From Methanosaeta sp. PtaB.Bin018 (GTDB taxonomy: Archaea > Halobacteriota > Methanosarcinia > Methanotrichales > Methanotrichaceae), in the NCBI GenBank assembly GCA_002067755.1, contig MVQH01000088.1:1-64000 (forward strand): a stretch of DNA of 64,000 nucleotides, given 5' to 3'. Under the pieces are notes generated by a model. The model searched no databases, was not told the origin of the DNA, and saw nothing but the letters and a program-made list of their open reading frames with translations. This document shows, one piece after another, positions 1 through 64,000 of this stretch. The translations under genes were made by a program, and so were the position numbers. Within the stretch, counting starts at the first letter, position 1. Each line of letters opens with the position of its first letter.

Positions 1-1
1 T

Positions 2-154
2 GCCCGCATCAAGATTGCAGTAGATCGCATTCGTTTTCATAGCTTTGGGTGCGAATCAGGATTCATGGACACTTTAGTTAGTAAGTTGCTGAAATTTAAG
101 CCTACGGCTACCGAACAAAACCACAGAGACACAGAGGCACAGAGACGAGATTAA
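2..154 (+). CDS. possible 3' end of an unidentified gene (partial at left edge)
   Basis: A reading frame open from the left edge for 50 codons ends at TAA 152-154. Its predicted peptide (starting ARIKIAVDRIRFHSFGCESG) looks protein-like for the first 35 residues, but the last codons lie inside the dispersed CACAGAG repeat. That suggests the repeat has overwritten the original end of the gene. I do not recognise the family. It could also be chance open frame in a decayed region next to transposase remnants. Confidence 0.25.
   Translation, partial: ARIKIAVDRIRFHSFGCESGFMDTLVSKLLKFKPTATEQNHRDTEAQRRD
117..145 (+). repeat. dispersed CACAGAG-type repeat, copy 1
   Basis: The stretch carries ACCACAGAGACACAGAGG followed by CACAGAG. 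The same sequence occurs in reverse orientation at about 20520-20544, so this is a dispersed repeat rather than chance. It sits between a possible truncated gene end and a decayed transposase. Confidence 0.7.
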
Positions 155-174
155 ACCATGAAAGGCATAGTAGA

Positions 175-480
175 TCAAGTTAAGCCACAGGAGATAGCGA
201 AGAACCTAAATTGTCTCCGGATCACAGCCTCAAGCATTCGCGCTCCAAAGCGACAGCGAGCATGGGCTGCTCTGATGACCTCCGCCTCTTTCTCAGCGAA
301 GGGTTTGCGGGGGCGACCAACTTTTTCGCCCAAGACAGGTTCTTGCCCTCTCCTTGTACTCTTTGATGATCTGCTGGAATCCCCTTTGTGAGACCTTAAC
401 ATCCCGCGCAATCTCTTTTGTGGGCACCTTTTGCGGTTTTGACGAAGAATATAGCGAACCTTCGTCTCGTTCAATTTCAT
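175..480 (-). pseudogene. decayed transposase N-terminus (IS481/integrase-like, frameshifted)
   Basis: The minus strand begins MKLNETKVRYILRQNRK, then needs a frameshift near 430 to continue VPTKEIARDVKVSQRGFQQI. A second shift near 330 returns to GEKVGRPRKPFAEKEAEVIR and RCRFGARMLEAVIRR. This order (a helix-turn-helix, then a GRPRKP linker, then a second HTH) is that of archaeal IS481-like DDE transposases. The frame ends at 175, before any DDE catalytic domain. Only the DNA-binding part survives, with at least two frameshifts. The family is recognised from memory of its sequence pattern; function is certainly lost. Confidence 0.65.
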
Positions 481-532
481 ATCTTGGACTATGCGTCCAA
501 GATTAGATCATAGGCGAAATAATTTCGTGACT

Positions 533-625
533 CTACACTTCAAACTTAAAATCGATAGCCTGGATGTACCACGGTTCTTCCAAACCAAGAGCCATCTTGA
601 AGAGTTCTTCCTGGGAGATTGACAT
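533..625 (-). pseudogene. ISL3-type transposase N-terminal fragment
   Basis: A 30-codon minus-strand frame encodes MSISQEELFKMALGLEEPWY and then IQAIDFKFEV before a stop. It resembles the first residues of ISL3-family transposases (ELF.MALGL..PWY...I.F). The zinc-finger and catalytic parts are absent. From 626 to 815 I see no gene beyond a 21-codon orphan frame (ATG near 729). Confidence 0.5.
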
Positions 626-815
626 CAGAATTTATTTGATATGCAGTTATGATAAATGGTTATCCATTACCCATAGAGATTAGCGAAGAAGCCTTCAGTT
701 CTTCAAGCAGGCTGTGTTTATCCATACTGTTCTCCCTCACCTTGGCCGTCCCTCAGATTCCTAACTGCGGAATGCTAGCCAGATAGGCCTCTTTTAACGC
801 TTACCAGTAAAAGGA

Positions 816-918
816 TGCCGGGGGCGGGATTCGAGCCCGCGACTTCGAGATGCCTCAGGCGCGTCCTTCGCTATTCACCCTATGAGTCTCGCGCCCTAAC
901 CAGCTAGGCCACCCCGGC
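816..918 (-). tRNA. tRNA-Met (CAT) with a 29-nt intron
   Basis: The minus strand folds as a full cloverleaf. The acceptor GCCGGGG pairs with CCCCGGC, the discriminator is A (816), and the anticodon stem CGAGA pairs with TCTCG. The loop is C-T-CAT-A, then an insertion, then A. The insertion at 852-880 lies between positions 37 and 38, the canonical archaeal intron site recognised by the splicing endonuclease. The GCCGGGG acceptor and CAT anticodon fit elongator tRNA-Met; a tRNA-Ile2 with modified C34 is the alternative. CCA is not encoded. Confidence 0.93.
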
Positions 919-1018
919 ACGGCATAGTCCCTCAGGCGAATAGTTAAATAAGGTTTGTGCTTCCCCACTGGATGAAACAGACATCTTTTTTAAGATCTCC
1001 CAACCTAGATGGACCATC

Positions 1019-2221
1019 ATGCCCTCAGAGATCTCTGGCACTGTGAGCAATACACTATCAGGAAAGTGTATAGTAGTAGGAGTAACAGGCAGCATAGCTG
1101 CGGTCCGCATCGTAGACCTTATTCGCGACCTCATCCGGCGCGGCGCAGAGGTCCACGCTGTTATGAGCCCATCCGCGCGACAGATACTGCATCCATACGC
1201 GCTGGAATACGCCAGCGCAAACCCCGCGATCTTGAAGATAACTGGGCGCGTGGAGCACGTGGAATTTTGCGGCGTGGGAGGAAGAGCAGATCTGCTGCTG
1301 ATAGCTCCTGCCACAGCCAACACCATTGGCAAGGTTGCATGCGGCATAGACGACACACCAGTGACGACTTTTGCCACTACAGCCATCGGAAGCGGCAAGC
1401 CTGTCATGGTGGTTCCTGCAATGCACGAGGCAATGTATCGCCACCCAGCAGTCATGAAAAACCTGGAGACACTTCGGGAGATGGGCGTGACAGTGCTCGA
1501 TCCCAGGATCGAGGAGGGCAAGGCCAAGATTCAAGATAACTCGCGAGTGGTGCTGGAAGTGGAGAGGCTGCTTGGGCCAGGGGATCTGAGAGGAGAGAGG
1601 ATCCTCATTTCCAGCGGATCCAACGCAGAGAGCATCGATTCCATCCGCATCTTGACAAACAGAGCATCGGGCAAGACAGGTGTTGCGCTAGCACTTGAAG
1701 CTTACAGGCGCGGTGCTGATGTTGTTCTGGTCTCGCGCTTTCCTCAGGGCCTGCCAGTGCGAGAGGTTTATGCAGAGAGCGCTCAGGATATGCTGAACGT
1801 CGTGCTAAGAGAGCTTTCAGATGGATGCTCCGCCATGATAAGCGCTGCTGCAGTTGCCGATTACACTGTGGATGCGGCTCAGGGAAAGATCAAGTCCGGA
1901 CAAGAGCTGACGCTAACGCTAAGGCCCACAAAGAAGATAATAAAAACAGTGCGGGCCGCATATCCAGATCTCAAGATCGTGGGCTTCAAGGCAGAGGCTG
2001 GCGTCACTGAGGATGAATTATTGCAGAGGGCACGAGAGTCAATGCAGTCATACGGCCTAGACATTGTGGTTGCAAATGATGTCAGCCTGGGCAAGATGGG
2101 CACAGATGAGAACAGTGTTGTGATAATCGACCGCGAAGGTCACGCCATAAGAGCAGAAGGCAAAAAGAGCCTGATAGCTGGAAAGATCATCGATGCCCTT
2201 GTGGAGTCTATGAGATCATGA
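1019..2221 (+). CDS. coaBC: bifunctional phosphopantothenoylcysteine decarboxylase / phosphopantothenate-cysteine ligase
   Basis: This enzyme makes 4'-phosphopantetheine from 4'-phosphopantothenate and cysteine in CoA synthesis. The N-terminal half is the FMN-binding CoaC domain: GVTGSIAAVRIVDLIRDL near residue 20, then VEHVEF with a likely catalytic His, APATANTIGK, and PAMHEAMY. The C-terminal half (from about residue 190) is CoaB, with NRASGKTG, AAAVADY and GFKAEAG. The length of 400 aa is normal for the fused enzyme. The stop overlaps the pantoate kinase start (ATGA), so it leads a three-gene CoA operon. The start lies about 100 nt from the divergent tRNA-Met. Confidence 0.95.
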   Translation: MPSEISGTVSNTLSGKCIVVGVTGSIAAVRIVDLIRDLIRRGAEVHAVMSPSARQILHPYALEYASANPAILKITGRVEHVEFCGVGGRADLLLIAPATANTIGKVACGIDDTPVTTFATTAIGSGKPVMVVPAMHEAMYRHPAVMKNLETLREMGVTVLDPRIEEGKAKIQDNSRVVLEVERLLGPGDLRGERILISSGSNAESIDSIRILTNRASGKTGVALALEAYRRGADVVLVSRFPQGLPVREVYAESAQDMLNVVLRELSDGCSAMISAAAVADYTVDAAQGKIKSGQELTLTLRPTKKIIKTVRAAYPDLKIVGFKAEAGVTEDELLQRARESMQSYGLDIVVANDVSLGKMGTDENSVVIIDREGHAIRAEGKKSLIAGKIIDALVESMRS

Positions 2222-3048
2222 GGTCTTGGGTTCCCTCACATATCACAGGTTTTTTCGCAGCAAAACGTTCAGATGATCCAAAGACTTCGGGCTCAATTGG
2301 CTGCGGCCTTGCACTGGTCTTGGGAGCCACAACATCGGTCGAAGATGCCCTGCAAACTGAGATAATCCTCAATGAAAGCTCTTCTGATGCTCCAGTGAGC
2401 CGCTACGTAGTGGACAGGCTTGCAAAATCGCCTGTGCGGGTGAGGACGAAGCTGGACATGCCTCTTGGCTCGGGCTTCGGGGCCAGCGGCGCAGGCGCTC
2501 TGGGATGCGCATTGGCACTCAATGCACACTTCGACCTGGGCCTGACTGCAGATCAGGCGGCTTCTGTGGCCCATGTTGCCGAGGTCTTGAGCGGCACTGG
2601 TCTGGGGGACGTGATAGGCCAAAACACGGGCGGCCTGGTGATTCGCCTGGAGCCAGGCGCGCCAGGCATCGGCAGGGTGGACCGCATTCCAGTTCCGCCT
2701 CTTAAAGTGAACTATGTTGTATCAGGTCCCATCTCCACCAAAGATGTGCTTTCCGATAAGGCCAGGATGAAGGCTGTCAACGAGGCAGGTGAGGCTGCGT
2801 TAAAAGAGCTATTGAGGAGGCCTACCCTGAGAGATTTCATGCGTCTGTCCCGGCGTTTCACCGTTCAGGCAGGGCTTGCGAGCGACTGGGCTCTTGATGC
2901 CATCGAGGCTGTAGAAGCTGTGGGCGGAATGGCGAGCATGGTCATGCTCGGTGATGCAGTCTTTGCCTTTGGCGGATTGGAGGCATTGAAAAGCTTTGGA
3001 GAGGTGCATACTACGACCATATCACAAAGAGGTGCCAATCTTGACTGA
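2218..3048 (+). CDS. pantoate kinase (archaeal GHMP family)
   Basis: This kinase phosphorylates pantoate to 4-phosphopantoate, the archaeal alternative to pantothenate kinase. The N-terminus (VPSHITGFFAAKR) and the glycine-rich ATP loop LGSGFGASGAGALGCALALN (about residues 82-101) mark a GHMP kinase of the COG1829 type. The length of 276 aa fits. It overlaps coaBC by 4 nt upstream and the phosphopantothenate synthetase start by 8 nt downstream, so the three genes should be translationally coupled. Confidence 0.93.
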   Translation: MRSWVPSHITGFFAAKRSDDPKTSGSIGCGLALVLGATTSVEDALQTEIILNESSSDAPVSRYVVDRLAKSPVRVRTKLDMPLGSGFGASGAGALGCALALNAHFDLGLTADQAASVAHVAEVLSGTGLGDVIGQNTGGLVIRLEPGAPGIGRVDRIPVPPLKVNYVVSGPISTKDVLSDKARMKAVNEAGEAALKELLRRPTLRDFMRLSRRFTVQAGLASDWALDAIEAVEAVGGMASMVMLGDAVFAFGGLEALKSFGEVHTTTISQRGANLD

Positions 3049-3796
3049 CATTCCAAAATCACATCCTAGATATGCATCTTTAGTGGCGCGCGAGCGTGTG
3101 GCAGAGGGCGTGAAGAGAGGATTTACCAGCAGCCAGGGGCTTATTGCCCAGGGCAGAGGTGAGTGCTTTGATTATCTTCTGGGCGAGAAGACCACCGAGT
3201 CAGCAGACAGGGCCACGTATGTAGCAGCAGCCATGTTGCTTGCGGCCAAGCGTCCGGCGCTGAGCGTCAATGGCAACGTCGCAGCCCTTGTGCCTGGAGA
3301 GATGGTTAAGCTGGCCAGCATCTTGAGAGCGCCCCTTGAGGTTAACCTTTTCCACAGATCCGAAGAGCGGGTGAAGAGAATTGCAGACCTTCTGCGCGAG
3401 CTTGGCGCAACGCAGGTTCTGGGAGAGAGACCAGACGCAATCGTTCCAGGCCTTGATCATGCTCGAGCTAAAGCCACCAGGGGCGGGATCTTTGATTCGG
3501 ATGTTGTGCTGATCCCACTTGAGGATGGGGACAGATGCGAGGCATTGGTGGCGATGGGAAAGAAGGTCATCGCCATAGATCTCAATCCACTTTCCCGAAC
3601 AGCGCGCCAGGCCACTGTTAGCATAGTGGACAATATCCTGCGGGCAGTGCCAAACCTGACTGAAAAAGCAAAGGAGCTATCTGCAATGCCCCATGCCGAT
3701 TTAGAAGAGATCATTCTGGACTACGATAACCAAAGATCGTTGCGAGAGGCGGTAAGGGAGATTCGGGACCATTTAAATAATCAGTTCAGGTCTTGA
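3041..3796 (+). CDS. 4-phosphopantoate--beta-alanine ligase (phosphopantothenate synthetase)
   Basis: This ligase joins 4-phosphopantoate to beta-alanine using ATP. With pantoate kinase it replaces the bacterial PanC/CoaA route. The protein begins MTDIPKSHPRYASLVARERV and carries the conserved NGNVAALVPGEMVKLA and FHRSEERV segments of this archaeal family. I chose the TTG at 3041 because AGAGGTG lies 7 nt upstream and the family normally begins near the (I)PxSHPRY motif. A longer ATG at 2996 would sit deep inside the kinase gene. The protein is 251 aa. It is the last gene of the CoA operon; the next gene is convergent. Confidence 0.92.
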   Translation: MTDIPKSHPRYASLVARERVAEGVKRGFTSSQGLIAQGRGECFDYLLGEKTTESADRATYVAAAMLLAAKRPALSVNGNVAALVPGEMVKLASILRAPLEVNLFHRSEERVKRIADLLRELGATQVLGERPDAIVPGLDHARAKATRGGIFDSDVVLIPLEDGDRCEALVAMGKKVIAIDLNPLSRTARQATVSIVDNILRAVPNLTEKAKELSAMPHADLEEIILDYDNQRSLREAVREIRDHLNNQFRS

Positions 3797-3807
3797 TTCT
3801 TTCAATC

Positions 3808-5556
3808 TCATCTCAAATATCTTTCCAGAAGTATGCTGACCAGATCGTATGGTATCTGATGTCGTTCAAATTTTATATGATCTTCTATAATTTTTCTCTC
3901 TAGTTTATAAGAGTTTGAAATCGATTCAGAATATTTCAAACCCTCAGCAGTAAGCATGTATTCATAGCGTTGAAGCCAAGAGCCTTTGTCCTCATAGTGC
4001 CGTTGATCCTGATAGATCATTCCCATGGCCACCAGGATCTGTATGTCCTCAAATAGCTTCTCGCTGTAAGGAAAGCCATAGTCAGTGTGGAAAGGGTAAT
4101 CGAAAAAGCTGGATAGATTGGCCTGGCCAAGTTCCTTCAGCTTCAAAACAGTTCTGTACAGCCAGGTTATGTTCCGAAACCTTGGGACCAGAATTCTCTG
4201 GCCAAAGGTCTCTGATAGCAGAAGGTGTAATGTGTAGAAAAGCAACAGCAGCCCTTCGATGGGAAGGTAGCTCTCAGCCCGGATGAAGCCCAGTAGCCTG
4301 GCCGCCTGCGCCCTGACATCATCCAGCGAGACCTCCACTTTGCCGTCATGGAAGAAAGAGAGCGCTATCTGACGGGTCAGGGACTTGACAAGGCCGGCTG
4401 CCAGAGCCGATTCATCATAAAGAAAGCCGCCTGTCTCAGTTCTAGTGGACCGCGGCACTCCGCTGCCCACGGTGATGTCCACAAGTGCCCCATATCTTTT
4501 GCCAAGACCGCTTTCAAAGAGCTTCCTCATTCGTCCATGACGGGAGATTGTGGACAGAGCCATCCTTATGTCCGGCGGCAAAGAACGATGGTCGAACCTC
4601 GCTGCGAGGGGATATTCCCTGCCGAACTTTATGCGCTGCAACAGCTCCCGCGATGAATCATCCCCACTCTCCCAGATAAACCTAAGAAGGTCCTGGTCTG
4701 TGTACTCCCGGAAGAAAAGGACTATCTCGGACCTGGCCTCATCCGGGTCGATATTCGCGAGGGCATTCTCAAGAGCTGCAAGTAGCATGGCCCTGATGGA
4801 TTGAACCGTTGGATGGTAGATGAGCGCATTGTAGTGATGCGCTCTGGCGATCAGCATCGATTCTGCGGCCGTCCTGGACATTTCGGCCTTGTAGTCGCCT
4901 TCTCCTGCCAGCACTAACCTGCCATTGCAGATTGTGAGAGCCTGAAGGATCTGGTTCATGTCAACAATGCCAAGGTTGACTCCAGAGTGATGTGAGTCAC
5001 GCAACAGGAAGTCGATCCTGTCGGCATCCAGGTCACCTGCGATGATCTGGCCTAACGGCGGCCTGCCCCCTGAAGCGATATCAGATACCTCAGAAAAGAG
5101 CTCATCTGCGCTGCCAAAGGCCTGCTCGCATGCCAAAGTCGCCTTTTCCCCGAAAGGGTGAGCTGCTATGATCTGACGAGTGAACTCCTCGTGTCTTGAG
5201 ATGCGCCTGCCGCCAAATGTTGGCTGGATTTCTGGGTTGCGGCTGAGCACTCCTTCCACAGCGTGAGAGAGAGCTGAGTGCCCGACATCGTGCAGGAGGC
5301 CAGCCAGTCGGACCTTTCGCACATCGTCCTGCGACAGGTCCAAATGGCTGGCAATGAGCCCTGCCATGTGCATAGTTCCCAGAGAGTGCTCGAACCTGGT
5401 GTGAATGGCACCGGGATAGACGGCATCCACCAGACCAAGCTGTTTTATGCCCCTCAAACGCTGCATCGGTCTGGACTTTATGAGCAGCCACTCAAGCTCA
5501 TCCACCTGAATGGCCCTGTAAACTGGATCGCGAATGATCCTGGGCGAGCTGTTCAC
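3808..5556 (-). CDS. HD-superfamily phosphohydrolase (dNTPase-like, COG1078)
   Basis: This metal-dependent phosphohydrolase is related to dGTP triphosphohydrolases. The HD metal site is visible as RFEHSLG (His57), then LLHDVGHSALSH (His89-Asp90), and later DADRIDFLLRD near residue 180. At 582 aa it is longer than the usual roughly 400-500 aa of archaeal members; the C-terminal third has no motif I can name. The start is GTG at 5556, seven bases after the NAC stop. It is probably co-transcribed with NAC and ThrRS. The substrate is unknown; nucleotide pool cleaning is a family-level guess. Confidence 0.85.
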   Translation of the reverse strand: MNSSPRIIRDPVYRAIQVDELEWLLIKSRPMQRLRGIKQLGLVDAVYPGAIHTRFEHSLGTMHMAGLIASHLDLSQDDVRKVRLAGLLHDVGHSALSHAVEGVLSRNPEIQPTFGGRRISRHEEFTRQIIAAHPFGEKATLACEQAFGSADELFSEVSDIASGGRPPLGQIIAGDLDADRIDFLLRDSHHSGVNLGIVDMNQILQALTICNGRLVLAGEGDYKAEMSRTAAESMLIARAHHYNALIYHPTVQSIRAMLLAALENALANIDPDEARSEIVLFFREYTDQDLLRFIWESGDDSSRELLQRIKFGREYPLAARFDHRSLPPDIRMALSTISRHGRMRKLFESGLGKRYGALVDITVGSGVPRSTRTETGGFLYDESALAAGLVKSLTRQIALSFFHDGKVEVSLDDVRAQAARLLGFIRAESYLPIEGLLLLFYTLHLLLSETFGQRILVPRFRNITWLYRTVLKLKELGQANLSSFFDYPFHTDYGFPYSEKLFEDIQILVAMGMIYQDQRHYEDKGSWLQRYEYMLTAEGLKYSESISNSYKLERKIIEDHIKFERHQIPYDLVSILLERYLR

Positions 5557-5562
5557 TTCTGC

Positions 5563-5952
5563 CTACTTTCCTCCAAGCTTCATTATAGCCGCTGCCAGAT
5601 CTCCCCTGGCCTCCTGCAGCGCAGCCTTCGCCTCTTGCGGCCTTGCGCCTGTCTGAGCGACGACCAATTCCACATCCGAGTCTGGGATCTCAGGAACCGG
5701 CTCCTCTTGAGCAATGCCAGAAATGGGACGCTCTGAAGCATCGCCCGATATCTGGTAGCTGCGCACTCCGTGCGCATCCATAACAGCGACAGATGCATTC
5801 TCAATTACTATCTCCTTGTCAGGCATGCGAATGACGACCTCTTTGACCCCCTCCAGCTCCTCGATGTCTATGCCCATGCTCTTCAACATGCCCTTCATCT
5901 TTCGAGGGCTCATTTGGCCCCTCCCGCCTAAGCCTCCTAATCCTGGAAACAT
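5563..5952 (-). CDS. nac: nascent polypeptide-associated complex protein (archaeal NAC)
   Basis: This ribosome-associated homodimeric chaperone binds emerging chains. The Gly/Met-rich N-terminus (GLGGLGGRGQMSPRKMKGML) leads into a NAC beta-barrel (about residues 28-75: VKEVVIRMPDKEIVIENA). It ends in a UBA domain (about 90-127: DVELVVAQTGARPQEAKAAL). This is the normal archaeal alpha-NAC plan. The start is supported by AGGTGAT upstream. It lies 9 nt after thrS, so it shares that transcript. Confidence 0.93.
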   Translation of the reverse strand: MFPGLGGLGGRGQMSPRKMKGMLKSMGIDIEELEGVKEVVIRMPDKEIVIENASVAVMDAHGVRSYQISGDASERPISGIAQEEPVPEIPDSDVELVVAQTGARPQEAKAALQEARGDLAAAIMKLGGK

Positions 5953-5961
5953 ATCATCACC

Positions 5962-7827
5962 TCAAATGAACCTGGGCCTCTCAGAGAGCCTCACTGGCAG
6001 CGGCAGTCTGCGCCAGGGCTTTCCAACAGTCTCAGACGATATCCTTTTCCTGAGATCATCTACGCTCATCTTGGCCTTCGCTGGAGACTTTGGAGTTGAA
6101 TCGGCGCGAACTGTGACAGCTAGCTGGCCGGATGCCTGCTCATCATCGCCGATGACGACCACATACGGCACCCACTCCCTTCCTGCGTCGCGGATCTTCT
6201 TTGACACAGTCTCATCTCTATCGTCGATGTCCGTCCTAAATCCAAGCTCTTTGACTACTTCAAGAGCCCGCGCCTGGTGCCGCTCAGCCACTGGGATGAT
6301 CCTGACCTGCGTGGGCGAGAGCCAGGTTGGCAGCATGGGCAGCTTGCCCTGCTCTGCTTCTCGGGCAGCTTTCTCCAGGAGCGCATACATGACGCGCTCG
6401 ATGGCCCCAGATGGAGAGCAGTGCAATAAAATTGGGCGCTGCTTCTCCCCGGCTTCATCGACGTAAGTGATGTCATAGCGCTGTGCATTCTCGACGTCTA
6501 TTTGCACAGTGGACAGGGCGCTGGCCTTGTCCAGGGTGTCCACAAAGTTGAACTCGAACTTGAGAACGAAGTAAAAGAACCTGTCATCCCACATCTCAAT
6601 GAGCACAGGCTTTTGGACGATGTTCACCAGGCCCTCGATGAACTCCTTGTTCTCGTTGTAAAAGTCCTTGGTAAACCTGATTGCGACCTCGTAGTCGCCA
6701 AGATCGAGGCCCACATCCTTTAGCACCGCGATGCTCGCCTCGTACTGCTTCCTGAACTCCGCCATCGCCTGGCCCATATCGCGGGTCAGGGTGTGCATGT
6801 CAGGCATGGTAAATGCGCGCAAGCGGCGGATGCCCACCAGCTCCCCGCGCTGCTCGCGCCGGAAACTGTACCTCGTGATCTCGAACATCCTCAGGGGCAT
6901 GGCCTTGTAGGAGATCGTCATGTCATGGCCCATGAGGAACTGGCCGAAGCACGCAGCGAAGCGCAGGAACAGCTTCTTTTTGTCAGCCTCAATCTGGTAC
7001 TGACGGGCAGGGAAGCGGTCGAGGTACTTCTTGAGCGTCGGATGCTCCATATCGTACATGATGGGCGTCTCGACCTCCATCGCGCCCATCTCAGTCGCCT
7101 TGTCAAGCACTAAATTTTCCAGGAGCGACTTGACCAGCCTCCCCTTCGGGTAGTAGCGCATGTTGCCTGGATCTGAGCCTGGCTCGTAGTCCACCATCTC
7201 CAGGCGCCTCATGAGCTCCACGTGGGGTGGAACCCTGTCCACGGCCCGCGCCTTGGAGATCTCGTAGAAGGTGAACTTCTTCAGCTTTTCATGGCCCGTG
7301 AAGTCGAATTTATCGGCGTCCACCAACTTCCCATCGAGGTCCATGATCTTCCAGTAGGAGACTGCCTTGGCCTCGGACTTGAGGGCCTCGGACACCACCT
7401 CACCCTCGCCAAGCTTTATGGATCGGGACAGCTCGGAGAGAGGATGGCCTTTGCAGCTCAATGTGAATGACTTGTACCAGCCGAAAGGCGCGCGCATGAC
7501 CTCATAGTTCCCGGAAAGTGCCTCCTGCATGCCTTTGAGGATCTTTACAGCTGTCGCCGGAGTGGATAGATTGGGGCTGAGGTGCGCATATGGATAGAGC
7601 ATTATCCTGTCGGCGTGGACCTGTCCTGCCACGTCTGAGATCTGCTTTGCGCCCTCTGATATGACTGCCTCTGGGTCGTCTTCGTCGAACTTCTCCACTG
7701 CAATAAAGGCGCATAGTGCCTCCTCGAGCCTGCCCTTCCTGGCCTGCTCTTCGACTTCTTCTGCCATCTTGGTGGGCCGCTTGGCCTCGAATTCAATATA
7801 ATCTGAGTGAATCAGGAGTAATTGCAA
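5962..7827 (-). CDS. thrS: threonyl-tRNA synthetase (archaeal type)
   Basis: This enzyme charges tRNA-Thr. The first ~140 residues are the archaeal D-aminoacyl-tRNA deacylase-like editing domain ([14 protein letters not shown]), not the bacterial TGS/N2 domain. The class II core has the zinc-site segment [13 protein letters not shown], motif 2 around [20 protein letters not shown] and motif 3 at [17 protein letters not shown]. An anticodon-binding domain follows ([20 protein letters not shown]). The length of 621 aa is typical. The start is TTG at 7827 with AGGTGA upstream. It lies between UPF0280 and NAC on the same strand. Confidence 0.96.
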
Positions 7828-7885
7828 TAAGGGTCACCTGATGATTCGCAGTTGGTGTAGATGTAGGTAAAGGTTTCGATGAGGC

Positions 7886-8620
7886 TCAAATGTCCGGCCA
7901 GCCTTTAGTTATCCTCTCAGTCCCAACTCGCGCACGTCGCATCATTGGCAGATCTCCCCACAGCGCCATCTCCTCGCCCCGGATCACAAGGGCGCCCTCA
8001 ATTCCAGGCCGGTCAACTGCCGAAAAGCACTCTGTCAAACTTCCTTTTGCTTGTACTGCATTCCCAAGAGCAGTAGCTGCAGCATCGGCCAGCGCAGGGT
8101 CCTGGGATATCACAGTGGCAGCGTCAGCCCAGCCAAAGCTTATGGACGGGCCTACTGTGCCAGAGCTTGTGGCAATCCCAAGCGGCTCTGAGCGCTCCGG
8201 TATCTCGAATGCCAAATCCTTGATGCTGGACGCTCCTGTATATATCCCTACTACTACTGGCTCGTCATTTAGCAGGGAAAGATCGCCACCGTTATCGACG
8301 ATAGCATAAGTCGCACCATCTTCCATCATGGCCTGAGTAGCATACTTGGCGATGGCGCCTGCCACTGCAGCCATGGGCCCGATGCCGAAGACGGCTGTGC
8401 ACTTGATCATCTGCAGCACAATATCTGGAGCATCATCATTGCCAAGGTCATATGTATCCATGGTGATCATGAAGAATGGGTCTTTGCAGATGAAGTCCTC
8501 CAGAAGCCTGCGCTGTTCCCGGATGGATCTCTTCGCAGCCTCTATGTGGCTTTGCTCACGGGCAGCGATGGTGACTATTGTCTCTTTGAGCTGGAAATGC
8601 TCTCTTAAGATCTCTGACAT
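7886..8620 (-). CDS. UPF0280 family protein (ApbE-like fold)
   Basis: The 244-aa sequence matches the archaeal UPF0280 pattern. It has FGIGPMAAVAGAIAKYA, then DNGGDLSLL, then TSSGTVGPSISFGWADAATV, the last resembling the metal/flavin segment of ApbE flavin transferases. Its biochemical role is not established as far as I know. The start overlaps the upstream HflX-like fragment by 16 nt, which suggests coupled translation. Confidence 0.8.
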   Translation of the reverse strand: MSEILREHFQLKETIVTIAAREQSHIEAAKRSIREQRRLLEDFICKDPFFMITMDTYDLGNDDAPDIVLQMIKCTAVFGIGPMAAVAGAIAKYATQAMMEDGATYAIVDNGGDLSLLNDEPVVVGIYTGASSIKDLAFEIPERSEPLGIATSSGTVGPSISFGWADAATVISQDPALADAAATALGNAVQAKGSLTECFSAVDRPGIEGALVIRGEEMALWGDLPMMRRARVGTERITKGWPDI

Positions 8621-8916
8621 GGGCTATATTGCGATCCCTGGGGGTTGTAAAATATCAGCTTCTTTGAGTTGTAGCCCACGGCCTCGGCGATCTTTCCCCT
8701 GCCAATCTGAAAGCGATGATCGCGGTCTTTGCGCTGGGTTATCTCTGCAAGAACTCTGTATCCAGCAGCGCCTGCAAGATCTCGCAGCTCATCCATCCTG
8801 TAGGGATCCATGGGCTTGCCAGGATCCTCCCTCATCAGCAAGACTGCTGTCTTATCATCATGTTGCGGCATTTTGGGCTGTACCAGATACCTTTGTCCAC
8901 TCTGTTCAGCCTTCAT
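8605..8916 (-). CDS. HflX N-terminal-domain-only protein (no GTPase domain)
   Basis: The 103-aa product resembles the nucleotide-binding N-domain of HflX GTPases: TAVLLMREDPGK, then MDELRDLAGAAGYRVLAEIT, QRKDRDHRFQIGRGKIAEAV and KKLIFYNP. The frame then stops at NPQGSQYSPCQRS, just where full-length HflX would continue to its linker and G domain. No G1-G4 motifs follow; the next gene starts 16 nt before this stop. It is either a stable free-standing domain in a tight operon or a truncated gene. An internal ATG at 8871 is an alternative start. Confidence 0.6.
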   Translation of the reverse strand: MKAEQSGQRYLVQPKMPQHDDKTAVLLMREDPGKPMDPYRMDELRDLAGAAGYRVLAEITQRKDRDHRFQIGRGKIAEAVGYNSKKLIFYNPQGSQYSPCQRS

Positions 8917-9288
8917 CTCTTCCCGGATGGATGATAAGCCTTCTTCCTGCCAAAGAGATGTGATGAGCGAGCTCTATTGCAGTCATCTCTGCAAGCGTCT
9001 CTGGATACTTGAATTCTCTGCCAAGAATGCTCTTCACCCTCCAAATCTCCTGATTGTAAAAGTCACCAGGCTCCGCGACGATAGTTCCTGGAAGGCACAT
9101 GCAGGCTGCACTTGTTAAATCGGCCACGGTGTTCAGGTCCACTGTCTCTGCCAGACGGGGGGATTCTAACACAGTGGATCTTTTCGATGAAAATTGGAGA
9201 TACGCGGGCAGAGACTACTAGCGCACACCATCTGATACTTGCCTTGCACTGCATGCCTGCCCGAAATGTCGATTGCTACAATGTCCAT
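8906..9288 (-). pseudogene. DUF2209-like gene broken by two frameshifts
   Basis: Three successive frames are needed. The first starts at ATG 9288 (MDIVAIDISGRHAVQGKYQM, then VCA). The second continues with VVSARVSPIFIEKIHCV. The third gives LESPRLAETVDLNTVADLT through EPGDFYNQEIWRVKSILG to a stop at 8906. Together they give one archaeal DUF2209-type protein of about 125 aa, so the shifts are real decay or base-calling errors. The start overlaps the PHP gene by 13 nt and the end overlaps the HflX fragment by 11 nt. The function of the family is unknown to me. Confidence 0.6.
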
Positions 9289-9929
9289 CTATTCATCCCC
9301 TTGACGATGGCATGATCCTTTACGATCACCGAAGCCTGATCCCGATCAAGGCCTGCGCCTGTAGCGATCTCGACTGCACGCTCGCTGCTGATGAGGTCTT
9401 CAGGAGCATGGGTATCTGTATTCACCACCATCTTTGCTTTGGCCTGCCTTGCCACCCTGGCGACGTGACCATTGGTGATATTGTGCCCGCCTCGAGATGT
9501 TATCTCAAGGCATGTGTTGTTCTCTGCTGCAAGTTCCGCCTCTTCCAGCGTTATGAAGCCTGGATGAGCCAGGATGTCTGCTCCAGCCTCAATCGCAGCC
9601 CTGTTGGTTCCAGGCCGCACTGGCTCCACTGGCGTCTCGCCATGCACCACCACAACCTCAGCTCCGAGCTTTCGGGCAATGGCTACGAGCGATGAGATCT
9701 TCGCAGGAGGCACATGCGTCAGCTCCACGCCTGGCAAGATCTTAATATCCAATACATCTTCCAGATATTTAGCCTTTGAAACACAATTCAGGACGTGCTC
9801 GATGTTTGTGAAGTCCACATGATCGGTTATGCCGATGGCTGTGTAGCCCAAGGTCTCTGCCCGGCGCACCAGCTCGCTAGGTATGAGTTCTCCGTCGCTG
9901 AATGTAGTGTGAGTATGAAGATCAATCAT
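9276..9929 (-). CDS. PHP-domain phosphoesterase (histidinol-phosphatase-like)
   Basis: The metal-binding PHP motifs are all present: DLHTHTTFSDG (residues 3-13), GITDHVDF, LPGVELTHV, VVHGETP, LAHPGFIT and NTDTHAP. At 217 aa it is a small, single-domain member. The family includes histidinol-phosphate phosphatases and nucleases, so the substrate cannot be fixed from sequence. hisC lies about 4.3 kb away but not in the same operon. It is the first gene of an overlapping leftward set (PHP, DUF2209, HflX-N, UPF0280). Confidence 0.85.
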   Translation of the reverse strand: MIDLHTHTTFSDGELIPSELVRRAETLGYTAIGITDHVDFTNIEHVLNCVSKAKYLEDVLDIKILPGVELTHVPPAKISSLVAIARKLGAEVVVVHGETPVEPVRPGTNRAAIEAGADILAHPGFITLEEAELAAENNTCLEITSRGGHNITNGHVARVARQAKAKMVVNTDTHAPEDLISSERAVEIATGAGLDRDQASVIVKDHAIVKGMNRWTL

Positions 9930-10068
9930 GCATCATTGGCTGAAAGCCTGAAGGGTATTAAACATATCTACAATCAAAATGATGGATGCAAAAAGTTAAT
10001 AATAACCTGACGGCTATAACAAAGGTGGATCTTAAGGTAGAACAAGGATGCACCAGAGAATCGGACAG

Positions 10069-10365
10069 ATGAGCAATACAATGATTAGACGTTTGGTCTT
10101 GGACGTTTTGAAGCCGCATGTTCCCACCATGCTGGACCTGGCCACAGGAATCGCCAAGGTTAGCGGCGTCACTGGCGTGAACCTGAGCCTATACGAGGTG
10201 GACCAGCAGACAGAAACCGTCAAGGCCACCATCCAGGGAGAGAATATCGACTACGAAGGCGTGGAAGATGTGATAAGGAACTTCGGCGCCGCAGTTCACA
10301 GCATCGATGAGGTTGTGGTCGGAAAAGAGATCGTGAAGGAGTACGAGACCCTTCAGGAGCGTTAG
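10069..10365 (+). CDS. DUF211 family protein
   Basis: This small ferredoxin-like-fold protein begins [19 protein letters not shown] and carries [20 protein letters not shown] and [11 protein letters not shown], the usual DUF211 pattern. The family is conserved in archaea without an assigned function. Possible starts are ATG 10048, 10069 and 10081. I favour 10069, because relatives begin only a few residues before [11 protein letters not shown]. It converges on SRP19. Confidence 0.85.
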
Positions 10366-10420
10366 GGCGGACCCCTAACCCTTGCATTGGCAGGAAGGGT
10401 CACCTTCGGTCCGGTCGCCC
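10365..10420. terminator. nested hairpin filling the gap between convergent genes
   Basis: The intergenic DNA between DUF211 and SRP19 folds on itself. The outer arms GGGCG (10365-10369) and CGCCC (10416-10420) pair, as do GGACC and GGTCC. The inner arms ACCCTT (10378-10383) and AAGGGT (10395-10400) pair too. There is no T tract, so termination is inferred only from position and structure. Confidence 0.4.
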
Positions 10421-10723
10421 CTACTGGCTTCTTCTCTTCAATTTTCGCGGGAGGGATCCAGCAATCTTCTTGATAACTGCTGACTTGGGTCCTTTCTTTA
10501 AAACCAATATCCTTCCCGATGCCTCAGGGTTATGCCAGGTCTTGGGGTGCCTCTTTTCGCGCTCGATCTCTGGCTTGAGCCCTGATTTAATGGCTGCATT
10601 GATCACAATATCGAGAGTGGGCTCGTTTACGGCCTCCTGCAAAGAGACCATTCTGCCCTCGCTCCGGGAACGGGCTGCATCGAAATACATGGGCCATATC
10701 ACAAGCTTGTCCTTATCAGGCAT
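10421..10723 (-). CDS. srp19: signal recognition particle 19 kDa protein
   Basis: SRP19 binds SRP RNA and prepares it for SRP54. The 100-aa protein has LVIWPMYFDAARSRSEGR at the start and the KTWHNPEASGRILV segment. It ends in a basic tail (KKIAGSLPRKLKRRSQ), all typical. srp54 is also in this window (18.5-19.9 kb) but not adjacent. The SRP RNA gene is not visible here. Confidence 0.93.
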   Translation of the reverse strand: MPDKDKLVIWPMYFDAARSRSEGRMVSLQEAVNEPTLDIVINAAIKSGLKPEIEREKRHPKTWHNPEASGRILVLKKGPKSAVIKKIAGSLPRKLKRRSQ

Positions 10724-10859
10724 GGCAGGCTATTCGTAGAGTCATCTGATAAGAAGCTTTGTCTCTCATCTGCTGCGAAGCAATCCTCCTGCTTTGCGCA
10801 AGTCTTTTAGCTGTCTTAGGCTATAACCAAGAAAGAAGAACAACAGTGGAGTTCCAATC

Positions 10860-11768
10860 ATGAGCCAAGAGACGTTTCCCGTTGCCAACGTAAGTGGTAG
10901 GGAGGTCCCGTACGACCCTGAGCAGCTCAGGCGGATTCAGGAGCATCCGTGTTTCAGCGAGAAGGCCTGTCATGCTTTCGGCAGGATGCACCTGGCTGTG
11001 GCGCCTAAATGCAACATTCAGTGCAAGTACTGTGTGCGGGACTACGACTGCGTGAACGAGTCCAGGCCTGGCGTGACCTCTCAAGTCCTGAAACCCTTGG
11101 AGGCCCTGGAGCGCGTGGATCAGGTGCTTGATAAGTATCATTACATCAAGGTAGTCGCAGTAGCAGGTCCTGGCGAGCCCCTGGCAAACGAGGAGACCTT
11201 CGAGACGCTCCGCCTGGTAGGGGAGAAGTATCCCAACATCATCCTCTGCATTAGCACCAATGGCCTTCTCTTGCCTGACAGGATTGAGGAACTGGATCGG
11301 CTCGGCGTCTCCAACATCACAGTTACGCTGAACGCCATAGATCCCCAAATCGGCCAGCAGATCTATGACTTCGTATTTTATAAAGGCAAGAGATACGAGG
11401 GCCTAGAGGCTGCAACTCTGCTGCGCGACCAGCAGCTGAAGGGCATTGAAGAGGCCCTCAAGAAAAAGAAGATCGTCAAGATCAACACAGTCCTCATCCC
11501 TGGAATCAACGACAAGCACGTCTTCGACATAGCCCGCAAGATCAAGTCCATGGGAGTCTACATCCACAATGTCATGCCCCTGATTCCCCAGTACAAGTTT
11601 GCGCACATCAAGCCCCCGTCGCCTGAGGAGAAGAGAAGGATCCAGGAGGAGCTGGGAAGGATCATCAAGCAGATGAAGCACTGCCGTCAGTGCCGATCCG
11701 ATGCCATAGGACGCCTAGGATGCGATGTACAACAGGAGTTCCAGAGCAGGAGGAAGGAAGAAGCATAA
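10860..11768 (+). CDS. nifB: NifB-type radical SAM protein (Fe-S-C cluster synthase)
   Basis: NifB fuses two [4Fe-4S] clusters and inserts carbide to make the [8Fe-9S-C] precursor of nitrogenase cofactor. Visible are HPCFSEKACHAFGRMHLAVA, the radical SAM cysteines C51-x3-C55-x2-C58 (CNIQCKYC), GPGEPLANEETFE, and the C-terminal HCRQCRSDAIGRLG. At 302 aa it is the short archaeal form without a fused NifX domain. GGAG lies about 8 nt before the ATG. No nitrogenase genes are in the window, but three NifX-domain proteins and the MCR-activation genes are. Confidence 0.92.
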   Translation: MSQETFPVANVSGREVPYDPEQLRRIQEHPCFSEKACHAFGRMHLAVAPKCNIQCKYCVRDYDCVNESRPGVTSQVLKPLEALERVDQVLDKYHYIKVVAVAGPGEPLANEETFETLRLVGEKYPNIILCISTNGLLLPDRIEELDRLGVSNITVTLNAIDPQIGQQIYDFVFYKGKRYEGLEAATLLRDQQLKGIEEALKKKKIVKINTVLIPGINDKHVFDIARKIKSMGVYIHNVMPLIPQYKFAHIKPPSPEEKRRIQEELGRIIKQMKHCRQCRSDAIGRLGCDVQQEFQSRRKEEA

Positions 11769-11794
11769 GACCAGGCACAATCTAACAAAAAATA

Positions 11795-12025
11795 TTATTG
11801 GTGTCTGAGCATCTTTGTGATGCTGTTGGTGATGCCAGACATGAAGCCTTTTTGACCCGAGGGCTTTGCCTGGGCTTTTCCAGATGCTTTTGTCCCGACT
11901 GGCTTGCAGGATTCTGAATTCTTCCCCTTCTTCCCAGAGACCGAATTGCCATTTTTCAACTGATAATTGCTGTTGCGATCCTGTGGACCTTTGCTCTTCT
12001 TTTTCTTATCTTTTGCCATTTTCAT
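11795..12025 (-). CDS. small lysine-rich protein of unknown function
   Basis: This encodes about 76 aa. The N-terminal two thirds is low-complexity and very basic (MAKDKKKKSKGPQDRNSNYQ, then SGKKGKNSESCKP). A short, more regular tail (GFMSGITNSITKMLRHQ) could be an amphipathic helix. GGAGG lies 5 nt upstream of ATG 12025, supporting translation. No family is recognised; nucleic-acid binding is only a guess from charge. Confidence 0.6.
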   Translation of the reverse strand: MKMAKDKKKKSKGPQDRNSNYQLKNGNSVSGKKGKNSESCKPVGTKASGKAQAKPSGQKGFMSGITNSITKMLRHQ

Positions 12026-12114
12026 CACCGCCTCCCGTTTGTGTCGAAATTCATATAGCTTGCGCTCATCTTCTAGAAGCAGTCATATAGCACTTCTTTC
12101 AAATAGCATTAGCA

Positions 12115-12828
12115 ATGCTGCGCCAAAGGTTCGTGCTGGATACAACAGCACTCACAGACTCACTTGCCTGGGAGAGCGAGGGCTGTACCAGCATTTGCGA
12201 AGGAATGAATGCCATCCTAGACCGCGTAGCCGAAGGCAGACTTCATCTGGGAATCAGCTGCTACATCCCTTATCCTTCGGTATACAATGAGATCAAGGAC
12301 TTTGCCCGTCACAATAACTGCGATTCTGCAGTCCTGAGCAAGGTCGATACCTGGCTCGTCAAAAAGACACCGGATAGGTACAAGGTTAAGGTGCCTTCGA
12401 AGATCTTTTATGAGTATGTCGACTACATGCGCAGCCGCATCAACAAGGGCATGAACATCTCCGAGGAGGCCATCTGGGAATCCGTAACCCGGTGCATAGC
12501 CCTGAGCGAAGGAGGCAACAGCTTGAAGGAGATGAAGGATGAGATCGAAAGAGAGGTCGTGGGAAGCATCATCCGCAAGTTCAGGGAGAAATACAGAGCT
12601 GCACTTCGCTACGGCATCCTTGACAGTGCTCCTGACATAGATGTCTTGCTCTTGGCCAAGGAGCTGGATGCGGCTGTGATCTCTCAAGACCTGGGCATCC
12701 AGCGCTGGGCAGAGCAGCTCGGCCTGCGCTTCATGGAATCTAGGTCCTTTCCAATAATGATCAAGGAGTACATGAATGCGCTGCCGGAGCTGTATGTGGA
12801 AGAAAAAGACGAGGACAGGATGATCTGA
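12115..12828 (+). CDS. RNA ligase partner protein (PIN domain, UPF0278)
   Basis: The 237-aa product begins RQRFVLDTTALTDSLAWES, with the conserved aspartate of a PIN nuclease fold. It continues with GISCYIPYPSVYNEIKDFA and DIDVLLLAKELDAAVISQD, the second acidic region. The whole matches the archaeal family named for its association with RNA ligase. No RNA ligase gene is next to it here. A TATA-like TCATATAGC lies about 25-30 nt before the ATG with no Shine-Dalgarno, so the mRNA may be leaderless. Confidence 0.85.
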   Translation: MLRQRFVLDTTALTDSLAWESEGCTSICEGMNAILDRVAEGRLHLGISCYIPYPSVYNEIKDFARHNNCDSAVLSKVDTWLVKKTPDRYKVKVPSKIFYEYVDYMRSRINKGMNISEEAIWESVTRCIALSEGGNSLKEMKDEIEREVVGSIIRKFREKYRAALRYGILDSAPDIDVLLLAKELDAAVISQDLGIQRWAEQLGLRFMESRSFPIMIKEYMNALPELYVEEKDEDRMI

Positions 12829-12938
12829 CGGCTCAAAAAAAAGCAATCGCATCAGTACAAATAATCATAAACAGCGATTATAATCAGAGTTAAGGGACTT
12901 TCATTCACCAAAAGCTATTATTGTTGAGCAGTCTAACA

Positions 12939-12950
12939 GTACAATTGTAC
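12939..12950. promoter_or_regulatory. 12-bp perfect palindrome, possible operator
   Basis: GTACAATTGTAC is a perfect palindrome in the AT-rich gap 12829-12977, about 28 nt upstream of the zinc-ribbon gene. ATTGTT and AACAAT flank it as a looser outer pair. Its position fits a regulator site, but no regulator is identified. Confidence 0.35.
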
Positions 12951-12977
12951 GTAACAATTTAGTATAGGAGGATGGCT

Positions 12978-13115
12978 GTGGAGCTGGATTCGGCAGTCCT
13001 TAAGCACAGTGGGCTTTACTGCACCCTGTGTGGCAGGCATTATCTCGTGGCAGAAGACCTCTGCACGATCTGCGGCGGAAGGCTGAAGCATATCAAGAAG
13101 CAAGAGAAAAAATAG
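12978..13115 (+). CDS. small zinc-ribbon protein
   Basis: This encodes about 45 aa with two CxxC pairs (YCTLCGRHY and LCTICGGRLKH) spaced like a zinc ribbon, followed by a lysine-rich tail. I chose GTG 12978 because GGAGG ends 6 nt before it; the in-frame ATG 12972 directly abuts the GGAGG. Such proteins often act as nucleic-acid-binding or subunit-like factors, but the function is unknown. The stretch 13116-13272 shows no gene. Confidence 0.65.
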   Translation: MELDSAVLKHSGLYCTLCGRHYLVAEDLCTICGGRLKHIKKQEKK

Positions 13116-13272
13116 ATGAAACGATGATGGACGATCTCAGCATGGGGTGAGGAGATTGCTCTCAAGGCCCAGAAACGTGTAGGGCCGGACTGCAATCCCT
13201 CTTTTCACAACGGAGATCTGGTTGCACCTGAATGTATTTATTCACGATCCACGCGGGGCGAAAGTGATCTTT

Positions 13273-14097
13273 TCAGATCTTTCCCGGCTTTTCCAGCAGC
13301 CTTGTCTTTGCCATCAACTCTCCAGTGCGGGCATGTGGCTTTCTGGAGACAGAATCATTCGCCTTCTCCATCTCCCTGGACTCATCCGCCAGGCGGCCTG
13401 CCGCTCGCATGACCTCGTGGCCCGCGGCGGCCATAAGGGCTATGGCCTCTAGCTCCTTGAGACGGAAGCAGGCTGTAGCGTCGATGGTTGCCACAGTCTG
13501 TGCCATATAGAGCGCAGCAACTGCTTTGGCGCGAGCATATGGATTGGAAAAGTTCATGCGCTCAGCACACTTTTCTGGCGTGGCAAGGATCGCGGGTAGC
13601 TTTGGCTCACCGCTAGCAATTGACGTCATGGCCTTGTCCAGCTCTTCCTGAACCAGCCTGATTGCGCCGCAGGCGGCCAGGACCTTCAGCGCATCGGAGT
13701 TGAAGAGGGCCATCTCTGATGGGTCGAGGAACTCGCGCTTGGCTCCGATGAGAGGGTCTACGGGAAGGATTATGTAGCCAAAGCCCTCGGCAGCAAGAGC
13801 ATCGCGCGCTTCTTTCTTGGTAGGGCCGTCTGAGATGACGATGGTTGGCAAGCCCTTGAACTGCTCGCGCGCGCTCGTAGGTCCTGCGGTCGCAGCATTG
13901 GGACTGCTTACCACGACGAGCTGCGGCCCCCAAGCCTTCAGCTCTGCCGAAGCTTCTCCCTCTTTCTTGGTCATCTTTGGTCCAAAGCTGATGATCTTAA
14001 ACTCTAGATCCGTCCTTTCCGCAATTTCGTCCAGGGCGAGATCAATTGCCGTTGATGTAGCAATGTTTCCCAGTTTTACAAAACCGATCTTGAACAT
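13273..14097 (-). CDS. mtd: F420-dependent methylene-H4MPT dehydrogenase
   Basis: Mtd interconverts methylene- and methenyl-tetrahydromethanopterin (or sarcinapterin) with F420. The protein begins MFKIGFVKLGNIATSTAIDL and has SSPNAATAGPTSAREQF and DPLIGAKREFLDPSEMALFN, all family signatures. At 274 aa it is full length. I chose ATG 14097; an upstream in-frame ATG at 14184 would add 29 residues absent from the family. In an aceticlastic methanogen it would serve biosynthetic or reverse C1 flux. Confidence 0.95.
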   Translation of the reverse strand: MFKIGFVKLGNIATSTAIDLALDEIAERTDLEFKIISFGPKMTKKEGEASAELKAWGPQLVVVSSPNAATAGPTSAREQFKGLPTIVISDGPTKKEARDALAAEGFGYIILPVDPLIGAKREFLDPSEMALFNSDALKVLAACGAIRLVQEELDKAMTSIASGEPKLPAILATPEKCAERMNFSNPYARAKAVAALYMAQTVATIDATACFRLKELEAIALMAAAGHEVMRAAGRLADESREMEKANDSVSRKPHARTGELMAKTRLLEKPGKI

Positions 14098-14207
14098 GCG
14101 ATGCTTGAGGGTTAAGAGAAGATAAAAGGGTTTTCGTTTTTGTCGAGCCAGCATGCCGGCCTCCAGTTGAAAGGATAAATACACCTCCAGACTAAGAACT
14201 GTCTTTT

Positions 14208-15266
14208 GTGAGCAACTTGTCTGATTACTCCCGCAATCTCATGCCCTTCCTGGCAGACATCGAGCCTGATGAGGCGGGTCCCAATCCCGTTGAGGTGTCC
14301 CGCAGATATGGCGTTGCCCTGCAAGATATCTTAATCCTCAGCCGTAACGAGAATCCATACGGCCCCAGCCCCAGAGTGCGTGAGGCCCTGTCAGAGGCGT
14401 CGTTACACAGATACCCAGATCCTCAGCCATTTGTCAGTGCTGTGGCAAACTATGTGGGCTTTCCAGAAGAAAATATAGTTGCAGGCGCGGGCATGGACGA
14501 GATCATAATGAACATCGCCCGGCTCTTCCTCGGCAGGGGAGACAAGGCTCTCATTCCCATTCCTACCTACAATCTGTACGCTCTGGCCGCTCGGCTCTGC
14601 CAAGCACAGGTCGTCCGCCAACCGATGCTTTCCGGCTTTGAACTGAACCCGCACATCCCCGATGGGATGAAGATGGTCTTCATCTGTGCTCCAAACAATC
14701 CGACTGGCAGCATCATCTCGGAGGAGACGGCCAGGGCGATTCTCGAAGGCACAGAGGGGATGGTCTTTCTGGACGAAGCTTATGCCGAGTTTGCTGAAAA
14801 GAGCCTGATCTCTCTGGTCAAGGAATATGATAATCTGGTCGTGGGAAGGACGCTTTCAAAGGCATTTGGCCTGGCAGGCCTGCGCCTGGGCTATGCTGTT
14901 GCGCCACAGTGGCTGGCCGCACAGTATCGGCGCGTGGCACCTCTGTTCAGCATGAGCAGTGCATCCCTGGCAGCAGGAGTGGTCGCCTTGAAGGATCTGG
15001 ACTACATGAAGAAGACGACGGCAAAGATTATCGCTGAGCGAGAGCGACTGCTTCTGCAGCTGGACGGGGCTCATCCTTCACAGGGCAACTTCATCTGCAT
15101 CTTTACACAGGAGAGATCAAGCATCGTAGCAGAACGGTTGCTGTGCCAAGGTGTAGTGGTAAGAGACTGCAGCTCTTTTCCTGGTGCTGGGATGCACTGC
15201 CTGCGCGTCAGCATCGGAACGCCCGAGCAAAATGACAGGTTTCTTGAGGCCTTTGCAAAAGCCTGA
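14208..15266 (+). CDS. hisC: histidinol-phosphate aminotransferase
   Basis: This class I/II PLP aminotransferase acts in histidine synthesis. It shows SRNENPYGPSP near residue 45, then APNNPTGSI, FLDEAYAEF, the PLP lysine K218 in GRTLSKAFGLAGLRLGYA, and the C-terminal LRVSIGTPEQNDRF. At 352 aa it is normal length. The start is GTG 14208. It is divergent from mtd with about 110 nt between, and converges on the aconitase X small subunit. Confidence 0.92.
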   Translation: MSNLSDYSRNLMPFLADIEPDEAGPNPVEVSRRYGVALQDILILSRNENPYGPSPRVREALSEASLHRYPDPQPFVSAVANYVGFPEENIVAGAGMDEIIMNIARLFLGRGDKALIPIPTYNLYALAARLCQAQVVRQPMLSGFELNPHIPDGMKMVFICAPNNPTGSIISEETARAILEGTEGMVFLDEAYAEFAEKSLISLVKEYDNLVVGRTLSKAFGLAGLRLGYAVAPQWLAAQYRRVAPLFSMSSASLAAGVVALKDLDYMKKTTAKIIAERERLLLQLDGAHPSQGNFICIFTQERSSIVAERLLCQGVVVRDCSSFPGAGMHCLRVSIGTPEQNDRFLEAFAKA

Positions 15267-15281
15267 CCCAAATTCCCTCAC

Positions 15282-15674
15282 TCAAATCCTGATAAGTCCA
15301 TGGTCGGCGTCGACCTCTATCCATGTGCCGCTCTTGATCTGCATCATCCCCTCCGGCACTCCGTCCACAAGAGGGATGCCGCTGATTATTGCCCCGACTG
15401 CCACTATGGGCTCAGAGCGCAGGTTAATCATGGCCGCAGGAGCCAAGCCCCTCTTCTTGAGCTGGTAAATCACATAAGACCCGACGGTAGAGCCCTTGCC
15501 CCCGGGAAAGATGAGAACATTTCCTGCAATGCACTGGCCAAATAGATCATGCGCGGGGTCTACTACCACGCCTGTATTGGGATCGACGTTTCCCAGGAAG
15601 GATATCGGCTCCTTCGTTGCCAGGGCCGGGCCGCTTGCGCAGCCTGGAGCAATTTTTCTGCACAAGATCTCCAA
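15282..15674 (-). CDS. aconitase X small (swivel) subunit, phosphomevalonate dehydratase
   Basis: Together with the large subunit this forms the Fe-S dehydratase that turns 5-phosphomevalonate into trans-anhydromevalonate phosphate in the archaeal mevalonate pathway. The swivel-domain sequence has CRKIAPGCASGPALAT, GQCIAGNVLIFPGGKGSTVG and DADHGLIRI. No ATG is available. TTG 15674 has GGAGG 8 nt upstream and lies just after the large-subunit stop, giving 130 aa, the expected size. TTG 15680 is the alternative. Confidence 0.88.
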   Translation of the reverse strand: MEILCRKIAPGCASGPALATKEPISFLGNVDPNTGVVVDPAHDLFGQCIAGNVLIFPGGKGSTVGSYVIYQLKKRGLAPAAMINLRSEPIVAVGAIISGIPLVDGVPEGMMQIKSGTWIEVDADHGLIRI

Positions 15675-15676
15675 TC

Positions 15677-16846
15677 TCAAAGCCTCCCAAGCGCTGAATC
15701 GATGCACCTCTCCAAGGTGCCAAAGCCAGCCTGAACGCCGCAAAGGCCTGGGATGTAGACCAGCGCCTTCCCTGAGTTCACCATCATCTTCTTGTAGCGC
15801 TCGCATGCAGGGGAGACCACCATGCAGGTGTCGCAAAAGACCCTAGCACCGCTCGCCTCGATCCTGGCCACAAGCTCCGGGCACGATTCTGCGATCTTCC
15901 TGGCTGTAAAGACCCACAGCTCCTTTTTCACAGTCTTTCCTTCTAGCAGCGCGGCAACCTGCTCCAGCTCCTGCTCGGAGCAATGGGGACATCCCAGCGC
16001 AATGATGTCTGCATCTCTTCCAGAATGTTTTTTGTAAACATCGTCGATATCCGCTCTATCAATGGCGATTTTCTCCTCAGGCCTCGCCTGGGAAGGTGGC
16101 GGTGGCGTGACGTTCTTGACGTAGTAGAGGGCAACAGATCCACTGGCGGCCATGGATGCACCGAGGGCCTTCAGCTCGTCTGAATTGGGCCTGGATCGCA
16201 GATGGAAAATGGGCACGCCATCCTTGACGATCCTGCCCACAAGAAACCCAACAGCTCCATAGTCAGCGCCCGCTAATTCGTCCTTAATTTCAACTAGGTG
16301 CGTGGGCTTGCGGTTTTCATCCAGGTGGTAACCATAGAGCGGCGTCTTTCCGATCAGTGCTGCCGCCAGCGCGGAAGGCCCGCCCTCCCTGTTGGTCATG
16401 GCGCCAATGACAGAGTTGGCGTATGAGACAGCAGACGATTCGCTCCAGGCAAGGTGATCGCCCCGGCATGCCAGGGAGTCGTAGAGCTGGTAGGGCGTAC
16501 AGGTACAGTCTGTGGTGATTTTCAGTTTACGGTAAGCATCGATGGTAGCCTGCTGCTTGCAAGCGAACTCTTCCGTGATTCCCATCTCCTTCCAGCGGCG
16601 AAGGTCCATTCCACATGGATTGAGGATGCTCGGCACCCGCACGCGACCATTGAGATCAGATATCCACTGCAGGCCTGCGTCGCCGATATTCTTGAATGAT
16701 ACGCCTGCAATCTGAACAGACCTCACGGGCACAAGCCTTTCTGCGCCATAGATCTCGCCCAGAGCCACCAAGATATTCATCATCTTCTGGAGGGTTGGGC
16801 CATGGTCGCCCCTGCAGATGTCCTCCTCCTCGCGAGAAAGATACAT
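15677..16846 (-). CDS. aconitase X catalytic (large) subunit, phosphomevalonate dehydratase
   Basis: This is the large subunit of AcnX. It shows TDCTCTPYQLYDSLACRGDH and WSESSAVSYANSVIGAMTNR, both conserved in this family and containing likely cluster and substrate residues. DTCMVVSPACERYK and PGLCGVQAGFGTLERC follow near the end. It is 389 aa. It lies 36 nt after the MtrH paralogue and directly ahead of the small subunit, all leftward. The dehydratase role is family knowledge from other archaea; pathway partners HMGS, EgsA and CarS are elsewhere in the window. Confidence 0.9.
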   Translation of the reverse strand: MYLSREEEDICRGDHGPTLQKMMNILVALGEIYGAERLVPVRSVQIAGVSFKNIGDAGLQWISDLNGRVRVPSILNPCGMDLRRWKEMGITEEFACKQQATIDAYRKLKITTDCTCTPYQLYDSLACRGDHLAWSESSAVSYANSVIGAMTNREGGPSALAAALIGKTPLYGYHLDENRKPTHLVEIKDELAGADYGAVGFLVGRIVKDGVPIFHLRSRPNSDELKALGASMAASGSVALYYVKNVTPPPPSQARPEEKIAIDRADIDDVYKKHSGRDADIIALGCPHCSEQELEQVAALLEGKTVKKELWVFTARKIAESCPELVARIEASGARVFCDTCMVVSPACERYKKMMVNSGKALVYIPGLCGVQAGFGTLERCIDSALGRL

Positions 16847-16882
16847 GATGTGCAGTCTCTTCTCATCCCGTATAAATCAATT

Positions 16883-17806
16883 CTAGACCAATCGATTGAG
16901 AGGATGCTCCAAGGCAGGCTCGATCTCCAGATCTCTCACTGCCTCTGCAATCATGATATCGGCCATTGCTGCCGCTGGGAAGATGAACTTCGCACTCTCA
17001 ATCGGCCCGTAAAGCAAGAAGTCGCCCGCTGCCCCAAGCTGCAGGGCTGAGGCTGCAGCATCGCAGCACCACTTTGTAGCCTTATCCGCTGAACGCAGCC
17101 AAGGCCATGCGCTTACAGCATTGTGAATTCCTGAGCCTGTGGGCAGCCCGAGCCTTGCCTTGACAACTACGGAAAAGCGCAGCGCCGATCCGGCGCCGCT
17201 GCCGAGTGGAACGATGCCAGGGTCGATAAGCAGATTGACCAATCCAGCGTCGTTTGCGAGCGAAATCAAGCCCTTTTCCTTGACAGATCCTCCTGTCTCC
17301 AGAACCTGAAGAGATCCGTCAACGCTTGAGTTCGCTGGGTTGTAGGCTAAGATTATGGCCGAATCCATCTCCGAATCCCTGATTGCCTGCGCTTCAGCCT
17401 CACCTGTGGCGACGCTGATGCTGTTGTAAATGGATTTGTCTGCATATCCAATCTCCGAGACGAGCTGTGCTGAGGCTGAACGCACCGAAGGATCTGCAGA
17501 GTCGATGATCAGCGGCCCATCCCAAGCATCGTCTGCAAAAGCAAGATATCTTTCTGCAGCCTCTATGGTGCGGGCGTAAAGATGCAAGATTGCCGGATTT
17601 CCGGTCTCTTCGGAGAGCTCTGCCTGGCGGCTCACAAGCAGCTCGGCTGCGAGCCTGTCGAAGACCCCCAGCGCATCATCCTGCACAATCCTATGCCCCT
17701 GATAAAATATTGTGCCACAAAGAACCGTGGGCAGCTCGCCAGGCTGGCCTCCAAATTTCACGCCCCCGACGTTTACAATTGTCTGCTCGTGCTTGAACCT
17801 GAACAC
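16883..17806 (-). CDS. soluble MtrH paralogue (methyltransferase)
   Basis: This second MtrH homologue is 307 aa. It shares with the mtr-operon MtrH (56.3 kb) the start MFRF, GGQPGE, the FPAAAMADIM segment and the YGPIE motif, but differs through much of the middle. MtrH transfers methyl between H4MPT and the MtrA corrinoid. GTG 17806 is the start with a G-rich Shine-Dalgarno. It follows the MtrA paralogue by 15 nt and precedes aconitase X by 36 nt. No membrane Mtr subunits accompany it, so it probably acts in the cytoplasm with an unknown methyl donor or acceptor. Confidence 0.88.
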   Translation of the reverse strand: MFRFKHEQTIVNVGGVKFGGQPGELPTVLCGTIFYQGHRIVQDDALGVFDRLAAELLVSRQAELSEETGNPAILHLYARTIEAAERYLAFADDAWDGPLIIDSADPSVRSASAQLVSEIGYADKSIYNSISVATGEAEAQAIRDSEMDSAIILAYNPANSSVDGSLQVLETGGSVKEKGLISLANDAGLVNLLIDPGIVPLGSGAGSALRFSVVVKARLGLPTGSGIHNAVSAWPWLRSADKATKWCCDAAASALQLGAAGDFLLYGPIESAKFIFPAAAMADIMIAEAVRDLEIEPALEHPLNRLV

Positions 17807-17821
17807 GCAAGTTCCCCCCAG

Positions 17822-18430
17822 CTAATTTTCCTCTGCGAAAACGAGCCACGCAGCTGTGTCCATGGCCGTTTCCGCACCTAAGATCAGGTCTCCTTCTCCT
17901 GCCCAGATCTCCTCTCGCGCGGCCTTCCTCTTGACCACCAGGAAAGGCTCACCAGGATAGGGCTCAGCCAAGCGGTTGTATCTTTCGATTTGCAGGGCGA
18001 TCTCGTCTTCATCCTCCAGCCCTATGCAGTCTATCAGCTCCACCTGCTCCTGAAAACGCCTCACAGCTTCTGGTGGCAGATTCTGGATGAAGGGAATTGC
18101 GCCCTTTGAGCCGATGATCCTCCCTTGCTCGTCTATGCCATTTCTGTGTAGTGCTAGGAGGGTATCTCCAGGCAGATGGCCCTTAGACTCCACCCCGCAG
18201 ATGATGAGGAACCTTATGTTGCAGTTGGAGATCGTATTGGCCACGATCTTCTCTACGCCAAGGTTCTCGGTCTTGCAGGGCCCGCTGATAGCTGCGCCCT
18301 CTGCACGAAGCCTGCTGGCTAAGGTGACAACTGCCACCTTTGCCTCAGGATCCCCCACCACGTAATCGCCGCACACAGGTGGCCAGAAATCGTCATGCCC
18401 TCTTAGAGAATTGCTGCATTCCTTGGTCAT
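17822..18430 (-). CDS. soluble MtrA paralogue (corrinoid protein without membrane anchor)
   Basis: This homologue of MtrA shares [34 protein letters not shown] and [17 protein letters not shown] with the operon copy at 57.7 kb. It keeps the His in ESKGHLPGD, equivalent to KGHITGQ of MtrA, whose His I recall as the cobalt ligand. It ends [10 protein letters not shown] with no C-terminal transmembrane helix, unlike the operon MtrA. I chose ATG 18430 because GGATGGAG precedes it and homology begins there; ATG 18481 would add 17 unlikely residues. It heads the MtrA-MtrH-AcnX operon. Confidence 0.88.
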
Positions 18431-18546
18431 CGAAGCTCCATCCACTCCCTCAAAATCATGGCTGGGCGACCAGCATAGCATATCGCAGATGTTAGCCGGG
18501 AATTAGCCACGAAGCCTCATCGTCCAGGGCAGGAGGAAGTCGCCCG

Positions 18547-19884
18547 TCAGATCTTCATTCCCGGGCTGAACCTCTTCATAAGGCGTTTCATATTCATTTT
18601 TCCCATTCCACCCCTCATGCCTTTGATGGCCTTCTGCATTGCCTGGTGGGATTTGAGAAGCTCACGAACCATCTCCGGAGGTGCGCCGCTTCCGCGAGAG
18701 ATGCGCTTGATGCGCGAGGCGGTTATGATCCTGGGGTCCTCCAGTTCGGCCTCTGTCATGGAGTCCATGACGACGCGATACTTGTCAAGCCGGTCCTTCG
18801 TCATCTGATACTCTTTGTCGGATAGCTCTAATCCCAGGCCGCCCATGGGCAGCATCTGCATGATCTGCTTCAAAGGCCCGAGCTTGTTCATAGCCTCCAT
18901 CTGATGATACATATCCTTGAGCGTGAACTTGCCACGCATCAGGGATTCAACGTCTACCTCCTGGTCAGTCTGAACCTCCTGCACCTTCTCTATGAGGGTC
19001 TTTATGTCGCCCATGCCAAGCAGACGGGAGATGAAGCGATCAGCCTCGAACTTCTCGAGGTCTGCAGGCGTCTCTCCAACGCCGATGAAAGCCACTGAGG
19101 TCTTGGTCTCAGCCACTGCTGACAGCGCCCCACCACCTTTGGCTGTGCCGTCCAGCTTTGTGATGATGACGCCCGTAATTTGAACTGCCTCATTGAAGGC
19201 GCGCGCTTGCTCAGAGGCCTGCTGGCCGATGGCAGCATCCATCACCAGGAGCTTTTGCTCGGCATTCACTACTGCGTGAATATCCTTCATCTCCTGGATC
19301 AGGTCCGCCTCTAAGGCGTGTCTCCCTGCTGTATCGACGATCCTGACTTCATACTTTTTTGTAGCTTCAAGGCCGTTCCTGGCAACAGCAGGCGCGTCGG
19401 GGTTGCCTTTTTCGCCATAAAAGAAGATCCCCTGCCTCTCGCAGAGGGCTTTGAGCTGATCATAGGCCCCGGCGCGGAAGGTATCCGAACAGATCACTGC
19501 GGTTCGAAGGCCCTTTCTTTGGAAGTAAGTGGCCAGCTTCGCTGCAGTGGTGGTCTTTCCTGAGCCCTGCAGGCCTACCAGCATAATATTTTGCTTTTTC
19601 AGGGGAATGTCTGCGCCGCGACCTACCAGATTTATCAACTCCTGGTAGACGATGTTGATCACGTGCTCGCGCGGATTCATTCCAGCAACTGGCTTCTCAT
19701 TCAGCGCCCTCTCCTTGATGGTATTGGATAGCCGCATCACCAGCTTCACATTCACATCAGCCTGCAGAAGAGCACGCTGAATCTCCCGAACGGCTTCATC
19801 CACCAGAGCCTTATCGATCTTATTCGCCGACGCTATCTTCTTCAGAGCATTGCGCAGCGATCCTCCCAAGTTATCCAGAACCAT
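18547..19884 (-). CDS. srp54: signal recognition particle 54 kDa GTPase
   Basis: SRP54 binds signal sequences and targets ribosomes to the membrane. It has an N-domain, then the G-domain with [15 protein letters not shown] (about residue 104), [12 protein letters not shown] and [15 protein letters not shown]. It ends in a methionine-rich M-domain ([20 protein letters not shown]). At 445 aa it is normal for archaea. A TATA-like AACCATATAAAAATA lies just upstream on the plus strand side (about 19912-19926). Confidence 0.96.
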
Positions 19885-20074
19885 AGTGCTTCAAGCCCAA
19901 AGGGGCCTGCAAACCATATAAAAATATTCCTTGATGCAAATCCGGAGAAGAGCAGCATTACAATGTTTGCGTGGTGGATGACCACAAGGTTTATAATTGC
20001 AGTAGTTCACATCGTCATTTGCCGTTGAAGAACTGGAAAATTTCGACTGATATGGTGGTCTGGGAGATGTTACA

Positions 20075-20440
20075 ATGAGAAAAGAGTTTAGTATCCTGGT
20101 GGGAGTCGTCTTGATTGCTCTGGTCGCACAGGCAGCTGCAGACTCGCCGTCTGATGTAGTTAACTTGAATCGTAAAGCAGCCTATCAACCACCCAACACG
20201 TCTATAATAAACCCAATGGACCCAGGATATGTTTGGGGAAATCCACAAGCAATCGCGCTCTCCGGCATAAATCCCCTAGTTTTCGAGAGCGCTGTGTTCA
20301 AAAAGGACCCCGGTGGCCTGACATTGGGCAGTTTGTACACCACAAGCATGGACAACTTCTTGAAGGCTGACCCGGAGGCTGGGGCGAGCAACGCTACCAG
20401 GAGAACAGCAAAGGTTGGCCTTGTCAACTGGCACAAATAG
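20075..20440 (+). CDS. small secreted protein of unknown function
   Basis: The 121-aa product has a clear N-terminal signal peptide (MRKEFSILVGVVLIALVAQA, cleavage near ADS). The mature part holds NPMDPGYVWGNPQAIALSGI and several Asn/Thr-containing sites. A TATA-like GTTTATAATT lies about 85 nt upstream. No family is recognised. The end at 20440 is followed by CTATTTTTTTGGCTC, a T run fit for termination. Confidence 0.6.
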   Translation: MRKEFSILVGVVLIALVAQAAADSPSDVVNLNRKAAYQPPNTSIINPMDPGYVWGNPQAIALSGINPLVFESAVFKKDPGGLTLGSLYTTSMDNFLKADPEAGASNATRRTAKVGLVNWHK

Positions 20441-20519
20441 CCCACTGCGGCTAAAAACTCTCTATTTTTTTGGCTCTTCGCTAAATTGTGTGGGTGAGAT
20501 CGGGCATAAAATATCTCCT

Positions 20520-20588
20520 CTGTGCCTCTGTGTCTCTGTGGTTCAGTTAGCGAATCACGTTTCAGTACAGAGTCACGAAGACACAGAG
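20520..20588 (-). repeat. dispersed CACAGAG-type repeat, copy 2 (inverted)
   Basis: Positions 20520-20544 are the reverse complement of the repeat at 117-145. They are followed at 20567-20588 by a second motif, ACAGAGTCACGAAGACACAG, part of which (AGAGTCACGAA) also occurs on the minus strand near 525-535. The 20441-20642 gap holds only this repeat and two similar T-run/GGCTC elements (20465 and 20632). Confidence 0.65.
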
Positions 20589-20642
20589 ATTTTGCGATTC
20601 AAGTTCACCCATACTAAATAGCGAGGAGCCATTTTTTTTGGC

Positions 20643-22550
20643 TCATGCTGATGGTGGATGTCTATTCCTCTTGGCAGCCTTGAGAATCCCCTTGCAGGCC
20701 TCCATCGATCGGTGACATTTTTCGGCCAGGCTCCTGACCTCTGCTGCGTCAGGATCGCCTTCGTCTTCCATCCTGGTCGAGATTTTACAGTAAATTTTAA
20801 AGGCCTTCTTGTAGGCTTTGAGCGCCGTCTTGCAGCTCTCCTCTTTGTCTTGCACCCTGGCCAAAGAAACAAAAGCAAAAGCCAGATCCTTCAATATGTC
20901 GGCGTACTCTAAAGGCGCCTTCTCCACAGTATAATATTCCATGGCAGATCTACAGGCCTCAATGGCTTTCAGACAATTTTCAGCAGCGTCTTCAATCTCA
21001 GCCAGCGTGATGAGGCTGTAGCCCAGATTCTTTTTTGCATCCGCGAGCTCTTCCGGACATCTCCCCTCATAAAGCTCAATAGCCCTTTCGCATGCTTCAA
21101 TAGACCTTTTGCAGTTTCCTGCTCTGTCCTCGACCTCTGCTAGAGCCGAATACGCTGCCCAGAGCAGCATCTGGACCTCTGCATGCTCCAGAGGATGCAT
21201 AATGGCATCATAGATTCTAAGAGATTCGAGACAGGCATTCACAGCTTTGTTGCAATCTTCGGCTTTGGCATTTGCAGAAAATTCCGCATCTGCTAACTTA
21301 ATAAGGGTTATCGCCAGGTCTTTTTGGCCTGATGCGTACTTCAAAGGCTGAAACTCCTCAGTATAAAGCCGAAGCCTCTCCTGACAGGCCTCCATGGCAA
21401 GAAGACAGTTTTCTTCTCTATTCTCGATCTCGGCTAAGGTAAGATAGGCGAGCCACAAGATTTTATGGGCCTCTGCCCAGTCCTCAGGATAGCTTTCCAG
21501 ATTGAAGACCTCGAGGGCCTCCTGGGCGGCACGAACAGCTCGCATGCAGTTCTGGGCTGTGTCATCGCTCTCGGCCAGGATCAGATAGACATTTCCCAGA
21601 TTGCATTGAGTGAGTGCATATTGTTTTGGAAACTGTCCCAGTGAATAGATCTGCAGAGCATTTCTGTAGGCCTCCAGGGCGCGTTGGCAGTTCTCAGGGC
21701 CTTCTTCCCACTCCGCAAGGGCGAGATATGCATTCCCAAGGTTGTTCTGGGTTGCAGCATATGGCACAGCCTGACTCTCCTGCCGACAGACCCGTAAAGC
21801 TTCATTGCATGCCTGAATGGCACGCCTGCAGTTCTCCACCCCGTCCTCTGCCTCTGAGAGCGATAAATATGCCACAGACAGGTTGTTTTTCACAGCCGAA
21901 TACTTATCTGGTGAGCGACTCGGTGTGTAGAATTGCAGGGCTTCGTCATAGGCTGCGATGGCATTCTTGCAGTTTTTCGCACGTTCTGAGGCCTCTGCCA
22001 GGGTTAGATATGCGCTGCCGAGGCAAATCTTGACGTCTGCATATTGGTGCGGGTTGTCCTTTGGGGAATAAACCTTGAGAGCCTCTTTGCAGGCAGCGAT
22101 GGCATATTTGCTGTTCTCCTCCCTATTTTCCACCTCGGCCAGCTTTCGAAAGGCCGAACCCAGCTCTTGTTGCAATGCTGCAAAGTCCCAGGGTGTACTT
22201 GATATAGAGAAGGACAGCAAGGCCTCCTTCCAGCAGCCGATGGCACTCCTGAGGTCCTCTGCTCGATTTGTTAGGTCTGCATTGGCCGCATAGGCAAAGC
22301 CCAGAGACCTCATGACTTTTGCGCGAGGGATGGACTGTGGCTCCTCTGCGTAGGCCTCCATGGCCTTCTGATACGCCTGAATGGCACGCATGCAGTTTTC
22401 AGGATTTTTGGAGATCTTTCCGATTTGCAGGCATATGTCACCTATCTTCCTGTGTATATTGCTCTTCTTCAAGGAGTCCATCTCAAAGGCCAGCATCTTT
22501 TCATACACAGCTTGCGCCTTTTCATATTCCTCAATGCCTTCTGCCGTCAT
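20643..22550 (-). CDS. TPR protein with about twelve long cysteine-marked repeats
   Basis: About 635 aa are built almost wholly of tetratricopeptide-like repeats with a long period near 48 residues. Each carries a motif like ENCxxAIxACxEAL followed by YA..(Q/K)..LG.AYL.LAE. Most repeats have one Cys in (N/D)C and several a second at AC, a regular Cys pattern. No signal peptide or catalytic domain is seen, so a cytoplasmic scaffold role is inferred. I prefer ATG 22550 because GGGGAGG lies about 9 nt upstream; ATG 22568 would add six residues. Confidence 0.8.
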   Translation of the reverse strand: MTAEGIEEYEKAQAVYEKMLAFEMDSLKKSNIHRKIGDICLQIGKISKNPENCMRAIQAYQKAMEAYAEEPQSIPRAKVMRSLGFAYAANADLTNRAEDLRSAIGCWKEALLSFSISSTPWDFAALQQELGSAFRKLAEVENREENSKYAIAACKEALKVYSPKDNPHQYADVKICLGSAYLTLAEASERAKNCKNAIAAYDEALQFYTPSRSPDKYSAVKNNLSVAYLSLSEAEDGVENCRRAIQACNEALRVCRQESQAVPYAATQNNLGNAYLALAEWEEGPENCQRALEAYRNALQIYSLGQFPKQYALTQCNLGNVYLILAESDDTAQNCMRAVRAAQEALEVFNLESYPEDWAEAHKILWLAYLTLAEIENREENCLLAMEACQERLRLYTEEFQPLKYASGQKDLAITLIKLADAEFSANAKAEDCNKAVNACLESLRIYDAIMHPLEHAEVQMLLWAAYSALAEVEDRAGNCKRSIEACERAIELYEGRCPEELADAKKNLGYSLITLAEIEDAAENCLKAIEACRSAMEYYTVEKAPLEYADILKDLAFAFVSLARVQDKEESCKTALKAYKKAFKIYCKISTRMEDEGDPDAAEVRSLAEKCHRSMEACKGILKAAKRNRHPPSA

Positions 22551-22661
22551 GCCAAGCGCCCTCCCCATCTACTGCGCATCCTCCATTAGATCGATGCTAC
22601 ATCTACTCTTCGGATCGAATATTCTTAAAGGATGATAGCCGCTCCAGCGGGAAGTCGGCAG

Positions 22662-23300
22662 TTATTCTTGCATGCCTTCTGCCAGCCTCATGAGCCTGAT
22701 GACATCTTCATCGTCAAGCTGGGGGAATTGTTCATAATGCTCTCCGACAGCTAGGAAGTTCTGTGGCACTTCCAGGACAACCATCTCGTCTGCATCGGCC
22801 CTGATCCTTTCAGCTGCACTTGCGGATGATACTGGAACGGCCACGACGATCTTTTTTGGATTTCTATGCTTCAGCTCCATGATGGCCAGCAAAATTGTGA
22901 GCCCCGTGGCAACACCGTCGTCGACGATTATTGCCACCTTTCCAGCTACTGGCAGCGGCTCTCTGCCTTTCAGGTAAACCTGCCTTCTGCGCCCCGCTTC
23001 TGCCATCTCCCTTTCAGCCTGCAAGTTGAGCCATTCCTGGTCAATGTGAGATATGCCGAAGCTGTCGCAGATCATGTGGCCGTCCTCAGCCACTGCGGCT
23101 ACTGCACACTCTTCGTTTCCTGGGTAGCCGATCTTTCTGGTTATCACCAAATCAAGTGGAGCATGAAGGCTTTTAGCAATCTCATAGCCAAGAACCACAC
23201 CACCTCTTGGCAGTGCTAAAATCACAATTTCGTCCCCTCTGTATTCGGCCAGGGCCACTGCAAGCAGTCTTCCAGCCTCAGCTCTGTTCTTGAAACGCAT
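22662..23300 (-). CDS. predicted phosphoribosyltransferase (COG1926 type)
   Basis: The type I PRTase fold is indicated by LPRGGVVLGYEIAKSL near residue 30 and the PRPP-binding loop IIVDDGVATGLTILLAI (about 126-142). At 212 aa it matches stand-alone predicted PRTases of unknown substrate. The middle (AGRRRQVYLKGREP) is typical of this subgroup. It lies 64 nt below a small membrane protein gene and may share its transcript. Confidence 0.82.
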   Translation of the reverse strand: MRFKNRAEAGRLLAVALAEYRGDEIVILALPRGGVVLGYEIAKSLHAPLDLVITRKIGYPGNEECAVAAVAEDGHMICDSFGISHIDQEWLNLQAEREMAEAGRRRQVYLKGREPLPVAGKVAIIVDDGVATGLTILLAIMELKHRNPKKIVVAVPVSSASAAERIRADADEMVVLEVPQNFLAVGEHYEQFPQLDDEDVIRLMRLAEGMQE

Positions 23301-23364
23301 GACTAATGCTGTTCTCAGGCAAAGACTATAAAATTATTGGGATTTTTTGAGAGCTTCTCTTAGC

Positions 23365-23619
23365 TTAAAATAAGAAGGGGGCAATGTCGAGCAGCGTCAG
23401 GGCAATTACTGCAGCCATCCAGTAAAGCGGCCTGTTGTAATACCATGCCATTTTGCCGCGGGCATAGATGTAGACGATGTACGGAAAGAGCGGCACGAAG
23501 GATAGCATGGGGCTTGGCTCCACTTTTAAGACATAGCTGAAGATGTATCCCTGGAAAAGAAGGCAGAGGACGGTCACCAAGCCGACCTTGGATTGGTTGT
23601 TCAATCTCATTTGTATCAC
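23365..23619 (-). CDS. small integral membrane protein
   Basis: This is an 84-aa protein with three likely membrane helices (VGLVTVLCLLFQGYIF; LSFVPLFPYIVYIYA; WMAAVIALTLLDIAPFLF). The start GTG 23619 overlaps the stop of the nucleotidyltransferase gene by 4 nt (GTGA), implying coupled translation. No family is recognised. Confidence 0.65.
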   Translation of the reverse strand: MIQMRLNNQSKVGLVTVLCLLFQGYIFSYVLKVEPSPMLSFVPLFPYIVYIYARGKMAWYYNRPLYWMAAVIALTLLDIAPFLF

Positions 23620-24668
23620 AGCGATATGTCAGAGTTGTCCCCGACGATGAGTCGGTGCCCTTTTGGCAGTGCGACTCCCTCCTGGATCTTAACGTTTCTG
23701 CCGATCAGGCTCTCTACGATCTTTCCAGCGTTGATTATCCTGCTCTCATCCATGATTATCGAATCCTCAACTTCTGTTCCGCAGATCTGGCATCCAATTC
23801 CAACTGAGGTATATGGGCCAATATATGTGTCTGATATTATGCTGCCCTCTCCAATTATGCAGGGCCCCTTTATCACAGATCTGTCTATCTTAGCATTCTC
23901 CTCGATGATCACCCTGCCCATAATCCTAGACCCCTCGATCAGGCCATCATTTCTCGTTAATATATCATCAAGGATTAGGCGGTTGGCCTCAAAGATGTCC
24001 TCAGGCTTGCCCGTATCCTTCCACCATCCATCAACGAAAGATGCGTCAACCTTGTATCCATGCTCGATCAGCCACTGGATGGCATCAGTGATCTCGAGCT
24101 CGTCTCTCCATGATGGTTTAATGGACTTGCAAGCATCGATTATCATCGGCTTGAAGAAGTAAACTCCTACAAGTGCATAATTGGAGGGAGGGACCTTGGG
24201 CTTTTCAACCAGCCGTCTGATGCTTCCATCCTGGTTGAGGTCGGCAACTCCGAAGCGCTGAGGATCATCGACCTTGGTGAGAAGCACGCTTGCATCGCTC
24301 TTCATACTGCTGAAACGTTTTTCATGCCGAACAATGCCGTCCCTGAGAATGTTGTCTCCCAGATACATCACAAAATCGTCATCCAGAAATTTTTCGGCAA
24401 CTATTATGGTGTGGGCAAGTCCCTTGGGCTCGCCTTGATAGATGAACTCAATTGGGACATCCCATGCCTTGGACTTCACAGTATCGATTACCTGATCCTT
24501 GTTCGGGCCCAGGATTATTCCTATCTCGTCAACACCTGCCTCGATGACATCCTCGATGGCATAGAATAGCACGGGCTTGTTTGCAACGGGTATGAGCTGT
24601 TTTTGCTGGGAGTAGGTAAGGGGACGGAGCCTGGTTCCTGAACCGCCTGAGAGTATGAGTGCTTTCAC
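23616..24668 (-). CDS. sugar-1-phosphate nucleotidyltransferase (RmlA-like, long form)
   Basis: This enzyme activates a sugar-1-phosphate with dTTP or UTP for surface glycan synthesis. The N-terminal half begins MKALILSGGSGTRLRPLTYS with the nucleotide loop and has PVLFYAIEDVIEAGVDEIGI. The C-terminal part is a hexapeptide left-handed beta-helix (IGEGSIISDTYIGPYTSVGI). At 350 aa it is the long archaeal form, closest in plan to glucose-1-phosphate thymidylyltransferase. The start GTG 24668 has GAGGT 7 nt upstream. Confidence 0.88.
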   Translation of the reverse strand: MKALILSGGSGTRLRPLTYSQQKQLIPVANKPVLFYAIEDVIEAGVDEIGIILGPNKDQVIDTVKSKAWDVPIEFIYQGEPKGLAHTIIVAEKFLDDDFVMYLGDNILRDGIVRHEKRFSSMKSDASVLLTKVDDPQRFGVADLNQDGSIRRLVEKPKVPPSNYALVGVYFFKPMIIDACKSIKPSWRDELEITDAIQWLIEHGYKVDASFVDGWWKDTGKPEDIFEANRLILDDILTRNDGLIEGSRIMGRVIIEENAKIDRSVIKGPCIIGEGSIISDTYIGPYTSVGIGCQICGTEVEDSIIMDESRIINAGKIVESLIGRNVKIQEGVALPKGHRLIVGDNSDISL

Positions 24669-24781
24669 AAATATACCTCAAAGCTGAAACGCTGTCGAGC
24701 CAGATTGCTCCCTTGTCAAGATATAACCTTCGATCGCTCTAGTCGCAAAGAAGGTAGAAAAAACACATGGGCTGCTTTTTT

Positions 24782-25990
24782 TTATGGCCCGGGATATATT
24801 ACTTCAATATTATCTATGTTGAGTATAAGCTTTCTCAGCTCTTCGCATTCGATCGGGTGCTTAAACTCGCTGCACATCTTGACCCTCTCAGAGAGATCGT
24901 CGAGCTCCTCATCTTTGAGATGGTAGCCCATCCTCTGAGTTATGTACTTCAATGCCTTTGCTCCGGTATGCTTGCCTATGATGATATGCCTGGCCGCACC
25001 TACTAATTCAGGCGAGTATAGCTCATAGGTCCTGGGCTCCTCCAGGACGGCAGCCACGTGAATTCCGGACTCGTGGGCAAATGCGTTGGCCCCGACCACT
25101 GCCTTGTTCTTGGCTACTGGAACTCCTGAATAGGTCTCCACCAGCTTGGATAGGTCTTTTAGCTTGGCAAGGTCGTAGCGATCTATGCCGTGATGCAGCC
25201 TCAAGGCAACCACGAGCTCTTCCAGCGGCGTGTTTCCGCTGCGCTCCCCGATCCCGTTCACAGTCGTGTGAAGCTGCTTTGCACCAGCCTCAGCGCCCGC
25301 TAGGGTATTGGCCAGGGCCATTCCCAGGTCGTCATGGCAGTGCATGCAAATTGGAGTCTTCACTACCTTCCGCAGCTCACTGATCATGTAATAGGTGGTT
25401 CGCGGATTCATAATTCCTACGGTATCGGCGACGCTGATGTAATCTGCGTGAAATTCTTCAGCCCTCTTGTAGAGCTTCTTGAGGGTCTCAAAATTGGTGC
25501 GCGTGGCATCCTCTGCAGAGAAACGCACAATGAGACCGTGATCCTTTGCATATTCAACGGTCTCCAGGGCACAGCGAATGGCCTCAGGACAGCTCATATG
25601 CAGTTTATGCTTGAGATGGAGGTCAGAGGTGGCGATGAATATGCTGATCATGTCTACGCCGCAGTCCAAGGCCGCATCCACATCGCCCTTGACCGAACGA
25701 GAGAGGGCCGAGATCTTTGCATCAAGCCCGAGGTTGCAGACCTCTTTTACGGCATTCATCTCAGCTGCAGAGACCACAGGAAAACCAGCCTCGATAACCT
25801 CTACGCCTATCCCATCCAGCCGCAGCGCAATATCCAGCTTCTCATCGGCGCGAAAGACCACTCCCGGCATCTGTTCTCCATCACGAAGGGTAACGTCGCA
25901 AATTTCGATATCTAATGGGGGAGTTTTGGCCAGTCCCAAAAACTGATTGATGGAATAGTCCTGCATAGCACGAGATATGTGATGATTCAT
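24782..25990 (-). CDS. aksA: homocitrate synthase (AksA, coenzyme B pathway)
   Basis: This condenses acetyl-CoA with 2-oxoacids to begin 2-oxosuberate synthesis for coenzyme B. The TIM-barrel core has EICDVTLRDGEQMPGV, then SIFIATSDLHLKHKLHMSCP, HCHDDLGMALANTLAGAEAG, TVNGIGERSGNTPLEE and HESGIHVAAVLEEP. These are LeuA-family motifs in the AksA/homocitrate form. I chose ATG 25990, because the upstream ATG at 26068 lies beyond a TATA-like TTTAAAAAAAATT near 26050. A T-rich tract (24745-24767, minus) follows the stop. Citramalate synthase is the main alternative. Confidence 0.85.
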   Translation of the reverse strand: MNHHISRAMQDYSINQFLGLAKTPPLDIEICDVTLRDGEQMPGVVFRADEKLDIALRLDGIGVEVIEAGFPVVSAAEMNAVKEVCNLGLDAKISALSRSVKGDVDAALDCGVDMISIFIATSDLHLKHKLHMSCPEAIRCALETVEYAKDHGLIVRFSAEDATRTNFETLKKLYKRAEEFHADYISVADTVGIMNPRTTYYMISELRKVVKTPICMHCHDDLGMALANTLAGAEAGAKQLHTTVNGIGERSGNTPLEELVVALRLHHGIDRYDLAKLKDLSKLVETYSGVPVAKNKAVVGANAFAHESGIHVAAVLEEPRTYELYSPELVGAARHIIIGKHTGAKALKYITQRMGYHLKDEELDDLSERVKMCSEFKHPIECEELRKLILNIDNIEVIYPGP

Positions 25991-26133
25991 TACATAAATT
26001 GGTTTCGAAGGAATATTGATTCCGGCAAGCTGTTGGCAGTAATTTTTTTTAAACATAGTGCAAAGCATTAATATGACAATGGGTCTCTTGTAAGTCCAAT
26101 TGTAGTAAGAATATGCAAATTCGAGGAGAGCTC

Positions 26134-27324
26134 ATGAAGAGAAATATCAAGGTTGAACGCCTCAATCAAAGACCATTGGAGAAGCAGGAGATCGAGCTTG
26201 TAGAGCGCAAGGGCATAGGTCACCCAGATAGCGTTGCGGACGGCCTTGCGGAGTCCATCAGCCGGGCGCTCTGCCAGGAATACCTTGATAGATTTGGAGC
26301 GGTGCTGCACCACAACACTGATAAGACGCAAATCGTGGCGGGAAGGTCACATCCAGCTTTTGGCGGGGGGGAGGTCATCTGCCCACTTTATATCCTCTTG
26401 ACGGGACGAGCCACCAGGGTCTTCAAGGAGGAGGAGATTCCAGTGGACACCATTGCAATCAAGGCAGCTCGTAGGCTTCTGACGGATTCGCTCTCTAACC
26501 TTGATGTCAACAACCACATAATTCTCGATGCCAAGATCGGCATGGGATCCTCAGACTTGAGGGATGTCTTCGGCCGGAAGGTTCCAAGCGCCAATGATAC
26601 ATCCTTTGGGGTAGGCTACGCACCACTCTCCGAGACGGAGAGGATCGTCTACAACACCGAGAGAGAGCTGATGAACCTCAAGAAGAGCATCCCGGCCATA
26701 GGCGAGGACATCAAGGTCATGGGCATGCGCGAGGGCGATACCATCAACCTGACCATTGCCTGCGCCATGATCGACAAGCACTTGGCAAACCTGAAAGAGT
26801 ACGCCGACACGAAGAATGATATCGTTGAGCACATCACCCAGCATGCCAAGCAGTTCACGTCTCGCAATGTCAAGGCGCAGATGAATGTAGCGGATGACAT
26901 CGAGGCGGGCTCGGTCTATATCACTGTCACAGGCACATCTGCTGAGATGGGAGACGATGGTGCAGTGGGCCGTGGCAACAGGGCTAATGGGCTTATCACG
27001 CCGAACCGACCCATGAGCCTTGAGGCAACCTGCGGCAAGAACCCGATCAACCACGTGGGCAAGATCTACAATCTGCTCTCCACTGAGGCTGCCCGTCAGA
27101 TCGCCACAGAGGTCAAGGGCATCGATGAGGTCTACATCAAGATCCTCTCGCAGATCGGCAAGCCAATCGATCAGCCGCATATGGCAAGCGTGCAGATAGT
27201 GCCCAAAGATGGTGTGGACATGAAGGCTGTGGAGCTGGGTGCTGCTGAGATCCTGGATGACTGGCTGGCGAACATCCCCAAGCTGCAGCAGATGCTCTTC
27301 CGTGGTGAGATCAGCACATACTGA
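26134..27324 (+). CDS. S-adenosylmethionine synthetase (archaeal type)
   Basis: This makes SAM from methionine and ATP. It belongs to the archaeal MAT class, with little likeness to the bacterial enzyme. Visible are [18 protein letters not shown] near residue 25, then [38 protein letters not shown] and [14 protein letters not shown]. The length of 396 aa fits. I chose ATG 26134, which has GAGGAG 5 nt upstream, over ATG 26113. It is divergent from aksA and followed by a T7 run at 27332. Confidence 0.94.
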
Positions 27325-27400
27325 GCCTAATTTTTTTGATGTGGTGAGGCGACCTTGATAAGAAAGTTTTATATGTATCAAAGATACGAACTTATAGTAG

Positions 27401-27652
27401 ATGCCCTCGAGAAGAAGCAGAGACCAACTGGTATGCATAATCCTCACCATATGTCTAGGAGAGGGGGCAACAAAGACCAAGATCATCTACGATGCGGGGC
27501 TGAATTTCAACACAGTGAAATCCTATTTGGGGTTGCTGATCAGGAAGGGCCTAATTGAGGTGGTCCAAGGGGATCTCATTCGCTATAAAACGACCCCAAA
27601 AGGGGAGAAGGCCTTGAGGTGTCTCAAGGAGCTAGAGGCCATCTATTCTTAA
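27401..27652 (+). CDS. small winged-helix transcriptional regulator (COG3432-like)
   Basis: The 83-aa protein begins MPSRRSRDQLVCIILTICL. It then has TKTKIIYDAGLNFNTVKSYL, a helix-turn-helix, and GLIEVVQGDLIRYKTTPKG, the wing. This is the common archaeal small winged-helix family. The target is unknown; its place just upstream of the atwA operon makes that operon a candidate. The gap 27653-27816 holds a promoter-like CATATAAAG near 27739. Confidence 0.75.
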   Translation: MPSRRSRDQLVCIILTICLGEGATKTKIIYDAGLNFNTVKSYLGLLIRKGLIEVVQGDLIRYKTTPKGEKALRCLKELEAIYS

Positions 27653-27816
27653 GTTGCAAAAAAGCCACTCAAAAAGCTTCTTGATTTTCGCGGCCTTTTG
27701 AGGCGCAAAATATCGTAACAATAGTTATCGGCGGAGCTCATATAAAGCCTCGGATAAACTTAAGTAGCATTGAGCCAAGGGATGATAGCGGACGAACCTT
27801 ACATTACAATGAGTTT

Positions 27817-29433
27817 ATGGGGCATGATAGTTTGGCACCTTTTATCGAGATTCGGGATTTGACAGTTCAATTCGGTGAGGATGTTGCTCTTCGAAAGATT
27901 AACCTTGTCATTGAGGAGGGCGAGTCGGTAGGGATTTTGGGCAGGAGCGGCTCTGGAAAAAGCGTACTGATGCATGTCCTGCGCGGCGTAGAGTCGTTCC
28001 AAGGAATTTCCGGGAGCGTGATCTTCCACGTGGCCCGATGCGAAAAGTGCAGGCATGTGGAGCCTCCCAGTCACGCCGGAGAAAAATGTCGTTGCGGTGG
28101 AGTACTAAGAGCCGTTGAGGCTGATTTTGTCTCTCTGGACATAAACGACCCACTGCGGCGTGACATCGTGAAAAGGATCGCCATCATGTTGCAGAGGACC
28201 TTTGCCCTTTACGGCGATGAGAGGGTAATTGTGAACGTCATGAGGGCTGTGGAGGAGACGGGAGAGTCCATGAGCGTTCACCATGCAGCCGACTTGCTAG
28301 ATGAGGTCAACCTCTCTCACAGGCTAATGCATGTTGCCAGGGAGCTGTCTGGCGGAGAAAAGCAGCGCGTTGTTCTGGCCCGCCAGCTAGCCAAGTCGCC
28401 AATGGTCCTTCTGGCAGACGAGCCTACAGGAACCCTTGATCCGTCAACCGCGAGGGTGGTGCACGATTCAATCAAACGGGCTGTCCAGGACTTCAAAATG
28501 ACCCTTATCATCACCAGCCACTGGGAAGATGTGATGGTCGAGCTGGCAGACAGGGCGATATTGCTGGACCAAGGAGAGATCAAGGCAGTGGGGGCGCCAA
28601 AAGAAGTCGCCGCCCAGTTCCTGGCCATGGCAGGAGAGCTCGGCAAGCGAGAGGAGGTTAAAGTAGGAGCTCCAATAATCAAGGCCAATAACCTGGCCAA
28701 GAGATACATCAGCATTGATCGGGGCGTGGTCAAGGCTGTAGATGACGTGAGCCTGGAAGTGAAGGAAGGGGAGATATTCGGCCTGGTAGGAGTCTCTGGA
28801 GGCGGCAAGACGACGCTATCCAAGATGGTGAGCGGCATCATCACGCCCACAAGCGGCAGCATCTCTGTTCGTGTGGGAGACGACTGGGTGGATCTCACAG
28901 TTTTAGGGTCCAATGGCCGCGGAAGAGCGACTAAATATATCGGCATTCTCCATCAGGAATATACCTTGTATCCATCCAGAAGCGTCCTTGAGAACCTGAC
29001 CGAAGCCATAGGCCTTTCACTGCCATTTGAGCTGGCAGAGAGGAAGGCCATCCATACCCTGGAGACAGTTGGATTCACCGAGGACCAGGCAGAAGCTGTT
29101 CTCACCAAGATGCCTGACGAGCTCTCAGAGGGGGAGCGCCACAGGGTAGCCATGGCACAGGTTCTGATAAAAGAGCCACGCATCGTCATCCTCGACGAGC
29201 CCACTGGAACCATGGACGCCATCACCAAGATCGAGGTCACAAAATCAATCCTCAACGCCCGCGAGGAACTGGGCGAGACCTTCGTCATAGTGAGCCACGA
29301 CATGGACTTCGTGAGGAACGTCTGCGATCGGGCGATGCTCATGCGCAATGGAAAGGCGGTATTCACAGGTCTTCCTGAGGAAGTCCTGGCCAAGATCACA
29401 GAAAAGGAAGAGAAGGAGATGCTGGGGAGTTAA
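27817..29433 (+). CDS. atwA: methyl-CoM reductase activation ATPase, component A2
   Basis: AtwA is the ATP-driven part of the system that reduces Ni of F430 to activate methyl-coenzyme M reductase. It has two ABC cassettes. The first has GRSGSGKS, LSGGEKQRV and LLADEPTG. The second has GVSGGGKT, LSEGERHRV and VILDEPTG. Between Walker A and the signature of the first cassette lies a Cys insert (CEKC...CRCGG) that may bind metal. At 538 aa it is full length. It leads a seven-gene operon of methanogenesis marker genes. Confidence 0.93.
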   Translation: MGHDSLAPFIEIRDLTVQFGEDVALRKINLVIEEGESVGILGRSGSGKSVLMHVLRGVESFQGISGSVIFHVARCEKCRHVEPPSHAGEKCRCGGVLRAVEADFVSLDINDPLRRDIVKRIAIMLQRTFALYGDERVIVNVMRAVEETGESMSVHHAADLLDEVNLSHRLMHVARELSGGEKQRVVLARQLAKSPMVLLADEPTGTLDPSTARVVHDSIKRAVQDFKMTLIITSHWEDVMVELADRAILLDQGEIKAVGAPKEVAAQFLAMAGELGKREEVKVGAPIIKANNLAKRYISIDRGVVKAVDDVSLEVKEGEIFGLVGVSGGGKTTLSKMVSGIITPTSGSISVRVGDDWVDLTVLGSNGRGRATKYIGILHQEYTLYPSRSVLENLTEAIGLSLPFELAERKAIHTLETVGFTEDQAEAVLTKMPDELSEGERHRVAMAQVLIKEPRIVILDEPTGTMDAITKIEVTKSILNAREELGETFVIVSHDMDFVRNVCDRAMLMRNGKAVFTGLPEEVLAKITEKEEKEMLGS

Positions 29434-29434
29434 T

Positions 29435-30961
29435 TTGAGAGTCTTTGTTGATGGCAGAGAGATCGAGCTTGGCGAGGGGGCATGCCTTGGAGACGCCCTT
29501 GTAAAAGCAGGTGCGGACCCAGCCGAGGGCGCTATCGTAGGAGTCGTCAGTGGCAGGGGCGAAAGATCGCGCCAAACCAACTCGTATTGGCTCAACACCA
29601 CCAAGGGCAAGCTCAGAATAGAGCTTTTGAATACTGACCTGCAAAATGTCTGGCACGAGAGCGTAGCCAAGATCCAGGGATGTGAGGTGAGATGGGCTTC
29701 GGCAGATGGCATTGCCTTCGGGCCGTTCGCATCGTCTCTCTCCTTCAGTCGCGAGGCTCACGAGTATAACCGCTGGGATGTGGTGCTGGGAGCTGCAGGA
29801 TTTGAGGCCGAGAAGACCCATCTCATCTTCGTGCGCAGAAGGCATGCTGCGGTTTATGGGGCACCAATAGATGGAGGCAGGCTTGCCCATGTAGTTGGCG
29901 GCAAGAACACCCTGGATCGGCTCGAAACAGGAGATAAAATCTTAGGAATTGAGCCAGTCGTAGAATGGCAGGATCTCACAGAAAAGCTGGCCACGATGGA
30001 CAGATCTCTTCCCTTGGGGGACGGCATGGAGATCTTCACTCAGATCATTGTTGAACTCATCGAAGATGCGCCAGAAGGAGCTGAATTTTTCCTGGCCTTG
30101 ACCCGCGATGGGACCTTCAAGGTCGATTCAGTATCCAGCTCGTATATCTCCTCAGATCAATTGTTGACCGAGCCCATAGTCTTCGAGCACCGCGAACCAA
30201 GGCTCGAAGGCGCTGTCACAGTGAGAACAAGCGGCAGGGGCCTTGGCAGGATCTTCATATACAAAGCTGACCGCACCTCAAATCCCGGCCATTCTGTGGT
30301 GGCGCGCGTCAATTCCGGAATGGACCTGGTGAAGCTCGCAGAGCCCGGCCAGCTGGTGACAGTACGGGTGAAGCCTGAGCGCATCATTCTCATGGGCTCC
30401 AAGCTGGCTGATGCCCTCTCCCTCCTGAAGGCTCAGGGAATTGAATCAGAGGTGGAAGGCCATACTGGCGATGATGCCGTGGTGGTGGCGCAAGATCCAA
30501 AAACCACCATGCAGATCCTAAAAGACAGGAAAGTGAAGCTTGTTGCCATTCCAGCCAGCCACCTCATCTCCATTGAGCTTTACTATGACAAAGCTCCCAA
30601 GACTCTGGATTACTTCCGTCATGTAACGGGCCTAAAAGAAAGGCCAGTAGGCCCTCTGCCCGTCTATTTTGTATATGAAAATACTCTGCTCTTCAAGCCC
30701 CAGATAGATGCCGTCAGCTATAAGGAATTGCTTCCTGAGAACAAGCCCACGGGTCTGGTGCCTGCTGGCGCAATAGGCGTCTCCAATCAGGTGGCAAAGA
30801 AGATAGGACTTGTTGGGGTGAGGCTTGTGCAGGACAAGCGTTACGGGCCTTCAGGAGAGAAATTCGAGGCGACGAACATCATCGGCAGGGTCCTAGAGCC
30901 TGAGAAGCTTCAAGATGTCAAGGAAGGAGAGACGATTTATGTTCAGGAGGTGCGCAAATGA
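29435..30961 (+). CDS. mmp3: methanogenesis marker protein 3 (UPF0288)
   Basis: The protein of about 509 aa begins with a ubiquitin-like segment (VFVDGREIELGEGACLGDAL). Later come NPGHSVVARVNSGMDLVKLA and the C-terminal region with VVAQDPKTTMQILKDRK, the pattern of marker protein 3. I chose TTG 29435, which has GGGGAG upstream and lies one base after the atwA stop. Mmp3 is reported in MCR-activation complexes. The stop overlaps mmp6 (ATGA). Confidence 0.9.
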   Translation: MRVFVDGREIELGEGACLGDALVKAGADPAEGAIVGVVSGRGERSRQTNSYWLNTTKGKLRIELLNTDLQNVWHESVAKIQGCEVRWASADGIAFGPFASSLSFSREAHEYNRWDVVLGAAGFEAEKTHLIFVRRRHAAVYGAPIDGGRLAHVVGGKNTLDRLETGDKILGIEPVVEWQDLTEKLATMDRSLPLGDGMEIFTQIIVELIEDAPEGAEFFLALTRDGTFKVDSVSSSYISSDQLLTEPIVFEHREPRLEGAVTVRTSGRGLGRIFIYKADRTSNPGHSVVARVNSGMDLVKLAEPGQLVTVRVKPERIILMGSKLADALSLLKAQGIESEVEGHTGDDAVVVAQDPKTTMQILKDRKVKLVAIPASHLISIELYYDKAPKTLDYFRHVTGLKERPVGPLPVYFVYENTLLFKPQIDAVSYKELLPENKPTGLVPAGAIGVSNQVAKKIGLVGVRLVQDKRYGPSGEKFEATNIIGRVLEPEKLQDVKEGETIYVQEVRK

Positions 30962-31374
30962 AGGTCACGAAGTACGTTATAACATCCTCTGAGTCGGACA
31001 TTCTTCCCTCGGATATTGCCATGAAGATTTATGGTTCAAAATACGATGTCAACGTCAAAGAGACCTGCTTTGGTGTGATGGTCAATGGCGAAGAGGAGGT
31101 TGTAGACGCTCTGGTGAAGGATATCAGGGCTCTGGACCCTGCGGGCATCTTCATCAAGGATAGAGGCTTCCCGCCAGGCGATCCCAGACGCTGCCGGGGC
31201 CACAGAGGCGGCGGAGCACGGCCGGGCTTTTACATGATCGAGTCCGAGTCGAAGATGCTGCCCATGATATCAAGGGCGCTGGCCTCCGGCGGCGAAGTCA
31301 CCGCGATTCCTGAGAAGAAGAAGCCACTTTTGCCCAGCAGACTGGAAGAAATCATTAAAGAGGATCTATCCTGA
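30958..31374 (+). CDS. mmp6: methanogenesis marker protein 6
   Basis: This 138-aa protein of the marker 6 family begins KVTKYVITSSESDILPSDIA and has CFGVMVNGEEEVVDALVKDI. A very conserved GDPRRCRGHRGGGARPGFYM segment lies in the middle. The precise function is unknown; linkage with mmp3, mmp5, mmp15 and mmp17 ties it to MCR maturation or activation. It overlaps mmp3 by 4 nt. Confidence 0.9.
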   Translation: MKVTKYVITSSESDILPSDIAMKIYGSKYDVNVKETCFGVMVNGEEEVVDALVKDIRALDPAGIFIKDRGFPPGDPRRCRGHRGGGARPGFYMIESESKMLPMISRALASGGEVTAIPEKKKPLLPSRLEEIIKEDLS

Positions 31375-31383
31375 GGTACATCA

Positions 31384-31821
31384 ATGTCAAAAGTCATCGT
31401 TTATCCTCCGACCAGCATGATACTCTCGGACCTTGTGGAGAGGATGGGCCACAAAGCGCTAGTAGTTCCCGAAAGGGTGCGCGAGCTCGTCACTGCAAAT
31501 GACGTCCAGTCCCCTCCGCTGAACGTCACCCCTGAAGAGCCGAAGAAAGGGTTGCGCTATGCAGCCGTTGATGTGCCATCGGGGGTGAGGGGCAGAATGG
31601 CTCTGATCGGGCCCCTGATCGAGGAAGCAGAGGCTGCTATAATCGTCGAAGATCCAGGATGGTTGACCGGCTGTGCAGGCTGCAGCCGGACCAACGAGCT
31701 GGTGAGGCTGCTCATCCGGACCAAGGGGATACCTGTGCTTGACCTGAACTATCCCACAGACGATGCGCAGGCAAAGGTGTTTGTGCAGAAGATCAGGGCC
31801 TTCTTGGAGGGATTGAAGTGA
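31384..31821 (+). CDS. mmp5: methanogenesis marker protein 5
   Basis: The 145-aa protein has [20 protein letters not shown] at its start and an [20 protein letters not shown] segment whose CxxC could bind metal. The pattern is that of marker protein 5. A GAGGTAC lies upstream of ATG 31384. The stop overlaps the mmp15 start (GTGA). The function is unknown. Confidence 0.88.
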
Positions 31822-33044
31822 TTCGCATTGCACAGCTCTCTTGCGGCTCGGAGTACAGCGGAATTCAAAAGGAGATCGAGCGAGCTGCTGAGACGGTGGG
31901 CGCAAAGATCGTCTACCCAGAGGTCTCTTTGGAGGACATACTAAATGTCGAGAAAAATTTCGGCGTCAAGGTTGCCTCAGGAGATCTGAACCTTGCCATG
32001 GCTCGCGCTGTGCGGATCGTGGAGAATCCAGATCTTGCGGATGCCGTGATCGTCATGACATGCTTCCGCTGTGCTGAAGCTGCCATCATCAGGTCTGAGA
32101 TTCGAAAATTCATTCATGAACATTCCAGGATTCCTGTTTTGAGCTACTCTTTCACAGAGAGGACGACTGCGGAGACCCTTCTCACGAGGATGGAGGCCCT
32201 GGTTACGACCGTCAAATACCGAGGTCTTCTGGCACGCGAGAGGCAGAAGGGCCTCACAGCGGGAATCGACTCAGGATCCACCACCACAAAATCTGTGATC
32301 ATGAGGGACAATGAGGTGATCGGCACCGGCTGGGTTCCAACCACAGAGGTCTTGAAGAGCGCCGAAGATGCATTTGACGCAGCCATAAAGATGGCTGGCA
32401 TCAAAAAAGAGGAGATCCAGGCAGTGGGTGTGACGGGCTACGGCCGCTTTCTGGTAGGAAAGCACATCAACGCCAGGCTGATTCAGGAGGAGATCACAGT
32501 CAACTCCAAAGGAGCTGTCTTCCTCTCCGACGCACAAAGGGGTCCTGCTACAGTGATCGATATCGGCGGCATGGACAATAAGGCCATCTCAGTGCAAGAT
32601 GGGATACCTGGCGGTTTTACAATGGGCGGCATCTGTGCTGGAGCCTCGGGAAGATTCCTCGAGCTGACTGCAAGACGCCTCGGCGTTGATATCACACAGC
32701 TCGGCAAATTGGCGCTGAAAGGCGATTTCAGGAATGTGGCCATGAACAGCTACTGCATCGTATTCGGCACGCAGAGCTTAGTAAACAGCCTCTCAATGGG
32801 CTGCAAACCGGAGGATGTGGCGATGGCCGCATGCCATTCAGTGGCCGAGCAGGTCTATGAGCAGCAATTGCAGGAGGTCGAGGTAAAAGAGCCAGTGATC
32901 ATGGTTGGCGGGACCTCCCTCATCGAGGGTCTGCCGCGCGCTATGGAGGAGCTTCTCCATGTCAAGGTACTGGTGCCTAAGAACGCTCAATACATCGGCG
33001 CAGTAGGCGCTGCGCTCCTGGTCTCGGGGCTGCTGGAGGGCTGA
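31818..33044 (+). CDS. mmp15: methanogenesis marker protein 15 (activase-like ATPase)
   Basis: The 408-aa protein has an N-terminal part of ~140 residues, then a BadF/BadG-type ASKHA ATPase domain: [20 protein letters not shown] (phosphate loop), [20 protein letters not shown], and [19 protein letters not shown] with a Cys that in activases binds the shared [4Fe-4S]. This resembles activators of 2-hydroxyacyl-CoA dehydratases, so it may drive ATP-coupled electron transfer. It starts at GTG 31818 inside the mmp5 stop. Confidence 0.9.
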
Positions 33045-33045
33045 G

Positions 33046-33618
33046 ATGGACCCCATGGAGGTCTTCAAGATCGAGGTCACAGGGCAGGAGGATTTCGGGA
33101 GGAAAAAGTACCGTGAGCTCATCATGGACATCTTGCAGGACCTGGGTCTGATCAGGTCTATCGGCAGGCTTTACGTTTACATCGACGTCATGGAACCGAT
33201 CTTTGCCGTTTACGGCCTGCTGAGAAGCGGAATTCCACCGCTCACAGTCAAGGATGTGGGCGATGTGATGAAGGCAGAAGGCGGCTACCAGATCAAGATC
33301 AATGATGAAGAGCACATGGCAGATCTTCTCAGGGTCTTGTGGGATCGATATGGTCGAGAGAGAGTGGAACAGCCTGTGCGCGACGTCGTGATCATTGCCT
33401 CTGATACCGATCCTTCAGGGCTCATGGTAGCGGACCTGGAGGCAGAGTTCCTGCAAGATCTGACAGATGGCCTGATAAGGGTGGCTCCAGAAGGTTTTCG
33501 TAACCGACGCAACGAAATGACCAAAGACAGCTTCTTTTTTATAGCAGCCGAGGAGACCCTAACCCCGGAATTGATTGCCAAGACGAAAGAGAAGGTCAGG
33601 GAGATGGAAAATGCTTGA
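33046..33618 (+). CDS. mmp17: methanogenesis marker protein 17
   Basis: The 190-aa protein begins near MEVFKIEVTGQEDFGRKKYR and has LYVYIDVMEPIFAVYGLLR and DVVIIASDTDPSGLMVADLE, the marker 17 pattern. Mmp17 has been found with AtwA, Mmp3, Mmp7 and McrC in MCR-activating complexes. The start is one base after the mmp15 stop, and the end overlaps mmp7 by 8 nt. Confidence 0.9.
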   Translation: MDPMEVFKIEVTGQEDFGRKKYRELIMDILQDLGLIRSIGRLYVYIDVMEPIFAVYGLLRSGIPPLTVKDVGDVMKAEGGYQIKINDEEHMADLLRVLWDRYGRERVEQPVRDVVIIASDTDPSGLMVADLEAEFLQDLTDGLIRVAPEGFRNRRNEMTKDSFFFIAAEETLTPELIAKTKEKVREMENA

Positions 33619-34534
33619 GCCTGTGATGTTCACCGGAGGGTTGTACAAGCACGACCTGGTCATAGAGCTGGTGGAGGATCTGGGCGGATACGTTCTGCAA
33701 AAGAATGTGACGCAGAGCGAGGTCATCCTTCTGATCCTGATTCCTTCTGAGGACAAGCCAGTCCTTGAGAGCCTGATAAAAGAGCTGCGGGGCGAGCTGG
33801 TGCGAGCTCCCCTGGCAGGAACTGAGGTGGCAGTTGTAACGCCCACCTTGGCCATACACCACCTGCCGCACACAGCCTGCGACATTGCCGAGTATCTGCG
33901 CCGCCATGGCTCCAAGACGAATATGATAGGGCTGGCCCGTGGAGTAGGTCAGGAGATAGCCCAGATAAATGAATATGAGACTTCTCTGATCAACGAACAC
34001 GATGCTGCAGTCTTCATCTTCGGCAACTTTAAAGAGTGCATCAAAAGGAAAGAGAGCCTGTATCGGAACATCAGTGTGCCGGTCGTGGTCACTGGAGGGC
34101 CTGAGATATCGAAAGCCGAGCTGCCATACGCCTTCGAGTATGTTTCGTCCGTCGGGCGCGTGGCGCACAGGGCCAGGAAGGCCACTGAGATAGGGACGTT
34201 GGATAGAATCGTCGAGGCTGCAGGCAGAGCGCTTGATAAAACGAGAGCCGAGATGGCCAAGGACCCTCTTACGACATCTCCGCCCCGCGTGATGGATGCA
34301 GTGCGAGAACAAGTCCCGGACGTAGAGTTATCTTATTCGCCTCTGCCAATTGCGCTCAACCTCAACGGCTTGCGGGTAAAGCTGCCATACGACAGCTACA
34401 AGGACCTAGTTGGGGCTGTATCATTCGATGAGGGAGTGAAGCTGGGGGAGATCGCCACTGTAAGGCCTTCTCGAATGAAAGACTATATACTTGTGAGGAT
34501 ATTGCCTGCTTCTGAGACAGGGTTCGTCTTTTAG
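33611..34534 (+). CDS. mmp7: methanogenesis marker protein 7
   Basis: The 307-aa protein starts MLEPVMFTGGLYKHDLVIEL. It has LRGELVRAPLAGTEVAVVTP, THLAIHHLPHTACDIAEYLR-like text, and NLNGLRVKLPYDSYK. It belongs to the marker 7/McrC-related group, a component of MCR activation. I chose ATG 33611, which overlaps mmp17 by 8 nt. It is the last gene of the atwA operon; the next gene is 25 nt on and may be co-transcribed. Confidence 0.88.
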   Translation: MLEPVMFTGGLYKHDLVIELVEDLGGYVLQKNVTQSEVILLILIPSEDKPVLESLIKELRGELVRAPLAGTEVAVVTPTLAIHHLPHTACDIAEYLRRHGSKTNMIGLARGVGQEIAQINEYETSLINEHDAAVFIFGNFKECIKRKESLYRNISVPVVVTGGPEISKAELPYAFEYVSSVGRVAHRARKATEIGTLDRIVEAAGRALDKTRAEMAKDPLTTSPPRVMDAVREQVPDVELSYSPLPIALNLNGLRVKLPYDSYKDLVGAVSFDEGVKLGEIATVRPSRMKDYILVRILPASETGFVF

Positions 34535-34559
34535 CCTGAACTTTAGGAGCCAGCACAAA

Positions 34560-35036
34560 ATGCCACAGACAGGGACGAGACTCATGAGCTTCGAAGAGGA
34601 GCTGGACGCCATTCTGACGAAAGGCAAGGAAAAATCTGCAGAGGATATCTTGAAGACCATTGAGAGCACTTACGGAGAGGTTCCTTATGTCTTTCAGTTC
34701 ATGAAGGACAACCCGGAGATGCTCATCACCAAGGTACTACAGAACAATGCAATCTTGCGAAGCTCTGCTCTGGATGCCAGGACTGTCGAGCTGATATCGG
34801 TTGCAGTCTCGGCAGCGATGAGGTGCAGCCACTGCCTGAAACTGCATATCCGTGTGGCTTCAAATCTTGGAATACCAGATGAAGAGATCTCTGCAGCCAT
34901 CTTCCTGGCCGGCAACCTTGTCAATGCCAGCGTGCTGGCCACTGCCACACGACATCTGGATGAAGAGAGGGATGTTTGCCGTGTCTGCGAGATCAACAGC
35001 GAGGCCTGCGAGATACACAGGGCAAAAAAAGAGTGA
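34560..35036 (+). CDS. AhpD/carboxymuconolactone decarboxylase-like protein
   Basis: The 158-aa alpha-helical protein carries the AhpD-type active site RCSHCLKLHIRVASNLGI, a CxxC plus nearby His, typical of peroxidase/disulfide reductases. A second Cys group lies at the C-terminus (CRVCEINSEACEIH), which is unusual and may bind metal. ATG 34584 is an alternative start, giving MSFEEELDAI. Its place 25 nt after mmp7 suggests a redox-protective role for the MCR-activation system, an inference. Confidence 0.8.
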   Translation: MPQTGTRLMSFEEELDAILTKGKEKSAEDILKTIESTYGEVPYVFQFMKDNPEMLITKVLQNNAILRSSALDARTVELISVAVSAAMRCSHCLKLHIRVASNLGIPDEEISAAIFLAGNLVNASVLATATRHLDEERDVCRVCEINSEACEIHRAKKE

Positions 35037-35072
35037 CTGCGTCCACAGTCACGAGCCTTCGGTGAGGTGCGA

Positions 35073-35366
35073 ATGCCCATAGACGACCCCTCCGACCCAG
35101 ATGGGAAAGCCAAGTGGTGGGAGACTGCTGAAGAGCACAGGTTTGCACTTGAGGTCTTGCAGCTCCCGCTCAGACGCGAGATCCTGAGATTTATCTCAAG
35201 TGGATTGAAAAGCGAAGAGCAAATCGAAAACGAGTTCAAAAATCGGCTAACCTGGTATCACCTTTCCATGCTGGTCAAAGCCCTGGTAATCGAGCGATCA
35301 GCAGGCGGCTACAAAGCTACGCCCACAGGAGTGCTGTATTTAGAGAAGGTCGAATCCAGACGATGA
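35073..35366 (+). CDS. winged-helix DNA-binding protein
   Basis: The 97-aa protein has an N-terminal acidic stretch, then EVLQLPLRREILRFISSGLK. LTWYHLSMLVKALVIERSAGG and YKATPTGVLYLE form the recognition helix and wing of an ArsR-like fold. GAGGTG lies just upstream of ATG 35073. No metal-binding Cys cluster is seen. The regulated gene is unknown; AhpD and mscL are the neighbours. Confidence 0.7.
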   Translation: MPIDDPSDPDGKAKWWETAEEHRFALEVLQLPLRREILRFISSGLKSEEQIENEFKNRLTWYHLSMLVKALVIERSAGGYKATPTGVLYLEKVESRR

Positions 35367-35453
35367 TTGTTGCTTGAAATTGCCCATGTTCAGGCCAAAA
35401 GAATTTATATTTTGGCGTATTATATGAACATTAGTTTTTGTGATTGCGGGGTT

Positions 35454-35900
35454 ATGGACATGGGATTTATGAGCGAGTTTAAGGAGTTCGCCATGAAGGG
35501 CAACGTAATGGACATGGCGATTGGTATCATTATCGGCGCAGCCTTTGGAAGCATTGTCAACTCCCTGGTGAAGGACATCATCATGCCACCCTTAGGGCTT
35601 ATCCTGGGCAGGGTGAACTTCACAGATCTGTTCATATCCCTGGATGGTAAGACCTATGCATCGCTAGCAGAAGCCCAGGCGGCTGCGGCGCCCACCATAA
35701 ACTACGGTCTTTTCATAAACACCATTATCAACTTCCTGATAGTTGCCCTGGCGATATTCGTGGTGATAAGAAAGATAAATGAAATGAAGAAAAAGCCTGC
35801 ACCGCCTGAGCCCAACACAAAAGAGTGCCCATACTGCAAGGAGACCATCCCCAAGGCAGCAGTCAAATGCTCACATTGCACCTCAGATCTGAGCGCATAG
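35454..35900 (+). CDS. mscL: large-conductance mechanosensitive channel with C-terminal zinc ribbon
   Basis: MscL opens under membrane tension to release solutes. The typical SEFKEFAMKGNVMDMAIGII GIT-like first helix, then VKDIIMPPLGLILGRVNF and a second membrane helix (FINTIINFLIVALAIFVVI), are present. The C-terminus adds CPYCKETIPKAAVKCSHC, a double-CxxC zinc ribbon, replacing the usual helical bundle end. Starts at 35454, 35460 and 35469 are all possible; the last matches the usual MSxxKEF start. Confidence 0.88.
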   Translation: MDMGFMSEFKEFAMKGNVMDMAIGIIIGAAFGSIVNSLVKDIIMPPLGLILGRVNFTDLFISLDGKTYASLAEAQAAAAPTINYGLFINTIINFLIVALAIFVVIRKINEMKKKPAPPEPNTKECPYCKETIPKAAVKCSHCTSDLSA

Positions 35901-35968
35901 CCGAAGCTCAAATTTTTTACCGCACTTTTAAGATTCGGTAGTGCTACTCGCCAATGAATTGGCTGGGA

Positions 35969-36937
35969 CTAGCCCTGAGTTCGTCCTAAAAAGGCTTCCA
36001 GCAGCCTTGCCACGGCATAGGCCGGGAAGACGTCCGATACCTCAGGGCTATACCTCTCCGAGAGCGGGACGCACTCCAGCCCGAGAAACGAGGCTGCTTT
36101 GGCGATCGATCTCTCTCCAATTCCAGCTGCCATCACTCTTGACAGCCTGTGCCTCTCCACCTGTCTCTCGATCGCAGCAACTAAAAGTCTATGTTGACAG
36201 TCGCTGGCCTGCTCGGCTATGGCCAGCGCGCCTATCTCGCCGATCTCCTCCAGATCTGAGCAGACAGTCCTTGCAAGTCTGCGAAGGGCGGATATCCGGT
36301 CCTTTCCATAGCCGTCGGGCGTATCGCATGCATAGCGATCCTGGGATATCTGGCCCAGGGCCAAGTAGGCATCGGCTGTGATGGCAAAGAGCTCTGGAGA
36401 GAGAGGCACGCGGTCACCTCTGATTCGGGCCGTGGGCATCAGGGCTCCCAGGGCAGTCCGGAGACATCCAGTGTAAACAAGTTCGCCCCGGGCCAGCCTT
36501 TGAAAATCAGTCTTGGCAGCAAGTGGCTTTCCTTTGATCGGGATCAGGTCGGTGGTTGTGCTGCCCATGTCAACGAACAGGCCATCTCCAACCTCCTCGG
36601 CAAGCAGCGCCGCAGAGGCGGACCAGTTTGCAGCGGCGAGCTGCATTGGGTCGTTCCAGATAAAACCGCTCGCCCCCCAGAAGTGTACCGGGCAGTGGAA
36701 AGCCTTCTTTGCCGCAGCCGTTAGACTCTCAATCCCCTCTCGCTTGCAAGAGAAGCAGTCTGCAAGCTCGCCTGTGATGACTGCTGCAACAGCCTCCGGC
36801 TCGAGGGCTGCGAATCGGCTAAGCGCCTCGCCCAGGGGCGCGCCCTTCCAGAGGGGCAGGTAAATGCTCTTTGCGATGCTTCCATCTGCAGAGCACACTT
36901 TGGTGTTGGCCCCCCCAATATCCAGGCCCAGAATCAT
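35969..36937 (-). CDS. mfnF: methanofuran biosynthesis protein MfnF
   Basis: MfnF couples the furan-methyl phosphate to (gamma-glutamyl)tyramine in methanofuran synthesis. The 322-aa protein shows the ASKHA-type MILGLDIGGANTKV start and FVDMGSTTTDLIPIKGKPLA. GELVYTGCLRTALGALMP and GYGKDRISALRRLART follow. I chose ATG 36937, where homology begins; upstream in-frame ATGs extend into the divergent FrhB promoter. mfnB is 5 kb away. Confidence 0.87.
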   Translation of the reverse strand: MILGLDIGGANTKVCSADGSIAKSIYLPLWKGAPLGEALSRFAALEPEAVAAVITGELADCFSCKREGIESLTAAAKKAFHCPVHFWGASGFIWNDPMQLAAANWSASAALLAEEVGDGLFVDMGSTTTDLIPIKGKPLAAKTDFQRLARGELVYTGCLRTALGALMPTARIRGDRVPLSPELFAITADAYLALGQISQDRYACDTPDGYGKDRISALRRLARTVCSDLEEIGEIGALAIAEQASDCQHRLLVAAIERQVERHRLSRVMAAGIGERSIAKAASFLGLECVPLSERYSPEVSDVFPAYAVARLLEAFLGRTQG

Positions 36938-37019
36938 CGCTGACAAAAAGCCATATTGAACCATAAAAGCTTTAGGTTGGAAGATAAGTTTAAGCCACCA
37001 ACTTTCGGAGATCAGGATC

Positions 37020-38114
37020 ATGGCTGCCAAGGAGAAGTATGCTGAACCCACTTACTTGGAATGTGGATTCGGAGAGCTGGAGTACAAGGTTATTGCTCCG
37101 CAGGTATGTTGTCGCTGTGGCACATGTGAGGCCTTCTGCCCCAGAATTGAGCACAAGAATAATAGACCCGCCCTCGTAAATTACGATCCCCTCTGCGGCC
37201 TGTGCTTTGCTTACTGTCCCAGGACCTTCCTGGACATGAGCGAGATGGAGTCCGGGCTCTTTGGACGGACCAGGAACGCAAATGATGAGCCGCTGGGAGT
37301 ATTCCAGAAGGCCGCCTCAGCTCAAGCCAGGGAGCGCCAGGACAAAGCCCAGGATGGTGGCGTTGCCACTGCCCTGCTGGTGCATGCTCTGGAGTCGGGC
37401 GTAATAGACTGCGCAGTGGTCACAGACAGGGATGATGAGTGGAGAACTGTTGCGCGCGTTGCCACAACAGCAGACGAGATCAAGGATGCCGCTGGAACGA
37501 AATACACCATCTCCAACAGCGTATTTGCCATAAAGGATGCCATGGAGAGCGGCTACCAGAAGATAGGCTTCGTCGGCACGCCATGTCAGATCCAGGCACT
37601 GCGCAAAGTGCAGCTCCTAAAAGAGCCTTATGAGTTCGGCCAGAAGAGAATAGCGCTGCTTGTCGGGCTCTTTTGTATGGAGAACTTCGACTACGATGAG
37701 CTCATGGATGGCCTGGTGAAAGGCAGGTTCGCATTGAATCCGAAAGACGTGTCCCGCTTCGAGATCAAGAAGGGCATGTTCCGCGTCATTGATAAGGCCG
37801 GCAAGGCCCACGAGGTAAAGATCGAGGAGACCGATGCTTACACCTTCAAGGGCTGTGGACCATGCTTTGACTTTGCAAGCGAGCTGGCTGACATCTCTGT
37901 GGGCAGCGTGGGCTCATCCGATGGCTGGTCGACAGTTCTCACGCGCACGAACCTGGGCGAGAGGCTCTACGCCTCGGCTCTAGCAGGGGGCGTCGTGCAG
38001 GAGAAGGCAATCTCCGAGAAGGGCCTGGCACTGGCAAAGAGGCTGGCAGGCAACAAGGCTTTGCGCTTTGAGTGCAAATCCCAAGAGATGAATCTCAGCG
38101 GCATTGTTCGTTGA
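37020..38114 (+). CDS. F420-binding iron-sulfur oxidoreductase, FrhB/FpoF/FdhB family
   Basis: The 364-aa protein oxidises or reduces F420 through FAD and Fe-S. It has two 4Fe-4S motifs near residues 31-65 (CCRCGTCEAFCP and CGLCFAYCP). FrhB-family segments follow: DGGVATALLVHALESG, GFVGTPCQIQALRKVQ and FKGCGPCFDFASELADISVG. No hydrogenase, formate dehydrogenase or Fpo subunits are adjacent. FpoF, a ferredoxin-linked enzyme or a stand-alone F420 oxidoreductase are all possible. It is divergent from mfnF with an 82-nt gap. Confidence 0.87.
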   Translation: MAAKEKYAEPTYLECGFGELEYKVIAPQVCCRCGTCEAFCPRIEHKNNRPALVNYDPLCGLCFAYCPRTFLDMSEMESGLFGRTRNANDEPLGVFQKAASAQARERQDKAQDGGVATALLVHALESGVIDCAVVTDRDDEWRTVARVATTADEIKDAAGTKYTISNSVFAIKDAMESGYQKIGFVGTPCQIQALRKVQLLKEPYEFGQKRIALLVGLFCMENFDYDELMDGLVKGRFALNPKDVSRFEIKKGMFRVIDKAGKAHEVKIEETDAYTFKGCGPCFDFASELADISVGSVGSSDGWSTVLTRTNLGERLYASALAGGVVQEKAISEKGLALAKRLAGNKALRFECKSQEMNLSGIVR

Positions 38115-38126
38115 CAGGAAACCCAT

Positions 38127-39302
38127 ATGCTCTCAGTCGGGCTGGCTGGAAAGCCGAACTCTGGCAAATCCACCTTTTTCAAGGCCGCAACCCTGGTAGA
38201 TGTGGACATCGCCAACTATCCCTTTACTACCATAGACGCCAATCACGGGGTCTCTTATGTGCGAGTTGCATGCCCATGCAGGGAACTGGGCATCAAGGAT
38301 GGCTGTGGAAGATGCAAGGATGGCGTGCGCTTCATCCCAATCGAGCTGATCGATGTGGCGGGTTTGGTGCCTGATGCACATCTTGGCAAGGGATTGGGCA
38401 ACGAATTTCTGGATGCTCTGCGCGTGGCTGAGGCCGTCATTCACATCCTGGATGCATCGGGCGGCACAGACGCAGAGGGAAATCCTGTGGGCCTCGGCAA
38501 CCACGATCCCGTATCGGACGTAAAATTTCTGGAGTACGAGATCAGCATGTGGTTGCTTGGCATCCTCGATCGCAACTGGGAGAAGCTGATGAGGAACTAC
38601 AAGGCTCTGGGAGGCAAGCCTGATCAGGTACTGATAGAGCAGATGGCGGGAGCTGGTGTCTCGGACAGCCACATCAGGCGCGCCCTGGGAGAGATGAAAA
38701 AGGACCCTGGTAGCTGGGACAAGGAAGATCTGAAGAGGTTTGCAGGGCTCCTGCGCGCCTACAGCAAGCCCATGATATTAGCTGCCAATAAGATGGACAT
38801 CGCTCCGCCGGAAAATGTGAAGCGGCTTTTGGTCCTAAAAGAGGAGATGGTGATACCAGTGAGCGGTGCTGCTGAGATTGCGCTGCGCATGGCCGAGAAG
38901 GCGGGCCTGATAAGATACAAACCAGGAGACCAGGACTTTGAGATCACAGGACAACTCACAAAGGCGCAGTCTGCGGGCCTGGAAAAGATCCGTGCGCTGA
39001 TGAAGCAGTTTGGTGGAACAGGCGTGCAGCAGTGCATCAACCGTGCAGTGTTCGAGCTGTTGGATTACATAGTGCTCTATCCGGTAGAGGATGAGAACAA
39101 GTACACCGACAGAAAAGGTGTGGTGCTGCCAGATGCCTTTCTCATGAAACGGGGAAGCACAGCCCGTGATCTGGCATTCAGGGTACACTCCGATATCGGG
39201 GAGAGCTTCCTGTTTGCCATCGATGCCAAGAGCAAGATGCGCCTTGGCGAGAAGTACGAGCTGAAGGATGGCGACGTGATCAAGATAGTCTCGACGAAAT
39301 AA
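38127..39302 (+). CDS. YchF/Obg-related GTP-binding protein with TGS domain
   Basis: This translation-associated GTPase/ATPase has the G1 loop GLAGKPNSGKSTFFKAAT, switch NYPFTTIDANHGVSY, G3 LIDVAGLVPDAHLGKGLGNE and G4-like ANKMDIAP. A C-terminal TGS domain ends DGDVIKIVST. The CPCRELGIKDGCGRC insert has four cysteines, as in archaeal members. At 391 aa it is normal. The gap to the FrhB gene is only 12 nt, so they may be co-transcribed. Confidence 0.92.
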   Translation: MLSVGLAGKPNSGKSTFFKAATLVDVDIANYPFTTIDANHGVSYVRVACPCRELGIKDGCGRCKDGVRFIPIELIDVAGLVPDAHLGKGLGNEFLDALRVAEAVIHILDASGGTDAEGNPVGLGNHDPVSDVKFLEYEISMWLLGILDRNWEKLMRNYKALGGKPDQVLIEQMAGAGVSDSHIRRALGEMKKDPGSWDKEDLKRFAGLLRAYSKPMILAANKMDIAPPENVKRLLVLKEEMVIPVSGAAEIALRMAEKAGLIRYKPGDQDFEITGQLTKAQSAGLEKIRALMKQFGGTGVQQCINRAVFELLDYIVLYPVEDENKYTDRKGVVLPDAFLMKRGSTARDLAFRVHSDIGESFLFAIDAKSKMRLGEKYELKDGDVIKIVSTK

Positions 39303-39342
39303 TCTCGCCAAACACATTAAATAGAAGAGCAGCTATTTTTGG

Positions 39343-39819
39343 GTGTGGACTGTGAGGAGCATTTTGATCGTGCCGACCACTATTTTCATCCTGATCAGCC
39401 TTGCAGCCGCGAATATGCCGGCCTCATTTTACCAGGCCATGAGCAGCATGACGAGTGAGGATACACTCTGCGTCAAGAACTACGATGCTGGAGCCAGCGT
39501 CACAGAGTCGTACAAGAACTTCGAGCACCTGCAGAAGGATACGCAGGTTGTGAGCAGATCTTACAATGCCTCGAACAACGAAAAGGATCGCACCAGAGGA
39601 AATGCATCACTTGAGGTCCACATAGATTCTAGCGTCATCGGCGAGGCTCACATCGCCTGGCAGTCCAGGGAACTGGAGACTGACCTCTTGGGCCGCCATG
39701 CCACATACAGCCGCACCATCGATGACATGACTGGCGTATTCAACCTCGTGAAGTTCATCCAGCTCTGGTCCAACAGCACACTGGGCTCGACCAGATTGGA
39801 TTGGCTGCCCTGCAGCTAG
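39343..39819 (+). CDS. secreted protein of unknown function
   Basis: The 158-aa product has a signal peptide (RSILIVPTTIFILISLAAA, cleavage near NMP). The mature domain is rich in Ser/Thr and has several Asn glycosylation sequons. Text such as CVKNYDAGASVTESYKNFEH resembles exported proteins I associate with Methanothrix, though I cannot name a family. Start GTG 39343 or GTG 39352. An AT-rich ATTAAATAG element precedes it. Confidence 0.6.
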   Translation: MWTVRSILIVPTTIFILISLAAANMPASFYQAMSSMTSEDTLCVKNYDAGASVTESYKNFEHLQKDTQVVSRSYNASNNEKDRTRGNASLEVHIDSSVIGEAHIAWQSRELETDLLGRHATYSRTIDDMTGVFNLVKFIQLWSNSTLGSTRLDWLPCS

Positions 39820-39899
39820 TGTCATGGGTCCCTCTTCAAAGCAGCTTTACGAAAGGATAAAATCCTTGCACATCTTTGACGGTAATAGAAGGAGATCTC

Positions 39900-41477
39900 A
39901 TGAAGGTTCTAGTCAGTGATTCTTTAGCAGAAGAAGGAGTCAAAAGGCTGAAATCGGGGGCTGACGTCGATGTCATAACTAACCTCACTCCCGAGGATCT
40001 GGTCAAGAAGATCAAGGATTACGATGCCCTTGTCATCCGCAGCGGGACAAAGGTAACTGCAGAGATCATCGATGCCGCTGATAGGCTCAAAGTCATCGGA
40101 CGGGCGGGCGTGGGCATTGACAATGTGGATGTGGAGGCTGCCACCAAGAAGGGCATCATCGTGCTGAATACCCCGGGCGGCAACACAATATCTGCAGCCG
40201 AGCACACAATCGCCATGATGCTGGCTTTAGCCCGGAACATTCCCCAGGCAAATGCTGCGCTGCACAAGGGAGAGTGGAACCGCAAGAAGTATACCGGCGT
40301 TGAGTTATTCAATAAAACCCTGGGCATCGTCGGCCTTGGTCGCGTTGGAGCCGAGGTGGCCGCACGCATGAAATCCTTCGGCATGCAGATTGTCGCTTAC
40401 GACCCATTCGTCTCGGAGGAGAAGGCCACGCAGATGGGCCTTACCCTAGCCTCCCTGGAGACTGTATTGAAACAGAGCGACTTCATCACAGTGCACACAC
40501 CCCTGACGAATGAGACCCGCAATCTGATCGATGAGGATGAGTTCAAGATCATGAAGCCTGGCGTGCGAATTGTCAACTGCGCGCGCGGTGGAATCATCAA
40601 CGAGGCAGCTCTCTCAAAGGCCGTGGCCCAGGGCATTGTAGCTGGAGCTGCAGTGGACGTCTTTACAAAAGAGCCGCCCACTGGAAACCCGCTGCTGGAG
40701 CAGGATAGGATAATCACCACACCCCACCTGGGTGCATCCACAGCCGAAGCCCAGGTCAACGTGGCATTGGCAGTGGCCGACCAGATCCTCACCATCGCCA
40801 GGGGCGGGCTTCCCACGAACGCCATCAACATGCCTGCTATCTCACCTGAGACTCTGGCAGTCATGGAACCATACATGAGCCTGGCCGAGAATATGGGAGC
40901 TTTGGCAGGGCAGGTCGCAGGCAGCGGATTTGATAGCCTGGAGTTGATTTACGGAGGGACTGTTGCTGAGAAGGATATCCGGCCCGTGACCATTTCTGCC
41001 ATCAAGGGGCTGTTGGGATGCTTGATGGGAGAAGGTTCTGTAAATTTTGTCAATGCTCAGAGGACACTGAAGGAGCTGGGAGTCAAGCTGCTGGAGAGCA
41101 AGACGGAATCTGCCAACGGATATAGCAATTCCATCACCCTCAAGCTGACCAAGAATGGAAATGTAACTACTGTCCAGGGAACAGTCTCAGCGAACAAAGA
41201 GAAGCGCATTGTTCAGCTCAACGAATACCACACATACATCCCAACCTCTGGAGATATGGTCATTGCCGTCATAGAGGACAAGCCCAACATCATTGGACCG
41301 TGCTGCGTAGTCTTGGGCGAGGGAAAGATCAATATCGGCGGGATGCACGTAGGCCGCGTCGCTGAAGGCAAGCCACAGCTCATGGTTCTGAGCGTAGATC
41401 AAATGGCTTCTGATGACATCATGAAAAAGCTTAGGGAAGTGCCGGGAGTGATAAGCGCCAAGATGGTGGAGCTGTGA
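39900..41477 (+). CDS. serA: D-3-phosphoglycerate dehydrogenase
   Basis: This is the first step of serine synthesis. The NAD fold has GLGRVGAEVAARMKSFGM. Catalytic segments are CARGGIINEAAL (Arg) and PHLGASTAEAQVN (His). An intervening domain and a C-terminal ACT domain (VIAVIEDKPNIIGPCCVVLG, about 455-525) complete the long form (525 aa), which is often serine-sensitive. The start ATG 39900 has AAGGAGA 4 nt upstream and excludes the eight extra residues from 39876. Confidence 0.95.
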   Translation: MKVLVSDSLAEEGVKRLKSGADVDVITNLTPEDLVKKIKDYDALVIRSGTKVTAEIIDAADRLKVIGRAGVGIDNVDVEAATKKGIIVLNTPGGNTISAAEHTIAMMLALARNIPQANAALHKGEWNRKKYTGVELFNKTLGIVGLGRVGAEVAARMKSFGMQIVAYDPFVSEEKATQMGLTLASLETVLKQSDFITVHTPLTNETRNLIDEDEFKIMKPGVRIVNCARGGIINEAALSKAVAQGIVAGAAVDVFTKEPPTGNPLLEQDRIITTPHLGASTAEAQVNVALAVADQILTIARGGLPTNAINMPAISPETLAVMEPYMSLAENMGALAGQVAGSGFDSLELIYGGTVAEKDIRPVTISAIKGLLGCLMGEGSVNFVNAQRTLKELGVKLLESKTESANGYSNSITLKLTKNGNVTTVQGTVSANKEKRIVQLNEYHTYIPTSGDMVIAVIEDKPNIIGPCCVVLGEGKINIGGMHVGRVAEGKPQLMVLSVDQMASDDIMKKLREVPGVISAKMVEL

Positions 41478-41484
41478 AAGAGGC

Positions 41485-42186
41485 TCATCCTAATTCACGC
41501 TTCACCTTTTCTACTAGCTCTTTTTGGACCGCAGCATTGCGGTCCCCGCCGCAGACGATGCCCCGCACCCCGATGATATCTGGATCCAGGCGCCTGAGAA
41601 GCTCCAAATGCGCAAATCCGATGCTGCCAGCCAGGGCTACCTGCAGCCCGTTGGCGTGGCCGAGGGCGACGAAGCTGGCAAGGTCCTGCTCGCCCATGAA
41701 ATCGAATGTCGGCCGTCCATCCTTTATGGCCGTGTCGACCATGACAACATCCGCACCTGCCTTGGCAGCGGCCTCGGGCAAGAGAATAGGAGAGATAGAG
41801 CCGGCTCGGAGATAGTCGGAGTAGCCAGATGCAACAACCCTCTTTGCTGGATCATAGTCCTTGACAGATCGCACAATTCCCTGCAGCATCTCCTCAGCCT
41901 GCTCAGGGGTCTTGACGCCCAGAAGCCCGGCCTTGATGTAATCTGCTCCGGCCACAGCAGCTCCAAGAGCCGCAAGGCTCGCCGTTCCGGGCTTGAAGTC
42001 GAGGTCTCCAATTGTGGCGCTCACAGGGACACGCCCATCTGCCAGGTCGACCACTGCCCGAATGGCCCATGGAAAATTCGCACCCAATGATCCCTCTTTG
42101 GGGTTCTTCACATCCAAGATATCCGCGCCGCCCAGCAGTGCCGAGCGTGCCTCAGTTACATTCATAGGGCTAACCAACAATCTCAT
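41485..42186 (-). CDS. mfnB: (5-formylfuran-3-yl)methyl phosphate synthase
   Basis: MfnB builds the furan ring of methanofuran from two glyceraldehyde-3-phosphates. The 233-aa TIM-barrel protein has RLLVSPMNVTEARSALLGGA, ILDVKNPKEGSLGANFPW with likely Schiff-base lysines, and ADYIKAGLLGVKTPEQ and DVVMVDTAIKDGRP. I chose ATG 42186; the ATG at 42348 would add 54 residues lying inside the divergent gene. It is head-to-head with the COG1411 gene. Confidence 0.92.
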   Translation of the reverse strand: MRLLVSPMNVTEARSALLGGADILDVKNPKEGSLGANFPWAIRAVVDLADGRVPVSATIGDLDFKPGTASLAALGAAVAGADYIKAGLLGVKTPEQAEEMLQGIVRSVKDYDPAKRVVASGYSDYLRAGSISPILLPEAAAKAGADVVMVDTAIKDGRPTFDFMGEQDLASFVALGHANGLQVALAGSIGFAHLELLRRLDPDIIGVRGIVCGGDRNAAVQKELVEKVKRELG

Positions 42187-42213
42187 ATTCAACCAATCCC
42201 GAAAGGAGCAGTC

Positions 42214-42900
42214 GTGCGATGCATCTTTGTCCTCGATATACTTAACGGTGTGGCTGTCCACGCAGTTCGAGGCGAGAGAAGTATCTACGAGCCCGTAGAG
42301 AGGTTCAGCAGGATCGTCTGCACCTCTGAGCCGCTGGAGATCCTGCAAAAGTTGAAGCCCGAGGAGGTCTACGTGGCTGACCTGAACCTTCTGATGAGCT
42401 CAGGCGATAACTTGGCAGTCATAAGAGAGATAGCAACCCTGGCCAGGACTATGGCAGATATTGGCATATCCAAAGCAGATGATCTGGATCTCCTTCCAGG
42501 GAACGTCAAGCCGATCTTGGGCACCGAGACCTCCTCGCTCAAACTGATAGAAGAGGCATCGTTGCGGCGCAAGATTGTGGTCAGCGTTGATATGAAAAAT
42601 AGAGATGTCCTCAGTCGCGATCCATTGCTGGCAGCGCGAGCGCCTCTGGAGATCCTGAATTTGTTGAATCGTCTGGAGCTGGATGCGATAATTTTGCTGG
42701 AGCTGGACCGCGTGGGCACTTCCTCGGGGCTTGACAGAGATTTCCTGGAGAAGGCCGTTGCAGTCAGCGAGCATCCACTCATTTTAGGCGGAGGGGTGAG
42801 GGGTGAGGACGACCTGCGCACGCTGGAAAGCTTGGGCTTTTCGGGCGCTTTGGTGGCCACTGCAGTGCACAACGGGACGATCCCGGCAGGCTGGCTGTGA
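42214..42900 (+). CDS. HisA/HisF-like TIM-barrel protein (COG1411)
   Basis: The 228-aa protein resembles HisA (FVLDILNGVAVHAVRGERSI; PLILGGGVRGEDDLRTLESL) but is a separate archaeal family often linked with methanofuran or one-carbon genes. Start GTG 42214 has AAGGAG 6-7 nt upstream. Only 27 nt separate the start codons of this gene and mfnB, so their promoters must overlap the opposite coding start. The exact reaction is unknown to me. Confidence 0.83.
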   Translation: MRCIFVLDILNGVAVHAVRGERSIYEPVERFSRIVCTSEPLEILQKLKPEEVYVADLNLLMSSGDNLAVIREIATLARTMADIGISKADDLDLLPGNVKPILGTETSSLKLIEEASLRRKIVVSVDMKNRDVLSRDPLLAARAPLEILNLLNRLELDAIILLELDRVGTSSGLDRDFLEKAVAVSEHPLILGGGVRGEDDLRTLESLGFSGALVATAVHNGTIPAGWL

Positions 42901-42932
42901 GATGAAGTTGAGCCGCCGAGTGGATCTGGCCA

Positions 42933-43811
42933 TTAACTCCCGCTGATCATAGTTCCCACGCCCTCTGTCGTGAGAAGCTCCAACAGAACTGCGTGATGCT
43001 TCCGGCCATCGATGATGTGCGCCCTGTCCACACCACCTTGCACCACGCGCACGCAGGCCTCGACCTTGGGAATCATTCCTCCTTTGATTACGCCCTCCTG
43101 CACCATCCGGTTGAAGTCGGATGCTAAAAACTCGGAGATTACGCTCGTCGGGTCGTCGGGGTTCATGCGCACCCCTTCCACGTCGGTTATGGAGAAGAAC
43201 TTCTTGGCGCGCATGGCTATGGCTACGGCTCCGGCTGCAGTGTCTGCATTCACATTCAGGTTGTTTCCCTCGTCATCCACAGCAATTGGAGATATCACTG
43301 GGATGTAGCCCTTCCCAGCCATGATCATGAGTATCTCCGGATCAACCTTCTCCACCTCGCCCACGAAGCCCAGATCTACGGGCTCTTTGCCCTGTACCTT
43401 CACTGGAGACTTCTTTCTGGCCTTGAGGAACATGCCGTCCTGGCCGGAGAGCCCAATGCCTTTGCCTCCGTGCTTGCCGATGAGGTTGACAAGCTCTGCG
43501 TTGATGTTTCCCAGCAGGACCATGCGGGCAATGCCCAAGGTCTCCCTGTCAGTTACGCGCAGTCCTCCCACGAACTCGGCCTTCTTGCCAAATTTCTCCA
43601 TGGCCTGCGAGATCTCCGGTCCGCCTCCGTGCACAATGATGGGGTGAATGCCGATGTAGCGCAAGAGCACCACATCCTGTATGAAGTCCTCCAGTACGGT
43701 TCTATCGGACATTATCGAGCCGCCGATCTTAAAGACCATGATGGAATCGTAGAACTCGCGAATGTAGGGCAGAGCCTCTATGAGCACCTGTTCTCTCTTG
43801 ACTGTCACCAT
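42933..43811 (-). CDS. argB: acetylglutamate kinase
   Basis: This is the second step of arginine synthesis. The amino-acid kinase fold shows VFKIGGSIMSDRTV, then IIVHGGGPEISQAMEKFG, GLRVTDRETLGIARMVL, and INADTAAGAVAIAMRAKKFF-like text (NVNADTAAGAVA). At 292 aa it is normal. It is convergent with the COG1411 gene. No other arginine genes are adjacent. Confidence 0.93.
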   Translation of the reverse strand: MVTVKREQVLIEALPYIREFYDSIMVFKIGGSIMSDRTVLEDFIQDVVLLRYIGIHPIIVHGGGPEISQAMEKFGKKAEFVGGLRVTDRETLGIARMVLLGNINAELVNLIGKHGGKGIGLSGQDGMFLKARKKSPVKVQGKEPVDLGFVGEVEKVDPEILMIMAGKGYIPVISPIAVDDEGNNLNVNADTAAGAVAIAMRAKKFFSITDVEGVRMNPDDPTSVISEFLASDFNRMVQEGVIKGGMIPKVEACVRVVQGGVDRAHIIDGRKHHAVLLELLTTEGVGTMISGS

Positions 43812-43880
43812 TTATTCCTCTTCGAGAGAGGATCATGCTCATCCTGGTTTTTATCTGTTTTTCTCGAGACCAGTTCTTCC

Positions 43881-44261
43881 TCACAACTCCCCTTCAAGTC
43901 CGCAAAGCTGGCAGCGGTGATGCCATTTGGGCTCAGCCACAACACGAACAGGGCTCTCACTGCGATAGCGTCCAGAATTCATCTCTTGAATGAAACTCGG
44001 CAGCTCTGCTGCCAGCATGCTCGCAGGCTTGATCCTGCCAACCTCGCGGCCATGGACGCCAAAGCGCCCTTCAGTCCTATCGATGGTCACAACAGCATAT
44101 TCCGGCGAATCCTCGCTATCGCCATCGCTCAAGTACAATAGCTTCTTGTGATAAAAGCTGTAGCAAAGAGGCCATTTGTGGTTGAACATGGCCTCGACAA
44201 GTTCGTCTTCGCTTCTGATCTCCCTGAAAGAGAAGGCACGTTCAGGATGATTCATAAACAT
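43881..44261 (-). CDS. conserved-looking protein of unknown function with terminal CxxC
   Basis: The 126-aa (or 124-aa from ATG 44255) cytoplasmic-looking protein has FREIRSEDELVEAMFNHKWP and GRFGVHGREVGRIKPASM. It ends HHRCQLCGLEGEL with a single CxxC that could bind metal in a dimer. No family is recognised. A 316-nt AT-rich gap lies upstream, holding the repeats listed below. Confidence 0.55.
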   Translation of the reverse strand: MFMNHPERAFSFREIRSEDELVEAMFNHKWPLCYSFYHKKLLYLSDGDSEDSPEYAVVTIDRTEGRFGVHGREVGRIKPASMLAAELPSFIQEMNSGRYRSESPVRVVAEPKWHHRCQLCGLEGEL

Positions 44262-44398
44262 TCACCACTCCTCGTTCTCGTCTCAGCCACCAGATCCCGT
44301 ACTGCGTAAAGCCCACATTAGATCTCCAGCAGACTGAGATCTTCGACAGACCTGGTCTGGACATAATCACCTTTCTTACTAATTTATTAAATGAGTTT

Positions 44399-44431
44399 AT
44401 AATTTATGAATCTTTCGATATAATTTATGAA
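44399..44431. repeat. tandem operator-like direct repeat (2 x 12 bp, 21-nt period)
   Basis: ATAATTTATGAA occurs at 44399-44410 and exactly again at 44420-44431, two helical turns apart. It lies in the divergent gap between the 43881 and 44579 genes. A preceding TTTATTAAATGAG is a weaker relative. The arrangement fits cooperative binding of a regulator. Confidence 0.5.
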
Positions 44432-44489
44432 CAAAATCGAAGCTCCCCCCTTCAATGTCCCCGTTCATTACTTTCGCTCCATGCCATAC

Positions 44490-44511
44490 TTAGATATAGT
44501 ATACAATCTAA
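44490..44511 (+). promoter_or_regulatory. inverted repeat overlapping a TATA-like element
   Basis: TTAGAT (44490-44495) and ATCTAA (44506-44511) form a perfect 6-bp inverted repeat enclosing ATAGTATACA, a TATA-like core. It sits about 68 nt upstream of the DOMON-DUF2202 start. It looks like a promoter with a built-in operator. Confidence 0.45.
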
Positions 44512-44578
44512 AACCCTAATGATTTTTGCACCGGGAAAGGGGCAGTAAAAGATCAAAATAACTCGCAGGTGATCTCAT

Positions 44579-45724
44579 TTGAAGTCGGCTCTCGTCGCAT
44601 TATTGATTGGCATTCTTTTAGCATCTTCTGGCTGCATTCAGCCAAAAGAAGCTCCTGTTGTCTTGGAGAAGGCCGCATCTGAAGAATGGAAGCCAGACGG
44701 AGTGGTTGGTGAGGACGAATACGCCCGTAGCATGGTCCTACAGTGCCAGGCCAGACAGGGTTACACAGGTGGAAGGATGGAGATATCCTGGAAGAACGAC
44801 CAGGAATTCCTCTACATGGCCCTGAATGGCAGCACAAGTGGATGGCTGGCGGTTGGCTTTGAACCTACTGAATGGATGAAGGATGCTGACATAATACTTG
44901 GCTATGTTGAAGGAGAGAAAGCGACTGTCCTGGACGAGTATTCTACCGGCAACTACGGTCCGCATATCGAGGATACAATGCTAGGTGGCACAAACGACAT
45001 ACTTCAGAATGGCGGAAGAAGAGATGGCGCGAATACCGTCATTGAGTTCAAGAGAAAACTGGACACAGGAGACAGGTTTGATAGGTCAATGCACTCTGGC
45101 GAGACAGTATCATTGATCTGGGCCATGGCCGATAGCAGCGACCAGGGTGTAAAGCACAACATCGCCTATGGTGAAGGCATCATCCCCCTAATTCAGGAGA
45201 ATGCTACGACAGTCTCAGCAGCAGTTCCAAGCCCGCGCGAGGTCCAAGGAATTCTTTTCATATGGCAGGAGGAGAAAGCAGCTCGCGACCTGTACATATC
45301 CCTGTATGAAGAGACAAACCTCAGCATCTTCATGGATCTGGTCAGATCAGAGCAAAACCACATGGACCAGGCCAAATCGATGATCGATAAGTTCGGTCTT
45401 CAAACGCCTGTATCAGATGTGCCAGGAGAGCTCGAGAACCAGACCTTGAGAGAGATTTATAACAGACTGCTGGCCCAGGGGAGACTCTCACATCATGAGG
45501 CCCTTAAGTCTGCTGCAACATTTGAGGAGATAAGCATCATGGATCTTGAAAAAGAGATCGCTGCAACGAATATGGAGGAGATCAGGGTCGTCTATCAGGG
45601 GCTGCTGGCCGGCTCCAGAAAACACCTGCGCTCATACGTCATGGATCTTCAAGAGCTAGGGATCCAATATAGCCCACATTACATCAGTTCCAGCGAGTTC
45701 GAAGAGATCATGAGAAGATCATAG
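44579..45724 (+). CDS. lipoprotein with DOMON and DUF2202 domains
   Basis: The 381-aa exported protein has a lipobox (LLASSGC, Cys19). A DOMON-type domain follows (about 40-190: ISWKNDQEFLYMALNGSTSG, VGFEPTEWMKDADIILGY), often heme- or sugar-binding. The C-terminal half is a DUF2202 helical bundle (IWQEEKAARDLYISLYEETN; LVRSEQNHMDQAKSMIDKFG; HLRSYVMDLQELGIQYSPHY) with ferritin-like Glu/His spacing. Start TTG 44579 has AGGTGA upstream. The two domains in one lipoprotein suggest extracytoplasmic metal or redox chemistry, an inference. Confidence 0.82.
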   Translation: MKSALVALLIGILLASSGCIQPKEAPVVLEKAASEEWKPDGVVGEDEYARSMVLQCQARQGYTGGRMEISWKNDQEFLYMALNGSTSGWLAVGFEPTEWMKDADIILGYVEGEKATVLDEYSTGNYGPHIEDTMLGGTNDILQNGGRRDGANTVIEFKRKLDTGDRFDRSMHSGETVSLIWAMADSSDQGVKHNIAYGEGIIPLIQENATTVSAAVPSPREVQGILFIWQEEKAARDLYISLYEETNLSIFMDLVRSEQNHMDQAKSMIDKFGLQTPVSDVPGELENQTLREIYNRLLAQGRLSHHEALKSAATFEEISIMDLEKEIAATNMEEIRVVYQGLLAGSRKHLRSYVMDLQELGIQYSPHYISSSEFEEIMRRS

Positions 45725-45735
45725 AGCCTTTTGGC

Positions 45736-46095
45736 CTAATGTCTATGATCTTTGCAGGCGTTGTCCATATCTGCCCTCTGCAACATCTTAGCCTGCCAGT
45801 CATCGATGGCATCCTTCACGCTGCCAGCAGCACCTACATACACATCTACGCCAGATGAGGAGAATGCTGCTACTGCCTTTGGGCCAAGCCCGCCCACGAT
45901 CATCACCTGCACGCCCATCTTCAGGATGGTCTCCGTGGGCAGGCCACTTCCGCCCATATGCTCACTTACATTGGGCAGAATCTGTATGTCTCCAGTGTCC
46001 ATATCCACTACGGTAAACGTAGGAGCCCGACCGAAATGCTGGCAGATGGCCTCATTCATGCCCTCGGTGCCCATGGTAGGAACACATATCTTCAT
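45736..46095 (-). CDS. NifX/NafY-domain protein (Fe-Mo cofactor binding-like)
   Basis: The 119-aa protein has MKICVPTMGTEGMNEAICQH and FGRAPTFTVVDMDTGDIQIL, the start of the dinitrogenase cofactor (NifB/X/Y) RNase H-like fold. MGVQVMIVGGLGPKAVAAFS follows. It lacks other domains. It overlaps the second NifX gene by 4 nt. Members bind Fe-S-C precursors in diazotrophs, but many archaeal ones have unknown clients. A His/Asp-rich tail (DMDNACKDHRH) is notable. Confidence 0.85.
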   Translation of the reverse strand: MKICVPTMGTEGMNEAICQHFGRAPTFTVVDMDTGDIQILPNVSEHMGGSGLPTETILKMGVQVMIVGGLGPKAVAAFSSSGVDVYVGAAGSVKDAIDDWQAKMLQRADMDNACKDHRH

Positions 46096-46529
46096 TGTCC
46101 AGGACCTCCTCTGCCTCTTCCAGCTCCCCTGCCCTGGCCCATTGGACCGCGGCCTTGACCCATGCCCATGCCTCCATGGGCAGGCCTTGTTGGGCCAGAG
46201 ATCTTTGTGAGCTCCCCGCGCTTGAATTTATCCACAGCATCCATCACGGTCACTCCCTGTAGCTGATAGACATCGATATTGGCGGATGCTAGCGTTTGCA
46301 TAGCATTTGGGCCAATGTTTCCCGTGATCAGGGCCTTTGCGCCCTGCCTGGTGATGATCTGAGCTGCCTGTATCCCTACACCGCTTGACCCTTCAGCATA
46401 GGTATTGGCAACTGAGCTCACATCCATGCTGTCAATGTCGACGATTACAAAAAACGGACATCTTCCAAACCTGGGATCAACTGGAGCATCCAGGCCGGTA
46501 GCTCCTGCTGTAACACATATCTTCATCAT
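46092..46529 (-). CDS. second NifX/NafY-domain protein with Gly/Arg-rich tail
   Basis: The 145-aa protein begins KICVTAGATGLDAPVDPRFG RCPFF-like text and has GAKALITGNIGPNAMQTLAS, a NifX fold. The last ~30 residues (GMGMGQGRGPMGQGRGAG) are low-complexity Gly/Met/Arg. Such MGQGRGMG tails are common in NifX-like proteins of anaerobes. It is co-transcribed with the next NifX gene (ATGA overlap). Confidence 0.87.
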   Translation of the reverse strand: MMKICVTAGATGLDAPVDPRFGRCPFFVIVDIDSMDVSSVANTYAEGSSGVGIQAAQIITRQGAKALITGNIGPNAMQTLASANIDVYQLQGVTVMDAVDKFKRGELTKISGPTRPAHGGMGMGQGRGPMGQGRGAGRGRGGPGQ

Positions 46530-46607
46530 GAACCTCTGATGTTTTGTTTTTGCCTGCCGTGGCTAATTATGCTATTATGCGACTTAATATTTAAAGCATT
46601 TGCATCC

Positions 46608-47819
46608 TCAAGTCAGAAGATCATGGATCACCAGATCCAATGATTCTGCCTGTGTTATGAGGGTCTCAACACCTGCTTCAGCAAATGCATAACCTGGGCC
46701 TTTGCGGGCGAGGTTTTCTTTAGCTAAAACGACATCTGGCTTATAACTCAGCAAGAACTCCGCTACCTTCAGGCCTCTGCCTTTGGGCAGATCTTTATAG
46801 GGATTGGCGACGATCTCCTGCCTTTGAAGGCCCATCTTCTGCAAATCAATCTGCAGCAGCGCAAAGTAGGGCGACTCGCCGAAGTGCTCTCCCACAGTTC
46901 CCTTATAGTCCTTCAATGGAACGGCATAGATCATGCTCGTCTTTGCCTGTGGCTCATAGTGGATCAGCACCCGGTCGACGCCTGGAACTTCTTGGCGTAT
47001 CCTTGCCTCGATGCGCTGGCTAGCCTGGTGAGCTCTCTTCAAGTCGGCGACTCGAAAGGTCAAGCTGGCCTCCACGAATAGATAGCGACCAGAGTTCCTC
47101 GCCACAACCTCTTTAAGAGCGTCAACTTCGGGAGCCTCCAGTATCAGGCCCCGGATCTTCTCGAGCGTTCTCACATCGACTGACGCGTCCAGCAGCACCC
47201 TCATGCCGCTCAACAGAATGCCCCAGCCCTCTTTAACGATGATGAGGGCAATGACCACGGCAGCGATCCTGTCCAATGGCATCGCGAAGGCTTTGGCGAT
47301 CAGGGCCAGGAACACCAGCGAGGAGGTGAGGACATCTGCTCTGTGCTGTATGCCGTCTGCAATTAAGCTGGGCGAGCCGCTCTCCTTTCCCACATGGATC
47401 TGATAGGATCCGAAGAGATACGGCAGGGGTATCAAGGCAGCCACAGTCAGCAAAACAAAGCCCCCAAACTGAGCTACCTGAGTTTCCGCATGCATTGCTT
47501 CCAAAACGATCTCATAGGCGGTGGCAAAGAGCAGAAAGGAGATCGCGATGGATGCCAGGTTCTCCACTTTATAAAGCCCCAGGGGAAAGCTCCGGCTCTT
47601 GCGCTCTGAGATCTTCAGGCCCGTGATGAGGGCAATGGACGCAAGAACATCCACGAGGGAGTGAACAGCATCTGCGCGCAGCGCCAGGCTCCCTGCCAGA
47701 TCAGAGAGAACGAACTTGAATACCACCAAGCCCGCGTTCAAGAGCAGCGAGTAGACTGCAACCCTCAACACGGAGGGACTTCGTGCCTTATCATCCTCAG
47801 AGCCATTGGATGCAGGCAT
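46608..47819 (-). CDS. cation diffusion facilitator fused to a NifX-like domain
   Basis: The 403-aa protein starts with a CDF membrane domain of about six helices (ALRADAVHSLVDVLASIALI and ADGIQHRADVLTSSLVFLAL carry the metal-site Asp/His). A cytoplasmic CDF domain follows (about 215-295). The last ~105 residues (MIYAVPLKDYKGTVGEHFGE, then SPYFALLQIDLQKMGL and AEAGVETLITQAESLDLVIH) are a NifX-type domain. It probably exports or senses Fe(II) or another divalent metal. It lies 78 nt above two free NifX genes on the same strand. Confidence 0.87.
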   Translation of the reverse strand: MPASNGSEDDKARSPSVLRVAVYSLLLNAGLVVFKFVLSDLAGSLALRADAVHSLVDVLASIALITGLKISERKSRSFPLGLYKVENLASIAISFLLFATAYEIVLEAMHAETQVAQFGGFVLLTVAALIPLPYLFGSYQIHVGKESGSPSLIADGIQHRADVLTSSLVFLALIAKAFAMPLDRIAAVVIALIIVKEGWGILLSGMRVLLDASVDVRTLEKIRGLILEAPEVDALKEVVARNSGRYLFVEASLTFRVADLKRAHQASQRIEARIRQEVPGVDRVLIHYEPQAKTSMIYAVPLKDYKGTVGEHFGESPYFALLQIDLQKMGLQRQEIVANPYKDLPKGRGLKVAEFLLSYKPDVVLAKENLARKGPGYAFAEAGVETLITQAESLDLVIHDLLT

Positions 47820-47840
47820 GGTTATCTCCGGGAAATATTC

Positions 47841-47930
47841 CTAGTCTCTGCTGCCTAAGATGCGATCGTACTCCTCCTGGGAGAGATGCTGTGGACTATA
47901 TTCATAGCCCTCCCTTTTCAAGTTCTTCCG
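47841..47930 (-). pseudogene. C-terminal remnant of a DUF2202-like gene
   Basis: The minus strand reads RKNLKREGYEYSPQHLSQEE YDRILGSRD before a TAG at 47841. This resembles the end of the DUF2202 protein at 44.6-45.7 kb (YSPHYISSSEFEEIM). No start exists; upstream is an IS5-like fragment in another frame. It is the tail of a lost paralogue. Confidence 0.45.
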
Positions 47931-48073
47931 CCCCTTTCGCCCTTATTGTCATACATTTCTTCAAGGATACGACGAAATGGCGCCCATTCTATTGAATCAG
48001 ATATCTGTAAGAGCTGGGACTTCTTTTGCTTTGCGCTGAGCCCTCGCAATGTCCAGGTAGTAAAAGAATCCAT
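47918..48073 (-). pseudogene. IS5-family transposase N-terminal fragment
   Basis: From ATG 48073 a 51-codon frame reads MDSFTTWTLRGLSAKQKKSQ, then SIEWAPFRRILEEMYDNKGE and RGGRT before TGA. The W.PFR.ILEE.Y.NK...GGRP text is the start of IS5-type transposases; the catalytic part is missing. TTTATATAC about 25 nt upstream could be its old promoter. The gap 47820-48303 holds only this and the DUF2202 remnant, plus unremarkable AT-rich DNA to 48303. Confidence 0.6.
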
Positions 48074-48303
48074 GGTGTATAATAGTATTATTAGTATATA
48101 AACTTTTCCATACCGTTGTTACCAGTAGGTTCTTAGGAGCCCTCATGGGCGTTTTTTATAAAGTTTTTTCATAAAATCACCATTATAGAATCCAATCGAA
48201 CAGCCTTAAAGATTTTGGTAGTATTTTGACCCAACGACGAGGCATCCACACGCCTTCTCCTGAATAGAAAGAGCTATACATTACCTGCCTGATATGAGTT
48301 TGA

Positions 48304-49062
48304 ATGGCACTGCTGGAGATCAGGGGCCTGTACAAGCTCTTCTACTCGGACGGCAAGGAGATGGAGGCCTTGCATAACATCAATTTGAGCATCGAGGAGA
48401 ATGAGTTCGTATGCTTCATAGGCCCATCAGGATGTGGCAAGACCACACTTCTCAGGATTATCGCGGGGCTGGAGGAGCCGAGTTCTGGCACAGTAACACT
48501 GGCAGGAGATCCGATAAAAGGGCCTGGTCCAGAGAGGGGCATGGTCTTCCAGGAATACTCATTGTTTCCGTGGCGAACTGTCCTGGACAATGTTGCCTTC
48601 GGCCTGGAGCTGAAAGGCGTTCCGGCTGCAGAGCGTCAGGCCAGGGGCAGGCAGTATCTTAAAATGGTGGGCCTGGAGCGCTTTGAAGCCCGCTATCCTC
48701 ATGAGCTATCCGGGGGCATGAAGCAGCGCGTAGCCATCGCGCGGGCCCTTGTCAATGATCCCCGGGCACTTCTCATGGACGAGCCATTCGGAGCCCTGGA
48801 TGCCCAGACCCGCAACATCATGCAGTCGGAGCTGCTACGCATTTGGGAGGAGAAGAGAAAGACTGTGGTCTTCGTGACACACAGCGTGGATGAGGCCATC
48901 TACCTCGCAGATCGCATCGTCATCATGTCTGCGCGCCCCGGCAGGATTAAAGACATAATCGAGATCTCACTGCCCCGCCCCAGGAACAGGACAAGCTCTG
49001 CTGTCAACCAGATCCGTGATCGCATACTTTGTGATCTCCGCTCAGAGATCGTCACCATATGA
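48304..49062 (+). CDS. orphan ABC transporter ATPase (nitrate/sulfonate/taurine type)
   Basis: The 252-aa ATPase has GPSGCGKTTLLRIIAGLEEP, the Q-loop VFQEYSLFPWRTVLDN, signature HELSGGMKQRVAIARAL and Walker B LLMDEPFGALDAQTR. The SsuB/TauB/NrtD text (FVTHSVDEAIYLADRIVIMS) points to uptake of oxyanions, sulfonates or similar. No permease or binding protein is next to it. Neighbours are transposase remnants and egsA, so the rest of the operon may be lost or elsewhere. Confidence 0.88.
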   Translation: MALLEIRGLYKLFYSDGKEMEALHNINLSIEENEFVCFIGPSGCGKTTLLRIIAGLEEPSSGTVTLAGDPIKGPGPERGMVFQEYSLFPWRTVLDNVAFGLELKGVPAAERQARGRQYLKMVGLERFEARYPHELSGGMKQRVAIARALVNDPRALLMDEPFGALDAQTRNIMQSELLRIWEEKRKTVVFVTHSVDEAIYLADRIVIMSARPGRIKDIIEISLPRPRNRTSSAVNQIRDRILCDLRSEIVTI

Positions 49063-49117
49063 GTTGGATATAGCTTTATATGCAAAGATCACATAACCAT
49101 ACAGCCTGTTTTAGCTG

Positions 49118-50176
49118 GTGAGGCTGTTGGTTGGATCTAGATGGATGGAGCTTCCGCGAAAGGTTGCGGTGGGCGGCGGAGTTGTGATGGAGCTTCCGGA
49201 CATCTGCAAAGATCTCAAGCTTTTGCCTCGTGCCGTCATCGTCACCGGCCCAAACACGGAGAACGTGGTGGGCAGGACAATTTTTGAGCTGCTGGAGGAG
49301 AGCGGTTTTCAGCCCGAGACCCTGGTCACCAGCGCATCGAAGATGAATGAGGTGGAGCGTGCAAAGGACCTGGCGCGCGAGATAGGCGCAGGTTTCCTCA
49401 TAGGAGCTGGAGGGGGCAGATCGATAGACATAGCCAAGATCGCATCTGTCCACGCGAACATTCCGTTCCTGTCAGTGCCAACGGCCGCATCGCACGACGG
49501 CATCTGCTCTGCGCAGGCGTCTTTGACAGTAAACGGAGAGACTATGTCCGTCCAAGCTCAGGCGCCCCTGGCCATTGTTGCTGACACAAAAATAATATCA
49601 CAGGCACCAGCCAGGTTGCTTGCAGCCGGATGCGGCGATATAATCTCAAATTACACGGCCATCCTCGACTGGAAACTGGCGCACAGGCTCAGAAACGAGG
49701 AATACAGCGAATATGCGTCTGCCCTCTCGGGGATGACTGCACAGATGATCGTAGAGCTTGCGCCCGAGATTCGCCCGGGCCTTGAAGAATCTGCCAAGAT
49801 CGTAGTAAAGGCACTAATATCCAGCGGTGTGGCCATGAGCATTGCTGGCTCATCTCGCCCAGCTAGCGGCTCGGAGCACAAGTTTGCCCATGCAGTGAAC
49901 CTCATTGCGCCGGCAAGGGCTCTGCATGGCGAGCTGTGTGGCCTTGGCACCATCATCATGATGTATCTGCATGGAGGAGACTGGAAGATGATCCGCACAG
50001 CTCTCTGCCAGGTTGGAGCGCCTACTGCGGCAGATCAGCTGGGACTTGACGCAGAGATTGTGATCGAGGCGCTGATCTCTGCCCACAAGATTCGGCCTGA
50101 CCGCTACACAATACTGGATACAGGCCTTAACCGCAAGGCTGCTTCGAGAGCGGCCGAGGCCACAGGAATAATCTAA
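49118..50176 (+). CDS. egsA: sn-glycerol-1-phosphate dehydrogenase
   Basis: This makes G1P, the backbone of archaeal ether lipids, from DHAP with NAD(P)H. The 352-aa protein has MELPRKVAVGGGVVMELPDI near the start, then GFLIGAGGGRSIDIAKIAS, SVPTAASHDGICSAQASL and a C-terminal HAVNLIAPARALHGELCGLG with metal-binding His. I chose GTG 49118, because relatives carry an N-terminal (K/R)WxxLPR extension and a TATA-like CTTTATATG lies about 40 nt upstream. ATG 49145 is the alternative. Confidence 0.93.
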   Translation: MRLLVGSRWMELPRKVAVGGGVVMELPDICKDLKLLPRAVIVTGPNTENVVGRTIFELLEESGFQPETLVTSASKMNEVERAKDLAREIGAGFLIGAGGGRSIDIAKIASVHANIPFLSVPTAASHDGICSAQASLTVNGETMSVQAQAPLAIVADTKIISQAPARLLAAGCGDIISNYTAILDWKLAHRLRNEEYSEYASALSGMTAQMIVELAPEIRPGLEESAKIVVKALISSGVAMSIAGSSRPASGSEHKFAHAVNLIAPARALHGELCGLGTIIMMYLHGGDWKMIRTALCQVGAPTAADQLGLDAEIVIEALISAHKIRPDRYTILDTGLNRKAASRAAEATGII

Positions 50177-50216
50177 ATAATAATTATATGATTATGATGA
50201 AGAAGAGGTCGAAAAT

Positions 50217-50666
50217 ATGTCTGAAGCAACCACTCAAATCACTCTGATTGGAACGAAGCTGGCCAGCATAGGCATGGAATTTACCTTCGTGGGCGCAACT
50301 CCTGAATGCGAATCCTGCAAGCTGAGAAACACCTGCATAAATCTTGAGCCCCAACGGAGGTATAGAGTTGTGGGAATGCGCGGAGAGCTGATTCATGAGT
50401 GCCCCATCCACGAGGCAGGCGTTCGCGCTGTGGAAGTGGCGGAGAGCCCCATAATAGCGGCCTTCGATTCCAGAAAGGCATTTCCTGGATCCAAGATCGT
50501 CTTCGAGGCCGTAAAATGCGATGAGACTGACTGCAGCATGTACGAGATGTGTCATCCCACGGGGCTGAAGGATGGCGAGAGATGCACAATCGTCGAGGTT
50601 GTGGGCGAGGCTCCTGAGGATTGCCCCCGTGGAAATGTCCTGAAGCTGGTGGAGTTCCGGCGCTAG
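50217..50666 (+). CDS. UPF0179 family protein
   Basis: The 149-aa protein has [20 protein letters not shown] near residue 30 and [20 protein letters not shown] near 100. Two Cys groups could hold metal or Fe-S. The sequence matches the archaeal UPF0179 family; its function is unknown. It ends directly before cofG (0 nt gap), linking it to F420 synthesis or its Fe-S chemistry, an inference. Confidence 0.85.
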
Positions 50667-51656
50667 ATGCAAAGCATCACCTACTCTCGAAATGTCTTCC
50701 TGTCTGTGACTGACCTGTGCAAAAACCATTGTGGTTATTGCTCTTTCCGACGTGAGATTGGCGAAGCTCATCTGCTCAAAAGGCGCGAGGCTTTTCGCCT
50801 TCTCGCTCGCGCCGCAGAGGAGGACTGCACCGAAGCGCTATTCTGTCTTGGTGAGAGGCCCTGGGAGGTGCCGGGTTTCACAGATCTCATGGATGATGCT
50901 GGTGTGTCCAGTCTCCTGGATTACCTGGTGGAGCTTTGTGAGCTTGCACTAGAGCTCGGGCTACTTCCCCATACAAATGCAGGAGTTCTGGAGAACGATG
51001 CCCTTCGGCGCCTGCAGCCTTACAATGCTTCGATGGGGCTCATGCTGGAGACAGTGGCCACTGTTCCAGCTCACGATCTCTCTCCAGGAAAGCACCCGGA
51101 TGTAAGGCTGGACCACATCGCCAGGACCGGCAGGCTGAAGATCCCACTCACCACAGGAATATTGGTCGGCATCGGCGAGAGATGGGCTGATAGAGAGAGG
51201 TCTTTGATGGCCATTGCAGATCTTCACAGGGCTTATGGCCACATTCAGGAGGTAATAATCCAGCCGCTTGATCCAAAACCCGGCACTGCGCTGGCTGACT
51301 CGCAAGCTCCAAGCATGCAGGAGCTTTGCTCAGTCGTTAGAATGGCCAGGCGAATTCTGCCAAGCGATGTGGCTGTGCAGGTCCCACCCAACCTCGTCCA
51401 TCCTCTGCCTCCAGTAGAGGCGGGCGCAAATGATCTTGGGGGTTTGAGCCCAGTGACCCTTGACAGGATAAACCCCGGCCGGCCGTGGCCATCGCTTGAG
51501 GTGCTGAGGACATGCCTCAAGGGCTACGCACTAGTAGAGCGATTGCCGGTCTATCCCCAGTTTATCCAGCGTGGCTGGCATGGCGCAAAGACCCGAGAGC
51601 TGGTTGCAGCCCTGGCTGGAGAGGACGGCCTCAGAAAGAAAAAGTATATCTGCTAG
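50667..51656 (+). CDS. cofG: FO synthase subunit 1 (CofG)
   Basis: This radical SAM subunit forms 7,8-didemethyl-8-hydroxy-5-deazariboflavin, the F420 chromophore. The cluster motif [10 protein letters not shown] lies at residues 18-27, with [16 protein letters not shown] and [20 protein letters not shown] next. [12 protein letters not shown]-like text follows. At 329 aa it is normal. CofH is not in the window. It starts immediately after the UPF0179 stop. Confidence 0.94.
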
Positions 51657-51676
51657 GGCCGTGACTTGCTAAGTCC

Positions 51677-51856
51677 GTGAATAAGAATTGGATTGAGATT
51701 GGCATAAGCACAGGGCTCGTGCTTCTCATGATAGCGCTCATCCTGGGGGCACAGATGGTCATGCCCGTGGAACTCAGGTCCTCCTGTTTTGCTCTGACTG
51801 TCTTGTTATTCATGATTGCTATGGGCCTTGCGGGCATGAAGCTCGTGGATATTTAG
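51677..51856 (+). CDS. small two-helix membrane protein
   Basis: This encodes 59 aa with two hydrophobic helices (IGISTGLVLLMIALILGAQM and ALTVLLFMIAMGLAGMKL) joined by a short loop. Start GTG 51677 lies 20 nt after cofG. No family is recognised. It is too short for common gene lists but is open, coherent and in operon position. Confidence 0.5.
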   Translation: MNKNWIEIGISTGLVLLMIALILGAQMVMPVELRSSCFALTVLLFMIAMGLAGMKLVDI

Positions 51857-51908
51857 CGACGGCAGTTATAAATATAATAATACACATTTTCCGTCGAGGG
51901 GTTTCTAG

Positions 51909-52274
51909 ATGGCAGGGTTTCTGGAAAAGCTCAAAGCTATAGGTAAAGTGGGAGAGGAAGATTACACTGAGGTAGATCTGGGACAGTTCGAGGAAGCAGG
52001 CAGCTCCCAGGATATCATCCTGAGGGTAGCAGAACTGGGGAAGGTCGATGTCCTTTCGGAGATCAAGCAGGAAATCTATGCAGGGAATATAATTTTAGTG
52101 GACATAGCAGGATTGAAGAGGGATAAGGCTGCATTGGACAGGGCCATTGGGGAGCTGAAGAAAGCTGCTGATGATGTCTCTGGGGACATTGCAGGCATAG
52201 GCGACGACCTCGTGGTTCTGGTGCCAAATGGAATAAGGATAGACCGAGAGAAGGTTGTCGGAGGCAAAGATTGA
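51909..52274 (+). CDS. sepF: archaeal SepF-like cell division protein
   Basis: SepF anchors FtsZ to the membrane in many archaea. The 121-aa protein begins with the amphipathic helix MAGFLEKLKAIGKVGE. The SepF core follows (DVLSEIKQEIYAGNIILVDI, SGDIAGIGDDLVVLVPNGIR). GTTATAAATATAATA upstream is a good archaeal promoter. The stop overlaps the zpr1 start (TTGA). Confidence 0.9.
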   Translation: MAGFLEKLKAIGKVGEEDYTEVDLGQFEEAGSSQDIILRVAELGKVDVLSEIKQEIYAGNIILVDIAGLKRDKAALDRAIGELKKAADDVSGDIAGIGDDLVVLVPNGIRIDREKVVGGKD

Positions 52275-52840
52275 AATTAACAACATCTGCCAACTGTCCT
52301 GTCTGCAATCGCCAAATGCAGTTCAACTGGGAGACCCAGGAGATACCCTACTTTGGGGAGGCCATGGTCATTGCTGGCGTTTGCACATGTGGATTTAGGC
52401 ATAGCGATACCATTTTATTGGGCCAAAAAGAGCCTGCACGCTTCACTTTGCAGGTAACAGATCCCGATGACATGGACGCCAGGGTGATTCGGTCCTCCAG
52501 TGGCACAATTCGCGTTCCTGAGCTTGGCGTGGATGTAGAGCCGGGGCACGCATCCGAGTCCTACGTCTCCAATGTGGAGGGCGTCCTGTCCAGGATCGAG
52601 GATGTAGTTGATTTTGCCACTCGATCTGCGCGAGATGCGGGCAGCGTCGAGAACACCCGGAGGGGAGAGATGATCCTGGAGAACATCGCACTTGCGCGAC
52701 AAGGCAGGTTCAAGCTGACAGTCATACTGGAAGATCCCCTCGGGAACAGCGCCATCGTCTCAGATAAGGCTGTTCGATCTGTGCTCAGCACAGAAGAGAT
52801 CGAATGCCTGAAGACTGGCATGCTCATATTGGATGTTTGA
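52271..52840 (+). CDS. ZPR1-type zinc finger protein
   Basis: The 189-aa protein has an N-terminal zinc finger (CPVCNRQMQFNWETQEIPYF, then CTCGFRHSD) and the ZPR1 beta-helical domain (GTIRVPELGVDVEPGHASES, VEGVLSRIEDVVDFA). In eukaryotes ZPR1 chaperones eEF1A; the archaeal role may be similar. The start is TTG 52271, overlapping the sepF stop by 4 nt, hence coupled. Confidence 0.9.
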   Translation: MKLTTSANCPVCNRQMQFNWETQEIPYFGEAMVIAGVCTCGFRHSDTILLGQKEPARFTLQVTDPDDMDARVIRSSSGTIRVPELGVDVEPGHASESYVSNVEGVLSRIEDVVDFATRSARDAGSVENTRRGEMILENIALARQGRFKLTVILEDPLGNSAIVSDKAVRSVLSTEEIECLKTGMLILDV

Positions 52841-52841
52841 G

Positions 52842-53735
52842 ATGATTGTGGCAAGCGGCGGCACAGGCACGCCCAAGCTTCTTTTGGGCTTGAAGGAGCA
52901 ACTTGAGCCCGATGAGCTTTCCGTGGTCGTGAACACCGCTGAAGACATGTGGATCTCGGGAAATCTGGTCACGCCCGATCTGGACACAGTGCTCTACACC
53001 CTTGCGGGCATCGTGGACGAGCAGAGGTGGTGGGGAATTGCGGGCGACAGCTTTCTCACCCACGAATTCTTGCACAGCCTTGGCAGGCCAGAGCTGCTCG
53101 CTTTAGGAGATAGGGACAGGGCGGTGCAAATTTTTCGCTCTGACCTGATGCGCCAGGGAGAGAGCCTCTCAGATGCGACGCAGCATCTGGCACAGGCCCT
53201 GGGAGTAAAGCAGAGGGTGGTTCCAATGACTGACGATCCAGTCTCTACAATGATCTCCACTCCCTCGGGCGAGATGCACTTCCAGGACTACTGGGTCGGT
53301 CTGAAGGGGAACCTGCCGGTTCATTCCCTGCGGCTAAAAGGCATAGACAAGGCCAGGCCAAGCCCTGGATTCCTCCATCTACTCAAGGAGGAGAAGGTTG
53401 TCTTGTTGGGTCCGAGCAATCCCGTCACCAGCATAGGGCCCATCCTGGCCTTGCCAGGAGTGCGGGAGCGCTTGAGTGGCAAAAAAATAGTAGCGATGAG
53501 CCCTTTAGTTGGAGGGCAGCCTGTGAGCGGTCCGGCTGCTGACTTCATGCGCGCCTGCGGCGTGCCAGCCAGCGACGATGGGGTGCTCTCCCTTTATGGC
53601 AAGGTAGATCTATTCATAGTAGATAAGAAAAGCCGCTACAGAGGAGAATGCGCAAGGTTGGATACCCTTATGAGGAGCAAAGAAGATAGCATCAGGCTTG
53701 CAAGAGACTTACTTGAGCTGATCTCATGTTCCTAG
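52842..53735 (+). CDS. cofD: 2-phospho-L-lactate transferase
   Basis: CofD joins FO to the lactyl- or enolpyruvyl-phosphate guanosine donor to give F420-0. The protein begins IVASGGTGTPKLLLGL with the nucleotide loop. AEDMWISGNLVTPDLDTVLY and GPSNPVTSIGPILALPGVRE follow. At 297 aa it is normal. I chose ATG 52842 because the family begins just before the GGTGTPKL motif; the TTG-like start at 52833 adds three residues. It overlaps mmp12 by 10 nt. Confidence 0.94.
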   Translation: MIVASGGTGTPKLLLGLKEQLEPDELSVVVNTAEDMWISGNLVTPDLDTVLYTLAGIVDEQRWWGIAGDSFLTHEFLHSLGRPELLALGDRDRAVQIFRSDLMRQGESLSDATQHLAQALGVKQRVVPMTDDPVSTMISTPSGEMHFQDYWVGLKGNLPVHSLRLKGIDKARPSPGFLHLLKEEKVVLLGPSNPVTSIGPILALPGVRERLSGKKIVAMSPLVGGQPVSGPAADFMRACGVPASDDGVLSLYGKVDLFIVDKKSRYRGECARLDTLMRSKEDSIRLARDLLELISCS

Positions 53736-54706
53736 GCATCGATCATGGAACCACTGCAATCCGATTTGTAACCTCAGAAGGGCAGTGCTGGGAGCTCTCA
53801 CGCTGCGAGGCAAGCCAGCTCGAACCCTGGGAGATCCTCAAAAGGGTCAGGAAGAACCTTGTGAGCTCTGGGGTAGACCTGGTTGCCCTGACCTACTCCA
53901 TGGGCGACGGCATTTCACGCATCATGCGGCTGGAGGATGCACCCAATCGGGGCCTGATCCAGCAGGATGGCGCAGGGCTGCACGTGGGAGGCGGCACAAG
54001 GGTCTTTGAGGCGATATCGGGCTCGGGCTGGCCAGCGATTCTTCTGCCTGGAATTCACCGCCAGAGCGATATCGATCCCAGGCTCAAGGTATTCAGCCAC
54101 GGCATGAGCCCGGAGAAGGTGGGCTTGGCCTACAGCGTTTACAAAAGGGGCGTTCCCAGCTTCATCGTTTGCGATGCGAGCTCAAATACAGTGACCTTTT
54201 GCGTCATCAAGGGAAGGATCATAGGAGCCATCGACGCTCCCATCTTTGCGCCCGGCCTGACGCAGGGGCCTCTGGATGTGGAGGCGATCCGGGCAGTGGA
54301 TTCTGGCAGGATGGCTGCCAATCAAGCATTCAATTGCGGAGGGATCCTCAATAAAATCGGGCGTTCCACGCTGGAGGAGTGCTCGCAGGAGGAGAGGATG
54401 CTGGCAGTGGAATCTCTCGCACTGTTTGCATCTATGGAGATCAATGCGATGCTTGTACTCTCAAGAGACTGGCACGAAGCATATCCTGAGCTCTTTTTAG
54501 CAGGCAGCCCGGCACCATTGCTGGTGGAGCGCGTAGCAGATCTCCTGGGAAGAGATGTAAGAGCCCTGGATAGATATGAAGCTGCGCGAGGATGTGCCCT
54601 CATTGCCAGGGATGTATTCGAAGGCTGCGAGAGAATACTGGGCCTGGAGACAGATCGGAGAGCAAGACCCGTGGGGCAAGATTGGGGAAGGCATGAGCTG
54701 GAATGA
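53726..54706 (+). CDS. mmp12: methanogenesis marker protein 12
   Basis: The 326-aa ASKHA-like protein begins MFLGIDHGTTAIRFVTSEGQ and has GAGLHVGGGTRVFEAISGSG. DASSNTVTFCVIKGRIIGA and FNCGGILNKIGRSTLEE complete the marker 12 pattern. The role is unknown, presumed in methanogenesis cofactor work. It overlaps cofD by 10 nt and the small Cys protein by 14 nt. Confidence 0.88.
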   Translation: MFLGIDHGTTAIRFVTSEGQCWELSRCEASQLEPWEILKRVRKNLVSSGVDLVALTYSMGDGISRIMRLEDAPNRGLIQQDGAGLHVGGGTRVFEAISGSGWPAILLPGIHRQSDIDPRLKVFSHGMSPEKVGLAYSVYKRGVPSFIVCDASSNTVTFCVIKGRIIGAIDAPIFAPGLTQGPLDVEAIRAVDSGRMAANQAFNCGGILNKIGRSTLEECSQEERMLAVESLALFASMEINAMLVLSRDWHEAYPELFLAGSPAPLLVERVADLLGRDVRALDRYEAARGCALIARDVFEGCERILGLETDRRARPVGQDWGRHELE

Positions 54707-54941
54707 CCTCGTAGAGCAGCTCGAGAGGGAGGCTGCAGACCTACGAGGAGGGCGAATGGGGGCGCAGGATCTCAAGAGAAGAGTGGCCAAGGCTTTGCAA
54801 GAGGCTGAATCAGAATCATTGGGATTTGAGATAATAGACCGCCTTGAGATGATGCTGATGGAGCTCACAGAGGCAGCGAGAGAGAACGTATGCACAAATA
54901 CGAAATGCCCGCATTACAACAAGAAGTGCAAAATGAGATAA
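54693..54941 (+). CDS. small helical protein with cysteine tail
   Basis: The 82-aa protein is mostly charged helix (LVEQLEREAADLRGGRMGAQ, LIEIIDRLEMMLMELTEAA-like) and ends CTNTKCPHYNKKCKMR. That tail has three Cys and a His that could bind metal. ATG 54693 overlaps the mmp12 stop; the longer ATG 54576 would run 130 nt inside mmp12 and is less likely. The family is not named, but the position suggests a methanogen-specific partner. Confidence 0.6.
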   Translation: MSWNDLVEQLEREAADLRGGRMGAQDLKRRVAKALQEAESESLGFEIIDRLEMMLMELTEAARENVCTNTKCPHYNKKCKMR

Positions 54942-54996
54942 TGGTAATCCCAGTCCCGGCCTTGCCAGGACTGGATGAATTAGATTATCATCAGGA

Positions 54997-55104
54997 TCAT
55001 CTTACGCCGGACCTGCTATCCGACCATTTGTTCAGCACCATTGGCAAAATAACCACAAGCGCGCCGAATATCACTATAGCGTATATCTGAGACATGATAT
55101 CCAT
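54997..55104 (-). CDS. very small single-helix membrane protein
   Basis: A 35-codon minus-strand frame reads MDIMSQIYAIVIFGALVVIL PMVLNKWSDSRSGVR: one membrane helix with a charged tail. A near-perfect Shine-Dalgarno (AGGAGGTGA) ends 6 nt before the ATG, strong evidence for translation. No family is recognised. The rest of 54942-55418 holds a TATA-like ATTTAAATAAAC (about 55345-55356) for the next small gene and otherwise AT-rich DNA. Confidence 0.6.
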   Translation of the reverse strand: MDIMSQIYAIVIFGALVVILPMVLNKWSDSRSGVR

Positions 55105-55418
55105 CTCTTTTCACCTCCTGGGAAATCGGGGCTGACTATCTCTGAGCGGCTTTGGCAGCAGATAATGATAAACCTTTTGCTGCACGATCTCCAAGCTTTA
55201 TGGTGAAATAGGTATAAGGATAAAAAGGTAATAAACAGAAAAGGAAAAATACTAAATGGATAATCTTCAATAAAGGTAAAAATGCTGGGATTTTCAGTCA
55301 TTTTACCAATTTTTGCTAGAATATATCATCAATAAGCAGAAAGATTTAAATAAACGGGATGGATCAGTAACGTCTCGTACCAAGCAAGAGAGGATTTCTG
55401 CGGTACAGGAGATGCTAA

Positions 55419-55568
55419 ATGTCAGATTTCACACAACATGGAGCTCCCAATGTGGGGCATGATGTCGCAGTCAAAGGCTCAATCACTTCTGAGGATGCAG
55501 GCTTTTACTTCCTCATCGTATCTGCGATAATATTCATGATCGCAGCCCTGACTGGGCACTTTGCATAG
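55419..55568 (+). CDS. small single-helix membrane protein
   Basis: This encodes 49 aa: a polar N-terminal half (SDFTQHGAPNVGHDVAVKGS) and one C-terminal membrane helix (FYFLIVSAIIFMIAALTGHF). AGGAG lies 6 nt upstream of ATG, and TTTAAATAA lies about 70 nt upstream, so promoter and ribosome site are both good. No family is recognised. It converges on the YkgJ-like gene. Confidence 0.62.
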   Translation: MSDFTQHGAPNVGHDVAVKGSITSEDAGFYFLIVSAIIFMIAALTGHFA

Positions 55569-55584
55569 ACATTTCAGTTTTGGT

Positions 55585-55617
55585 ATGAAAATGGTTCTCG
55601 CAAAGATCCATTTTCAT
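55585..55617. terminator. 10-bp perfect hairpin between convergent genes
   Basis: ATGAAAATGG (55585-55594) pairs perfectly with CCATTTTCAT (55608-55617) across a 13-nt loop. It lies between the end of the small membrane gene and the last codons of the YkgJ-like gene. Its place suits a bidirectional terminator or 3'-end stabiliser. Confidence 0.45.
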
Positions 55618-56276
55618 CCACATGGGTGACCTTGGGTCATGGCCGTTTTTTCTCTTTTCCCTGGAAAAGTCCTGTAGACCTTGGCGTCTGCCGATATTGC
55701 GCCCGAGGCTATCATGCTCTGCAATTGTGGATTTATATCCGATGCCCTTTGCATGAAAAGCTCAGAGACCAGCCTCTCAAGCTTGCGCCGATCTACGACA
55801 TCGCCTTTTCCAATCCCGGGACATGTGGGATTGTAGCTTATGTTTAGCAGAGCGTCTCCATTGGGCGCAGTCTCCTCATCTACCCTGAAGGGAAAGAGCC
55901 TGCATGCGATTGGTCGAACTGGATATATGGTGCAGCCATTTTCATAAAAGACGCAGGTAGTATCTGCCTTGCTCTTCATCACAGGAAGGTCTAGAATTAC
56001 CTTGCGGGCATCATCCTTGACTTTGACAGAGCACCCATCATAATCGTAGAGGGTGTCCACGAATTCGGCGGGCTCTTTGCCTGTCCTATTGGATATGGAG
56101 TTTATATCTTTTTTAGTGAGATAGATGAGATTTGACCTCTCGCAAAACTCCTTGAGCCTCTCCATTGGGATGAGCTCCTCGAAATCAAGAGGCCTGTTGT
56201 GGTGGCAGCATGAGCCACACCTTTGGCATTTGAACCTGACATTTTCGAATACAGCTTTTACAACAACGCGGGGCAA
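55614..56276 (-). CDS. YkgJ-type cysteine-cluster protein
   Basis: The roughly 220-aa protein has FKCQRCGSCCHHNRPLDFEE near its start, TCVFYENGCTIYPVRPIACR and LFPFRV in the middle, and a later NPTCPGIGKG. This is the Fe/Zn-chelating cysteine cluster of the COG0727 family. GGGTGA lies 5 nt before TTG 56276, which I prefer to GTG 56285. The gene begins right after the mtr terminator tract. The function is not established. Confidence 0.82.
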   Translation of the reverse strand: MPRVVVKAVFENVRFKCQRCGSCCHHNRPLDFEELIPMERLKEFCERSNLIYLTKKDINSISNRTGKEPAEFVDTLYDYDGCSVKVKDDARKVILDLPVMKSKADTTCVFYENGCTIYPVRPIACRLFPFRVDEETAPNGDALLNISYNPTCPGIGKGDVVDRRKLERLVSELFMQRASDINPQLQSMIASGAISADAKVYRTFPGKREKTAMTQGHPCG

Positions 56277-56286
56277 GAAATTCACC

Positions 56287-56312
56287 CTGAAAAAAAAGAA
56301 AGAAAAAGAGAA
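56287..56312 (-). terminator. T-rich terminator of the mtr operon
   Basis: Directly after the mtrH stop the minus strand reads CTTCTCTTTTTCTTTC followed by eight T's. Archaeal termination commonly uses such U-tracts without a hairpin. The downstream YkgJ-like start codon lies within about 10-20 nt of it, so some read-through or an own promoter is needed for that gene. Confidence 0.65.
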
Positions 56313-56318
56313 GGCGAC

Positions 56319-57254
56319 TTAAAGCGTCGTCTTCCTTGGATGCTTCTCTGCCAGAACCTGCAGTCCAAGCTCTTCTGCCGACTCTGCCTTCATGATATCG
56401 ATCATGGCAGCAGCAGGGAAGATCATGGGAGCATTTTCTATGGGCCCGTAGAGGTAGTAGTCAGCACCCACGATTCCGGCTACCAGGTTAGAGCCGATGT
56501 CGACTGGAGCGAACGCCTCCTTGTGCTGCTTCTTCCACTTCTTCATCCAGTCCCAGGCAGATGCACCGTTATGGAAGCCTCCGCCCACTGGCAGGCCAAG
56601 CTGGGCCTTGACTGCAATGCAGGCGCGATATGTCGCACCAGATCCGGCTCCAAGGGGCATTGCTGCAGTATCGATGAGTGGCCTGGTGATGCCGCACTCC
56701 TTGGCGTACTCCAGCATACCCTTCTTGGCGCCTCCTGCAGCCTTTGTCAGGATATCCATCTTGCCCTTGGTTCCCTTCTCCATGGCATTGAATGCGAGCA
56801 CGATAGCTGAATCAAGATCGCTCTCCTTGACGGCAGCCAGCTCCTCATCAGTGATGGAGGCATTGATGGAGTTGTGGATGGCCCTGTCGGCAACGCCGAT
56901 CTCAGTGGCGTACTTGACTCCAAAGGCCCGCACCTCTGGTGCAGAGGAGTCGATGAGGAATGGATAATCGGAGAGCCCCACGAACCAGTCGATCTCCTTG
57001 GCCATTGCCTCATTGCTCTCTGCGACTATCTGATTCATGCATGTGTTGCCCGTGACCTCGCTCATCTCTACCTGTGTGTTCCAGAGCCTCTCTGCAGCAG
57101 CCTTATCGAAGACTCCGTGCTCCGGATCCGAGACGATCTTGTGCCTGGCATAGAACATGGTGCCGATGCAGCATGTGGGGTACTCACCAGGCTGTCCCCC
57201 TATCTTGAATTTGCCGAAATCGAAGACTTCTTGCTTCCTATCAAATCTGAACAT
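56319..57254 (-). CDS. mtrH: tetrahydromethanopterin S-methyltransferase subunit H
   Basis: MtrH moves the methyl group between the pterin and the MtrA corrinoid. The 311-aa protein has MFRFDRKQEVFDFGKFKIGG, then LGAGSGATYRACIAVKAQLG, LPVGGGFHNGASAWDWMKKW and FPAAAMIDIMKAES. It is the last gene of the mtr operon and directly follows mtrG (0 nt gap). A soluble paralogue is at 16.9-17.8 kb. Confidence 0.97.
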   Translation of the reverse strand: MFRFDRKQEVFDFGKFKIGGQPGEYPTCCIGTMFYARHKIVSDPEHGVFDKAAAERLWNTQVEMSEVTGNTCMNQIVAESNEAMAKEIDWFVGLSDYPFLIDSSAPEVRAFGVKYATEIGVADRAIHNSINASITDEELAAVKESDLDSAIVLAFNAMEKGTKGKMDILTKAAGGAKKGMLEYAKECGITRPLIDTAAMPLGAGSGATYRACIAVKAQLGLPVGGGFHNGASAWDWMKKWKKQHKEAFAPVDIGSNLVAGIVGADYYLYGPIENAPMIFPAAAMIDIMKAESAEELGLQVLAEKHPRKTTL

Positions 57255-57500
57255 CTAAATCACCCTCACCCAATTGCCTGCGTATACGAACAGTATGTAT
57301 GCCAATACCAAGATCAACCCCGCGCAGATACCATAGGCTGCGCCCAGATCCCTGCCGATGGACTTGCCGGCCCTCATGTACTTCTCAGAGGAGTAGAACT
57401 CCACCTTCTCCTCGATCCTTTCCAGCCTTGCCATTATATCTCTGAGTTGATCAGGGTCGACCACGGCAACTGGTACTATCGGTTTCGTGTCTTCTGCCAT
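57255..57500 (-). CDS. mtrG: tetrahydromethanopterin S-methyltransferase subunit G
   Basis: The 81-aa subunit has an N-terminal soluble helix (DPDQLRDIMARLERIEEKVE) and a C-terminal membrane helix (AAYGICAGLILVLAYILFVY). This one-helix plan is that of MtrG. It lies between mtrF and mtrH with spacing of 0-3 nt. Confidence 0.95.
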   Translation of the reverse strand: MAEDTKPIVPVAVVDPDQLRDIMARLERIEEKVEFYSSEKYMRAGKSIGRDLGAAYGICAGLILVLAYILFVYAGNWVRVI

Positions 57501-57503
57501 AGT

Positions 57504-57731
57504 TTACAGCCCCCCCATGAAGGCGAATGGCCCGAGCATCATAACGACGGCAAGGACAAAGCCAATCGCAAATCCTATGGAGACAGTCGCCAGAACACCG
57601 GAACTCAGCTTGGTCTCTCTGGCCAGGAGCTGCCCCCTGTACCTGACGCTCTCGACGATGGCATCTATCATAGGCATATTGGGTTCCACAACGGTTGGAA
57701 TTCCCTGACCGTACTCTATCTCTTCAGCCAT
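57504..57731 (-). CDS. mtrF: tetrahydromethanopterin S-methyltransferase subunit F
   Basis: The 75-aa subunit has PNMPMIDAIVESVRYRGQLL and then one membrane helix (VLATVSIGFAIGFVLAVVMM). It resembles the C-terminal anchor region of MtrA, as usual for MtrF. It is 2 nt after mtrA. Confidence 0.95.
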   Translation of the reverse strand: MAEEIEYGQGIPTVVEPNMPMIDAIVESVRYRGQLLARETKLSSGVLATVSIGFAIGFVLAVVMMLGPFAFMGGL

Positions 57732-57733
57732 TT

Positions 57734-58465
57734 TTACCTCCCTCCTGCCACCCTCAGAATTATTCCGAAGAGGATGAGGACCATGGTCATGCCAAGAGCG
57801 ATGCCCTCGATCTTGCCAACATAGATGCCAGCCTGCAGCTTGTTGAGAAGACCAGCGTTGATCACATTGGCCTCTATGCCGCGCATCCTCGACCTTACCT
57901 CAACCATCTCCGCGGCCATGGGCTTCAGCCCACCTGCCTCTTCTTCTGCCCCGCCCTCTTTGATCTCGATGGTCATGGGCTCAACATCAAGGGCGCCTGG
58001 GTCCTTGGAGACCAGCTCCTTGATCTTTGCGGTGATGGCTCCCATGTCCTCGGTGTTTATCATCATGACAGCCTGCACCTGGCTTCTCCACCGCTCAATT
58101 GCCTCGGGAGTCAGGTTCTGGATGAAGGGGATTGCACCCTTGGCTCCAATGATCCTTCCTTCCTTGTCAATTCCGTTTTGCGTAAAAGCCTCGACTGCCT
58201 GTCCGGTGATATGTCCCTTGACCTCCATTCCCGTTATCAGTACGAATCTGATGTTGGGGTTGGAGATGACATTTGCAACCATCTTCTCAATGCCGATGTT
58301 CTCAGTCTTGCATGGTCCCGCTAAAGCTGCGCCCGCCTTGATCAGATCGGCATTGTGAAGGTGAGATCCGCAGGTGCAGACCGCTACAGGGCTCTCGGGA
58401 TTTCCGACCTCGTACTCGCCGGTAATCGTTGGCCAGGGCTCTGATGGCTTCTTTTTGAGCACCAT
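57734..58465 (-). CDS. mtrA: tetrahydromethanopterin S-methyltransferase subunit A (corrinoid)
   Basis: MtrA carries the cobamide whose methylation and demethylation drive sodium transport. The 243-aa protein has GNPESPVAVCTCGSHLHNAD, GPCKTENIGIEKMVANVISN, the cobalt-ligand region MEVKGHITGQ and [20 protein letters not shown]. An acidic linker follows, then a C-terminal membrane helix (GIALGMTMVLILFGIILRVA). This anchor is missing in the paralogue at 17.8 kb. Confidence 0.97.
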   Translation of the reverse strand: MVLKKKPSEPWPTITGEYEVGNPESPVAVCTCGSHLHNADLIKAGAALAGPCKTENIGIEKMVANVISNPNIRFVLITGMEVKGHITGQAVEAFTQNGIDKEGRIIGAKGAIPFIQNLTPEAIERWRSQVQAVMMINTEDMGAITAKIKELVSKDPGALDVEPMTIEIKEGGAEEEAGGLKPMAAEMVEVRSRMRGIEANVINAGLLNKLQAGIYVGKIEGIALGMTMVLILFGIILRVAGGR

Positions 58466-58468
58466 TCC

Positions 58469-58822
58469 TCAAGCACCTCCGCCAAGTGCCTTTCTGACGA
58501 TCCCCATCGTTGCCGGGTCGTTAAATGCCATTACCAGCAGTATTACGAATGACAGCACGAGACCGATGATGAAGCCCATCCATATGTTGGTGTACAGGCC
58601 TGCGATGTATGAGGCCTTTCCGCGGTTGGCGTACGACGAGAGAAGCTCGTTGTCCGGCACAAGCTGGTTCATCAGGTCATCAGCTATCTTGTCAAGCTTT
58701 TCTACCCTTTCATAAACAGGGTCAAAAGTGTACAGAACCACGTCCGGCCTCTGCTCCGATACCACTCCTTTCATAGGGTCGAAGATCAGGCCCAGTTCTG
58801 GTGAAACTCTAACAAATCCCAT
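58469..58822 (-). CDS. mtrB: tetrahydromethanopterin S-methyltransferase subunit B
   Basis: The 117-aa subunit has an N-terminal soluble part (VRVSPELGLIFDPMKGVVSE; DPVYERVEKLDKIADDLMNQ) and one C-terminal membrane helix (WMGFIIGLVLSFVILLVMAF). This is the normal MtrB plan. It lies between mtrC and mtrA. Confidence 0.95.
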   Translation of the reverse strand: MGFVRVSPELGLIFDPMKGVVSEQRPDVVLYTFDPVYERVEKLDKIADDLMNQLVPDNELLSSYANRGKASYIAGLYTNIWMGFIIGLVLSFVILLVMAFNDPATMGIVRKALGGGA

Positions 58823-58834
58823 TTCCAGACCTCC

Positions 58835-59662
58835 TCACTGCACCGTTGGCGGCAGAAGTCCTGTTCCGACCACCGCTGCTGCATCTCTCTTGACCAGCTT
58901 GTAGTACATCTTGAAGAAGTAGAACCACAAGGCAAAGCCGATGACAAGCTGCAGTAGTCCCGCAGCCAGCCCTTGAGTCAATATAGCCGCAATTCCAGTA
59001 GCGATCATCGCAATTCCACTAACCATGATCGCATTTACTAGGGTCCTGTCCTGCTTCTCATCTGGGCCTAAATTGGCGTTGAAGGGATGCAGAATGGCAA
59101 GGCCTCCGGCAATGAAGATTATGGCTATGTAGCCAGTCATTAGGACGTTCTTCACAATGTCGAAATACCCCAGATTACCGGATACTGCAAAGCTCCAGCC
59201 CAATATAGCCATCGCACCCGCCATTGAGAGGTCTGCGTTGCCCTCCTCCATGACTGGGATGTTGAACTTGATGACTTTATTGGCGAGAACTCCAATGATG
59301 TAACCGAAAACCCCAGCATACACAAGGGTTATGATTGGTCCAAGCAGTCCGAAGCCCAGGGTTTCAGCAACAGACAGTCCAAACATGACTGCGATGATGC
59401 CCATGCCCAAGGCCAGCATGCCGATCGACGGAACTCCTGTTCCTATGCCGTAAGCGCATATCCTCCGAACGGAATTGGCTCCCATTACTACGGCAAAGAT
59501 GGCGGCCACGGCTCCTACGAATGAGAACACATTGGTGTTCAGCGCCATGTTGAGGATGGCACCCAAGTATATTCCAACCACAGACCCGACAAGGCCGTAC
59601 ATCCTGATCTTCTTCGGGTCAAATGCAGACGGCGCTCCGCCTGCTCCTCCACCTACTGTCAT
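58835..59662 (-). CDS. mtrC: tetrahydromethanopterin S-methyltransferase subunit C
   Basis: This is a 275-aa polytopic membrane subunit with about six to eight helices, e.g. IAAIFAVVMGANSVRRICAY-like and GMLALGMGIIAVMFGLSVAE. Together with MtrD and MtrE it forms the sodium-translocating membrane part. The N-terminus is Gly-rich (TVGGGAGGAPSAFDPKK). It is 3 nt after mtrD. Confidence 0.95.
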   Translation of the reverse strand: MTVGGGAGGAPSAFDPKKIRMYGLVGSVVGIYLGAILNMALNTNVFSFVGAVAAIFAVVMGANSVRRICAYGIGTGVPSIGMLALGMGIIAVMFGLSVAETLGFGLLGPIITLVYAGVFGYIIGVLANKVIKFNIPVMEEGNADLSMAGAMAILGWSFAVSGNLGYFDIVKNVLMTGYIAIIFIAGGLAILHPFNANLGPDEKQDRTLVNAIMVSGIAMIATGIAAILTQGLAAGLLQLVIGFALWFYFFKMYYKLVKRDAAAVVGTGLLPPTVQ

Positions 59663-59665
59663 TTC

Positions 59666-60355
59666 TTAGGCACCTCCTGTGATCAATACAGCTGCTAGTG
59701 CGAGCAAGATGCTTGCAATGGCACAGGCGCGGAATGCGAATGGCCACTTCTTGAACTTGGGATCATGAAATCCTTCTATTGTTCCCTGGATATTCCAGGA
59801 TGCAAGCACGGCGTTCACAAGGAATATGCCAATGGCAAACATGGCACTCAAAGCAGCATTGCCGTTGATCAGATAAAGCGGATAGTAGATCATGGCGCCA
59901 CCAAGGCCGCCCATCATGCCGCCGATGAGGCCGGAGACGAAGCAGATGGTGGGAATGCCCTGACCGACAGTTCCAGGAGCCACATATGGCGGCTGGGAGA
60001 AGCCGGTTATGGGATCGTAGTTGACCTTGGCCGAGGCGAAGGGCGCTCCAACTGCATATGCATAAATCCAGGATCCTGTGAGCATTGTGGAGCCGATCAT
60101 GATTCCTGCGCCCACAGCCCCCGAGGCCAGTATGAGCCACAGGTTGTCTGTGACTGACATCATGAGGCCTGCAGCCAGAAGGCCCGTCAAGCCTGATCCT
60201 GCTGCGAGCTGCACTGTGCCAGTGCCAATGCCAGTTGCCTGAGCCATGGCAGCAGGCGCTCCGCCCACGGGCACGAAGTGCACGCCAATGCCCACCAGGA
60301 GGCCGCCGACGAGGATCTCCAGGATGTAGACTATGGTATTGATATCAAAGTTCAT
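59666..60355 (-). CDS. mtrD: tetrahydromethanopterin S-methyltransferase subunit D
   Basis: This is a 229-aa membrane subunit with helices such as IVYILEILVGGLLVGIGVHF and a C-terminal ACAIASILLALAAVLITGGA. The loop KVNYDPITGFSQPPYVAPGT is typical of MtrD. It overlaps mtrE by 4 nt (ATGA). Confidence 0.95.
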   Translation of the reverse strand: MNFDINTIVYILEILVGGLLVGIGVHFVPVGGAPAAMAQATGIGTGTVQLAAGSGLTGLLAAGLMMSVTDNLWLILASGAVGAGIMIGSTMLTGSWIYAYAVGAPFASAKVNYDPITGFSQPPYVAPGTVGQGIPTICFVSGLIGGMMGGLGGAMIYYPLYLINGNAALSAMFAIGIFLVNAVLASWNIQGTIEGFHDPKFKKWPFAFRACAIASILLALAAVLITGGA

Positions 60356-61257
60356 GCTGCAATGTCCCCCTTGTACTCTGGATATGGTCCGTACTTTCTT
60401 CTGGCGGACTTCTCTATGTATAGATTATAGAAGACCTCAACGATGATAAAGAAGATTCCCATGGCAATGGCAAGAGACGCCTGAGTTACTGGATCAAAGA
60501 CAGTCGTCCTCCAGTTGTCCAGGAAGACCGTCAGGCCAAAGCCCATTCCAGTTGCAGGCCCGCCGAATTTGGTACAGAACCATGCATTGTCTATTGAGTT
60601 CCTCAAGCCTGCCTCTGCCTTCCGGACGATCTGGCCGGAGAGCATTGTATTCAGGCCGCAGCCGAACTGCCTATTCTGGAACTCGCGCTCGCCGCCATAG
60701 TGAATGTCGCCCACAGAAGAGCCGATGGCGCCCACTGCCAAACCCCAGATCAAGGCGATGATCGGCATCGGGAAGGGGTGATGGATAGGCAGCATATAAA
60801 CCATGATGTAAGAAATAGTTGCAATACAAAACGATGTTATCCAGGCATGCGCCATAATCGATGGTGTTGTGTACCTGACTATGTCCAGATAGACCCACTG
60901 GTTGAACCTCCTCTGGCTGGAGTTCCTGCCGAAGTAGGCGCTTATCGCAAAGACACCGTTGAACAGAGCGGCAACGGATGCGCCTGCCACGAGGGCAAAC
61001 AGTGCGGGCATCTGGAAGGCCGTGATAAGCGTATAGGCCACCATAGCTGCAGTGGCTGCCCACAGGGCATTGGCCGGGGGTTCTCCCGAGATGGCCTTAT
61101 TGTAGATCCTGTGGGGGTTGCCGACCTGGGCAGCCAGTTGAACCTGCGAGTTAGGATTGCTCTGAGATCCTACATCGGACTCGATATCCTCAGAAGCACC
61201 TGCTACCGTCGCAAGGGCTCCCATAGCAGCTATAAGCCCCATGCTAAATGCGTCCAT
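60352..61257 (-). CDS. mtrE: tetrahydromethanopterin S-methyltransferase subunit E
   Basis: This is a 301-aa membrane subunit, first in the mtr operon. It has SQSNPNSQVQLAAQVGNPHR and IYNKAISGEPPANALWAATA, and EREFQNRQFGCGLNTMLSGQ, typical of MtrE. A strong GGAGGAGG lies just upstream of ATG 61257, and a clear BRE/TATA promoter about 85-100 nt upstream. Confidence 0.96.
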   Translation of the reverse strand: MDAFSMGLIAAMGALATVAGASEDIESDVGSQSNPNSQVQLAAQVGNPHRIYNKAISGEPPANALWAATAAMVAYTLITAFQMPALFALVAGASVAALFNGVFAISAYFGRNSSQRRFNQWVYLDIVRYTTPSIMAHAWITSFCIATISYIMVYMLPIHHPFPMPIIALIWGLAVGAIGSSVGDIHYGGEREFQNRQFGCGLNTMLSGQIVRKAEAGLRNSIDNAWFCTKFGGPATGMGFGLTVFLDNWRTTVFDPVTQASLAIAMGIFFIIVEVFYNLYIEKSARRKYGPYPEYKGDIAA

Positions 61258-61342
61258 TTATTCCTCCTCCTTTTCATCTCACCAATTTCATAGTTTTTCG
61301 CGATAAAATTGGCTATGACGCTTATGGTATCGATTACCCAAA

Positions 61343-61361
61343 CTTATAAAGCTTTCGCGAT
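61343..61361 (-). promoter_or_regulatory. mtr operon promoter (BRE + TATA) with repeated TTTCGCGAT
   Basis: On the minus strand ATCGCGAAAG is followed at once by CTTTATAAG, a purine-rich BRE and TATA box. Transcription should start near 61320, giving a 5' leader of about 60 nt. The nonamer TTTCGCGAT (plus strand) occurs at 61353-61361 on the BRE and again at 61296-61304 in the leader, so it may be a regulator site as well. Confidence 0.65.
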
Positions 61362-61412
61362 CAGCCTGGCAGAAGCGAAATGATCTGCCACGGCTCGCAA
61401 AATTAGCGTATG

Positions 61413-61949
61413 CTACCAGGGCTCTCTCTTTGCACCGATGCGGTAGCCTATGATGTTGGTGACGCGGTGCAGGATAGGGGTTATTATCAATACTATTAAT
61501 ATGATCGTGAGGGTGAAGTTCTGCCAGAACCAGTGTGGCGCGAGCAGCATGGTGAGCAGCCAAGATCCTATGACGAAGTCGAGCTGGTCTATCACAAAGA
61601 GGGGCGCACCGCGCTTGAGGCCCAGCCGGCGCTTGAAGAACGCTGCGACTATGTCGCCTGCCATTGCGCCCAAGGAAAGGCCGACAAGCACATAGGCCTG
61701 CTCTGGGCCTGAGCCAAAAGAGGGCAGTCCTGCGTGCGGCGCGAGCAGGTTGAGCAGAAATCCTGCAATGATGCCACAGGCCGTGCCAGCAACCGTTCCC
61801 CGGAAGGTCTTGCCGTCACCAAGAGTGCGCCGACCATCCTGGAAGACCTGGCCCAGATCCAAGGGTGTGCCGCCGCCAAAGAGTGCTGCGCAGTTGTTTG
61901 GGATATAGGCGGGAAGCATCAGCCAAAAGGCAACGATCAGCGCATTCAT
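61413..61949 (-). CDS. carS: CDP-archaeol synthase
   Basis: CarS transfers CMP from CTP to unsaturated archaetidic acid before polar head groups are added. The 178-aa integral membrane protein has [20 protein letters not shown], then [20 protein letters not shown] and [25 protein letters not shown], all conserved. About four to five helices are seen. It lies upstream of the mtr promoter on the same strand, separated by about 155 nt from mtrE. Confidence 0.93.
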
Positions 61950-62081
61950 TATTCTTCTCTGCCGTTTTATCGCATCATCTCAATATATCAAAGTATCTGA
62001 TGGAGGTGCTGTTCTTTTAGCTGGAGCGCAGGCCAAATGGATCGAAACAATTAAGTCCAACCTGCGACACCTATGGGGCGG

Positions 62082-62172
62082 GCGTCGATGGTCTAGTGGT
62101 TATGACTTGGGCCTTCCAAGCAGACTTATGCGGAGCAAGCCTACAACCCGGGTTCGAATCCCGGTCGACGCA
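62082..62172 (+). tRNA. tRNA-Gly (TCC) with a 19-nt intron
   Basis: The acceptor GCGTCGA pairs with TCGACGC, with discriminator A at 62172. The T-arm CCGGG-TTCGAAT-CCCGG is perfect. The anticodon stem TGGGC pairs with GCCTA. The loop reads C-T-TCC-A, then an insertion at 62119-62137, then A: an intron at the canonical 37/38 site. The mature tRNA is 72 nt. CCA is not encoded. Confidence 0.93.
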
Positions 62173-62253
62173 TTTCCTTAGAAGGCCACTCTTACGTTGA
62201 ATGCCGAATTATTTTCGCTACATTTATATCCTAGTTTTGACACGTGATAGGTT

Positions 62254-62973
62254 ATGAATCCAGGTGGGGAGATCTCCAACGCAAGAGGACTGCTGGCAGA
62301 GAAGATTGCTGGGGAGATCACCTTATCTCAGACTCCGGGCGAGACTTTGAAGAGGTGGCGGAGGAACTTCGGCATAACCCAGACAGAACTCTCCAATTAT
62401 CTTGGAATATCCCCCTCGGTGATATCCGATTATGAGAGCGGCAGGAGAAAGTCACCAGGCATAATGATCGTGAGCAAGATCATAGATGCCCTTCTCAGAA
62501 TAGATGAGAGTCGTGGCTGCAATATCCTGCGCGCTTACGAAGACATGTGGGGAGACATCTTTGGCCTTGAATCCATCTGCAGCGTATGTGAGTATCACGA
62601 TCCAATTCCCCTCGCCGAGATGGCCTCGAAGTTGGATGCCGAGGTGATCTTCGGAAGGACAGACATCACCATATGGGGTTACACAATAATCGATAGCATG
62701 AAAGCTATCGTTGAAATGCTTCCCGACCAGTTCCAGAAGATATACGGACGCAGCACAGCCAGGGCATTGATCTTTACTGGCATTCGGTCCGGCAAATCGC
62801 CGATGGTTGCAGTGCGCGTGAGCAACCTTAAGCCTGGAGCAGTGGTCTTGCAGGGGCTGACGCCTCTGGAGGTAGACCCGGTCGCGGTGAGGATCGCCGA
62901 GATCGAGAATATCCCTCTTTTAACGACACATTTTTCTGTCGATGAAGTCTCCAATGCTCTGAGCAAAGGGTGA
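62254..62973 (+). CDS. helix-turn-helix regulator next to the mevalonate pathway
   Basis: The 239-aa protein has an N-terminal Cro/C1-type HTH (LKRWRRNFGITQTELSNYLG, ISPSVISDYESGRRKSPGI). A long C-terminal domain with CSVCEYHDP and VSNLKPGAVVLQGLTPLEVD follows, as in COG1709 archaeal regulators. TATA-like TTTATATC lies about 25-30 nt before the ATG, so the mRNA is nearly leaderless. The HMG-CoA synthase start lies 6 nt after its stop, so the two are coupled; control of isoprenoid or thiolase genes is inferred. Confidence 0.83.
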   Translation: MNPGGEISNARGLLAEKIAGEITLSQTPGETLKRWRRNFGITQTELSNYLGISPSVISDYESGRRKSPGIMIVSKIIDALLRIDESRGCNILRAYEDMWGDIFGLESICSVCEYHDPIPLAEMASKLDAEVIFGRTDITIWGYTIIDSMKAIVEMLPDQFQKIYGRSTARALIFTGIRSGKSPMVAVRVSNLKPGAVVLQGLTPLEVDPVAVRIAEIENIPLLTTHFSVDEVSNALSKG

Positions 62974-62979
62974 AATCTC

Positions 62980-64000
62980 TTGGTCTCAGGAATAGTCAGC
63001 TATGGGGTTTACATCCCTCGATTCAGGATACGGGTAAACGAGATCTCCAGGGTTTGGGGTGACGGAGATGATATCTCAGAAAGCTTGCAGGTCTTCGAGA
63101 AGTCGGTGCCAGACCTGGATGAGGATGCTGTAACCATCGCAGTGGAAGCGGCCCGCAACTCTTTGCAGCGTGCAAATGTGGACCCCCGTCGTATCGGGGC
63201 CATATATGCAGGCTCTGAAAGCCATCCTTATGCAGTGAAGCCCACTGGGACGATCGTGGGCCAGGCAGTCTGCTCATCATCATCCTTCACAGCAGCGGAT
63301 TTCGAGTTTGCCTGCAAAGCAGGAACCGCTGCAATCCAGGCATGCCTGGGGCTGGTCGGCTCTAAAGACATTGAGCTTGGCCTTGCCATAGGTGCGGATG
63401 TGAGCCAGGGAGCCCCTGGCGACATGCTCGAGTACACAGCCGCTGCCGGCGGAGCGGCCTATCTCATCGGGCGCGAGGACCTGGCTGCTGAGATTGAGAG
63501 CTTTTATTCGTTTACCACTGACACGCCAGACTTCTGGAGGCGCGATGGCATGCCATACCCCGAACACGGAGGGAGATTCACTGGAGAGCCTGCATACTTC
63601 AAGCACGTCTCAAGCGCGGCTCGCGGGCTCATGGAGCGCATGGGCACCACACCAGACGATTACGATTATGCGGTCTTTCACCAGCCCAATGGAAAGTTCC
63701 CTGTTCGTGTAGCCAAGAAGCTTGGATTTAGCAAACGGCAGATCGAGCCGGGCCTGGTGGTGCCCATGATCGGAAACACTTACTCCGGCTCCTGCCTCAT
63801 AGGCCTGGCTGCCACGTTAGACATCGCAGAGCCCGGCGATCGGATATTTGTGACGAGCTTTGGCTCTGGCGCGGGCAGCGATGCGTTCTCCATATCAGTA
63901 AAGGATAGGATCGAGGACATTCGCTGCGGCGCGCCCTCTGTGAGGGATTACATCGGCGATGCCCAATATCTTGATTATGCAATGTATGCCAAGCACAAGG
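62980..64000 (+). CDS. hydroxymethylglutaryl-CoA synthase (partial, runs off right edge)
   Basis: HMGS condenses acetyl-CoA with acetoacetyl-CoA, an early mevalonate-pathway step. The 340 visible residues show [20 protein letters not shown], the catalytic Glu region ([13 protein letters not shown]), the nucleophile Cys in [14 protein letters not shown] and the His in FHQPNGKFP. Start TTG 62980 has GGGTGA 6 nt upstream, formed by the regulator stop. The 3' end is beyond the window; thiolase and a DUF35 protein commonly follow in archaea. Confidence 0.94.

Follow-up and report, generated by a model that had tools for sequence, protein, structure and literature searches.

Soluble MtxA/MtxH beside the phosphomevalonate dehydratase genes of Methanotrichaceae: gene order, a candidate acnX promoter and a proposed anabolic methyl relay

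The mtxXAH operon of Methanosarcinales encodes soluble paralogues of MtrA and MtrH, named MtxA and MtxH (PMC4632066, PMC3087415); another study took them as its outgroup, "with a distinct function" (PMC9982363). As relayed in PMC4632066, Harms and Thauer proposed in 1997 that mtxXAH supplies H4MPT with methyl groups taken from methylotrophic substrates. For the comparisons below, reference residues were taken from the cobalamin site of MtrA (PMC4915002), the modelled pterin-binding site of MtrH (PMC10998594) and the characterised or structurally solved AcnX enzymes (PMC10040528, PMC8184944). A further point of comparison is the methyl-corrinoid-dependent core methionine synthases MesA, MesB and MesC, predicted methyl takers from MtrA or CoFeSP; MesA is predicted to use MtrA and MesC to use CoFeSP (PMC7857596).

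Identity and active sites of the mtxAH and acnX products

We analyzed a stretch of 64,000 nucleotides (the window) from a Methanothrix-type genome of 2.23 Mb that is 96% complete; its closest named loci are those of two Methanothrix MAGs (L084 and L085). Open reading frames confirmed the layout given by the first-pass annotation, in which MtrA and MtrH paralogues, separated by 15 nt, precede both AcnX subunits by 36 nt, all on the minus strand. The first gene, mtxA (17822..18430), encodes a soluble MtrA paralogue of 202 aa (Pfam MtrA, 2.7e-59), and its start at 18430 matched the two nearest relatives better than did an alternative upstream ATG at 18481. The 15-nt gap separates its stop at 17822 from the GTG start at 17806 of mtxH (16883..17806), which encodes an MtrH paralogue of 307 aa (Pfam MtrH, 4.3e-105). 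After the mtxH stop at 16883, 36 nt lead to the start at 16846 of the AcnX large subunit (15677..16846; Pfam AcnX, 4e-152), and 2 nt more to the small (swivel) subunit, which has a TTG start (15282..15674; Pfam AcnX_swivel, 3e-35; NCBIfam NF003046 over cut-off). On the AcnX side, the convergent flanking gene is hisC (14208..15266, plus strand), common to several relatives, followed by mtd for methylene-H4MPT dehydrogenase (13273..14184, minus strand), which is the next same-strand gene past AcnX in several genera. Near the locus, 10860-11768 and 12115-12828 hold genes for a NifB-type radical SAM protein and an RNA-ligase-partner PIN protein, and 27817-34534 holds a dense series that reads like methanogenesis marker genes.

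The canonical membrane-bound operon, mtrEDCBAFGH (56319..61257, minus strand), lies 38 kb from mtxAH in the same window and provided the comparison set (MtrA, 57734-58465; MtrH, 56319-57254). In a tree with 56 MtxA rows, whose support values are rough, the window protein grouped with MtxA and was separated from canonical and group III MtrA (support 92/88), and Methanotrichaceae MtxA formed one group. The two proteins are MtxA and MtxH, and because these are known from the mtxXAH operon, the pair is not new. Like the products of that operon (group II mtrA, subgroup II mtrH), they are soluble tandem paralogues of the same clade that lack the anchor. The locus differs in that the gene directly upstream of mtxA is SRP54, the MtxX homologue being encoded on contig C21, and that the downstream partner is acnX; furthermore, Methanotrichaceae relatives have a divergent HTH/KaiC pair and CooSF upstream.

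The absence of a membrane anchor and the presence of the GHxxG histidine, both noted in the first pass, were borne out. No C-terminal membrane helix was found in MtxA (maximum 19-residue Kyte-Doolittle mean of 1.44, versus 2.41 for the canonical MtrA anchor), and the histidine is present as KGHLPG. The other residues of the MtrA cobalamin site are also retained (the GDY turn, KTEN and GAIPF), including the lower-ligand His and the Glu54/GAIPF network, and 26 relatives show no variation in TENLG, the GH histidine or GAIP. An AlphaFold model of MtxA (mean pLDDT of 82) matched the MtrA crystal structures 5l8x and 5laa with E values of about 1e-16. In MtxH, all residues of the modelled pterin site are kept (D102, N128, D195 and N229). 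MtxAH thus shares with the canonical complex the fold, the cobalamin site with His84 and the GAIPF segment, and the MtrH pterin residues, but MtxA has a conserved C-terminal tail (GD...D) instead of an anchor helix or linker, and MtrBCDEFG are not part of the system. With complete active sites and no anchor, the two proteins are predicted to be a cytoplasmic corrinoid protein and a pterin:corrinoid methyltransferase, as the first reading of the locus had it.

Comparing the three nearest genomes in pairs gave dN/dS of about 0.08-0.20 for the three genes, with 0.17-0.20 for MtxA and 0.08-0.09 for MtxH. The pair is under purifying selection, and these values rule out a decayed duplicate.

The AcnX large subunit has all three Fe-S cysteines (C116, C286 and C341) and the residues of the MVA5P site (G48-V49-S50, N53, N76-P77 and K360), and the small subunit carries the catalytic GKGSTVG motif (S62-T63-V64, numbered from the TTG start). 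The closest solved structure to the large subunit is 7cnr, AcnX of T. kodakarensis. AcnX is single copy in the window genome, and its companion, a UbiD-type decarboxylase, is encoded in the same genome (C71:36776-38014, 54% identity). Since the Fe-S cysteines and the mevalonate-phosphate site are kept, AcnX is almost certainly a phosphomevalonate dehydratase by these sequence features. It shares the two subunits, three cysteines and MVA5P-site residues of the type IIb enzymes of A. pernix and T. kodakarensis, and differs from them only in its genomic neighbours.

The mtxH-acnX junction and a candidate acnX promoter

The usual order in Methanotrichaceae is CooS-CooF, KaiC, HTH (facing away), mtxA, mtxH, acnXL and acnXS, after which hisC and mtd often come. 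Results of the neighbourhood survey showed that mtxH is followed directly by acnX in 20 genomes from 9 genera of this family, with gaps of 36-194 nt, and this recurrence indicates that the arrangement is more than chance. A literature search found no paper linking AcnX to MtxAH. The pair itself also occurs in ANME-2, Methanoperedenaceae and Methanocellales, as well as in Methanosarcinaceae; the order in most Methanosarcinaceae is RfcL, MtxX, MtxA, MtxH, and that in Methanocellales is RfcL, MtxA, MtxH. MtxX was sought beside the pair in Methanotrichaceae and was not there. Methanosarcinaceae acnX sits behind its pathway partner, the UbiD-type decarboxylase that would use the AcnX product, and therefore the AcnX junction is a derived arrangement of one family, the Methanotrichaceae. 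The Methanosarcinaceae AcnX-UbiD neighbourhoods (L176-L179) also encode an M50-like protease and a B12/radical SAM protein of TIGR04013, the latter tested in L176.

The junction is missing in what we take to be the M. thermoacetophila-like genus and also in several Methanothrix genomes, and is interrupted in two more. At least five changes are needed to place it on the tree of the MtxAH pair. Two genomes carry AcnX relics beside MtxH (L039:9182-9370 and L204:4989-5976) together with an intact AcnX elsewhere, and the M. harundinacea line has kept mtxH beside acnX but has mtxA at a different place in the genome. These breakages suggest that an ancestral gene order has been eroding. Conservation of the neighbourhood, on which the first-pass annotation had made its functional link depend, therefore held in part: the junction recurs across nine genera, but it is derived, and several lineages no longer have it intact, two of which retain decayed relics.

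The mtxH-acnX gap of the window contains TTTATA (16871..16876, minus strand), a TATA-box-like candidate AcnX promoter 30 nt before the start codon of the large subunit. A match to this hexamer (at least 5 of 6) was found at -34 to -24 from the AcnX-L start in 17 of the 20 genomes, which places the conserved box some 28-32 nt upstream of the start codon, compared with a mean of 1.2 and a maximum of 6 in 2000 shuffles of the gaps. The same test at control starts gave no match for MtxH (0/16) or AcnX-S (0/13). Shine-Dalgarno-like runs were absent before AcnX-L and precede AcnX-S and many MtxH starts. A leaderless archaeal transcript is expected to have a TATA box at about this distance from its start codon. 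The conserved box inside the gap suggests that AcnX is probably a separate transcription unit and that acnX is probably transcribed mainly from its own predicted promoter in the 36-nt gap, with low-level read-through from mtxAH being possible. The earlier proposal of one operon with AcnX, which an internal promoter was to count against, is made unlikely by this predicted promoter (17/20, versus 1.2 in shuffles), and a single functional unit of MtxAH and AcnX without a separate AcnX promoter is likewise disfavoured by it.

We considered whether MtxAH and AcnX might nevertheless be functionally coupled, either because co-transcription lets methyl or acetyl-CoA status set the rate of isoprenoid synthesis (membrane lipid, methanophenazine) or because MtxA methylates an isoprenoid product. 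The 36-nt same-strand gap, the persistence of MtxH with AcnX even after MtxA has departed, and the recurrence of the junction, which could be read as selection for co-transcription, are in keeping with such coupling. However, AcnX has its own TATA box, is tied to the UbiD-type decarboxylase elsewhere, and has repeatedly lost the junction, leaving relics, and we know of no methylation step in the archaeal mevalonate pathway. Because AcnX has its own start signal and frequently parts from the pair, a shared job is unlikely, and we regard this coupling as improbable. The tie to isoprenoid synthesis put forward in the first pass is thus probably one of gene order only.

Upstream sequences and the CooS-CooF genes

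Many Methanotrichaceae (L035, L042, L050 and others) have genes for a monofunctional CO dehydrogenase, CooS-CooF, upstream of mtxA, together with a divergent pair that encodes a KaiC-like/GvpD-like ATPase and a winged-HTH protein. The region between HTH and mtxA in relatives contains a conserved sequence, ATATTTCWATTTTTCATA, once per genome as a perfect match, which makes it a candidate private operator. The window genome is different: a relative's operator, ATATTTCTATTTTTCATA, stays with the HTH/KaiC/CooSF genes on contig C37 (L197:8600-8700), and a comparison of the SRP54-mtxA gap (18431..18546, minus strand) with the relative's mtxA leader showed that similarity stops roughly 12 nt ahead of the mtxA start codon, near position 18442. 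Here mtxA now follows SRP54 without its own promoter and operator, and the pair has been cut from its promoter either by a real rearrangement or in a chimeric contig.

The order CooS-CooF, KaiC, HTH, mtxA-mtxH in many Methanotrichaceae, and the candidate private operator in the HTH-mtxA interval, would fit a role of MtxAH in catabolic C1/CO metabolism, as a CO- or redox-responsive cytoplasmic shunt of methyl groups off H4SPT. To complete such a shunt, a soluble CoM methyltransferase would be needed; however, members of PF01208 were found in none of the ten Methanotrichaceae genomes searched, compared with 5 and 14 in two Methanosarcinaceae. Hence these ten genomes have no known PF01208-family route to CoM or from methylotrophic substrates, and this absence counts against a CoM bypass as well as against methylotrophy. 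Furthermore, outside Methanotrichaceae the surroundings of MtxAH include neither CooSF nor the regulator, and even in the window genome both have become detached from the pair. We therefore consider the shunt doubtful.

A proposed methyl relay to an anabolic acceptor

The published proposal of methylotrophy draws on the operon of the pair with MtxX in methylotrophic Methanosarcinaceae. Against it speak the intact pair in Methanotrichaceae, which lack the PF01208 methyltransferases (ten genomes searched), and the intact pair in ANME-2 and Methanoperedenaceae loci. Methanotrichaceae are moreover described as obligately aceticlastic (PMC3349665), and the pair is missing from some Methanosarcinaceae genera. 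We consider this function very improbable.

The reading that we prefer, at a probability of roughly 0.6, is that MtxAH is an anabolic soluble relay, that acnX is expressed mainly from its own promoter, and that the adjacency of the two reflects inherited gene order and not a shared pathway. Most likely, MtxH would move a methyl group between methyl-tetrahydrosarcinapterin and the Co(I) of the cobamide that MtxA carries, with His84 as ligand. Being soluble, MtxA would then not feed a membrane pump but would pass the methyl group on to an acceptor in the cytoplasm. The acceptor is probably anabolic, and homocysteine, reached via a core methionine synthase, would be the leading candidate. The acnX genes, presumably with a leaderless mRNA, would be neighbours by virtue of the gene order inherited in Methanotrichaceae.

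Relatives of Methanocellales with small genomes (G065, G083, G107 and G112) gave a positive hint of an anabolic acceptor: in these four, MtxA-MtxH are encoded on one strand with Mmp14, MesA and ThyA (loci L164, L166, L170 and L171). The MesA of these clusters is over the NF002119 cut-off, and ThyA is the thymidylate synthase of methanogens. Mch is also encoded on that strand in the three genomes where the analysed stretch extends far enough. A DHH-like gene follows MtxAH in three of the four MesA-linked genomes, and also in Methanocellales and ANME-2 loci. The presence of MesA in the cluster, together with its predicted MtrA donor, favours an anabolic relay, for which methionine synthesis would be the leading candidate route. 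In its most specific form, MtxAH would be an anabolic counterpart of Mtr, passing methyl groups from methyl-tetrahydro(sarcino)pterin to the core methionine synthase, and would be the missing corrinoid donor for methionine synthesis in a subset of methanogens and ANME archaea; this we offer as a tentative idea.

Several observations count against the preferred reading of an anabolic relay. The four genomes that show the link to MesA all belong to one distant lineage, and other genes intervene between MesA and the pair; mtxAH of Methanotrichaceae differs from the MesA-linked clusters in having no such neighbour, and MtxA is there a putative donor. Methanotrichaceae and Methanosarcinales use MesC, for which the predicted donor is CoFeSP (PMC7857596), and a search for MesC near mtxAH found none. 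Several Methanosarcinaceae genera are without MtxA, and methionine must therefore be made otherwise there. The absence of PF01717 matches is uninformative on methionine synthesis, because PF01717 does not pick up MesC.

MtxAH has had a name for almost thirty years, and its function is still uncharacterised. The suggestion of methylotrophy is a poor fit to the presence of the pair in aceticlastic Methanotrichaceae and in ANME archaea, and the neighbourhood survey leads to a testable alternative, in which MtxAH may serve as a methyl donor for anabolism. The AcnX junction, for its part, is a warning against inferring a pathway link from adjacency.
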